Source: a virus. Taken from it: 30,713 nucleotides of DNA. The translations under genes and the position numbers were made by a program. Of this stretch, positions 1 to 30,713 are shown in pieces. Under the pieces are notes generated by a model. That model saw nothing but the letters and a program-made list of their open reading frames with translations, was not told the origin of the DNA and made no database searches. The stretch is from positions 1-30,713 of IMG/VR virus record IMGVR_UViG_3300013136_000310; one strand, written 5' to 3'. Within the stretch, counting starts at the first letter, position 1; every line of letters starts with the position of its first letter.

Positions 1-221
1 CAATGTTCTTTGAGTTCTTTAAATTCTTCAAAAGTATGTTCTGAAAGTTTTAGTTCAAAATACCTTGATTCCCAAGGTTTTTTTATTTTATCAGTATTAT
101 ATGCTTGGAACTTTGCTATATCTGCACCACAAGATTTCGCTTCTTCAATAAGAAGTTTTGCGTGACGCATATATCCCATATGGTTGTGACCAATTTCTCC
201 TATAACGAGTATCTTTGACAT
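1..221 (-). CDS. neuB: NeuB-family nonulosonate (sialic-acid type) synthase, N-terminal part
   Basis: Reads leftward from ATG at 221 and runs off the window, so only the first 73 residues are visible. The N-terminus carries the family hallmark: EIGHNH near residues 8-13, then an AK-LI-EAK helix and GADIAKFQ near residues 36-43. This is the start of the TIM-barrel that condenses phosphoenolpyruvate with an N-acetylhexosamine to make N-acetylneuraminate, legionaminate or pseudaminate. The start lies inside the 3' end of the cytidylyltransferase gene, so the two should be translated together. Which sugar is made cannot be told from this fragment. The family assignment is firm; that it acts in phage infection is inference. 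Confidence 0.88.
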   Translation of the reverse strand, partial: MSKILVIGEIGHNHMGYMRHAKLLIEEAKSCGADIAKFQAYNTDKIKKPWESRYFELKLSEHTFEEFKELKEH

Positions 222-754
222 AATGCTTTTTCCAGGTCAGATTTTGTATGTATATCTACACTGGTATCTAATAATAATATGTCTGGTTTGGGATTGTAAA
301 AGTTCTTATATTCTAATAATCTTTTTCTTGATAAAGCCCATATACTTCCATAAATAGAATAGTCTTCGTGACAAGTCATAATTTCATTAAATCTATACTT
401 CTCTATTATTGATTTTACATTGTATATTAAGCGTGTGTCAAGGGTGGGGCTATTCACCTGAATTGCGACTATATTATCTACTCCATTCATAAATTGTAAT
501 GCGTGTCTATATACAGGAATATTAGGAGTATCTCCACATAATTCTTGTGGTCGTTTAATTGGAATTGCTCCAACTTCTTCTGCTCTATCTAAAATCCAAT
601 CATCATCACTTGATACAAAAGTTCTACTAAATATTTTTAAACACTTTTTTGTGTTTACCAAAAACATTGGTTCTCCATTAAAATCCAATATGTTTTTATT
701 TGGTAATCTTTTGCTTTCTTTTTTGCACAGGAGTAAAGCGACTGACGATGCCAT
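200..754 (-). CDS. neuA: NeuA-like CMP-nonulosonate cytidylyltransferase
   Basis: 184 aa from ATG at 754. An in-frame TTG lies at 763, but the ATG leaves the usual short lead to the nucleotide-binding loop. Near residues 11-21 the sequence KKESKRLPNKN matches the CTP-binding signature of the NeuA/KdsB/PseF family (consensus RxxSKRxPxKN), although the usual upstream PARGG is degenerate (LLLCKKES). The C-terminal LLDTSVDIHTKSDLE resembles the acidic metal-binding end of the family. It would activate a nonulosonic acid with CTP. It overlaps the hydrolase gene upstream by 59 nt and the neuB start by 22 nt. It is shorter than typical NeuA (about 230 aa), so activity is probable but not certain. 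Confidence 0.75.
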   Translation of the reverse strand: MASSVALLLCKKESKRLPNKNILDFNGEPMFLVNTKKCLKIFSRTFVSSDDDWILDRAEEVGAIPIKRPQELCGDTPNIPVYRHALQFMNGVDNIVAIQVNSPTLDTRLIYNVKSIIEKYRFNEIMTCHEDYSIYGSIWALSRKRLLEYKNFYNPKPDILLLDTSVDIHTKSDLEKALCQRYSL

Positions 755-2006
755 CTTCTTCAAGTTTAATAATAAGGTCTTTTGAAAATCTCCAATTCAT
801 TTTAGAAATATCTGCAATTTCTGAAAGCCATTTATTCCCATCCATATTATAAATAAAGTAATCAAGAGTTAGGTTAATATCTTTTACTGGAGTTTGAACT
901 TTATATTTACTTCTAAATAAAGGTGCTTTAAAATTTCTTACTGGAATAAAATCTTCTTCATAGACTCTAATTATATTTTCAATTAAAACCTGAGTAAGTT
1001 TAATTTTTTCTTCATTGATAATTTCAACGGTGTCTTCTGATGTATGATATTGGTCGTATGGATATCTTGTTATGAGCAATCCTGGTATTCCTATTTTGGG
1101 GTCATTGAAAACATATTCATCAGAACCTATTGATGCTCTAAATCTATTCATATTAAAACTTTCTTCTCCTTCCATTAAAGCTAAATGAGCTATCTTATTT
1201 AACCTGCTTGCGTCATCAAAAGCCCATTGAACTGTTGGGTCTCCATTATTACCACAAATATCTACTGCTATCATAAAATCTACTTTTGAAATATCTTGTG
1301 TCAAAGCGTATCCTATACTTCCAATAGTCTCAGGACAGAATACTATTTTTATTGTATGTTCGTATTTATCTTTTAATCTTAAAGCCAAATCTGTCAAACA
1401 CGCAACGCCACTTAAATTATCGTTTGCTTGATATGGATGGTCTAAGTGTGCAAACAAAAGTATTTCTCTATCTGTTTTTCCTTTAACTGTGTGAACTCCA
1501 ATTTTCATTACTCCTGGTTTAAATTCTGTATCTATAAATACTTCATATTCACCTTCTGGTAGTGCATCAATTTCTTTTTCTACACTTGAATTATTACCAT
1601 CAACAACTAATTCTTTTTTATAAACTTTATTTGCTGGTAAGCAAAATCCCCACTTTGGTTCATAGAAAGAATACTGATAAGGAATTGCATTTGGTAAGTC
1701 TTTGTTAATATACAAATGTTTCTTTAATTCGTCTCTTGTAATTTTTCCTTGAAATGGTTGGGAATAAACCATCAATGTTAAATCATTTTTCCATTCAATA
1801 ATTTTTTCTCCATTAAATTTTACCCACGCTTCTTTTGGTATCCATTCATCTGGAACAGTCCAAGTTTCTAATTTAGTTCCACTTGGTATATTAATTATTT
1901 GGTCAAATCCTATAAGTTGACTTAAATATTGCAATGCACTGTCATAACCACTACCAAGTAAATTAATATTTAATTTTATTAAATCGGATATAAGTTGTTT
2001 AATCAT
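696..2006 (-). CDS. DUF4910/M28-like metallohydrolase (aminopeptidase-like)
   Basis: 436 aa. A central zinc-hydrolase core is visible: FAHLDHP (residues 185-191) followed by ANDNLSG (194-200), a glutamate in CPETIGS (225-231), GSDEYVF (294-300) and YHTSEDT (320-326). These match the metal ligands of M28-like aminopeptidases, in the arrangement seen in DUF4910 proteins with an inserted DUF2172-type domain. The last 70 residues look like a winged helix. Members of this family often sit in surface-polysaccharide loci, so a role as amidase or deacylase on a sugar intermediate fits neuA/neuB next door, but this is inference. It overlaps the methyltransferase upstream by 4 nt (ATGA) and neuA downstream by 59 nt. 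Confidence 0.75.
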   Translation of the reverse strand: MIKQLISDLIKLNINLLGSGYDSALQYLSQLIGFDQIINIPSGTKLETWTVPDEWIPKEAWVKFNGEKIIEWKNDLTLMVYSQPFQGKITRDELKKHLYINKDLPNAIPYQYSFYEPKWGFCLPANKVYKKELVVDGNNSSVEKEIDALPEGEYEVFIDTEFKPGVMKIGVHTVKGKTDREILLFAHLDHPYQANDNLSGVACLTDLALRLKDKYEHTIKIVFCPETIGSIGYALTQDISKVDFMIAVDICGNNGDPTVQWAFDDASRLNKIAHLALMEGEESFNMNRFRASIGSDEYVFNDPKIGIPGLLITRYPYDQYHTSEDTVEIINEEKIKLTQVLIENIIRVYEEDFIPVRNFKAPLFRSKYKVQTPVKDINLTLDYFIYNMDGNKWLSEIADISKMNWRFSKDLIIKLEEDGIVSRFTPVQKRKQKITK

Positions 2007-2473
2007 ATTTTTATAAGTTCAAATTCTAATTCAATCATTCCTGCTGAATTTTTTTCAGTAGTAGAATGATTTGCTTTAATAATAAATTTATCTAATCCTG
2101 GAACACCTAACATAGAAACTACTCTTTCTTCGTTCCAGAATGTTTTATGGTCAAAGAAATAAGCTCTCTTGTCATCAAGGTGTGGAAGTATGTGATAAGT
2201 CCTACCACCTTTTTTAAGAACTCTATGTATTTCTCTAAAAAGTTTTTCACATTCTTCGTCATCAAAGTGTTCTATTGTATGAGAACTTATTACTTCGTCA
2301 ACTGTATTATCTGGTAGTGGTATTCCTTCTCTTACGTCCCAAACTATTTCTTGTCCACAATCTCTTACATCAATTCCTACATAACCTTTTTGTTTGCGTT
2401 CTCCACAACCTATTTCTAATTTAGGGACTAATCCAACTGGTAATCGTCTTTTTTGTATATGTAATGTTGTCAT
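2003..2473 (-). CDS. Class I SAM-dependent methyltransferase (Methyltransf_11 type)
   Basis: 156 aa from ATG at 2473, one base after the stop of the radical SAM gene; a longer frame upstream would overlap that gene. Motif I is LEIGCG (residues 19-24), the acidic end of strand 2 is GID (33-35), and a typical HTIEHF post-motif is followed by the helix ending REIHRVLKKGG. The C-terminal half is short for the fold. The context suggests it methylates a sugar or glycan, but the substrate is not visible. Confidence 0.8.
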   Translation of the reverse strand: MTTLHIQKRRLPVGLVPKLEIGCGERKQKGYVGIDVRDCGQEIVWDVREGIPLPDNTVDEVISSHTIEHFDDEECEKLFREIHRVLKKGGRTYHILPHLDDKRAYFFDHKTFWNEERVVSMLGVPGLDKFIIKANHSTTEKNSAGMIELEFELIKI

Positions 2474-2474
2474 A

Positions 2475-4037
2475 TTAATTAGGGTTAGTATAATTTTTAT
2501 TCTTGACAAAACCACGCCTTTTGTCTCTGCGTTTTTCTATTCCTGCACGCCTGTCTACTGAATGGAATTTATCAAACCACCAACCACCTACTTTCTTTTC
2601 AAGGTTTGGGAAGTGGTCGTATCCCCACGCAGATAATCGTGCTAATAATAGAATAATCTTTTGTCTTATTTTCTGTCCAGGGAACATAAATTCCAAATTA
2701 TGTTCTCCAACTAAAAATACAAACTCTCTTACTTTTGCTTTGTAACCATCTGAATATTTAAAGAACTTTTCTTCTTGAATATATGTATCGTCAAATAAAT
2801 ATCTTTGATAGAAACAAGAATTAGCAAGTGGGTTCATACAATTCTGATATATCTGTATTCCAAAATCTTGATATTCTTGTCTCAACCAATAATTTTCAAA
2901 ACCATATTGTTTAGCGTATTCTGTATAAATTTCTGTTCCAGGAAAAGGCATTAAAGAACCAGATACTTGATAAAGAGAAACATCGTTCCAAGTTTTCTTT
3001 ACATAATCTATTTGACTTTGAACGTGCTTTTCTGTTTCCCAAGGAAACCCAGTCATCATACAAGCATAAACTTCTAATCCTGCTTCGTGAGCCATTTTAA
3101 CAGAAGTGAATTGGTTTTCTAATCTGACAAACTTCTTAACTCTTTCTAAACTTTCTGGGTCTGCAGTTTCAATTCCAAACGCTATTGAATGACAACCACT
3201 GTCTTTCATATCTTTTAGAATTTCTGGGTTTACTAAATTGGCTCTTGAATTTGCACGCCACATTACTCCCATTTCTTTCATACCTTTTGCGAACTGTCTT
3301 ACCCTATCGTGGTTCATCATAAAACAATCATCTGCTATTGAAAATGTAGTAATTCCATATTTATCACGAACCATTTTCACGTATTCTAACATATGTTCTA
3401 CTGGATGATATTTCATCTGTTGTTCATACACTTTGTGGTCGCAGAACGTGCACTTCCCAGGACAACCTCTACTTGTAAAAACTCTGTGAAATCCCTTAAT
3501 TAGCCCATCTTCTCCTACGAACAAATCTTTATCAAATAATTCAAGATTAGGGTGTGGCAACCAATCTAAATTAATACGTGGTCTGAAAGAAGTATGTGCT
3601 ATTGTGTTTCCACTCTTATAAGTTAATCCTAAAATATCTTTTAACTTTCTGGTTCCTTTCCAATAATTACATAACTCAAGAAGCGTTCCTTCCATTTCAT
3701 TTCTAATAACTATATCTGCACCATTTTCTATACATTCTTCTGGACAATCTGTTGGATGAGCACCAAACACTGTTACTTCAATCTTTTCTTTCTTTAACCT
3801 GCGTATCGTTTCATAGACCATTAAAACATCAATGGTCATCATTGTTATTAAGACTTTGTCATAACCATTTGCTTTTGCGTAATTAGCAATATCAATGGGA
3901 GTTAATGGTTTTTTAAATGTATTCTCTATCAAACCAACTTCAAATCCATTGTCTTGGAGTATTTGCCCTACTATTCCCAAGTGAATATATGCCTCTGTTA
4001 TTGGGGTTGGATAGATAAGTAAGATTTTGTTTTGCAT
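2475..4037 (-). CDS. B12-binding-domain radical SAM enzyme
   Basis: 520 aa. Residues 1-125 form a Rossmann-like cobalamin-binding module (GAHPTDCPEECIENGADIVI near 92-111 is typical of this class, though the canonical DxHxxG histidine motif is not obvious). The radical SAM cluster motif is C192-x3-C196-x2-C199 in SRGCPGKCTFC, followed by a TIM-barrel with the GIETADPESL segment typical of BchE-like and MiaB-like proteins. The C-terminal 120 residues are basic and specific to this protein. Such enzymes do methylations or rearrangements at unreactive carbons. Here it lies between a membrane protein (40-nt overlap) and a methyltransferase in a glycan-type operon. The substrate is unknown. Confidence 0.88.
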   Translation of the reverse strand: MQNKILLIYPTPITEAYIHLGIVGQILQDNGFEVGLIENTFKKPLTPIDIANYAKANGYDKVLITMMTIDVLMVYETIRRLKKEKIEVTVFGAHPTDCPEECIENGADIVIRNEMEGTLLELCNYWKGTRKLKDILGLTYKSGNTIAHTSFRPRINLDWLPHPNLELFDKDLFVGEDGLIKGFHRVFTSRGCPGKCTFCDHKVYEQQMKYHPVEHMLEYVKMVRDKYGITTFSIADDCFMMNHDRVRQFAKGMKEMGVMWRANSRANLVNPEILKDMKDSGCHSIAFGIETADPESLERVKKFVRLENQFTSVKMAHEAGLEVYACMMTGFPWETEKHVQSQIDYVKKTWNDVSLYQVSGSLMPFPGTEIYTEYAKQYGFENYWLRQEYQDFGIQIYQNCMNPLANSCFYQRYLFDDTYIQEEKFFKYSDGYKAKVREFVFLVGEHNLEFMFPGQKIRQKIILLLARLSAWGYDHFPNLEKKVGGWWFDKFHSVDRRAGIEKRRDKRRGFVKNKNYTNPN

Positions 4038-4504
4038 ACTAAATATTTAGCCAATTCATAAGAGCTAAAGAATATTGTTGAATATCCTATTGTTCCTATT
4101 ATTGAGTTTTTAAGATATGGAAGTCCCATTATGTAACACTCGTAAAGTCCTGCCCAATTCATTGGATACCAACCCATAAATTGCCATACTGCATAGTTAG
4201 TTATTAAGTAGTAAATCACAGGCATTACTACAGTTCCTGCTGCCCAGTATTTTTTCCACAATGTCGCAAGTAAGAAACAACCATATACAGAAGCCATTAG
4301 TCTCCAATCATAATATCCTATAAAGAAATCTGTTATTGCCATTATCGTAAGCGGAATAACAAGTGCTTGTTTACGTGATAGGTAAACTCCACTAAAAAGT
4401 GCTATTGCTATTATTGGACTATAAAGCATTCCAAGTTCTGTATGTGCAAATCCTGGAATTAATCTTATTAACAGTCCTAGTGCTATAAAAAAATATATTA
4501 ACAT
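3998..4504 (-). CDS. Integral membrane protein, DUF6580/ECF S-component-like
   Basis: 168 aa, about five or six hydrophobic segments covering almost the whole protein (roughly residues 1-17, 28-45, 48-62, 72-84, 90-110 and 128-152). The start LIRLIPGF, the segment IIAIALFSGVYLSRKQAL and then ITDFFIGYYD resemble proteins annotated as DUF6580 putative transport proteins, related in topology to ECF transporter substrate-binding subunits; this is from memory and not searched. It overlaps the glycosyltransferase-like gene upstream by 7 nt and the radical SAM gene downstream by 40 nt, so co-expression is likely. A vitamin or precursor uptake role is speculative. Confidence 0.55.
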   Translation of the reverse strand: MLIYFFIALGLLIRLIPGFAHTELGMLYSPIIAIALFSGVYLSRKQALVIPLTIMAITDFFIGYYDWRLMASVYGCFLLATLWKKYWAAGTVVMPVIYYLITNYAVWQFMGWYPMNWAGLYECYIMGLPYLKNSIIGTIGYSTIFFSSYELAKYLVCKTKSYLSIQPQ

Positions 4505-5382
4505 AGATTTATTATTTTAAGAATATTTTCATTACCTTTGCCATAACCTATGGCAGTTTCTTTGCGTTCTTCTCTTAAATGTTCTGGATGTTTTAGTGTC
4601 CACAATATTGTCTTGTTCAGTTCTTTTAATGGAACTTTATTTACTCCTTTAGTAAACTGATGCCTATAATCTAAATATCGTTTATCTCCACCCCTTTCTT
4701 TTGGTATCCACAGGTCTGCAATTACTACAGGGATATCCATTGCTTCTGCTAAATAGGCGAAAGTACTTTCTGATAAGGCTACGACACAATCTGTCACAGT
4801 TAAAAGGTCTATTACTTTGTCTAAGTGGTTTGGGTCAAATCTTTTACTAACAATAACGTTATCGTAAAGTTCTATCTGGTGTTCTCTTTCTAATGCCTTA
4901 GTAATTACCTTAGCTCCTTTAAGGTTTCTCAATTCAGAAGCAACTATTAGGTTCTCTGGTATATCTTCGACGTCCCAATGTTCAAGTGCAAATACTACGT
5001 TCTTTCCTTCGTGTTCCATTTTTGGTTTTAACCTGTTAAGAAATGGACAACCTGTAACGTGTATCTTTTCTGGTGGAGTTCCATACTTTACCAAATGTTC
5101 TTTATCCCATTGTCCCCAGACACAGATTACGTCTGAATCTAATTTCTCATTAAAAGGAAACTGAACTCTATCTATGCCGTGAACTCCTTGCTGATAAAGC
5201 ATAACCTTTGCACCTCTTGCGTGAGCTTCGTGGATTATCTTTTTCCAACCACCTTGTTCTATCTCATTCCAAATAATAATTAAATCTGCTTTGCTTTGGT
5301 CTGCAACTAAATCATATTTACTTGCAATGTCTGGGATTATCTCATCAAGAACCGAGTTAAAATTATAAATACAGATTTTCAT
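4498..5382 (-). CDS. GT-B-fold glycosyltransferase / TagF- or epimerase-like protein
   Basis: 294 aa. The second half has the GT-B-type pattern: a region reading VICVWGQWDKEHLVKYG then KIHVTGCPF, as in CDP-glycerol glycerophosphotransferases and UDP-GlcNAc 2-epimerase relatives, and later TDCVVALSESTFAYLAEAMDIPVV, the nucleotide-sugar-binding helix with a conserved Ser-Glu-Ser. The N-terminal domain is a plain alpha/beta fold. NeuC would make sense beside neuA/neuB, but the NeuC N-terminal signature (TGTRPE) is absent, so transferase is the better call. Ends overlapping the membrane protein start by 7 nt. Confidence 0.6.
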   Translation of the reverse strand: MKICIYNFNSVLDEIIPDIASKYDLVADQSKADLIIIWNEIEQGGWKKIIHEAHARGAKVMLYQQGVHGIDRVQFPFNEKLDSDVICVWGQWDKEHLVKYGTPPEKIHVTGCPFLNRLKPKMEHEGKNVVFALEHWDVEDIPENLIVASELRNLKGAKVITKALEREHQIELYDNVIVSKRFDPNHLDKVIDLLTVTDCVVALSESTFAYLAEAMDIPVVIADLWIPKERGGDKRYLDYRHQFTKGVNKVPLKELNKTILWTLKHPEHLREERKETAIGYGKGNENILKIINLC

Positions 5383-5384
5383 TG

Positions 5385-5648
5385 TTATAATCTAATTTTT
5401 ATAAGTTCCTCAAATCTCTTTTTACTTTCTGGGTCTTCTTTACCATTTAATGTTTCTAGTTCTTTCCTGATTGCTTCAGATTTTTCTTTAAAAAATAATC
5501 TATAACCTGCTTCTTCCAATAATTGGTTTAATATTTTTCTTGTTAATTTTTCTGGTTCTTCAATTATAAATGAAAAATACTTGCTATCCTCCTTAAAATC
5601 TTCTACATTATTGATTTTGTTATTAGATTTTATGATTGTTATTTGCAT
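5385..5648 (-). CDS. Small protein of unknown function between two glycosyltransferases
   Basis: 87 aa, charged, with no transmembrane segment and no recognised motif. The start is ATG at 5648, one base after the upstream stop, and the end is 2 bases before the next gene. The C-terminal half is a Lys/Glu-rich helix. The tight packing shows it is part of the operon and probably real. Confidence 0.6.
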   Translation of the reverse strand: MQITIIKSNNKINNVEDFKEDSKYFSFIIEEPEKLTRKILNQLLEEAGYRLFFKEKSEAIRKELETLNGKEDPESKKRFEELIKIRL

Positions 5649-5649
5649 A

Positions 5650-6801
5650 TTATTTTATGAACATATTTTTAATGTTTCTTATAAGAGATTTATCTTGGTT
5701 AAGAACTTTAAGACCTCCCTCCTTCTGGCACGCCATCTCCCAATCAAGTGCAATCTTTTCAATATTTCTGTTTTCTTTTACCCACTCTTGTTGTTCTTTG
5801 GCTAACTTTTCCCTAAAGTCTTTGTCAACAATTAACTTCTCAAGTTTTTTATACCAATCTTCAAAAGTGTTTTTGGCTCTGTAAGTAACTTCTGATTTAT
5901 AAGGTTCTACATCAGATGCTAATGTAACAGTTCCAACTGCTGCATATTCATAGAATTTAATATTAGATTTACCACGATTAAATTCAGTATCATCTAATGG
6001 ACAAATTCCTATATCAAAATCTACTGACGACATAACCGATGGATGTAATGCAGGTGGATAGAATGGAGTATGGTCTGCTCTTAAATCTTTCATTTGGTCG
6101 TAAAAGTCCAGAGCTTCTTTGTAGTATTCATTTTGTTCTGGCATCATATTAGATTTTAAAAGCATAGAATACTGATACATTACAGCTTCTAATGGTTCTC
6201 CTGTCATTCCATAAATCTTAAAATCAAAGTCATATTTCTCGTGAAGTTTCTCTAATACATCTCCAACTAATTGAAGGTCTTTCCAGTGAGAAGCAGCACC
6301 CATATATCCTATTAAAAGTTTCTTATCTGCGTGAGGTCTTTCTTTGTAATCCTTAAAGTCTATTGCATTAGGAATTACAACTACTTTTTTCTTAGGATAT
6401 AACTTTTTTACTTTTTTAGCTAAAATAAAACTCGGCGTTGTAACCAAGTCTGCTTCTTTAATTAAACCCTCGTATTGGTCTTTAAATACATTAGAAACAA
6501 ACCTTGATGGATTAGATGGGTCTACTGCCCACAAATCATCATCAAAGTCCCAAATAACACGAGTTCCTTGTTTCTTGAAGCGTTTCATTGCTTCTATTGG
6601 TTTTGTTGCTTCTGGATAAATTCTACCCATAATGACAGTTGACGGAAATTCCATCATTTCATCTGGGAAACTATCACCAATAACTATTTGTCTCATTGTG
6701 TGTCCTCTTGCAAGAAGTCCTCTTGAAGGAACTTCTACTCTGTGATACCAAATACCACTTCTCCACGCAAAAGGAGTATCCACGATTTGTAAAATTCTCA
6801 T
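5650..6801 (-). CDS. GT4-family (GT-B fold) glycosyltransferase
   Basis: 383 aa. The N-terminus MRILQIVDTPFAWRSGIWYH and the segment WDFDDDLW are typical of glycosyltransferases found in phage and capsule loci. Residues 140-150 read VVVIPNAIDF, the standard linker of GT4 enzymes, followed by the second Rossmann domain (LLIGYMGAASHWKDL). The donor-site helix is NRGKSNIKFYEYAAVGTVTLASDV, equivalent to the GT4 EGFGLPxLEAMAxGxPV region, with the acceptor Glu in FYEYAAVG. It would transfer a nucleotide-activated sugar to a protein or glycan. It follows the small coiled-coil gene with a 4-nt ATGA overlap, 300 nt after the capsid gene. Confidence 0.85.
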   Translation of the reverse strand: MRILQIVDTPFAWRSGIWYHRVEVPSRGLLARGHTMRQIVIGDSFPDEMMEFPSTVIMGRIYPEATKPIEAMKRFKKQGTRVIWDFDDDLWAVDPSNPSRFVSNVFKDQYEGLIKEADLVTTPSFILAKKVKKLYPKKKVVVIPNAIDFKDYKERPHADKKLLIGYMGAASHWKDLQLVGDVLEKLHEKYDFDFKIYGMTGEPLEAVMYQYSMLLKSNMMPEQNEYYKEALDFYDQMKDLRADHTPFYPPALHPSVMSSVDFDIGICPLDDTEFNRGKSNIKFYEYAAVGTVTLASDVEPYKSEVTYRAKNTFEDWYKKLEKLIVDKDFREKLAKEQQEWVKENRNIEKIALDWEMACQKEGGLKVLNQDKSLIRNIKNMFIK

Positions 6802-7022
6802 TTTGAAAAATATTCTAATAATAATTTAAGTTCTTTTATTTCTGCTTGCTTTTTAGCAAGTTCTTCTCTTCTTCCAGTTTGTCCTCGTTGGACAATACAT
6901 TCCATAATCCATTTCTCATTTAAGAGTTCTTGTTCTAATTGGAACTCAAAATGTTCCACAAACTTCTTAAATACTTTTCTCTTAAGTCTCCATTGTTTAA
7001 ATTGTGTTAGTGCTTTTTTCAT
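6798..7022 (-). CDS. Short basic coiled-coil protein, unknown
   Basis: 74 aa if ATG 7022 is used; another ATG lies at 7028. The SD-like AGGA at about 7029-7032 is 6-7 nt from ATG 7022 but only 2-3 nt from ATG 7028, so 7022 is preferred. The protein is almost entirely helical and charged (KQWRLKRKVFKKFVEHFEFQLEQELL, then a second Glu/Lys helix). It is the first gene after the capsid gene and has an ATGA junction with the glycosyltransferase gene. A small adaptor role is possible but not supported. Confidence 0.6.
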   Translation of the reverse strand: MKKALTQFKQWRLKRKVFKKFVEHFEFQLEQELLNEKWIMECIVQRGQTGRREELAKKQAEIKELKLLLEYFSK

Positions 7023-7030
7023 TGTCATTT

Positions 7031-7072
7031 CCTGACGCTCTCAGCTTATTTCCGTCAGGTTATAAGCCGAGA
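7031..7072 (-). promoter_or_regulatory. Two mutually exclusive hairpins between capsid gene and downstream operon
   Basis: In minus-strand RNA, hairpin A pairs 7072-7062 with 7049-7039 (11 bp, one G-U). Hairpin B pairs 7059-7053 (CCTGACG) with 7037-7031 (CGTCAGG), 7 bp perfect. The 5' arm of B lies in the loop of A, and only one base separates the 3' arms, too short for a stable pseudoknot across an 11-bp helix, so they should be alternatives. The 3' arm of B contains the AGG of the likely SD sequence for the next gene; it is hidden in B and free in A. No U-tract follows, so this is not a plain terminator. Confidence 0.6.
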
Positions 7073-7095
7073 AACGACAATTATGTGAATAATTA

Positions 7096-8067
7096 TTATG
7101 CTCCTGTGATGGTCACATTCCTAGCTCTCCTTCTATTATTAGTTGTAACTCCTGCACCATATACTGTCCAAGTGATGAAGTTAGAACCAATTTTTGTAGA
7201 ACAAGGTCTGATATCCAAAGTAGGTGTTTTCTGCAAGATAAGGTCAATACAACCTTTTCTTCCAAAGTAGTGAGCTGTTCCAGTTACAGTTGAAGCTGCG
7301 GCTGAAGCTCCACCCATTGAGGATGGTGACATTGAAGAGCAAGCACCTGTTGGAAGGTTATTTGAGATATAAACTTGGAAACCAAGCCAATTTCCTGCAT
7401 AACCGTTCTTTAAGGTTGCGTCTGCTGTATTGAACCCAGAAGATGCTGATTTAATTTCAATTAAAGAAGCAATTCTTGGGGATACAACTGCACACCAATC
7501 TCCCATTTCTTCAACATTGTTTTCACGCAAGACTTTTCTCATTCCTGCAAACAAGTCAATAATGTTAGTTGATGCGGCTGTGATAGTTCCTGTTGAACCA
7601 TCTCCGAATACTGCGTTTCTATTTACTGCAGACAATCCAGTTCCAGCTACTGCTGTTGTTGAACTTGATGACCCGAGTATTCCTCTCTTAAATGCGAATG
7701 CGTCTATTACATTACCAAGTTGGTATCCAGCCTGTTGAGTTAAGTCAACTGCGACTGATACGTTTGCTTGCAATTTTTCTACATCATCAACGTAAAATGT
7801 GCAATGTTTCTTAGTTGACACGTTAATCGTGTCATATGCCCAGTCCTGGTCTGTCGCAGACAAATCAGTTCCTGGTGTGTAGGTTTGAGCTGACAAATCA
7901 GCAAACCTTGGTATTTGTATGGCTTTACCATTTGGTAAATATCTCTCTAATCGTGTGTTACACACCTTTAATGCAACTAATTGCTTATAAAGTGGTTGTT
8001 CAACCATAGTGCCCCACACTGTAGGAGTGATAGCCGATACATCGTTTGATACAATATCTGTAGGCAT
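7096..8067 (-). CDS. Major capsid (coat) protein, HK97-fold type
   Basis: 323 aa, preceded by the scaffold-like gene and portal, the canonical position for a major capsid protein. The N-terminus (SAITPTVWGTMVEQPLYKQL, then IQIPRFADLSAQTYTPGTDLS) and the helix YVDDVEKLQANVSVAVDLTQQAGYQLGNVID resemble coat proteins of podovirus-type phages that use a separate scaffold. The middle is Ser/Thr/Ala/Gly-rich (GSSSSTTAVAGTG and TGACSSMSPSSMGGASAAAS), and the C-terminus is arginine-rich. GC content is visibly higher than in the flanking genes. No delta-domain or protease gene is adjacent. The Ser/Thr-rich loops would be natural glycosylation targets, but that is speculation. Confidence 0.85.
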   Translation of the reverse strand: MPTDIVSNDVSAITPTVWGTMVEQPLYKQLVALKVCNTRLERYLPNGKAIQIPRFADLSAQTYTPGTDLSATDQDWAYDTINVSTKKHCTFYVDDVEKLQANVSVAVDLTQQAGYQLGNVIDAFAFKRGILGSSSSTTAVAGTGLSAVNRNAVFGDGSTGTITAASTNIIDLFAGMRKVLRENNVEEMGDWCAVVSPRIASLIEIKSASSGFNTADATLKNGYAGNWLGFQVYISNNLPTGACSSMSPSSMGGASAAASTVTGTAHYFGRKGCIDLILQKTPTLDIRPCSTKIGSNFITWTVYGAGVTTNNRRRARNVTITGA

Positions 8068-8095
8068 CTTTTTATTCTTTCCCTAACTATCAGTT

Positions 8096-8632
8096 TTAGT
8101 AGTGCCTTGCTTTCATAGGATTAATTCCATATTCATCAAGTATCTTTTCCTTTTCCTCAAAAGTTTGAGCTGCTAACAGCTTTTGCTCAAGAGTTTTTGG
8201 TTTTTCTACTTCAACTTGATTAGTGCTAGGGGAAAGAGCTTTACTTTTACTTACTTCTTCTCTATGTCCCCTTTGCCACAACTGATAGTTCTTGTCCTCA
8301 CGAGCTGACGATAGACTTGTGCCTAACGCACCTGCTCGTAATCGCAATTCAGCTACTTCGTCAGTATCTAATCCGTTTGTTGCAGATTGAACTTCTAAAA
8401 TAGCATCAACGTCTGAAATTGGAATTTTAGCTTTTGCTGCTTCTTCTTTGGCTAATCTTGCCTCTTCCACAGCCTTGGCTGCCTTTTCTTCAGCTGCTTT
8501 GGCTCTTGCATACAGACGTTTTTCTGTATCAGTGTGTTCAGTTTTTTGTGTGGTTTCTGTCTCCACTGGTGTTTGTTCTTGAGTTTCCTCAACAGGAGTT
8601 GTCTCTCCTTCGTTTTGCTGGTTTTCGTCCAT
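8096..8632 (-). CDS. Capsid scaffolding protein candidate
   Basis: 178 aa, located between portal and coat genes as scaffolds usually are. The first 45 residues are an acidic Gln/Glu/Thr-rich disordered tail. Residues 40-72 form an Ala/Glu/Lys coiled coil (AKAAEEKAAKAVEEARLAKEEAAKAK). The C-terminal part is helical and charged. Composition and place fit an internal scaffold. There is no catalytic motif, so no maturation protease is seen in this module. Confidence 0.75.
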   Translation of the reverse strand: MDENQQNEGETTPVEETQEQTPVETETTQKTEHTDTEKRLYARAKAAEEKAAKAVEEARLAKEEAAKAKIPISDVDAILEVQSATNGLDTDEVAELRLRAGALGTSLSSAREDKNYQLWQRGHREEVSKSKALSPSTNQVEVEKPKTLEQKLLAAQTFEEKEKILDEYGINPMKARHY

Positions 8633-8671
8633 ATAATTTCCCTTTAATTATTTGCCTGTGGGTTCAGGACT

Positions 8672-8893
8672 TTAATTATATTTTGGTTTTGAATTTTGTG
8701 CTGTCTTTACATCTAAGAAATTAAACAAGTTTTCTAGTATTTCACACGCAACCTTTCTTGACTGAACATTTTCTGGTGTTAGTTTTTTAATGTCAGACAT
8801 CTTTTCAATATTTTCTGTAATCCAAATCTTTAATGCTTCTCCATTAGCTGTCCCCCTTAATTCTTCTAATTGTTTTTGTGCATTTATATCCAT
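8672..8893 (-). CDS. Small head-module protein, unknown
   Basis: 73 aa, helical, acidic to neutral, no recognised domain. Its ATG shares one base with the portal stop (TAATG), indicating translational coupling. A gene of this size between portal and scaffold is common in podo-like head modules, but no function can be assigned. Confidence 0.6.
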   Translation of the reverse strand: MDINAQKQLEELRGTANGEALKIWITENIEKMSDIKKLTPENVQSRKVACEILENLFNFLDVKTAQNSKPKYN

Positions 8894-10677
8894 TAAATTG
8901 TCTGTGTTTTAGCACCAGGCATTGGTGTTTGTATTTGTGGCATAGCTGAGACTCCCCCTCCGCCTTGTTTATTTGCTTGAACTCCTGCTATCTGAACGTC
9001 TAATGGTTGTTTTTGTTGTGGGATAATATCATTTAAGTTAATTCCACCATACTCTGCTGCCATAAATAACATTTTCTTTGTTGCTGGGTTTTGCTCCCAC
9101 TGTGGACTTGCTTGCATAAATTGTAATAAAGCGAATATAGTAGCGTTCTTTACTCTGGTATCCACACTTTCTCCTGTAATATCAATATCAATGTCGTATT
9201 TTGTATCTTTGTAAAAATCTTTTGGAATTGTTTTTTGTATTTCTCCATTCTTTTTTATAGCATTTTCTATTGCAATTCCAATAACTTCTGCATCATAACT
9301 TGTTGGAAACTTTCCATTAAGATACATATTCACAACTTCTTTGGCTACCATATTATCTTTAATCATAGAAACATAAGTATCTAAATCTTTTCCAACTAAT
9401 CTTAAAGTATGTTCTTTAGAAGATTCTCTTTCCCATTGTGGGAGTATATCTTCAAATAACATTTCTTTTACATCTAAAGCAATGTTCTCCTGAATAGTTT
9501 CAAAATATGAAAGTGTTTGTTGAAGTGCTATCTGTGCTGAACCAAGCGGTGTTCCAGCTGGTAGTCTTTCTCCCTGAACTACATCATAAGCCAAAGTAAG
9601 TTCATCCCTATTTCTTATCCACCTATTATGGTCATCGTTAAAATGTGCCAAGTTGTTGTCGGCAATATTTACTTGATTTAAATCCCCACTTGAAGTATCA
9701 ACAACATCACCATTTTTCTTTTCTGTAAGCAAATTCTTTCCACCAAATGCTGGGTCCTGACTTTTGAATAAAACTATTGCTCTCCAATAAGAAGCCTTTG
9801 ATTGTAAATTATTAGTTTCATTTTCTCTTATCTGTGGTTCAAATAAAGTTTCTACAACTCCAATTCCTAACCATCTACCTGGAATTTTTTCCAAATGGAA
9901 TTCTCTATACGGGTTTTCATCTACTTCATCAGAACCCAATACTATTCCTTTATAAGGAACACTTCTGTTATTTTGCTCGTCTTCTTCATTTATTCCAACA
10001 TCTGCCAAATAAACCCTCCTATAAGTCCAATTTCCTTTTTCATCTTCTACTTCTCCATATCTTTCGTAAACCATTATGTGTCTAATATCGTTCATCTGTC
10101 TGAACAAATCTATTGTTTCTTGAACTTTAGTTTTATCCCAACCCATTTCTTTAGCAACTTTTCTAAATTCCATTACTGTATATGGGTGTTTTTCAATTAT
10201 GTAATTTGCTTGGTCTAAACAATCTGCACTTTGTTCTACAATAAAGTTTCTTAAGTCAACAAAATAAATATCTCCATTAACAATTTTCAAAACTACAGAA
10301 CCAAATATTGGGAGTTCTTGAAAAATCCTATTAAGAACTTTCCCAAACTGTTCGTCTTTCATCCAGTATTTCAAATCTCTTTCCATATACCAAGTTTTCA
10401 ATGGATTTCCACCATCTGCAGTTAAGAGGCGAATATTCTTTGTGTCAAAATCAATCGCTTTAGAATAAACCTTACAAGGATTTTTGTTTATATTGTAAAA
10501 ATATTTTTTATCTCCATCTTCATCAATTTCTCCTGACTGGAATTTAGAAAGATACTGAAAATAAATCTGTTCTATTGTTTGTTTTTGATTAAACAAAAGA
10601 CCAGGTACAATTTGTATGTACTTATTTTCAAACGCATCTTTCTCTTGATTAATACGTTTTAATAAATTATTTTCCAT
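8893..10677 (-). CDS. Portal protein
   Basis: 594 aa, the normal size for a portal, directly in front of the scaffold/coat pair. Features typical of portals are seen: the KTWYMERDLKYW and FGSVVLKI region, the long mixed wing (IMVYERYGEVEDEKGNWTYRRVYLADVG), PGRWLGIGVVETLFEPQIRENETNN preceding the clip/stem helices, then LPAGTPLGSAQIALQQTLSYFETIQENIALDVKEMLFEDILP, the pattern seen in P22/T7-type and related podovirus portals. The C-terminal 40 residues are Gln/Gly/Pro-rich. It forms the dodecameric vertex ring for DNA passage. Start ATG at 10677. Confidence 0.85.
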   Translation of the reverse strand: MENNLLKRINQEKDAFENKYIQIVPGLLFNQKQTIEQIYFQYLSKFQSGEIDEDGDKKYFYNINKNPCKVYSKAIDFDTKNIRLLTADGGNPLKTWYMERDLKYWMKDEQFGKVLNRIFQELPIFGSVVLKIVNGDIYFVDLRNFIVEQSADCLDQANYIIEKHPYTVMEFRKVAKEMGWDKTKVQETIDLFRQMNDIRHIMVYERYGEVEDEKGNWTYRRVYLADVGINEEDEQNNRSVPYKGIVLGSDEVDENPYREFHLEKIPGRWLGIGVVETLFEPQIRENETNNLQSKASYWRAIVLFKSQDPAFGGKNLLTEKKNGDVVDTSSGDLNQVNIADNNLAHFNDDHNRWIRNRDELTLAYDVVQGERLPAGTPLGSAQIALQQTLSYFETIQENIALDVKEMLFEDILPQWERESSKEHTLRLVGKDLDTYVSMIKDNMVAKEVVNMYLNGKFPTSYDAEVIGIAIENAIKKNGEIQKTIPKDFYKDTKYDIDIDITGESVDTRVKNATIFALLQFMQASPQWEQNPATKKMLFMAAEYGGINLNDIIPQQKQPLDVQIAGVQANKQGGGGVSAMPQIQTPMPGAKTQTI

Positions 10678-10883
10678 AATTTTTTAATTAGTTCCCTGTG
10701 TGTGCCCAGATAAGATACATCACCACTCGCATTGGTCATATATACTCGTCTATTTAAAGTGGGTACTCACCACTATGTATACGTGTATTCCAATGTTGTA
10801 GATTCGTTATTTATTTGAAATAACTAAGTCTCTTGGTGTCTATGGTCTGCAGACCCACCTTGTATCTGAGCATACATAGAGAA
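10678..10883 (-). other. 206-bp non-coding gap between ParB-like and portal genes
   Basis: No ORF of note. It contains a perfect 12-bp palindrome GGTCTGCAGACC (10844-10855), nested inside a GGTG/CACC pair, and a GTTATTT/AAATAAC hairpin (10806-10812 with 10818-10824). It is also richer in GC and in stop codons than the flanking genes. It could carry a promoter or 5' leader for the portal-capsid operon; no convincing -35/-10 pair was found on the minus strand. Confidence 0.4.
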
Positions 10884-11537
10884 CTAATTTTTTATTAAAT
10901 CTTTCCATTTGGGAAGATTTTTTAATTCTTTTTCTTCTGCGAAGTTTATTCCTTCATTAAAATTCCAATCAACTCCAAATTGAAGTGGTTGATTAATATC
11001 TCCTGTATCTATAATATTTATATTTTTCCAAACAGTCAGTTTACCATCTATAATTGTATGTTCAAATTTCTTTATCCACAAAGGAAGTCCTGCTTCTTTT
11101 AATTTTTCGTTTACCATTTCGTTCAATCTTATTGCATCTTCTTTACTTGATAGCCAAATTGTATTAGCAGGAATTAACCAAAATGTAAATCCATCTATTC
11201 TACCTTCCTTTAACATTAGTCGCATTGCCTCAATTCTATGACAACCATCTACAATGTGATATGGTTCAAAATATTGATTATAAGTCAAAACAGTAAGGTC
11301 ATACCTTTCTGGATATTTTAAAGTAAGTTCATCTTTTATTCCTTTTTCGTATCTTTCTAATTTTCCTTCAAGTGCTTTTCTATCATTTATAAAATCCAAC
11401 TGTTCTGTTCTTTTGTCAACTATCTTAAACTGGTCTATATTATCTTTGGTAATACGGACTTTTTTTACATCACCTGCATAGAAAAAAGGCAATGCGGAAA
11501 TTACTTTTTTATTTTGTTCCCGTATTTCTTGCTCCAT
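10884..11537 (-). CDS. ParB/sulfiredoxin-fold protein in the packaging module
   Basis: 217 aa. Residues 93-104 read YHIVDGCHRIEA, the ParB/Srx-type phosphate-binding motif (consensus D-G-x-HR-xxA). The N-terminal half has the expected preceding strands (VKKVRITKDNIDQF). The C-terminal third is Trp/Asn-rich and unrecognised. ParB-like domains can bind or cleave DNA, use CTP or phosphorylate substrates. Here the gene sits between terminase and portal, so a packaging-linked job is plausible but not shown. Start ATG at 11537. Confidence 0.65.
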   Translation of the reverse strand: MEQEIREQNKKVISALPFFYAGDVKKVRITKDNIDQFKIVDKRTEQLDFINDRKALEGKLERYEKGIKDELTLKYPERYDLTVLTYNQYFEPYHIVDGCHRIEAMRLMLKEGRIDGFTFWLIPANTIWLSSKEDAIRLNEMVNEKLKEAGLPLWIKKFEHTIIDGKLTVWKNINIIDTGDINQPLQFGVDWNFNEGINFAEEKELKNLPKWKDLIKN

Positions 11538-11591
11538 TTTTTAGCTAATTTAGGTTTGTTTGTATACATCCACTTTTTTTGTTTTTTGGAT

Positions 11592-11777
11592 TTAAATGGA
11601 CTCATTGAAAATATCTTCTACTAATTTTTCTACCAATTCTGGTTTAACAGAACCTTGTGGGGTTCTATCAAACACTGTTGGTATTTTTTCAACTAAAAAG
11701 TTTACTACTTTAATTTTATCAAGTGTAGTAACTTTGTCAAGGGTGTCTACATTTGTCTCTTTTTTTGCTTTTGCCAT
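11592..11777 (-). CDS. Small protein after terminase, unknown
   Basis: 61 aa, lysine-rich N-terminus then an acidic helical C-terminus, no motif. It begins one base after the terminase stop, which supports it as a real operon gene. Confidence 0.5.
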   Translation of the reverse strand: MAKAKKETNVDTLDKVTTLDKIKVVNFLVEKIPTVFDRTPQGSVKPELVEKLVEDIFNESI

Positions 11778-11778
11778 A

Positions 11779-13281
11779 TTATTTATACTGAAATCGTCTT
11801 TCTCTGACAGGTTGCGACCTTGCTACTAATATTTCTTCAACCCGTTTGGGATTAAATTCCCAGTAAGACAACATCGTTGCTATTATTAAGTCATCGTGGA
11901 AACCTCTTGATGCTCCAGCACCCATTCTTGATGCTTCGTCAGACCATACAAAAGATTCCATTTCATTTATTATTTTTAAGTTTAAAATTCGTGGTACATT
12001 ATTTCTTAACAATTCTTGGAAGTGAGTTATCAATGCTTGTTTAGTTGTCCAGCTTGTTACAAATCCTAATCGTTCACTTTCTTTCTTTGTCTTATAATCA
12101 AAATGTCTTCGTCTATAAATCTTTAAATCTTTAATATGTTCCAATAAAGAACTCTTATTCACTTCTGGAATTATTAAAGGTTTGTTGTAATGATAATATA
12201 AAAATTTAATCTTATCAGCTAATTCTGGTATCGTGGACATTCCTGTATAAGTCGCTACTATGCTCCCATTCTCTGATGATACCACAACTGCAGATGGGTC
12301 TACAATCCCCTCAGACGGGTCAACTCCAATTTGATACATTAAATTTCTTGGTTGTTCATAAATCTCACATCCTTCTTTTATCTCAATGGGTTTTCTTGTT
12401 TCTTTTTTAAGTCTTGCGATATATTCTTTAGCGAACACAGTTCCTCTAACTAAAATAGACATATCCCAAACTCCATAAACAAATCTTCTCACATAACTAT
12501 CGTCTCTGTTCATTCTGTCTTGTACGAAGTCTTCTGGGAGATTTTCACGATTGTCTAACATAGAACCTTCAATTAAAACTGAATCCTTAACCTTTTTTGG
12601 AAACCAGTTTCCATCTTCATCCATCCACTTGTCCTCTTTAAAATAATGATAAGCCCAGAAATTAGCGGGGTTAGTAGTCATATTGCCTTGTCTTGGGTAG
12701 TCCAATTCGCCAGGTGGTGCTTTCATTCTCATTGTATCATTTAGCTTCTGAAACACATCATATTCAATTTCTTCTAACTGGTCTAAGAAGTAAGCACCTA
12801 TATTTAACGACTTGGTCTTTTGTTCTGCTTTTTTCATTTCAGCCACATCTCCAGACTGCATTGAGTCCAAACCCATTAAGACAATCTGAGACCCATTAGA
12901 GAAGTTTATCAATCCGTCTTTTACACGATACTCATACTCCTTAGCAGGAACTATCTTTCTAAAATCATTAAGCGTAGTCTTCTCAATATCCGAGATATGT
13001 TTTCTTCCTAATAAGACTCTAATCCCAGGAAAACACTTACAAATAAGATACATCTTCACTACCAACGCCAACGATTTCCCACAACCTCTTCCACCTGAGA
13101 ATAGTATAAACTTGTGACTCGTATCTAAATCAGAAATAAATTCCGATTGTTTCTCATTAAACACATACCGTCTTCCATTCAGCTCAAGCTCACGCACCTT
13201 AAATCGTTCACCTGTATCAGGGTTTATTCGCTTTTCCACTAAGGAACGACCTATTTCTACCCATTCGTTAGATTCCGCCAT
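11779..13281 (-). CDS. terL: Terminase large subunit (TerL)
   Basis: 500 aa from ATG at 13281; a longer GTG-started frame to 13323 exists but extends further into the upstream gene. ATPase: Walker A GGRGCGKS (63-70), Walker B-like AYFLDQLEE (163-171, with a glutamate pair as catalytic base candidates). Nuclease (RNase H fold): GVDPSEG with D321, PEVN with E373, and HDD (462-464) near the C-terminus, giving the three acidic metal-binding residues. It translocates and cuts concatemeric DNA at the portal. The start overlaps the zinc-protein gene by 14 nt. Confidence 0.92.
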   Translation of the reverse strand: MAESNEWVEIGRSLVEKRINPDTGERFKVRELELNGRRYVFNEKQSEFISDLDTSHKFILFSGGRGCGKSLALVVKMYLICKCFPGIRVLLGRKHISDIEKTTLNDFRKIVPAKEYEYRVKDGLINFSNGSQIVLMGLDSMQSGDVAEMKKAEQKTKSLNIGAYFLDQLEEIEYDVFQKLNDTMRMKAPPGELDYPRQGNMTTNPANFWAYHYFKEDKWMDEDGNWFPKKVKDSVLIEGSMLDNRENLPEDFVQDRMNRDDSYVRRFVYGVWDMSILVRGTVFAKEYIARLKKETRKPIEIKEGCEIYEQPRNLMYQIGVDPSEGIVDPSAVVVSSENGSIVATYTGMSTIPELADKIKFLYYHYNKPLIIPEVNKSSLLEHIKDLKIYRRRHFDYKTKKESERLGFVTSWTTKQALITHFQELLRNNVPRILNLKIINEMESFVWSDEASRMGAGASRGFHDDLIIATMLSYWEFNPKRVEEILVARSQPVRERRFQYK

Positions 13282-13609
13282 TTTTTCCACATTCAGCACA
13301 ACCGAACCAAGTAGGCTCACCACAACCTACGCATCTATGTTTCTTTAGTCCGAGTCGTCCCGAACGTTCCTCTAAATTATAATTCAGTCCAGTCCTTTTA
13401 CTCACGTCAGTAATCTCGTGCTCTTCTCCAGTTATGTGATTAACGAACTTCCCCGAAGTTACGCTAACTGGTGTTACGCTATTCGTAACGCTAATTTCTG
13501 TTACGCTATCGCCTCTACTTGCATAAACACGACACGCAGTAGAGCAGAACTTACTGGTAGTTCTTAGTGCTTCATATTCTTTGTTACAATATTGACAACT
13601 TTTTTTCAT
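13268..13609 (-). CDS. Small zinc-binding protein preceding terL
   Basis: 113 aa with two putative zinc knuckles: an N-terminal C-x2-C-x12-FCS-x2-C (CQYC ... FCSTAC) and a C-terminal set CVGCGEPTWFGCAECG. Between them is a low-complexity Ser-Val-Thr segment in which SVT occurs four times, encoded by the short DNA repeats listed separately. It overlaps terL. It may bind DNA near a packaging site. The better TerS candidate is the gene at 14238. Confidence 0.65.
   Translation of the reverse strand: MKKSCQYCNKEYEALRTTSKFCSTACRVYASRGDSVTEISVTNSVTPVSVTSGKFVNHITGEEHEITDVSKRTGLNYNLEERSGRLGLKKHRCVGCGEPTWFGCAECGKNGGI
13458..13508 (+). repeat. Four short direct repeats (GTTACGCTA) inside the gene before terL
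   Basis: Copies at 13458-13466, 13473-13481, 13485-13493 (one change, GTAACGCTA) and 13500-13508, spaced 15, 12 and 15 bp, all in the same orientation. They encode the repeated SVT of the zinc protein. Clustered repeats in the terminase region are a usual form of a packaging (pac) or protein-binding site; that role is inferred. Confidence 0.6.
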
Positions 13610-13849
13610 AATGTTGTAATTAAGTTAGTTTTTTTGGTCTGTGTGGGAAGGGTATATCACTATTTTCCTCTCTGTAAATGACTTTTCCATCCCCCCCCGT
13701 CCTTGTTTGTTTTGTATTATTGCTTTGTAGATTAGTTTATGCTATATATCATTAAATTGATATGGTAGATTATATGACTTTGGTTGGCGTTCTGGAGTGT
13801 GAGTGTATAATGTTAAACTATTCCACATTCTTATATATTTACTTTATAT
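13610..13849 (-). other. 240-bp non-coding gap with an 8-base C tract
   Basis: No gene of normal size. It contains C8 at 13691-13698 directly in front of a 21-codon minus-strand ORF (13625-13690), which puts eight G just before its ATG. It also has AT-rich stretches without a clear -35/-10 pair. It separates the zinc genes and may hold a promoter or leader for the packaging genes. Confidence 0.35.
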
Positions 13850-14098
13850 TTATCTTTTATTTTTAATTCTTACCAATTCATAGCTTACATTGTTTATTTT
13901 TTTAACTGATAAACAGCCACCGTCTGCAACTCTTTTAACACTGTAAAACTTATGTGAAGCGTGTTTGGGACAAGCGTGCAATCTACTACCATATAATTGG
14001 ATGAAATAAACTCCATCATAATAATTATCTTCTCCACATATGACGCATTTGTCGTTGTCTTTGTAAAGTTGAGTTTTGTACTTGTTATGAATTTCCAT
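13850..14098 (-). CDS. Small putative zinc protein
   Basis: 82 aa. Cysteines in CVICGE (18-21) and later HACPKH could form one zinc site, as in HNH-like or HNH-derived phage proteins, but no HNH core (DH...N...H) is present. The C-terminus is basic. It follows the 43-aa gene with a 14-nt overlap. Confidence 0.55.
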   Translation of the reverse strand: MEIHNKYKTQLYKDNDKCVICGEDNYYDGVYFIQLYGSRLHACPKHASHKFYSVKRVADGGCLSVKKINNVSYELVRIKNKR

Positions 14099-14216
14099 TT
14101 ATTCTATAAAAAGCATTTTTTAAAAGCAACAATGCTTCTTTTGCTTTAATTTTTTTATCACATACAAAACTTATTTTTTTACCCTTGTAAACTACTACTA
14201 TTTTTATTTTTTCCAT
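14085..14216 (-). CDS. 43-aa lysine-rich protein, unknown
   Basis: ATG at 14216 (MEKIKIVVVYKGKKISFV...) to TAA at 14085. A beta-strand-rich start and a helical C-terminus are predicted by eye. It overlaps the next gene by 14 nt and lies just after the TerS-like gene, which supports translation. No function recognised. Confidence 0.45.
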   Translation of the reverse strand: MEKIKIVVVYKGKKISFVCDKKIKAKEALLLLKNAFYRINGNS

Positions 14217-14237
14217 AGTATTTTATATTAATAATAA

Positions 14238-14660
14238 TTATTTTAGTACTACAATGATTTTATCGGGTTCTTTGGTGTCTTGAACTACTGGCTCAACACG
14301 ACTTAAATATAGGTTTATCGCTTGATTCGAAATTCCACCATTTTCGGACTTGATATTACTGGCTAATTTATCTGCTACTTCTTTTTTACCTATAGAGTCT
14401 TCAAGATAGTCTTTAAAATACTTTTGCTCTATTGCTTGATATGTTTTGGTATTTTCTATTGAATAGGTTGTCGTTGTTGGTTTATAATTTGCAACGATCT
14501 TAGCATCTTCTTTTGTTTTACCTGAAACGACCGCTTTAATGTACTTTGCGGTTTTTGTTCTAAGGTTGGGTTTTTTATGATATGACTTCTTTACTTGTTG
14601 CATATATGCTTTTTTATGCTTTTTTTCTTTATAATAGGGCTTTTTATAGGGTTTTGTCAA
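14238..14660 (-). CDS. Terminase small subunit candidate (TerS)
   Basis: 140 aa from a TTG at 14660, or 121 aa from ATG 14603; neither has a good SD. The first 35 residues are very basic (Lys/Tyr/His). Residues 38-100 read KYIKAVVSGKTKEDAKIVANYK, then YQAIEQKYFKDYLED and VADKLASNI. This is the helix-turn-helix plus oligomerisation-helix pattern of small terminases (A-x2-SGKTK-x2-A-x3-A-x-Y). It is the first gene of the packaging operon, upstream of terL. It would recognise the packaging site and recruit TerL. Confidence 0.6.
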   Translation of the reverse strand: MTKPYKKPYYKEKKHKKAYMQQVKKSYHKKPNLRTKTAKYIKAVVSGKTKEDAKIVANYKPTTTTYSIENTKTYQAIEQKYFKDYLEDSIGKKEVADKLASNIKSENGGISNQAINLYLSRVEPVVQDTKEPDKIIVVLK

Positions 14661-14837
14661 TGGTGAGCTATTTTTTACGCTTTAAAATGCGATTTGCGGG
14701 GCTTTTTAGTGAATAGATGAGTATTACATCGGTTTTACTCCAAAAGTGGTTAAAATGCTTTTATTAGCATAAAATTGCTATTTTAAGCTATTTTATACTC
14801 TTATTTATACCATAGCTTGAAATACTTGACAAAAAAG

Positions 14838-14846
14838 TTATCCACA
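14838..14846 (+). promoter_or_regulatory. Perfect DnaA box TTATCCACA
   Basis: Matches the bacterial DnaA consensus at all nine positions. It lies 19 bp upstream of the -35 element at 14866. Two near-identical boxes sit 10 bp upstream of other promoters in this window (16845 and 20326), so it may be a promoter-regulating site as well as an origin element. Confidence 0.6.
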
Positions 14847-14865
14847 AGTGTTTAATATATAGGTA

Positions 14866-14894
14866 TTGACACAGATATTGCAATAGAATATAAT
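14866..14894 (+). promoter_or_regulatory. Sigma-70 promoter for the early plus-strand operon
   Basis: TTGACA at 14866-14871, 17-bp spacer, TATAAT at 14889-14894: consensus in both boxes. The expected start is near 14901, 40 nt before the first gene. The leader contains a small hairpin (AAATAG/CTATTT, 14913-14931) immediately before the ATG. Confidence 0.85.
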
Positions 14895-14943
14895 TGACTT
14901 AGATAATAAATTAAATAGTGGCTTGCTATTTTACAATTAAAAA

Positions 14944-15378
14944 ATGAAATACATAAATAATCCAAATACAAAATGCACTTGTAGCAATCCAAAACATCAC
15001 GCATTCTGGATTCTTAATAAAAAGAATATCATAACATCAATTAAAAGAATAATTGAAACTCAAAACATCAATTATCTTACAAAAGATTGTTATGATTTTC
15101 TACATAATTTATCAGGATTTATAGCTCATTATGATATAAACGGATTTATGGACTATTACAACAACATTGCATTATTAGTAAAAGATTTACAGAACAGCTC
15201 CGATTTATCAGATTTTGAAAGATATATAACAGATAAGTATTTTTCAGAAGGGGAACAAAAAATGTATTATGCAGACAAAGCAGAAGTATTGAAAAATATA
15301 AAAAGTATTGTTGACAAAATAAAAGTAAAAGAATTTCCAAAAACAATTTCTTATACTGAAAATATATTAGCAATATAA
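14944..15378 (+). CDS. First early-operon protein, unknown
   Basis: 144 aa, mainly helical. It begins with a small Cys/His cluster (TKCTCSNPKHHAFW, residues 9-22) that might bind zinc. No known domain recognised. The A-rich leader is typical of this operon, with no clear SD. Confidence 0.65.
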   Translation: MKYINNPNTKCTCSNPKHHAFWILNKKNIITSIKRIIETQNINYLTKDCYDFLHNLSGFIAHYDINGFMDYYNNIALLVKDLQNSSDLSDFERYITDKYFSEGEQKMYYADKAEVLKNIKSIVDKIKVKEFPKTISYTENILAI

Positions 15379-15379
15379 C

Positions 15380-15431
15380 AGATTTATAGCAAACATAATT
15401 TACAAGCCGAATTGTGTTTGCAATTAAATCT
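15380..15431 (+). promoter_or_regulatory. Nested intercistronic hairpin H1
   Basis: Outer stem AGATTTA/TAAATCT (15380-15386 with 15425-15431), inner 12-bp stem GCAAACATAATT/AATTGTGTTTGC (15389-15400 with 15410-15421, one G-U), loop of 9. It starts 2 nt after the stop of the first early gene. No U-tract, so more likely an RNA processing or stability element than a terminator. Confidence 0.65.
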
Positions 15432-15458
15432 ATTATAAAAATAGATTAGTTATTTAAC

Positions 15459-15513
15459 AATCAATACCTTTGGTAAATATAAATAATTAACCGAAGGTTT
15501 AGGCGGATTGATT
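15459..15513 (+). promoter_or_regulatory. Intercistronic hairpin H2 before gene 15525
   Basis: AATCAAT/ATTGATT (15459-15465 with 15507-15513) stacked on ACCTTTGGT/ACCGAAGGT (15466-15474 with 15490-15498, one G-U), with an 8-nt bulge TTAGGCGG. It lies 11 nt before the next ATG, so it could affect its translation. Confidence 0.6.
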
Positions 15514-15524
15514 ACAAAAAAAAT

Positions 15525-15842
15525 ATGAAAAAAACATTATCATTTTATGATTTTTGCGACGAGTGGGAAAAGTGGGAAGATAGAAAAAATACTTTTTCTT
15601 ATGAAGGAAAAAAAGCATTGTTTGAATATCTTGAAGAATACGAAGAAAGCACAGGGGAAGAGATAGAACTTGATATCATAGCATTATGCTGTGATTATAC
15701 AGAATATGAAAGCTTTGAAGAATTCAAAGCTGATTATTCAAACATTAAAACGCTGGGAGAATTACAAGATAGAACACAATACATACCAATTTATAACAAC
15801 GACGGAACGGAAAGTGAACGATTTATTATTCAAAACTTTTAG
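15525..15842 (+). CDS. Acidic protein, ArdA-like fragment or unknown
   Basis: 105 aa, strongly acidic. The middle reads YLEEYEESTGEEIELDIIALCCDYTEYESFEEF, which resembles short phage proteins (the ArdA/antirestriction-type acidic segment D-[IV]-x-A-x-CCxYxEYxxxxE). The C-terminus TQYIPIYNNDGTESERFIIQNF suits a short phage protein. A DNA-mimic or antirestriction role would fit the methyltransferases in the same operon, but the assignment rests on composition and a short pattern only. Confidence 0.6.
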   Translation: MKKTLSFYDFCDEWEKWEDRKNTFSYEGKKALFEYLEEYEESTGEEIELDIIALCCDYTEYESFEEFKADYSNIKTLGELQDRTQYIPIYNNDGTESERFIIQNF

Positions 15843-15852
15843 TTTATCCTTA

Positions 15853-15884
15853 TTACACAATAGCACCGCTTGGCTATTGTGTAA
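15853..15884 (+). promoter_or_regulatory. Perfect 12-bp intercistronic hairpin H3
   Basis: TTACACAATAGC (15853-15864) pairs with GCTATTGTGTAA (15873-15884) around loop ACCGCTTG, 10 nt after the preceding stop. No poly-T follows. Shares the ATAG...GCTTG...CTAT core with hairpins at 14915 and 18928. Confidence 0.7.
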
Positions 15885-15921
15885 AATAGGGGAAATTAAA
15901 GACACCTTGCACATTAAAAAA

Positions 15922-16161
15922 ATGAAAATAAAAGAATTGAAAAAAGAATTAAAAACAAAATTCAAAAAACTTTTTATAGATATAGAAAAAGATGAAAATG
16001 GTCAATGGCTTAATATATACAATTTTGAAAACAAAAAAGATATAATTGGGGTCAATGTATACGATAACACTATTAATCTGTATAATCTTGACTACAACGG
16101 TGATGATGCTTGGGAAGTAATTAATTTTTTGAGAGAAAATTATAATTTTAAATTAGAATAG
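15922..16161 (+). CDS. Small protein, unknown
   Basis: 79 aa from ATG 15922 after an A-rich leader; the open frame runs further left, through hairpin H3 and the previous gene, so the later start is chosen. A basic N-terminal helix (KELKKELKTKFKKLF) is followed by a strand-rich domain (WLNIYNFENKKDIIGVNVYDNTINLYNLD). No family recognised. Confidence 0.55.
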   Translation: MKIKELKKELKTKFKKLFIDIEKDENGQWLNIYNFENKKDIIGVNVYDNTINLYNLDYNGDDAWEVINFLRENYNFKLE

Positions 16162-16172
16162 TTATTTTTTAT

Positions 16173-16215
16173 CAAACCTCAAACAAGTTTACAAGGTGGC
16201 TTGGCTTGGGGTTTG
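16173..16215 (+). promoter_or_regulatory. Intercistronic hairpin H4
   Basis: CAAACC/GGTTTG (16173-16178 with 16210-16215) encloses CAAG/CTTG pairs. It lies between two small genes and is weaker than H1-H3. Confidence 0.45.
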
Positions 16216-16241
16216 AAATAAAGATAATTAAAAACAAAAAT

Positions 16242-16433
16242 ATGATAATAAAAAAAATAGGTGATATTACGATCTCGGTAGATGGTCGCAAAACAAACAA
16301 TCACAATGATAAAGATTTTTATGGCAAACGCAAAACAATGTATATTGCAAGTAAAAATGGGTGCGAGGGTTTTGATTATACAATAGAAAAAGCAATTAAA
16401 AACCTTGAAAATGTTTTGAAATTAAAAAAGTAA
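16242..16433 (+). CDS. Small basic protein, unknown
   Basis: 63 aa from ATG 16242; an upstream ATG at 16206 lies inside hairpin H4. Strands (IGDITISVDGRK ... KTMYIASKNG) are followed by a helix (TIEKAIKNLENVLKLKK). Length and layout resemble small phage accessory proteins. No domain recognised. Confidence 0.5.
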   Translation: MIIKKIGDITISVDGRKTNNHNDKDFYGKRKTMYIASKNGCEGFDYTIEKAIKNLENVLKLKK

Positions 16434-16468
16434 AATGTCGGATTATTATAATTAAATAAAATAAAAAA

Positions 16469-16618
16469 ATGAAAACATACACACACGAGATAATAAAAAA
16501 ACATAACACACAAACAAGAAATGCTAAAATGGCGAAAGCTCTTGAAATGTCGGCAGAAGCTATTACTGCTCTCGGCATTTTCGGACTTGGCTTTTTGTAT
16601 TTTCTTTTTGTGGTATAA
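16469..16618 (+). CDS. 49-aa single-TM protein
   Basis: ATG 16469 to TAA 16616-16618. A basic, polar N-terminus of about 28 residues is followed by one hydrophobic segment to the C-terminus (AITALGIFGLGFLYFLFVV). A C-terminally anchored small membrane peptide is likely. Spacing of 3 nt to the next ATG. Confidence 0.5.
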   Translation: MKTYTHEIIKKHNTQTRNAKMAKALEMSAEAITALGIFGLGFLYFLFVV

Positions 16619-16621
16619 AAA

Positions 16622-16747
16622 ATGAAAAAAATAAAAGTAAAAGTAAATAACAAAAAATATCTTATTATGCACGACAAAGATATTTTACATATTTACGAAA
16701 TTATAAACAAGAAAGGAGCTGGTAAATTAGTATTTAAAAGACAATAA
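16622..16747 (+). CDS. 41-aa basic protein, unknown
   Basis: ATG 16622 (MKKIKVKVNNKKYLIM...) to TAA 16747. Lysine-rich, probably a small alpha/beta peptide. It is packed between two membrane peptides, one base before the next ATG, which supports translation. Confidence 0.4.
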   Translation: MKKIKVKVNNKKYLIMHDKDILHIYEIINKKGAGKLVFKRQ

Positions 16748-16748
16748 T

Positions 16749-16844
16749 ATGATTTTAAAACTTATTTTATTGGGTTTGGTGGTGGCTCTTTGGGTAGCCC
16801 ACGCTTGGCACAAGTCAAGTGATGTTATAGACAATATACAATAG
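16749..16844 (+). CDS. 31-aa single-TM peptide
   Basis: ATG 16749, TAG 16842. One N-terminal hydrophobic helix (MILKLILLGLVVALWVAHAW) and a short polar tail with aspartates. Same length and plan as the peptide at 18202. Such peptides can be holin-, toxin- or exclusion-type; none can be assigned. Confidence 0.5.
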   Translation: MILKLILLGLVVALWVAHAWHKSSDVIDNIQ

Positions 16845-16892
16845 TTATACACAGGTTAGGGTATTGCATTTGGTATTGCAATATGCTATAAT
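16845..16892 (+). promoter_or_regulatory. Promoter with upstream DnaA-like box (second of three)
   Basis: TTATACACA (16845-16853), 10 bp GGTTAGGGTA, TTGCAT (-35, 16864-16869), 17-bp spacer, TATAAT (16887-16892). The same order and 10-bp spacing are seen at 20326-20373. It drives the gene at 16959. Confidence 0.75.
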
Positions 16893-16912
16893 AGAATTAG
16901 AACATTAAAAAT

Positions 16913-17267
16913 ATATCTACTGATGGGGGAATAAGACACGAGGAGAAAAAATAAAAAAATGTTAGATTACAAATTTATTGAACTTATGTTCGTAAAATAC
17001 AGCAAACATTTACAAGATGTTGTTGCAAGTATTGAAACATTAGTTGACAATTACGATAAACAAATTATTCCCTTACAAAAAATAAATGATCCTTCAAAAT
17101 ATGGAGGACGCATAAAAGAGTTAGAAGCAAAAAAGGCAGAGGCATTTAAAAAACTCTCCGATGTTTGCCCCAACATAGAAAAAATGAGGCAACAACTTTC
17201 TGAAATACAAGAATTTATTTCAGAATAATTAAACTAAACTCTTGTCCGTTTCCCCATCAGTAGATAT
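16913..17267 (+). repeat. 16-bp perfect inverted repeat enclosing one gene
   Basis: The arm at 16913-16928 (ATATCTACTGATGGGG) is the exact reverse complement of 17252-17267. They flank the RBS and whole coding region of the 89-aa gene. Pairing continues over GGAA/TTTC with a bulged G. In the mRNA the leader and the trailer could close into one helix. Confidence 0.75.
16959..17228 (+). CDS. 89-aa coiled-coil protein, unknown
   Basis: Two long helices (residues 1-45 and 50-89) with heptad-like hydrophobics; LEAKKAEAFKKLSDV and MRQQLSEIQEF. No domain recognised. It is one of the few genes here with a visible SD (GAGGAG at 16940-16945, 13 nt from ATG, rather long). Expressed from its own promoter and framed by the inverted repeat. 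Confidence 0.65.
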   Translation: MLDYKFIELMFVKYSKHLQDVVASIETLVDNYDKQIIPLQKINDPSKYGGRIKELEAKKAEAFKKLSDVCPNIEKMRQQLSEIQEFISE

Positions 17268-17500
17268 GGGTTGTCTTGGTTGAAGGTTTTAGGGTTGCCT
17301 TGTTGATAACATATAATAAGAATAAACGCCCACGCTGGCGACTTCGGTCAAAAGATTTACTCTTATTAGTTAGATACTCGGCAATACCGCCTTATTAGTG
17401 GGACTTTATGACAAAAGACAACAACACTCGCCTTTACGGCTCGGTTTTAGGGCTTTTGCCGAATAACATAAAGCCTGTAATATAATTAAATAATAAAAAA
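17229..17500 (+). ncRNA. Candidate structured RNA A, 272-nt gene-free segment
   Basis: No ORF above 30 codons on the plus strand. Pairings seen: GTTGTCTT/AAGACAAC (17270-17277 with 17415-17422), enclosing AATAAGA/TCTTATT (17315-17321 with 17361-17367); inside that, CGCC/GGCG (17327-17330 with 17337-17340) or the overlapping UUCG tetraloop hairpin GAC-TTCG-GTC (17340-17349). Also GG(A)CTTTATG/CATAAAGCC (17401-17410 with 17467-17475). No separate promoter found; it probably sits on the transcript from 16899. Confidence 0.4.
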
Positions 17501-17501
17501 T

Positions 17502-17738
17502 ATGAAAATAACAAAAAAAGAAGCATATTGTTCTTATTATAAAAAGTCGGAAACTATAACTTTTGAAATAGAGTTTGAAGACGGAAAAACGGAAGAATTA
17601 GAAATTACTTGTTGGGTTGTTGAAAGCGATATAGAAACAGACGCAGGAAAAGATTTAAGTGAAGAAAGTCAAAAAGTTTATGACTCTTTGACAGAAGAAC
17701 AACAACAAGAAATTGACAATTTTATTTTGGAATTATAA
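17502..17738 (+). CDS. 78-aa acidic protein, unknown
   Basis: Beta-strand start (ETITFEIEFEDGKTEELEITCWVV) followed by an acidic helical tail (LSEESQKVYDSLTEEQQQEIDNFILEL). No family recognised. A-rich leader, no SD. Confidence 0.55.
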   Translation: MKITKKEAYCSYYKKSETITFEIEFEDGKTEELEITCWVVESDIETDAGKDLSEESQKVYDSLTEEQQQEIDNFILEL

Positions 17739-17754
17739 TTAAATAATTAAAAAA

Positions 17755-17952
17755 ATGAATAAAGAACTTAAACAAGCAATAATAAAATGGGTTATAGAGA
17801 ACGAAAATGCTTTGCAATTAACCAATGACACAACAAACCAATTCAAAGCATATATTTTTGATGAAAAAGGAGAATGGCTTATAGGAGGTCAAGAAATTTC
17901 AAATTTTATTGATAAATTTATAGACCTATACACAGAGTATGAACCTTTATAA
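17755..17952 (+). CDS. 65-aa acidic protein, unknown
   Basis: A helix, a short strand pair (KAYIFDEKGEWLIGGQ) and a helix ending in DLYTEYEPL. 16 nt after the previous gene. No domain recognised. Confidence 0.5.
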   Translation: MNKELKQAIIKWVIENENALQLTNDTTNQFKAYIFDEKGEWLIGGQEISNFIDKFIDLYTEYEPL

Positions 17953-17959
17953 TTAACTC

Positions 17960-18162
17960 GTGGTATTTTGCAAGTGGTGGGCAATATTTTCTATTTTTGC
18001 CTATCTATACTCATCGACCAGTATAGAAAAGGTTTTAGTTTCTTGCCTACCGCTTGCAGAATGCCACCAGACGCTTAAAAATAGGGCTACAATCAATTAT
18101 TAGGTGGCGAGCAACAATGTGAAGCGTAGGAACAACGCAATAGCACAAGACGCTCTTAATTG
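17960..18162 (+). ncRNA. Candidate structured RNA B with 25-bp hairpin
   Basis: 17960-17984 pairs with 18043-18067 over 25 consecutive positions: 21 Watson-Crick and 4 G-U pairs in plus-strand RNA (these would be A-C mismatches in minus-strand RNA). Inside it, CTATACT/AGTATAG (18005-18011 with 18020-18026) forms an apical hairpin. A second nested domain follows: CAATTA/TAATTG (18094-18099, 18157-18162), GAGC/GCTC (18109-18112, 18152-18155), TGTG/CACA (18118-18121, 18144-18147), GCGT/ACGC (18124-18127, 18135-18138). No ORF in the segment. Confidence 0.6.
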
Positions 18163-18201
18163 CCTCCCTTGAATGAAAGCATAAGCCATCACCCAAAACC
18201 T

Positions 18202-18297
18202 ATGATTTTATTATTAATACTCTTTTTCTTAATATCTCTCTTGTGCTTGTTAGTTTCAATAAGACACGCAAAAGAGATAACAGACTACGAGATATGA
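18202..18297 (+). CDS. 31-aa single-TM peptide, twin of 16749
   Basis: ATG 18202, TGA 18295. Hydrophobic helix MILLLILFFLISLLCLLV, then a short charged tail (RHAKEITDYEI). Same length and layout as the peptide at 16749. It ends one base before the next gene's ATG. Confidence 0.5.
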   Translation: MILLLILFFLISLLCLLVSIRHAKEITDYEI

Positions 18298-18298
18298 A

Positions 18299-18568
18299 AT
18301 GACAGAAATTGAAAAAGAACAACACGATTTACGCACACTCTCAAAAGAAGCTACGCAAGAATATGAAATTTATATGAAGTCTCACGCAGAAGCTCCAGAC
18401 TATGAAGATTATTGTCAAGCTCAAAGTTTAGAAGAAGCCTCAGAAATATTTGCAATTAGATTAAATAGGGTTTATGCTCAATATGATAGTGAAAGCGACG
18501 AAACATATGAAGGCGACTGGGACGCAAGAGATTTGATAGATTTTGTAAGAAAAGTTGACCCCTCTTGA
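18299..18568 (+). CDS. 89-aa acidic protein, unknown
   Basis: Very acidic helical protein (HDLRTLSKEATQEYEIYMKSHAEAPDYEDYCQA ... SESDETYEGDWDARDLIDF). The charge pattern resembles DNA-mimic or antirestriction proteins, but no motif proves it. The stop overlaps the -35 box of the promoter at 18565. Confidence 0.6.
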   Translation: MTEIEKEQHDLRTLSKEATQEYEIYMKSHAEAPDYEDYCQAQSLEEASEIFAIRLNRVYAQYDSESDETYEGDWDARDLIDFVRKVDPS

Positions 18569-18594
18569 CACGCACATATACAATTTGCTATAAT
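18565..18594 (+). promoter_or_regulatory. Sigma-70 promoter for structured leader C
   Basis: TTGACA (18565-18570), 18-bp spacer, TATAAT (18589-18594). It starts transcription near 18601, directly into an attenuator-like structure and then 400 nt without a gene. Confidence 0.75.
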
Positions 18595-18612
18595 GGCTAT
18601 AACACTTAATCT

Positions 18613-18673
18613 TGTAACGGGGATTGAGGGTGAAAATCTCTCCCTTTCCGTTACAGGGGAGGGATTTTTGTTT
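18613..18673 (+). terminator. Attenuator-like terminator with competing antiterminator stem
   Basis: Terminator form: AAAATCTCTCCC (18633-18644) pairs with GGGAGGGATTTT (18657-18668, one G-U), loop 12 nt, followed by TTTTTGTTT. Competing form: TGTAACGG (18613-18620) with CCGTTACA (18648-18655). The second arm of the latter lies in the terminator loop and the terminator's first arm lies in its loop, so the two exclude each other. It begins about 12 nt after the predicted start of transcription. Confidence 0.65.
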
Positions 18674-18995
18674 ATCACCAATACTGATGGGAAATCGTAG
18701 GCGAACCTATTAGCGACTCATCAGAAGCCATTAAATAATAGGATAAAGGGGGGAAACTTCACTCACGAGTTGGCGACACCCTTATCGTATAAATCGTTAA
18801 GTTGAATTTCTTTTGCGATTTATAGATTACGCATTGTGGGGGCAACCATAAGACCTATGCAATGTAGAGTTAAGAAATGTTATTGCCGATAAAATAGCGG
18901 ACAAACAATAACTAAACACCAAAAGTAATAGCTTGCTATGGCTTTGGGGGTATTCTTATCTTCAAGTTGGAAAGCCCCCTTGACAAGTAAGCAAT
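18674..18995 (+). ncRNA. Candidate structured RNA C (read-through of the attenuator)
   Basis: No ORF of note. Consecutive helices: CTGATG/CATCAG (18684-18689, 18719-18724) around TAGG-CGAA-CCTA; an alternative CCTATTA/TAATAGG (18706-18712, 18736-18742); GATAA(A)GGG/CCCTTATC (18742-18750, 18779-18786); TATAAATCG/CGATTTATA (18788-18796, 18816-18824); GTTATTG/CAATAAC (18879-18885, 18906-18912); ATAG-CTTG-CTAT (18928-18939); GGGGG/CCCCC (about 18946-18950 with 18975-18979). This suggests an RNA rather than broken genes. Confidence 0.4.
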
Positions 18996-18999
18996 AACT

Positions 19000-19071
19000 A
19001 TGAATAAAATAGAATTAAAAGAGTTTGAATTAAAATTAAGACAAAAAAAATTAGAACAAGCACAACATTAA
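19000..19071 (+). CDS. 23-codon peptide, doubtful
   Basis: ATG 19000 to TAA 19069, a Lys/Glu/Leu-rich helix (MNKIELKEFELKLRQKK...). Placement before another small gene 5 nt on makes it possible, but the length is too small for confidence. Confidence 0.3.
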   Translation: MNKIELKEFELKLRQKKLEQAQH

Positions 19072-19076
19072 AAAAT

Positions 19077-19223
19077 ATGAATAAAGATTTAAAAGAAATT
19101 ATATCAACAACAGTGTTTATCATAATATTTATTTTAATTTTAATACAAGGATTTGTATTTTTTAACTCTTTAATAAGTGAAAAAAGGCAAAACTTTGAAA
19201 AAATTATTAACTATAAATTATGA
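19077..19223 (+). CDS. 48-aa single-TM protein
   Basis: ATG 19077, TGA 19221 overlapping the next ATG (ATGA). Hydrophobic helix at residues 12-34 (VFIIIFILILIQGFVFF), then a charged tail. Coupling to the next TM gene suggests a pair of small membrane proteins. Confidence 0.55.
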   Translation: MNKDLKEIISTTVFIIIFILILIQGFVFFNSLISEKRQNFEKIINYKL

Positions 19224-19417
19224 ATTATAAAGAAGTAAAAGAAAATTTAAATGCTATAATGATAATTATAATGGGTTTGGGTTCGGTTATATTTTTAGCA
19301 TATTGTTTATTAGTCGGTTTTGATTTTGTTTTTGAAGAGTATAACACAGCAAAAAAAGAATGCCTTAATGGTAATCAAAAAATGTGTAAATATTTAGATA
19401 TTTATTTTATTAAATAA
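19220..19417 (+). CDS. 65-aa TM protein
   Basis: N-terminal 10 polar residues, TM segment about 12-36 (AIMIIIMGLGSVIFLAYCLLVGFDFVF), then a tail with CLNGNQKMCKYL whose cysteines could bind or form a disulfide. Coupled by ATGA to the 48-aa TM gene. Function unknown. Confidence 0.6.
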   Translation: MNYKEVKENLNAIMIIIMGLGSVIFLAYCLLVGFDFVFEEYNTAKKECLNGNQKMCKYLDIYFIK

Positions 19418-19441
19418 TATAAGCGTAATTAAAAAATATGT

Positions 19442-19675
19442 ATGAGCTTAATATCAAAATACATAAGAAATCGTCAGTTAAGATTGATTAAAGAAGGAAG
19501 ATGTAAAATTTGTGGTAAAAAAAGGAATTGTTTTAGTAAGATTTATTGTTTAGAACATTTAATAAAACAAAGAAAGCACAGACAAAATTCTTATTGGAAA
19601 CATCGTAAAAAAACACTGGCTCGGCAAGCTAAATGGAGAAAAACCCATCCGAAGTGGTGGAGAAAGTATAACTAA
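19442..19675 (+). CDS. 77-aa basic zinc-knuckle protein
   Basis: CKICGKKRNCFSKIYCLEH (residues 21-39) gives a C-x2-C...C-x2-H site, followed by a strongly basic Arg/Lys/His/Trp tail (KHRQNSYWKHRKKTLARQAKWRKTH). Looks like a small nucleic-acid-binding protein of the type common in phages. ATG at 19442 overlaps another ATG at 19438 out of frame. Confidence 0.6.
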   Translation: MSLISKYIRNRQLRLIKEGRCKICGKKRNCFSKIYCLEHLIKQRKHRQNSYWKHRKKTLARQAKWRKTHPKWWRKYN

Positions 19676-19687
19676 TAACATAAAACT

Positions 19688-20320
19688 ATGTTAGATATAG
19701 AAAAAATTAAAAATACTATCATACAAGGCGATTGTTTGGAAGTTATGAAACAGATACCAGATAAGAGTGTGGATTTAGTGCTTACTGATTTTCCTTATGG
19801 AGTAAATTATGAATACGATACTTGGGTTGATACCCCAGAAAATCTTACAGAATTGATAAAGAAAGCAATGCCTGAAATTTTAAGAATTGGCAAAAGAGTT
19901 ATTCTTACTTGTGGACATACTAATATATGGAAATATCCAGAAGCAAATTGGATAATGGCGTGGGTAAATCCAGCAGGAGCAAATAGAAATTCTTGGGGAT
20001 TTACTTGTTGGCAACCGATACTTTGCTATGGAAAAGATGTTTATTTAGCAAATGGTTTAGGTGCAAGACAAGATATTATAATTCATAATGAAACTTCTGA
20101 AAAGTGGGGACATAGTTGTCCTAAGCCAATAGAATTTTGGAAAAAATTACTTTTAAGAGGAAGTATAAAAGAAAATGACACTATTCTTGACCCATTTCTC
20201 GGCTCTGGCACAACCGCAGTCGCCTGCAAACAATTAAAACGCAACTTCATAGGAATTGAAATATCAGAAAAGTATTGCGAGATAGCCAGACAAAGATTAA
20301 GGCAAGAGGTATTGTTATAA
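19688..20320 (+). CDS. DNA adenine/cytosine-N4 methyltransferase (N6_N4 type, DFPY)
   Basis: 210 aa, compact beta-class amino-methyltransferase (PF01555 type). Catalytic motif IV is DFPY (34-37), a variant of DPPY, near the N-terminus; motif I DPFLGSGTT (168-176) is near the C-terminus, followed by NFIGIE (186-191). It would methylate adenine N6 or cytosine N4 in a specific site, probably to shield phage DNA from restriction. The Phe in place of the first Pro is seen in some phage enzymes. The start follows the zinc-knuckle gene by 12 nt. Confidence 0.85.
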   Translation: MLDIEKIKNTIIQGDCLEVMKQIPDKSVDLVLTDFPYGVNYEYDTWVDTPENLTELIKKAMPEILRIGKRVILTCGHTNIWKYPEANWIMAWVNPAGANRNSWGFTCWQPILCYGKDVYLANGLGARQDIIIHNETSEKWGHSCPKPIEFWKKLLLRGSIKENDTILDPFLGSGTTAVACKQLKRNFIGIEISEKYCEIARQRLRQEVLL

Positions 20321-20325
20321 ACAAC

Positions 20326-20373
20326 TTATCCACTTTTAGGGGTATTGCAATGGGGGGTAAAATATGATATAAT
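20326..20373 (+). promoter_or_regulatory. Promoter with upstream DnaA-like box (third of three)
   Basis: TTATCCACT (20326-20334), 10 bp TTTAGGGGTA, TTGCAA (-35, 20345-20350), 17-bp spacer, TATAAT (20368-20373). Same order and spacing as at 16845. The expected start of transcription, about 7 nt after the -10, is 20380, exactly where the terminal helix of RNA D begins. Confidence 0.8.
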
Positions 20374-20379
20374 AGTAGT

Positions 20380-20620
20380 ATAGAGTATTTAATGGTCGGT
20401 GCTTCAAACCAGATTTAGCTACTGGGGGATAGGCGAATTGACGCCAGATGACCTAACCAAGGTGCAACTGAAACTAAACCTTCAACGTAAGGGCGGTGGT
20501 GTGTAGGGTATGAGTAATGCTCAGAGAGTACCCACAAAACAGAGATTGCACATAGGAAGCAGTAATTTCTTATAAAGGACTTCTGCTGTACTTGCAAGCA
20601 CCGAGTATTAAGCACTCTAT
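20380..20620 (+). ncRNA. Structured RNA D, 241 nt, closed by a long terminal helix
   Basis: Starts at the predicted +1 of the promoter at 20326-20373. 20380-20404 pairs with 20596-20620 over 25 positions: ATAGAGT/ACTCTAT, one mismatch, 7 pairs (two G-U), one mismatch, TCGGTGCTT/AAGCACCGA. Nested inside: GTGCAACTG/CAG(AGA)TTGCAC (20462-20470 with 20540-20551), which encloses GGGTA/TACCC with TGAG/CTCA at its tip and TGTG/CACA at its base. Separate hairpins: GGCG/CGCC near 20432 and AGCAG/CTGCT near 20570. No sensible plus-strand ORF. No matching known RNA class recognised. Confidence 0.65.
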
Positions 20621-20658
20621 TAAAGACGCAAAACATAATAATTAACTTTAAACAAACT

Positions 20659-20829
20659 ATGCCTGCGAAACCATACGAAACAACTATAAGAAGAAATAAT
20701 GCTCTCTACACATTATACAAAGCTGGGTTTGACCATAAATGGATATACACAGAAGTATTCAAGATGAACAAAGCCAACTTTTATAGTGTAGTGAGAAAAG
20801 CAAAATGTCAGGAGAAGCAAGAGAAATAA
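20659..20829 (+). CDS. 56-aa HTH DNA-binding protein
   Basis: ATG 20659, TAA 20827. Basic start then ALYTLYKAGFDHKWIYTEVFKMNKANFYSVVRKAK, the spacing of a helix-turn-helix as in sigma region 4 and small phage regulators. It overlaps the YopX gene by 25 nt in another frame. It follows RNA D directly and may be expressed from the same promoter. Confidence 0.6.
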   Translation: MPAKPYETTIRRNNALYTLYKAGFDHKWIYTEVFKMNKANFYSVVRKAKCQEKQEK

Positions 20830-21176
20830 AATTTAGAGCGTGGGATAAAAGAGAGAAAATATTAGTTTATGACAATGAAAATAATTCAACTGATTATTGG
20901 GATGGAGTAATGGCGTCAGAAATTGGATTGTTAAATTCATTATTAGATAATAAAGAATATATCTTAATGCAATACACAGGATTAAAGGATTATCATAAAA
21001 AAGAAATTTACGAAGGGGATATTGTAAGATTTTTAGAAACAAGTGGTTATGATTTTGAAGAGATTGTAGAAAATATGTGGGATATTAGAGACCATTGTTG
21101 GGACAAAAATGTTGATTATGAAGATATAAAAGTCATCGGCAACATTTACGAAAATAAAGAATTATTAAATAAATAA
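20805..21176 (+). CDS. YopX family protein
   Basis: 123 aa. The family signature is complete: REIKFRAWDKREKIL at residues 6-20, LMQYTGLKDYHKKEIYEGDIV near 54-74, and the end VIGNIYENKELL. YopX proteins are frequent in phages and prophages. Their function is not known. The start ATG lies inside the HTH gene. Confidence 0.9.
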   Translation: MSGEAREIKFRAWDKREKILVYDNENNSTDYWDGVMASEIGLLNSLLDNKEYILMQYTGLKDYHKKEIYEGDIVRFLETSGYDFEEIVENMWDIRDHCWDKNVDYEDIKVIGNIYENKELLNK

Positions 21177-21180
21177 AACT

Positions 21181-21435
21181 ATGAGTGCAATAAAAGAAAC
21201 AGTCATTGCCTGTAAGCAATGCAAACGAAAATATGTAAATATAGAAACTCAAGGCGAGATATGCGACAGTTGTCAGCAAGAAATGATGTCAGAAGCCAAC
21301 CTATATTCTGCTCTAAAAGAAACACGATTACAGTTTAGTAATATGAGTATATCAAAAATAGCTAAAACAATTAAACAAATCTTTGATAACGCTGAAATAA
21401 AAGCTCTAATCAAAGATTTAGAAAATGGCATATAG
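21181..21435 (+). CDS. 84-aa zinc-ribbon protein
   Basis: CKQC (11-14) and CDSC (28-31) form a four-cysteine zinc ribbon, followed by a helical region with no recognised domain. It overlaps the next gene by 11 nt. Confidence 0.6.
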   Translation: MSAIKETVIACKQCKRKYVNIETQGEICDSCQQEMMSEANLYSALKETRLQFSNMSISKIAKTIKQIFDNAEIKALIKDLENGI

Positions 21436-21736
21436 TCCACAAGATAAATTAGATTTCGCAATTAAAGATGCAAAATACAGTATAGGAATGAGCAGGGGTA
21501 ATTCTCTTGCTTGTGCTACTCAATTAGCTTGTGCTTTAATTGAAAAAGCATTACTTAAACAGGATAACTTTGAAGACTTTGTTTATATGTACGCAGACAA
21601 ATTTCATCACTTTAATCAAGTTAGCATAGACCAGGATTTTCAATCTTGGATTGAGATTAATAAACCAAAACTTTTAGAAGAATTAGGAATAGTAGATTTT
21701 GAAAAAAACATAATTCAAGAAGGTGCAAAGTTATGA
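21425..21736 (+). CDS. 103-aa helical protein, unknown
   Basis: Helical throughout (DKLDFAIKDAKYSIGMSRGNSLACATQLACALIEKALL...). No family recognised. The stop overlaps the start of the small membrane gene (ATGA), and the start lies in the zinc-ribbon gene. Confidence 0.6.
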   Translation: MAYSPQDKLDFAIKDAKYSIGMSRGNSLACATQLACALIEKALLKQDNFEDFVYMYADKFHHFNQVSIDQDFQSWIEINKPKLLEELGIVDFEKNIIQEGAKL

Positions 21737-21837
21737 AACAAGAAACAGTAGAAACAATAATGATTCTTAGTTTTATATTTAATTGTATAATTACATTTTG
21801 TATGGTTGGAATATTTGCTAAAATATTAAGTTTATGA
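21733..21837 (+). CDS. 34-aa single-TM peptide
   Basis: ATG 21733 to TGA 21835, overlapping both neighbours by ATGA junctions (21733-21736 and 21834-21837). One hydrophobic helix, IMILSFIFNCIITFCMVGIF. The double coupling strongly suggests that it is translated. Confidence 0.6.
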   Translation: MKQETVETIMILSFIFNCIITFCMVGIFAKILSL

Positions 21838-22373
21838 TTATTGAAGCTATCCACGATTATTACAATACTCCACGAGATAAAAAAAGAGTTGTTGGTAGAT
21901 ACTACGCTTCTGAAATAAGTTCTATTATTAAAGGATATATAACCACAGGGAACTATTTTACTCAACGCATAGCAGACAAGAAAGGACAAGCTAATATGTT
22001 TAGGGGTTCTGCTATGGAAGACCACTTAGTCAAAGTCTTGAAAGAACAAAAAGTAGAATTTACCACACAAGACCCTATTGAGCTTAAGATTAAAGACTTT
22101 GTAATATCTGGTAAATTAGACTTTAACTTTAAAGATTATATCGTAGAAACAAAATGCCCTGAGAATATCACAAATGGTGTCCCTGATAAGTGGAAATGCC
22201 AAATGGAATGTTATTACAGGGCAACTAATAAAAAAGTTTATCTGGGAATATTTGATAAAGTTGGTGAACACATTATTCGCTTCTTTCCTTATGAGCCTTC
22301 GGACTTGTTATGGGAAGAAATAAAAACCAAGATATCAGATTTTCACAGAAGATTAAAAAAGAAATATGAATAA
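21834..22373 (+). CDS. PD-(D/E)XK nuclease, RecB/Cas4-like
   Basis: 179 aa. The core is in order: RGSAMEDHL (57-65) with Glu62, the catalytic Asp in GKLDF (93-97), IVETK (103-107) with E105-x-K107, and the QMECYYRA helix (about 126-133). That is the PDDEXK_1 pattern used by RecB, lambda exonuclease-like and Cas4-like nucleases. The C-terminal iron-sulfur cysteines of Cas4 are not seen, and no cas genes are near. A phage recombination or host-DNA degradation nuclease is the best reading, supported by the RusA gene downstream. Confidence 0.8.
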   Translation: MIIEAIHDYYNTPRDKKRVVGRYYASEISSIIKGYITTGNYFTQRIADKKGQANMFRGSAMEDHLVKVLKEQKVEFTTQDPIELKIKDFVISGKLDFNFKDYIVETKCPENITNGVPDKWKCQMECYYRATNKKVYLGIFDKVGEHIIRFFPYEPSDLLWEEIKTKISDFHRRLKKKYE

Positions 22374-22605
22374 AATATGTTCAAAATGTCAAAGAGCAAT
22401 GGTGCTAAGAAATAGTGCAAGGGGTCAATTCTATGGTTGCTCTGGCTATCCTAATTGCAAGAACACAGAACCTCTTGAAGGTTCAAAACCAAGTGGTGGT
22501 AATCCTAATGGTGGTATGGAAATTATTGGAGAAATTTTGTCAGATATTCAAGTAAAGGTAAACGCTATCTATAATATTATTAACAAGGAAATACCACAAG
22601 AGTAA
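22366..22605 (+). CDS. Stand-alone topoisomerase-type zinc ribbon protein
   Basis: 79 aa. CSKCQRAMVLR ... GQFYGCSGYPNCKNT (residues 5-34) is the zf-C4_Topoisom module found at the C-terminus of topoisomerase I, here alone. A Gly/Pro/Asn linker and a helix follow. It overlaps the nuclease by 8 nt. It might deliver the nuclease to single-stranded DNA; that is inference. Confidence 0.75.
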   Translation: MNKICSKCQRAMVLRNSARGQFYGCSGYPNCKNTEPLEGSKPSGGNPNGGMEIIGEILSDIQVKVNAIYNIINKEIPQE

Positions 22606-22653
22606 TTAAAAACCCCTTAAAACGCAAATTTAAGCGTTTAGGAGCATTTTAAA

Positions 22654-22953
22654 ATGATATATGAAATCAAACAGCTGGAGTGGAAGGGCAAAATTCCTTA
22701 CGCTTCAGTCAGAGACTACATTGCTAAAGACCACATATCCAAGAAAAAAACTCTAAGAATAGTGTTCAATAACTTTTATATGGACTTAAATCCAACTCAA
22801 CTAAAGAAACATACTGTTATCATAGCTAATAAAATTAAAAGTATTGTTTATCCAGACCAGTATTACTATATTTACTCTTACAAGTGGTCTCCGAAAGATT
22901 GGAAAAAAGAAGAAGCAGAATTAAAAGATAAAATAGAAAAAGGTATTTATTAA
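22654..22953 (+). CDS. 99-aa basic protein, unknown
   Basis: Tyr/Lys-rich, mixed alpha/beta (YEIKQLEWKGKIPYASVRDYI ... YYYIYSYKWSPKDWKKEEAEL). A good SD (GGAG at 22641-22644) lies 9 nt before the ATG and next to a small AAACGC/GCGTTT hairpin. No family recognised. Confidence 0.6.
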   Translation: MIYEIKQLEWKGKIPYASVRDYIAKDHISKKKTLRIVFNNFYMDLNPTQLKKHTVIIANKIKSIVYPDQYYYIYSYKWSPKDWKKEEAELKDKIEKGIY

Positions 22954-22964
22954 ACTAAAAACTT

Positions 22965-23129
22965 ATGGACAAAAAACAAGACATCTGTTATGTTTCAGAA
23001 AAAATAACAATCATAAGACCACAGCTTAAGAATAAGATTTTTAATGAAGAAGATTATAAGATAATTCAGACTTATGATGAGAATGGAGACAAAGTAGTCT
23101 GGCTAAGAGCCAAAGTAGAAAAAAATTAA
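22965..23129 (+). CDS. 54-aa protein, unknown
   Basis: ATG 22965, TAA 23127. Strand-rich with charged turns (ICYVSEKITIIRPQL ... TYDENGDKVVWLRAKV). No family recognised. Confidence 0.5.
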   Translation: MDKKQDICYVSEKITIIRPQLKNKIFNEEDYKIIQTYDENGDKVVWLRAKVEKN

Positions 23130-23142
23130 AAGATATAAAAAT

Positions 23143-23283
23143 ATGAAAATAATACAAATAATTTATTGTGGTAATAAAATAGCTGGATTAGACGAAGATG
23201 GAAATTTATACGAATGGTATCCTGATAAATATAATATTTATGGCAGTAGTGGAAAATGGATTTTATGTAATGTTAATTATTAA
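23143..23283 (+). CDS. 46-aa protein, WD-like short beta module
   Basis: ATG 23143, TAA 23281. Reads KIIQIIYCGNKIAGLDEDGNLYEWYPD ... GKWIL: a pair of strands with a D-E-D-G-N-L-Y-E-W turn, as in one blade of a beta-propeller. The protein at 24161 has the same plan (ALTNMGNIFYWKE). Function unknown. Confidence 0.5.
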   Translation: MKIIQIIYCGNKIAGLDEDGNLYEWYPDKYNIYGSSGKWILCNVNY

Positions 23284-23294
23284 ATAAAACTAAA

Positions 23295-23414
23295 ATGTCC
23301 ATCTTAAACTTCTTAAAAGCAATCTTCACATTTGATATCTGCGACTTAGCAAACCTTGACTGGAAGCTAAGTGATAAAGATGTGGAGGAAATAAATAAAC
23401 AGCTATTCAAATGA
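23295..23414 (+). CDS. 39-aa peptide, unknown
   Basis: ATG 23295, TGA 23412, overlapping the methyltransferase start (ATGA). MSILNFLKAIFTFDICDLANLDW... has a short hydrophobic start. Translational coupling to the next gene supports it. Confidence 0.5.
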   Translation: MSILNFLKAIFTFDICDLANLDWKLSDKDVEEINKQLFK

Positions 23415-24004
23415 AACATTACAAAAGCGTATTTGAAAACGAGCAAGAATTACTAAAATCATTGATTGATATTCATTTACAAGGAAAAGATATTGAATGC
23501 GACCCAATGTATTTTAAAGGTAATTTTTACAAAGACGGAGTAAATAAGCCAAAATACAAATTTGATATAAACCCACAAGTAAAAGATTGCGAAAAATGGG
23601 ATGCTTGTAATTTAAGGTTAAAAGTAGGTTTGGGAAAATTAAATAATTTAATACTTGACCCACCATTTTTATTCGGAATACACGGAAAGACAAAAGATTA
23701 TTATTCAAGCAAAACTCATACAATTTATAAAGATTTTAACAATTTAAAAAGTGATTATTATTCTTTATTGTGCGAAGCAATGGCATCACTAAAAAAAGGC
23801 GGAATACTTATTTTCAAATGCCAAGATTATACAGATAGCAAGACAACAATGACGCACGCATTAGTTTATAATTGGGCTAATGAAATAGGATTTTATGCAA
23901 AGGATTTAGCGATATTAGTGAAGCCGAATAAGATTTACAATGGAAATACAGCTCAAAGACACCTTAGAAAGATACATACATATTTCTGGGTGTTTAAAAA
24001 ATAA
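23411..24004 (+). CDS. DNA methyltransferase-like protein (DPPF)
   Basis: 197 aa. Motif IV-like LILDPPFLFG (80-89), preceded by an N-terminal region with ECDPMYFKG, then ASLKKGGILIFKCQD (strand 5) and a C-terminal basic segment LRKIHTYFWVFKK. A clear FxGxG SAM loop is not seen; the fold may be permuted or reduced. The N6_N4/MT-A70-like group is the nearest recognised. It may be a DNA or RNA adenine methyltransferase, or a catalytically reduced relative. Confidence 0.6.
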   Translation: MKHYKSVFENEQELLKSLIDIHLQGKDIECDPMYFKGNFYKDGVNKPKYKFDINPQVKDCEKWDACNLRLKVGLGKLNNLILDPPFLFGIHGKTKDYYSSKTHTIYKDFNNLKSDYYSLLCEAMASLKKGGILIFKCQDYTDSKTTMTHALVYNWANEIGFYAKDLAILVKPNKIYNGNTAQRHLRKIHTYFWVFKK

Positions 24005-24006
24005 CC

Positions 24007-24027
24007 TCTCCTTAATGCCAGAGGAGA
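24007..24027 (+). promoter_or_regulatory. SD-sequestering hairpin, first copy
   Basis: TCTCCT (24007-24012) pairs with AGGAGA (24022-24027), loop of 9 nt. The 3' arm is the SD sequence of the gene starting at 24034. The second copy is at 24348 with one covarying pair. Confidence 0.7.
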
Positions 24028-24033
24028 AAGAAA

Positions 24034-24159
24034 ATGAATAAAAAGAAAAACAAAAGAAAGAAAGTAAAAGTTGTTAAAAAGTATTATCCTACAACAGATA
24101 ATACAACAACATATAATCCCGACTGGGATAAAGATTATAAAATTAAAATAATTTCTTAA
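24034..24159 (+). CDS. 41-aa very basic peptide
   Basis: ATG 24034, TAA 24157. The N-terminus is almost all Lys/Arg (MNKKKNKRKKVKVVKKYY), then a Thr/Asn/Asp-rich tail. SD AGGAG at 24022 with 7-nt spacing. Probably RNA- or DNA-binding. Confidence 0.5.
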   Translation: MNKKKNKRKKVKVVKKYYPTTDNTTTYNPDWDKDYKIKIIS

Positions 24160-24160
24160 T

Positions 24161-24328
24161 ATGAAAGAAAAAATCATACAAATTTCTATTTCAGATTCAC
24201 GATTATATGCACTTACGAATATGGGCAATATATTTTATTGGAAAGAAAAAATTATAAGCAAAAATGGGGAATTAGTAAAAGAGATTTATGGGTGGGTGAA
24301 ATATGATTTACCTTCTTTCAAAGATTAG
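24161..24328 (+). CDS. 55-aa protein, WD-like short beta module
   Basis: ATG 24161, TAG 24326. IIQISISDSRLYALTNMGNIFYWKEK has the same layout as the product of 23143, so these may be divergent copies. The end of the gene and the following 40 nt resemble the end of the gene at 24376. Confidence 0.5.
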   Translation: MKEKIIQISISDSRLYALTNMGNIFYWKEKIISKNGELVKEIYGWVKYDLPSFKD

Positions 24329-24347
24329 TCCATTACAAACTTTAACC

Positions 24348-24368
24348 ACTCCTCAATGACAGAGGAGT
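24348..24368 (+). promoter_or_regulatory. SD-sequestering hairpin, second copy
   Basis: ACTCCT (24348-24353) pairs with AGGAGT (24363-24368), loop of 9 nt. The outer pair is A-U here and U-A in the first copy, so the stem is conserved while the sequence changed. The SD AGGAG lies 8 nt before ATG 24376. Confidence 0.7.
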
Positions 24369-24375
24369 CAAAGTA

Positions 24376-24597
24376 ATGAATAAAGAGATAATAAAACTTC
24401 TATCTATACTTATGGAGAATGAAACGGATAGGCAAATATATCACAAAGAAATCTCTATGTTATTCGGAATGTTAAAAAATAATTTATACCAACCAATAAG
24501 TAATTGTAAAGAATTAATAAATGGTAAAGAAAAAATATCTTATCACGATTGGAATATGAGAGAGCACGGAAAATGCTTTTGCAGTTTAGAAGATTAG
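24376..24597 (+). CDS. 73-aa protein, unknown
   Basis: Helical start (MNKEIIKLLSILMENETDRQIYHKEISMLFGML), then a polar end with HDWNMREHGKCFCSLED. No family recognised. It has an SD inside the second hairpin copy. Confidence 0.55.
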   Translation: MNKEIIKLLSILMENETDRQIYHKEISMLFGMLKNNLYQPISNCKELINGKEKISYHDWNMREHGKCFCSLED

Positions 24598-24640
24598 CCC
24601 CTTACAAACTTAGTTAAGAGTGTGGTGGGTTCATATTGGT

Positions 24641-24858
24641 CGGATATGGGGACGGATAAAGTCATTCCACTTAGATATAATGTACATATCAAGATGGTTA
24701 GTCCCGAACGTATCCGCCCATTACGAGTCCATCACAAGTGGTGGGTTGGTGGGGGAAATAGTGTGGACGAGAACTGTCAACAGAAAAGGCAACACGCCTC
24801 AGTATAAATACTAAACTCGTAGAGGCAATGCGGAGTTCAAATTCTCTGCTTTCCCCAC
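24641..24858 (+). ncRNA. Candidate structured RNA E with tRNA-like 3' half
   Basis: No credible gene in 24598-24890. Domain 1: CGGATA/TATCCG (24641-24646, 24711-24716) with GGGAC/GTCCC (24649-24653, 24701-24705) and apical CTT-A-GATAT/ATATC-AAG (24670-24678, 24686-24693). Domain 2: GTGG(G)GGAAA/TTTCCCCAC (24749-24758, 24850-24858) closes a junction with ACGAG/CTCGT (24767-24771, 24816-24820) and a 6-bp arm GCGGAG-TTCAAATT-CTCTGC (24830-24849) stacked directly on the outer stem, like a T arm on an acceptor stem. No anticodon arm, so not a normal tRNA. Confidence 0.45.
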
Positions 24859-24890
24859 AAGCCCATCACAATTATTAACCAAATAAAACT

Positions 24891-25172
24891 ATGGAAGATT
24901 TAGATAATTATATTTTATGTCAAAAATGTCAAACAGACCCTTGTGAGTGCAAAGAGCCACCCACAATGCAGAAGAATTGGGTTGAAGGACTACAAAACAT
25001 TTTATCACAAGACAGAATAAAAACTGCTTATACTGATGAGATTATAGCTTTTATCCACCAGCAAATAGAAAAAGCCAGAGCAGAAGAGAGGGAAAAGATT
25101 TTTATAGAAATTGAGAAATTGGTTGAAGGTGGACAGAGAATAATTACAGAAATAAAAAATAAGTTTGAATGA
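24891..25172 (+). CDS. 93-aa protein with Cys cluster
   Basis: An N-terminal CQKCQTDPCEC (10-20) may bind a metal. The remainder is helical (YTDEIIAFIHQQIEKARAEEREKIFIEIEKLVEGGQRIITEI). Similar short Cys motif-plus-helix proteins occur in phages as assembly or regulatory factors. The stop overlaps rusA (ATGA). Confidence 0.6.
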   Translation: MEDLDNYILCQKCQTDPCECKEPPTMQKNWVEGLQNILSQDRIKTAYTDEIIAFIHQQIEKARAEEREKIFIEIEKLVEGGQRIITEIKNKFE

Positions 25173-25540
25173 AAGAGTACAACTTCACCTTGCTCGGGCA
25201 GATCCCAGCAAAAAAGAATAATTACAGATTTGGTAAAAATAGATTTTATAATGCTAAGCAAAAAGAATTAGACGAGTTTATATTAGATTTAACAAACCAA
25301 AGAAACAATTATGATGCAAGGGACGACTTTCCAATAAAAACTCAATGTGAGCTAAATTTGGAGCTTTGGCAAGGAGATAGAACAGACTTAGACAATCAAA
25401 TTACTACTATTTGTGATTTATTACAAAATTCAGGCATTATTGCTAATGATCGTCAGATCAAGCACATAATAGCCCACAAGGTCGTTGAAAATAATAAGCC
25501 AATAGTACATATAACATTATTTGATAACATAAAATTATAA
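25169..25540 (+). CDS. rusA: RusA-type Holliday junction resolvase
   Basis: 123 aa. The family core is complete: IPAKKNNYRF near 12-21, D70 and TDLDNQITTICDLLQNSGI (72-90) with D73 and D75, and D94 in IANDRQIKHI, the acidic residues that bind magnesium. RusA resolves branched DNA in phage recombination and replication. The PD-(D/E)XK nuclease upstream and this gene would form a DNA-processing pair. Confidence 0.9.
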   Translation: MKEYNFTLLGQIPAKKNNYRFGKNRFYNAKQKELDEFILDLTNQRNNYDARDDFPIKTQCELNLELWQGDRTDLDNQITTICDLLQNSGIIANDRQIKHIIAHKVVENNKPIVHITLFDNIKL

Positions 25541-25557
25541 TTAAAAACAATAAAAAT

Positions 25558-25743
25558 ATGGAATTTAATAAAACATATTACGAAGAAAAAAAACAAAAGT
25601 TAATTCAAAAAAATCAAAGATTAATGCAAGAGCATATAAATAACTCATTAAAGTTTGCAGAAGATGTAAGAGAGCTTAATCAAGACTTGCAAGAAATAGA
25701 AAAAGCACTTGCAGAAAAAGTAGAAACAAAAGAAAAAAAATAA
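25558..25743 (+). CDS. 61-aa coiled-coil protein
   Basis: One continuous Lys/Glu/Gln helix with heptad hydrophobics. No other motif. It ends directly before the next ATG. Confidence 0.5.
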   Translation: MEFNKTYYEEKKQKLIQKNQRLMQEHINNSLKFAEDVRELNQDLQEIEKALAEKVETKEKK

Positions 25744-25827
25744 ATGGTTTATAAAAATCCAGATATAGCTATTCTTCTTAAAAAAAGATTGAATATGGGA
25801 AGACTATTTTTTGGATTTAAAAAGTAA
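25744..25827 (+). CDS. 27-codon peptide
   Basis: ATG 25744 follows the previous stop with no gap and ends with no gap before the next ATG. MVYKNPDIAILLKKRLNMGRLFFGFKK is basic and partly amphipathic. Probably translated by coupling. Confidence 0.4.
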   Translation: MVYKNPDIAILLKKRLNMGRLFFGFKK

Positions 25828-26004
25828 ATGCAAGATACAAAACCTAAAAAAATCTGCTGTATCTGGTGTGGGAAAGAAATGCCAGAAATGAATAAATTAA
25901 AGTTATGTAGTGATGAATGTCTTGAAAAATATAGAATGGCGTATTATAATTCATACAATAAATCATTAAAAAAAATATATGACAATAGAACAACTTCAAG
26001 TTGA
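25828..26004 (+). CDS. 58-aa zinc-ribbon protein
   Basis: ATG 25828, TGA 26002. CCIWCG (10-15) and LCSDEC (26-31) form a C-x2-C...C-x3-C zinc site, as in the FCSxxCR-type fingers. It overlaps the next gene by 26 nt. Confidence 0.55.
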   Translation: MQDTKPKKICCIWCGKEMPEMNKLKLCSDECLEKYRMAYYNSYNKSLKKIYDNRTTSS

Positions 26005-26113
26005 ATTAGACGAAATAAACAAAGAAATCTCTGCATTAAGAGACAAAGCTATGAAAATTGTAGGTAAAATGGAATTGCTTGCAGAACAGAAAAAGCAGGA
26101 AAAACCTGCTTAA
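25979..26113 (+). CDS. 44-aa coiled-coil peptide, last early gene
   Basis: ATG 25979, TAA 26111. A single helix (MTIEQLQVELDEINKEISALRDKAMKI...). It ends the plus-strand operon just before the promoter/terminator pair at 26118-26206. Confidence 0.5.
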   Translation: MTIEQLQVELDEINKEISALRDKAMKIVGKMELLAEQKKQEKPA

Positions 26114-26117
26114 AGTA

Positions 26118-26146
26118 TTGACAGTTATACTTGTTTATGATAAGAT
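26118..26146 (+). promoter_or_regulatory. Sigma-70 promoter for a very short transcript
   Basis: TTGACA (26118-26123), 17-bp spacer, TAAGAT (26141-26146; a near-consensus -10). The expected start is near 26153, only about 30 nt before the terminator stem. The transcript would be about 54 nt and contains an SD-like AGGA followed 6 nt later by ATG TAA. Confidence 0.6.
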
Positions 26147-26180
26147 ATAGATAGGAACGATAAATGTAAGAGCTTTTCAG

Positions 26181-26206
26181 CCACCCGTAAGGGTGGTCTT
26201 TGTTTT
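26181..26206 (+). terminator. Rho-independent terminator between convergent operons
   Basis: CCACCC-GTAA-GGGTGG (26181-26196), perfect 6-bp stem with a GTAA (GNRA) tetraloop, then TCTTTGTTTT. Stops plus-strand transcription; in minus-strand RNA the same hairpin lacks a good U tract. Confidence 0.85.
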
Positions 26207-26351
26207 AGCGAGACGACCACAACATCAACGCAGTAATTAAAATCATTACAATTACACATATATGATTTATATATTTTTCAATAAAACATATAAACCATTC
26301 AGACCATCTGTGTTTCCAATGGTTCAACTTTTCTTTATTTATTTCACTCAC
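26205..26351 (-). CDS. 48-aa single-TM protein, lysis-module candidate
   Basis: GTG at 26351 overlaps the stop of the upstream holin-like gene; TAA at 26205. MSEINKEKLNHWKHRWSEWFICFIEKYINHICVIVMILITALMLWSSR: a polar N-terminus, then a hydrophobic C-terminal segment. Placed after a holin-like gene, it could be a second holin or a spanin part. The start codon is uncertain because no SD fits well. Confidence 0.4.
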   Translation of the reverse strand: MSEINKEKLNHWKHRWSEWFICFIEKYINHICVIVMILITALMLWSSR

Positions 26352-26541
26352 CTTTAATAAATTCTTTTGCGACATTAATTAGTATTCCACAGATTGCTAC
26401 AACAGCTGGAGTATAAGAACCAAAATCTGTTTGTGATAATGCCTGTAAAGCATAAACTATTACAGCAGCACCTCCTGCTATTAAAGCGCCCTTTGAAATT
26501 TTTAATAATGTTTCTTTGTCAAATCTATACGCATATTGCAT
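26344..26541 (-). CDS. Holin-like small membrane protein
   Basis: 65 aa: a charged start, TM1 about 18-36 (GALIAGGAAVIVYALQALS), a short turn with DFGSY, TM2 about 45-60 (PAVVAICGILINVAKEF), and a charged end KGE. Two TM helices with both termini charged is the class II holin layout. No enzyme gene is adjacent, and the papain-like protein at 28003 is the nearest candidate for a lysin. Confidence 0.6.
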   Translation of the reverse strand: MQYAYRFDKETLLKISKGALIAGGAAVIVYALQALSQTDFGSYTPAVVAICGILINVAKEFIKGE

Positions 26542-26550
26542 TTATTTATG

Positions 26551-26574
26551 CTAACCATTATGTGTTTTGGTTAG
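26551..26574 (-). promoter_or_regulatory. Hairpin between methyltransferase and holin-like genes
   Basis: CTAACCA/TGGTTAG (26551-26557 with 26568-26574), 7 bp perfect, loop of 10 nt, immediately downstream of the methyltransferase stop on the minus strand. Probably a processing or translation element; no T tract. Confidence 0.5.
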
Positions 26575-26578
26575 TAAG

Positions 26579-28006
26579 TCATAATAATTTATTTTCTTGT
26601 TTTATTGCGTTTATTCTTGCTTCTGCGATTTTTACATATTCCTCACTCAATTCAATTCCTATAAAGTTTCTGTTTAATTGCTTGCAAGCCACTCCTGTCG
26701 TGCCTGAACCCATAAACGGGTCTAATACTGTATCACCTTCTTTACTGACTAATCTTACAAGCCAAGACATAAGGTGGACTGGTTTAACTGTGGGGTGAAA
26801 ATTCTTTCTTGCTTCTCTACCGCCATCAGTTGAGCCGAATATCTCTAAACTCTGCCCTGAACCATCTTGTTTATACATTTGTTTAGCTTCAAGTTCGTCT
26901 AACCCCTCATTCCTTTCTCTCTTACTTGCCTTTGGGAATTGGAGTAGTCCGTGTTTTTCAGCCCATACGTCTATATCGAAGTATCGGGATTTTGAGCCTG
27001 ATGTTTCGTTAAATACTTCGTCTTTTTCTAATTCTGCAAATCCCCCCTGATAACCTGTTCCAGGTGCAAACTTTCTATCTGCTCTTTTTGTTCTGCTTGT
27101 AGCACTCTTCGTCATCACCCCATCATTCAAAGCATCATCTGTGCAGATAATGTTGGCGGGAAATCTGGCAGTTTGTTGCCCTCTTGTATCTAATCCTTTC
27201 ATTGAATTTTCATTCCAACCATCTTTCGGTGCAAGTGGAGAATTTTTTATACCAGTGTTATCTCTGCCCACTTCTTCTCTTGTCGGTATCCTACACCCAT
27301 CAATATCAATCGCACCTGTTCCGTGTTTAAGACAGTTCTCTACAATAGTTTTACATTCCAAAGGACGCCTTGCCATAATTATTGGCTCGTGAGCAGGTTT
27401 AAGAGCTGTGCCAAAGCCTTCCCATTCGGAGTTGCCTTTGGTTATATCCATTGTTCTTTTGGCTGTTCCGTCTGGGTTTCTATGACTTGGTCTTGACCAT
27501 CCTTCATTTGTATCTAAATCATCTCCTGAAAAGTGTAATTTCTTAATAGTCGCTATATGTTCCCTCTCATTCCCCTGCAACTTATCCACAGCCTTTCCTA
27601 CATTCAAACTTTTAGGAAATCCACTTGCATAAATCCACTCCAACATATCCCTTACTTCAAATCCTGCATCTTCAATCGCCACTGCCATTCTGTGATAAGT
27701 TCTTGTGCCACCAAAGGATAATAAGTGTCCTCCTGGTTTTAAGACTCTTAAGCACTCTTTCCATAAATCTACATTATATGCGATACCATTTCCATTTTCA
27801 TCAACTCCATCCCAAGTTTTTCCCATAAATCCACCAGATAATCTTTTGAAACTTCCGTCTTTACCTTCTTTTGCTGGTGCTGAACCTTCTTTACCAAATC
27901 TTTTTACAATAGAAACTAAGTGGTATGGAGGGTCGCAAACAACAGCATCAACGCTTTCGTCTGCAAGTTCTTTTAATTTTTCTAAACAATTTCCTTGTAT
28001 TATCAT
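26579..28006 (-). CDS. DNA N6/N4 amino-methyltransferase, long form (DPPY)
   Basis: 475 aa. Motif IV DPPY at 25-28 (CDPPYHL), then LKPGGHLLSFGGTRTYHRM (strand/helix typical of phage enzymes) and C-terminal DPFMGSGTTGVACKQLNRNFIGIE, close to the same block in the 19688 enzyme. The 300-residue middle contains the target recognition region, with PAHEPIIMARRPLE and FPANIICTDDA, as in phage enzymes of the N6_N4_Mtase family. Start ATG at 28006 overlaps the upstream gene by 4 nt. Role: protecting phage DNA or altering regulation. Confidence 0.88.
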   Translation of the reverse strand: MIIQGNCLEKLKELADESVDAVVCDPPYHLVSIVKRFGKEGSAPAKEGKDGSFKRLSGGFMGKTWDGVDENGNGIAYNVDLWKECLRVLKPGGHLLSFGGTRTYHRMAVAIEDAGFEVRDMLEWIYASGFPKSLNVGKAVDKLQGNEREHIATIKKLHFSGDDLDTNEGWSRPSHRNPDGTAKRTMDITKGNSEWEGFGTALKPAHEPIIMARRPLECKTIVENCLKHGTGAIDIDGCRIPTREEVGRDNTGIKNSPLAPKDGWNENSMKGLDTRGQQTARFPANIICTDDALNDGVMTKSATSRTKRADRKFAPGTGYQGGFAELEKDEVFNETSGSKSRYFDIDVWAEKHGLLQFPKASKRERNEGLDELEAKQMYKQDGSGQSLEIFGSTDGGREARKNFHPTVKPVHLMSWLVRLVSKEGDTVLDPFMGSGTTGVACKQLNRNFIGIELSEEYVKIAEARINAIKQENKLL

Positions 28007-28527
28007 CCTATTCTTAAAGTTTGAAATTTGTATTTTGCAATTCCCATACTCATATTATTGGCAGTTATTTTTTGTCTTAAAAATTTATTGTCCGCATCTG
28101 ATAAATAAGCATTTCCTGCGTCATCTATTGCAATATTAGCCCAGTGCATATATTCAGAAGTTGGAGTATTTACTTTGCAATAAACTCTGCCCACTGTATT
28201 TATTTTAAATATCATTGATATTAAAGCAGAAGTTAATTCAGCTCTGTTATCACAATCAAAAAAATCAGCAACCCAAGGAAACCATTTTATAATTCCATTT
28301 ACAGTGTCAAGAATAACTTGTAGATTGTCCCAAGAAGTCACTGCATATTGCAAATCCATTTCAAGTGATATCATTCCAAAAGGTTTTACAGCTTCTGTCA
28401 TTTTAGAAAAAGGGACTATTGTTTTTTTAAAATCATTTGAAGCCCCTTGAATTGTTTTAATACCTAAAACAATTTGTAATGCTCCGAGAGTTCTTTTTAA
28501 TGAGTTTATTTTTATTTTATCTTCCAT
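28003..28527 (-). CDS. Papain/transglutaminase-like fold protein (Agglutinin_C-type)
   Basis: 174 aa from ATG 28527; the longer frame to 28629 runs through hairpins. WFPWVADFFDCDNRAELTSALI with C92, then TVGRVYCKVN, H128 in MHWANIAIDDAGNAYLSD, and D144/D146. The spacing Cys-His-Asp matches transglutaminase/papain-like domains found in phage proteins such as the agglutinin C-terminal type. Lysis, head-tail or host-surface roles are possible. It lies upstream of the methyltransferase gene (4-nt ATGA overlap). Confidence 0.5.
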   Translation of the reverse strand: MEDKIKINSLKRTLGALQIVLGIKTIQGASNDFKKTIVPFSKMTEAVKPFGMISLEMDLQYAVTSWDNLQVILDTVNGIIKWFPWVADFFDCDNRAELTSALISMIFKINTVGRVYCKVNTPTSEYMHWANIAIDDAGNAYLSDADNKFLRQKITANNMSMGIAKYKFQTLRIG

Positions 28528-28575
28528 AAGTATAGATTTATTTATTATTTGTATAGATTTGTGATATGAATATAT

Positions 28576-28694
28576 TTCTCTTTGCAAGCCACACTGCAAA
28601 GAGAATTTAGAAGGGGTGGAGCGAATCACACCCCCATTATAATAGCCTTTCGGCTAATTACAGCTCAAGAGAGCATTCCTGCTCGTAAGAGCTG
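28576..28694 (-). promoter_or_regulatory. Four consecutive hairpins in a 167-bp intergenic region
   Basis: CAGCTC/GAGCTG with nested GAGC/GCTC (28661-28694), TAGCC-GAAA-GGCTA (minus strand, 28643-28656, a GNRA tetraloop), GGGGTG/CACCCC (28613-28618, 28629-28634) and TTCTCTTTGCA/TGCAAAGAGAA (28576-28586, 28595-28605; 11 bp perfect). There is no gene in 28528-28694. The first begins at the stop of 28695, so the set may terminate, stabilise or regulate the 28003 mRNA. Confidence 0.6.
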
Positions 28695-28910
28695 TTAGAT
28701 GTCGCCAATGCTTACTTGATTGATGTGCAAGTGAAGTCCTTGCCTGTCAAACTGAGCATCTGACCAAGCTCTGGCAATGTCAGCAATGAACTGCAAGAAT
28801 TGATCGTCATCTTGGATGTCAGCTTCCCAGAAGTGTCGTTTGGTGCAATGTCTTTCAACTCTGCACCTTGTATCTGTACCAGCACTTTCTTTTTCAAAGA
28901 GTACAGTCAT
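28695..28910 (-). CDS. 71-aa protein, unknown
   Basis: ATG 28910 overlaps the HNH-like stop (ATGA), which fixes this start over a longer frame. TDTRCRVERHCTKRHFWEADIQDDDQFLQFIADIARAWSDAQFDRQGLHLHINQ: charged, with Cys/His residues near the N-terminus but no clear zinc spacing. GC content is higher than in the neighbours, so the gene may come from another source. Confidence 0.55.
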   Translation of the reverse strand: MTVLFEKESAGTDTRCRVERHCTKRHFWEADIQDDDQFLQFIADIARAWSDAQFDRQGLHLHINQVSIGDI

Positions 28911-29137
28911 TGTTCTATTCTCCAAATTTGAGGTACATAACCATCCCAAAAAGTAAACACAAGATATTCTGCTATCTCGTCTGGTGTGAGATTAGAGAAT
29001 AATGCGTGATATTTTTGATGTATCTTTATGTGGATACGAACAGTTTTTGTCCCTCCACGACTAACTGGGAGTATATGGTGGTCGGACATCCCTCTATCAA
29101 TCTTGCGTTGTCTCTTGCTTCTCTTTCGGTATCTCAT
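28907..29137 (-). CDS. Small HNH-like protein
   Basis: 76 aa from ATG 29137, preceded by GGGG with 6-nt spacing; an earlier in-frame start at 29161 has none. An arginine/lysine start (MRYRKRSKRQRKIDR), then DHHILPVSRGGTKTVRIHIKIHQKYHALFSNLTPDEIAEYL, resembling the small HNH family with a [D/H]HH-[IL]-[LI]-P-x-SRGG ... H-x3-H-x3-F order. The usual Asn of the HNH motif is not obvious at its position, so catalysis is uncertain. Translated from the promoter at 29199-29228. Confidence 0.6.
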   Translation of the reverse strand: MRYRKRSKRQRKIDRGMSDHHILPVSRGGTKTVRIHIKIHQKYHALFSNLTPDEIAEYLVFTFWDGYVPQIWRIEQ

Positions 29138-29165
29138 TGTAAACCCCTTATAAAAGAGCATTCAT

Positions 29166-29228
29166 CTACTCGCATATATACGAGTAGGTCATTGCTTTAT
29201 TATACCACTTTTATAAAAATAGTGTCAA
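29166..29228 (-). promoter_or_regulatory. Minus-strand sigma-70 promoter and 5'-end hairpin
   Basis: In minus-strand sense: TTGACA (29228-29223), 18-bp spacer, TATAAT (29204-29199). The expected start is near 29192. The leader then has CTACTCG/CGAGTAG (29187-29181 with 29172-29166), 7 bp around an AT loop, within 5 nt of the RNA 5' end. It drives 29137 and the genes to its left. Confidence 0.75.
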
Positions 29229-29513
29229 TTATTTTTTCCAAAATTTTAAAACTTCTATACTACCTAAAATAACTCCTATAATCACAGATATTGCAACAAT
29301 CAATTTCATTATGTTAGTTCCAACCCAAGACACACCTTTATATGTTTCTGCAATCGGCTCAATGGTTTTATCTAATTTGTCTAATCTTTCTAAAACTTCT
29401 TTTTGAAATCTACTCCAAACTTGTTCTCTGTCTGAAATATACAAAGTATTTCTATCACACCGTTCTTTAATATCTTGTACTTGTTCTTTAAATTTGTCTT
29501 GTTCTGATGTCAT
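29229..29513 (-). CDS. Coiled coil plus C-terminal TM protein (XhlA/spanin-like plan)
   Basis: 94 aa: about 60 residues of charged helix (KFKEQVQDIKERCDRNTLYISDREQVWSRFQKEVLERLDKLDKTIEPI), then a TM segment (IMKLIVAISVIIGVILGSIEVLKFW). The layout resembles XhlA-type hemolysin/holin accessory proteins. ATGA junction with the gene upstream. Confidence 0.55.
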   Translation of the reverse strand: MTSEQDKFKEQVQDIKERCDRNTLYISDREQVWSRFQKEVLERLDKLDKTIEPIAETYKGVSWVGTNIMKLIVAISVIIGVILGSIEVLKFWKK

Positions 29514-29827
29514 AAAATATCTTCTGCTGAAGCAAAAGGATTAGTTTCAATTTCATTGGTAACTGACTCTCCATCTTCTTCAGTTATTTCTGTTTTTAAT
29601 ATGGATTGTTTTACGAAAATATATTTCTCTGATTCTGTTATTCCATTACCCTGCCATTCTGCTGGAAAGGTTTCTCTTATTGGGCTTTGTCCTGCTCTTC
29701 TTGAAGCTTCTGAAGTATAACCTAACATAATTATTCTTGTTAGTTTGTTGTGCTTATCAGAGTGAGCTTCTGGTATCCAATACTCATAATCTATTTGATT
29801 AATTGTTCTCTTTAATTTTAATGCCAT
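29510..29827 (-). CDS. 105-aa tail-region protein, unknown
   Basis: Begins MALKLKRTINQIDYEYWIPEAHSDKHNKLTRIIMLGYTSEASR and ends in an acidic tail (EEDGESVTNEIETNPFASAEDIL). No known domain; its place between tail fibre and lysis genes suggests a structural or assembly accessory role. Confidence 0.6.
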   Translation of the reverse strand: MALKLKRTINQIDYEYWIPEAHSDKHNKLTRIIMLGYTSEASRRAGQSPIRETFPAEWQGNGITESEKYIFVKQSILKTEITEEDGESVTNEIETNPFASAEDIL

Positions 29828-29926
29828 TGTTTTTTACCTTATTATCAGAATTTATTTTTGCATTTGGGCAATAATAATTTCTACATAATTGAGGTCTTTT
29901 ATTATATATTTTTATTTAATTATACT

Positions 29927-30713
29927 TTATGGGATAACTGCGATGGCTGTAATAATCCCACCTTTTGTAGTGATACTTGTTACCTGCCCCGAAGTTACCC
30001 CATCGTTATAAATTGGATAAGTTGCGTCTGCTACTGGGGCTGTTCCCCCTGCATAGTATTTTGGGCTATCAACATAACCAGTGCCAGATAAAACCAAATC
30101 CATATTAGCGTCCAGTGTTGTGTCTTGTTTTAATCTTATCCCTGTCGTAGCCCCTAAATCTAAATAGCCATCATTCAAACTATCAATGTATTCATTACCG
30201 TCTGTCTGGGTGAATATTATCTTATCATCTACGAGCACCTGACCTTTAATGTTTAAGTAGCCTGTGCCGACTTCTTTTGGGTTGATAATTAAGTTTGTCC
30301 CGTCATAGTAGATGGATGCATCCTCTCCAGTTCCAAATCCAAGTTTGGCATTATCTGCACCTATAACAAGTTTCATTCCAGGATTAGTCGTCCCAATACC
30401 GACGTTGCCAGCAAAATAATTGCGGTCGGCTGTTCCTGCTTGATACACGGAAAAAGGAGTATTGGTTTGTGTGCCATTTGTCTGTGAAGCAATATACAGA
30501 CCATAGGTGTTTGTGAGCGTTCCTGAATTACTCGGAGTAGCAATAAATATGTTATAGCCAGATGTGATTATTCTCGTTGCTTCCGTGTATAGCTGTGCTT
30601 GAACGGCTTTTGCACTTGTTGTCGTTCCGCAACTCCCCGCCGAGTAGCAATAGAAATCTCCACCAATTGCACTTGCAAGAGTGCCTGTGGAATTATGAAT
30701 CGTTCCACCTTGA
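29927..30713 (-). CDS. Tail fibre/spike-like protein, C-terminal part
   Basis: The frame is open through the right window edge, so 262 residues are visible and the N-terminus is missing. Repetitive Gly/Thr/Asn/Ser-rich beta sequence with NYFAGNVGIGTTNPGMKLVIG, the GIGTT-P motif of tail fibres and related trimeric fibres, then short repeated strand units (DDKIIFTQTDGNEYIDSLNDGYLDLGATTGIRLKQDTTLDANMDLVLSGTGYVDSPKYYAGG) and an ending TTKGGIITAIAVIP. No peptidase S74 chaperone is seen at the C-terminus. It would bind the host surface. Confidence 0.75.
   Translation of the reverse strand, partial: QGGTIHNSTGTLASAIGGDFYCYSAGSCGTTTSAKAVQAQLYTEATRIITSGYNIFIATPSNSGTLTNTYGLYIASQTNGTQTNTPFSVYQAGTADRNYFAGNVGIGTTNPGMKLVIGADNAKLGFGTGEDASIYYDGTNLIINPKEVGTGYLNIKGQVLVDDKIIFTQTDGNEYIDSLNDGYLDLGATTGIRLKQDTTLDANMDLVLSGTGYVDSPKYYAGGTAPVADATYPIYNDGVTSGQVTSITTKGGIITAIAVIP

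Follow-up and report, generated by a model that had tools for sequence, protein, structure and literature searches.

Within the window analysed here, a viral record 30,713 bases long (IMGVR_UViG_3300013136_000310), the sequence from position 20380 onward has about an even chance of being the structured leader at the 5′ end of a transcript that covers part of the early operon and reads into the genes downstream. An economical reading is a predicted leader of 279 nt on a transcript that would come from an internal early promoter. The promoter match, a long helix, the position of that helix and the absence of a recognisable terminator were obtained directly by computation, and they are set out below together with three competing explanations of the same stretch of DNA.

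Genome context and likely host

The entire window is contained in a second IMG/VR record, IMGVR_UViG_3300013131_000083 (43,700 bases), at 99.95% identity with 14 mismatches. The final 100 bases of this longer record reappear close to its start, which points to a direct terminal repeat of ~123 nt, and we read the record as a putatively complete phage genome of ~43.6 kb. The late genes, including those for the capsid (7096–8067) and the terminase (11779–13323), are on the minus strand, and the early genes, including those for a methyltransferase, YopX, a RusA-like protein and a Cas4-like nuclease, occupy the plus strand from ~14.9 to ~26 kb. ARAGORN found no tRNA and no tmRNA in the window.

The late genes also include a NeuB-type synthase, a sugar epimerase and a glycosyltransferase (L034, 10664–12646; window, 5650–6801), which suggest glycan functions and provide a hint of the host. 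Among the matches listed for the phage sugar epimerase, the nearest were Woesearchaeota genes (77–78%), followed by a Staskawiczbacterium gene (66%). Taken together with the bacterial sigma-70 type of the promoters, this similarity makes a Patescibacterium the likeliest host, and the phage probably infects a member of this group of tiny bacteria, which have been little studied. To our knowledge, little is known about the transcription signals and RNAs of Patescibacteria phages.

Promoter and closing helix

The sigma-70 promoter given in a preliminary description of this DNA (TTGCAA-17-TATAAT) was found on the plus strand at 20345..20373, matching 10 of the 12 consensus bases, and it carries in addition an extended −10 element (TGn, here TGA ahead of the −10 box; TGNTATAAT at 20365). 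The −10 box is 7 nt from 20380, the first base of the helix and the predicted transcription start, and the earlier claim that the transcript starts at the helix base is thus well supported by the sequence. A scan of 14500–26600 returned three plus-strand sites that combine TGn with 10 or more matches (at 18565, 20345 and 26118), so that placement of one of them by chance at the right distance from the helix is unlikely; by our own estimate, a promoter would fall at exactly this distance about once in a thousand cases.

Signals of the same type were sought in the likely host order. When 247 genomes of the order to which the Staskawiczbacterium genome belongs were searched with the DNA of the region, the −10/start segment was among the best matches, with weak E-values; by our own reading of the sequence, the matched segments lie just ahead of apparent genes, including ribosomal protein L10-like and signal peptidase-like genes, and the matches may be regarded as supportive only. 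In 60 genomes of the order, the consensus extended −10 promoter gave ~31 matches compared with 3 for the reversed control, an enrichment that favours the leader reading.

The two arms of the closing helix, at 20380..20404 (5′ arm) and 20596..20620 (3′ arm) on the plus strand, form a 25-nt inverted repeat with 84% complementarity. As had been claimed, 23 of the 25 positions are paired (21 Watson–Crick and 2 G·U), and the two mismatches are one A·C and one of another kind. The score of this helix is 44, compared with 15.9 ± 3.1 when the start was fixed at 20380 and the downstream sequence was shuffled (n = 2000, maximum 31), and none of the 2000 shuffles matched it. The mean pairing probability was ~0.97 in transcripts of 241, 341, 450 and 801 nt.

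When the start was left free, 100 shuffles of the 12-kb early region gave a maximum helix score of 34.8 ± 3.3, with a 95% point of 41 and a largest value of 45; this null for helix maxima has a span limit of 340 nt and is built on early-region sequence rather than on the whole genome. A strong promoter lying beside an accidental inverted repeat would gain some support from these values, as a few per cent of the shuffles contain a helix of nearly this strength at some position. At the promoter-fixed start, however, no shuffle was as good, and the genome contains six such helices, with four of those in the early region scoring above the 95% point of the null maximum; coincidence is accordingly a very improbable explanation.

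The two inverted ends could also belong to an element acting at the DNA level, either a MITE-like insertion bounded by terminal inverted repeats of 25 bp or a site for replication or regulation that includes a DnaA box. They do flank a gene-free stretch of 241 bp, and the DnaA-like box of the preliminary description is present at 20326 with one mismatch. That box, however, is one of 19 such one-mismatch sites in the window, where 11 are expected, and is therefore not special here. The stretch occurs as a single copy in the genome, no clear target-site duplication was seen by eye, and the promoter fits one end to the base. An element of this kind is improbable.

Fold energy of the enclosed domain

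The fold z-score, put forward earlier as a check on the RNA, was low for the full 241-nt RNA (−74.5 kcal/mol, z −3.44; z −3.2 in a second run) but not for its interior. Without the arms, the enclosed 191-nt domain (20405..20595, plus strand) gave a z-score of +0.08, with 100 of 200 shuffles folding equally well or better. The value of about −3.4 for the whole RNA thus stems from the closing helix, and the nested interior helices, which had been taken as a signal, are what any sequence of the same composition yields. For the reverse strand the z-score was almost as low (−2.9), which a long inverted repeat leads one to expect, and the choice of strand therefore rests on the promoter and not on energy.

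No plus-strand ORF longer than 35 aa lies inside the domain, and a 73-aa minus-strand ORF that crosses it looks spurious, in agreement with the original statement that there is no gene inside. As to the 241-nt RNA that had been proposed, its 5′ end fits the promoter, but its 3′ end at 20620 is assumed and is unmarked by a terminator.

Downstream genes and the predicted leader

A DNA methyltransferase gene (19688..20320, plus strand; Pfam PF01555, PHROG 67) lies immediately upstream of the region. Downstream, a 56-aa ORF (20659..20829, plus strand), which is HTH-like by eye and has no Pfam match, would follow the leader. Its ATG is 38 nt past the closing helix, and its end overlaps the next co-directional gene, which is of the YopX family (20805..21176, plus strand; Pfam PF09643, E 5e-20). 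In the scan of 14500–26600, no terminator-like site was found on the plus strand from 20620 to 26180, and the terminator-like plus-strand sites that the scan did find lie elsewhere, at 18641–18664 and 26180–26197. The lack of a terminator after 20620, the co-directional ORF 38 nt further on and the presence of terminators elsewhere make a structured 5′ leader simpler than the stable ncRNA that the preliminary description had offered as the simplest reading. The arrangement fits that of an operon leader, with a promoter directly upstream, a co-directional gene downstream and no terminator between. Overall, the promoter, the closing helix and the gene-free domain withstood the analysis, whereas the interior-fold signal and the priority given to a stable ncRNA did not.

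The less favoured reading is a stand-alone, trans-acting ncRNA of ~241 nt that has its own promoter and is trimmed at the closing helix; we consider it doubtful and place it second to the leader reading. The closing helix begins at the predicted 5′ end and bounds a neat gene-free domain, further gene-free and strongly folded islands are present in the same genome, and other phage-encoded structured RNAs have no known role, ROOL and GOLLD among them (PMC12286853). On the other hand, with no terminator a separate RNA would require processing, the interior folds no better than shuffled sequence, there is no Rfam match, and no diverged homologue was found, hence no sign of conservation.

The leader reading is favoured by the TGn promoter lying exactly 7 nt ahead of the helix, by a helix far above chance at the fixed start and robust in transcripts of up to 801 nt, by the plus strand free of terminator-like sites from 20620 to 26180, by an ORF whose start falls outside the fold, and by the uniform orientation of every gene from ~14.9 to 25.7 kb. 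Against it, ~240 nt without a gene is long for a leader in such a compact phage, the helix stops well short of the ORF start so that the fold gives no sign of acting directly on translation, and transcripts in the host may end by means other than intrinsic terminators.

We infer transcription, read-through, protection and processing from these features as follows. A transcript would begin at ~20380, from a promoter inside the early plus-strand operon, and would read through the 56-aa ORF and the YopX gene and on into those that follow. Its first 25 nt would pair with 20596–20620 to form a 23-bp helix, burying the 5′ end of the RNA and sealing a domain of ~190 nt while leaving the ribosome-binding region open. 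The most likely action would be in cis, the buried 5′ end shielding the mRNA against 5′-end-dependent decay. A cut by RNase III at the helix could also free the enclosed RNA and create a new mRNA 5′ end. At 23 pairs, or about two helical turns, the helix is close to the shortest stem that RNase III cuts, judging by the processing stems of T7 early mRNA and rRNA, so that a leader and an excised RNA could both hold.

Comparison with known RNAs and homologue searches

The claim that the RNA falls in no known class held: Rfam 15 gave no match at the gathering score or at E up to 10, and this includes the 6S RNA (SsrS) models. RNase P, tmRNA and SRP RNA had looked similar by eye and were dropped, as Rfam supported none of them at E up to 10. 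The long closing stem and the promoter of its own recall 6S RNA, but 6S RNA forms a single rod whose large central bubble imitates an open promoter, whereas the phage RNA is predicted to adopt a multi-branched fold.

Messenger RNAs of the ompA type are stabilised by a 5′-terminal stem-loop, and the predicted phage transcript would likewise have a base-paired 5′ end ahead of co-directional genes; this likeness is predicted from sequence, and the phage stem differs in being long-range, closing around ~190 nt and not around a small loop. Stems processed by RNase III are known in T7 early mRNA and in rRNA precursors, and share with the phage case a helix of ~20–25 bp, a polycistronic early transcript and an enclosed longer RNA. 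By contrast, the phage helix lies at the very 5′ end, the enclosed RNA lacks a signal of a defined fold, and cleavage here is a prediction. ROOL and GOLLD resemble the phage RNA as phage-encoded structured RNAs, but are much larger, have covariation-supported folds and often lie near tRNA genes (PMC12286853), compared with 241 nt and no tRNA genes here. With this length, no Rfam match and no diverged homologue, the RNA was not assigned to either family.

The sole homologue found, in IMGVR_UViG_3300013131_000083, is 100% identical over the 241 nt and therefore gives no covariation information on the closing helix. Searches with blastn against phages and plasmids returned only short chance matches, and four exact RNA patterns run across IMG/VR had the identical copy as their sole real match; the other pattern loci were checked by blastn and nhmmer, and part of them also with R1, a covariance model derived from the pair of identical sequences. 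The best extra match of R1 (L214/L215, 3758–3842) is inside a coding ORF and was attributed to chance, and in a search of 380 genomes from the phylum that includes genome G002 the model found nothing credible. Searches with neighbouring proteins (the 56-aa ORF, terminase, methyltransferase and nuclease) recovered the twin phage or distant methyltransferases only, and the terminase had no match in the genome contigs and weak partial matches only in the 380 genomes. The lack of diverged relatives is bounded by the collections searched and by sensitivity and is not proof that none exists. The sequence of 20380–20620 is new and unmatched, and it is ordinary in kind; the phage that carries it is poorly known.

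Other regulatory-looking sites and long-range helices

Several other sites look regulatory. At 18565–18995, a consensus TTGACA-18-TATAAT promoter with TGn is followed by two mutually exclusive hairpins (GTAACGG/CCGTTAC and the terminator at 18641–18664) in an attenuator-like arrangement, and then by a further gene-free folded stretch; a match to a PyrR site was below threshold. At 24003–24038 and 24336–24378, similar short hairpins (CCTCT/AGAGG and CTCCTC/GAGGAG) pair Shine–Dalgarno-like GAGGAG sequences before start codons, and are perhaps translational switches. At 26118–26205, a TTGACA-17-TAAGAT promoter with TGn is followed about 35 nt later by the terminator at 26180–26197, an arrangement resembling that of a gene whose RNA product would be ~50 nt long.

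A long-range helix scan of the longer record found six plus-strand helices scoring at least 43: 17946–18081 (57.5), 10687–10890 in the late region (49), 24621–24736 (46), 16913–17269 (44.5), the helix at 20380–20620 (44) and 24738–24869 (43). Apart from the helix analysed here, four close gene-free stretches and one, 16913–17269, surrounds a short ORF; the other RNA islands have no detectable sequence kinship with 20380–20620. In the five helices that remain when the late one is left out, G·U pairs outnumbered A·C mismatches by 16 to 4 (p 0.006), an excess that is only suggestive of pairing maintained in early-strand RNA because the helices were picked by plus-strand score, which is a bias.

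The island at 17946–18081 is gene-free and is closed by a long-range helix stronger than any other in the genome, with 25 consecutive pairs (4 of them G·U) and a loop region of 58 nt; the segment 17951–18290 folds at z −6.95, and a TATAAT lies just upstream of the island with no recognisable −35 box. Two adjoining helix-closed domains at 24621–24869 have in common GTGGTGGGTT on the 5′ side and CCATCAC on the 3′ side, as if duplicated, and 24600–24885 folds at z −5.4. The second of these domains has the look of a tRNA-like T-arm, for which ARAGORN and Rfam give no support. At 16913–17269, a helix of 19–21 bp encloses a whole short ORF (16959–17228) with weak similarity to XhlA. The 204-nt helix-closed island at 10687–10890, between two late genes, gave a z-score of −4.5 on one strand and −5.7 on the other and has a terminator-like plus-strand hairpin beside it (10897–10920). 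It was considered as a second case of promoter, helix and terminator and dropped, as the scan gave no promoter; a −10-like box there overlaps the start codon of an opposite-strand gene.

The battery of helix-closed domains in this probable Patescibacteria phage (20380–20620, 17946–18081, 24621–24736, 24738–24869, 16913–17269 and 10687–10890) might represent a hitherto unrecognised class of terminally sealed RNAs, excised or folded, that act in infection, a proposal that we consider unlikely. The coincidence, to the base, of a promoter with a long sealing helix gives this phage a specific predicted start site and leader that can be put to the test. The pattern of six helices is of more interest than the 20380–20620 RNA alone, and if the several similar helices prove to be processed RNAs, early genes would be controlled at a further, new level.
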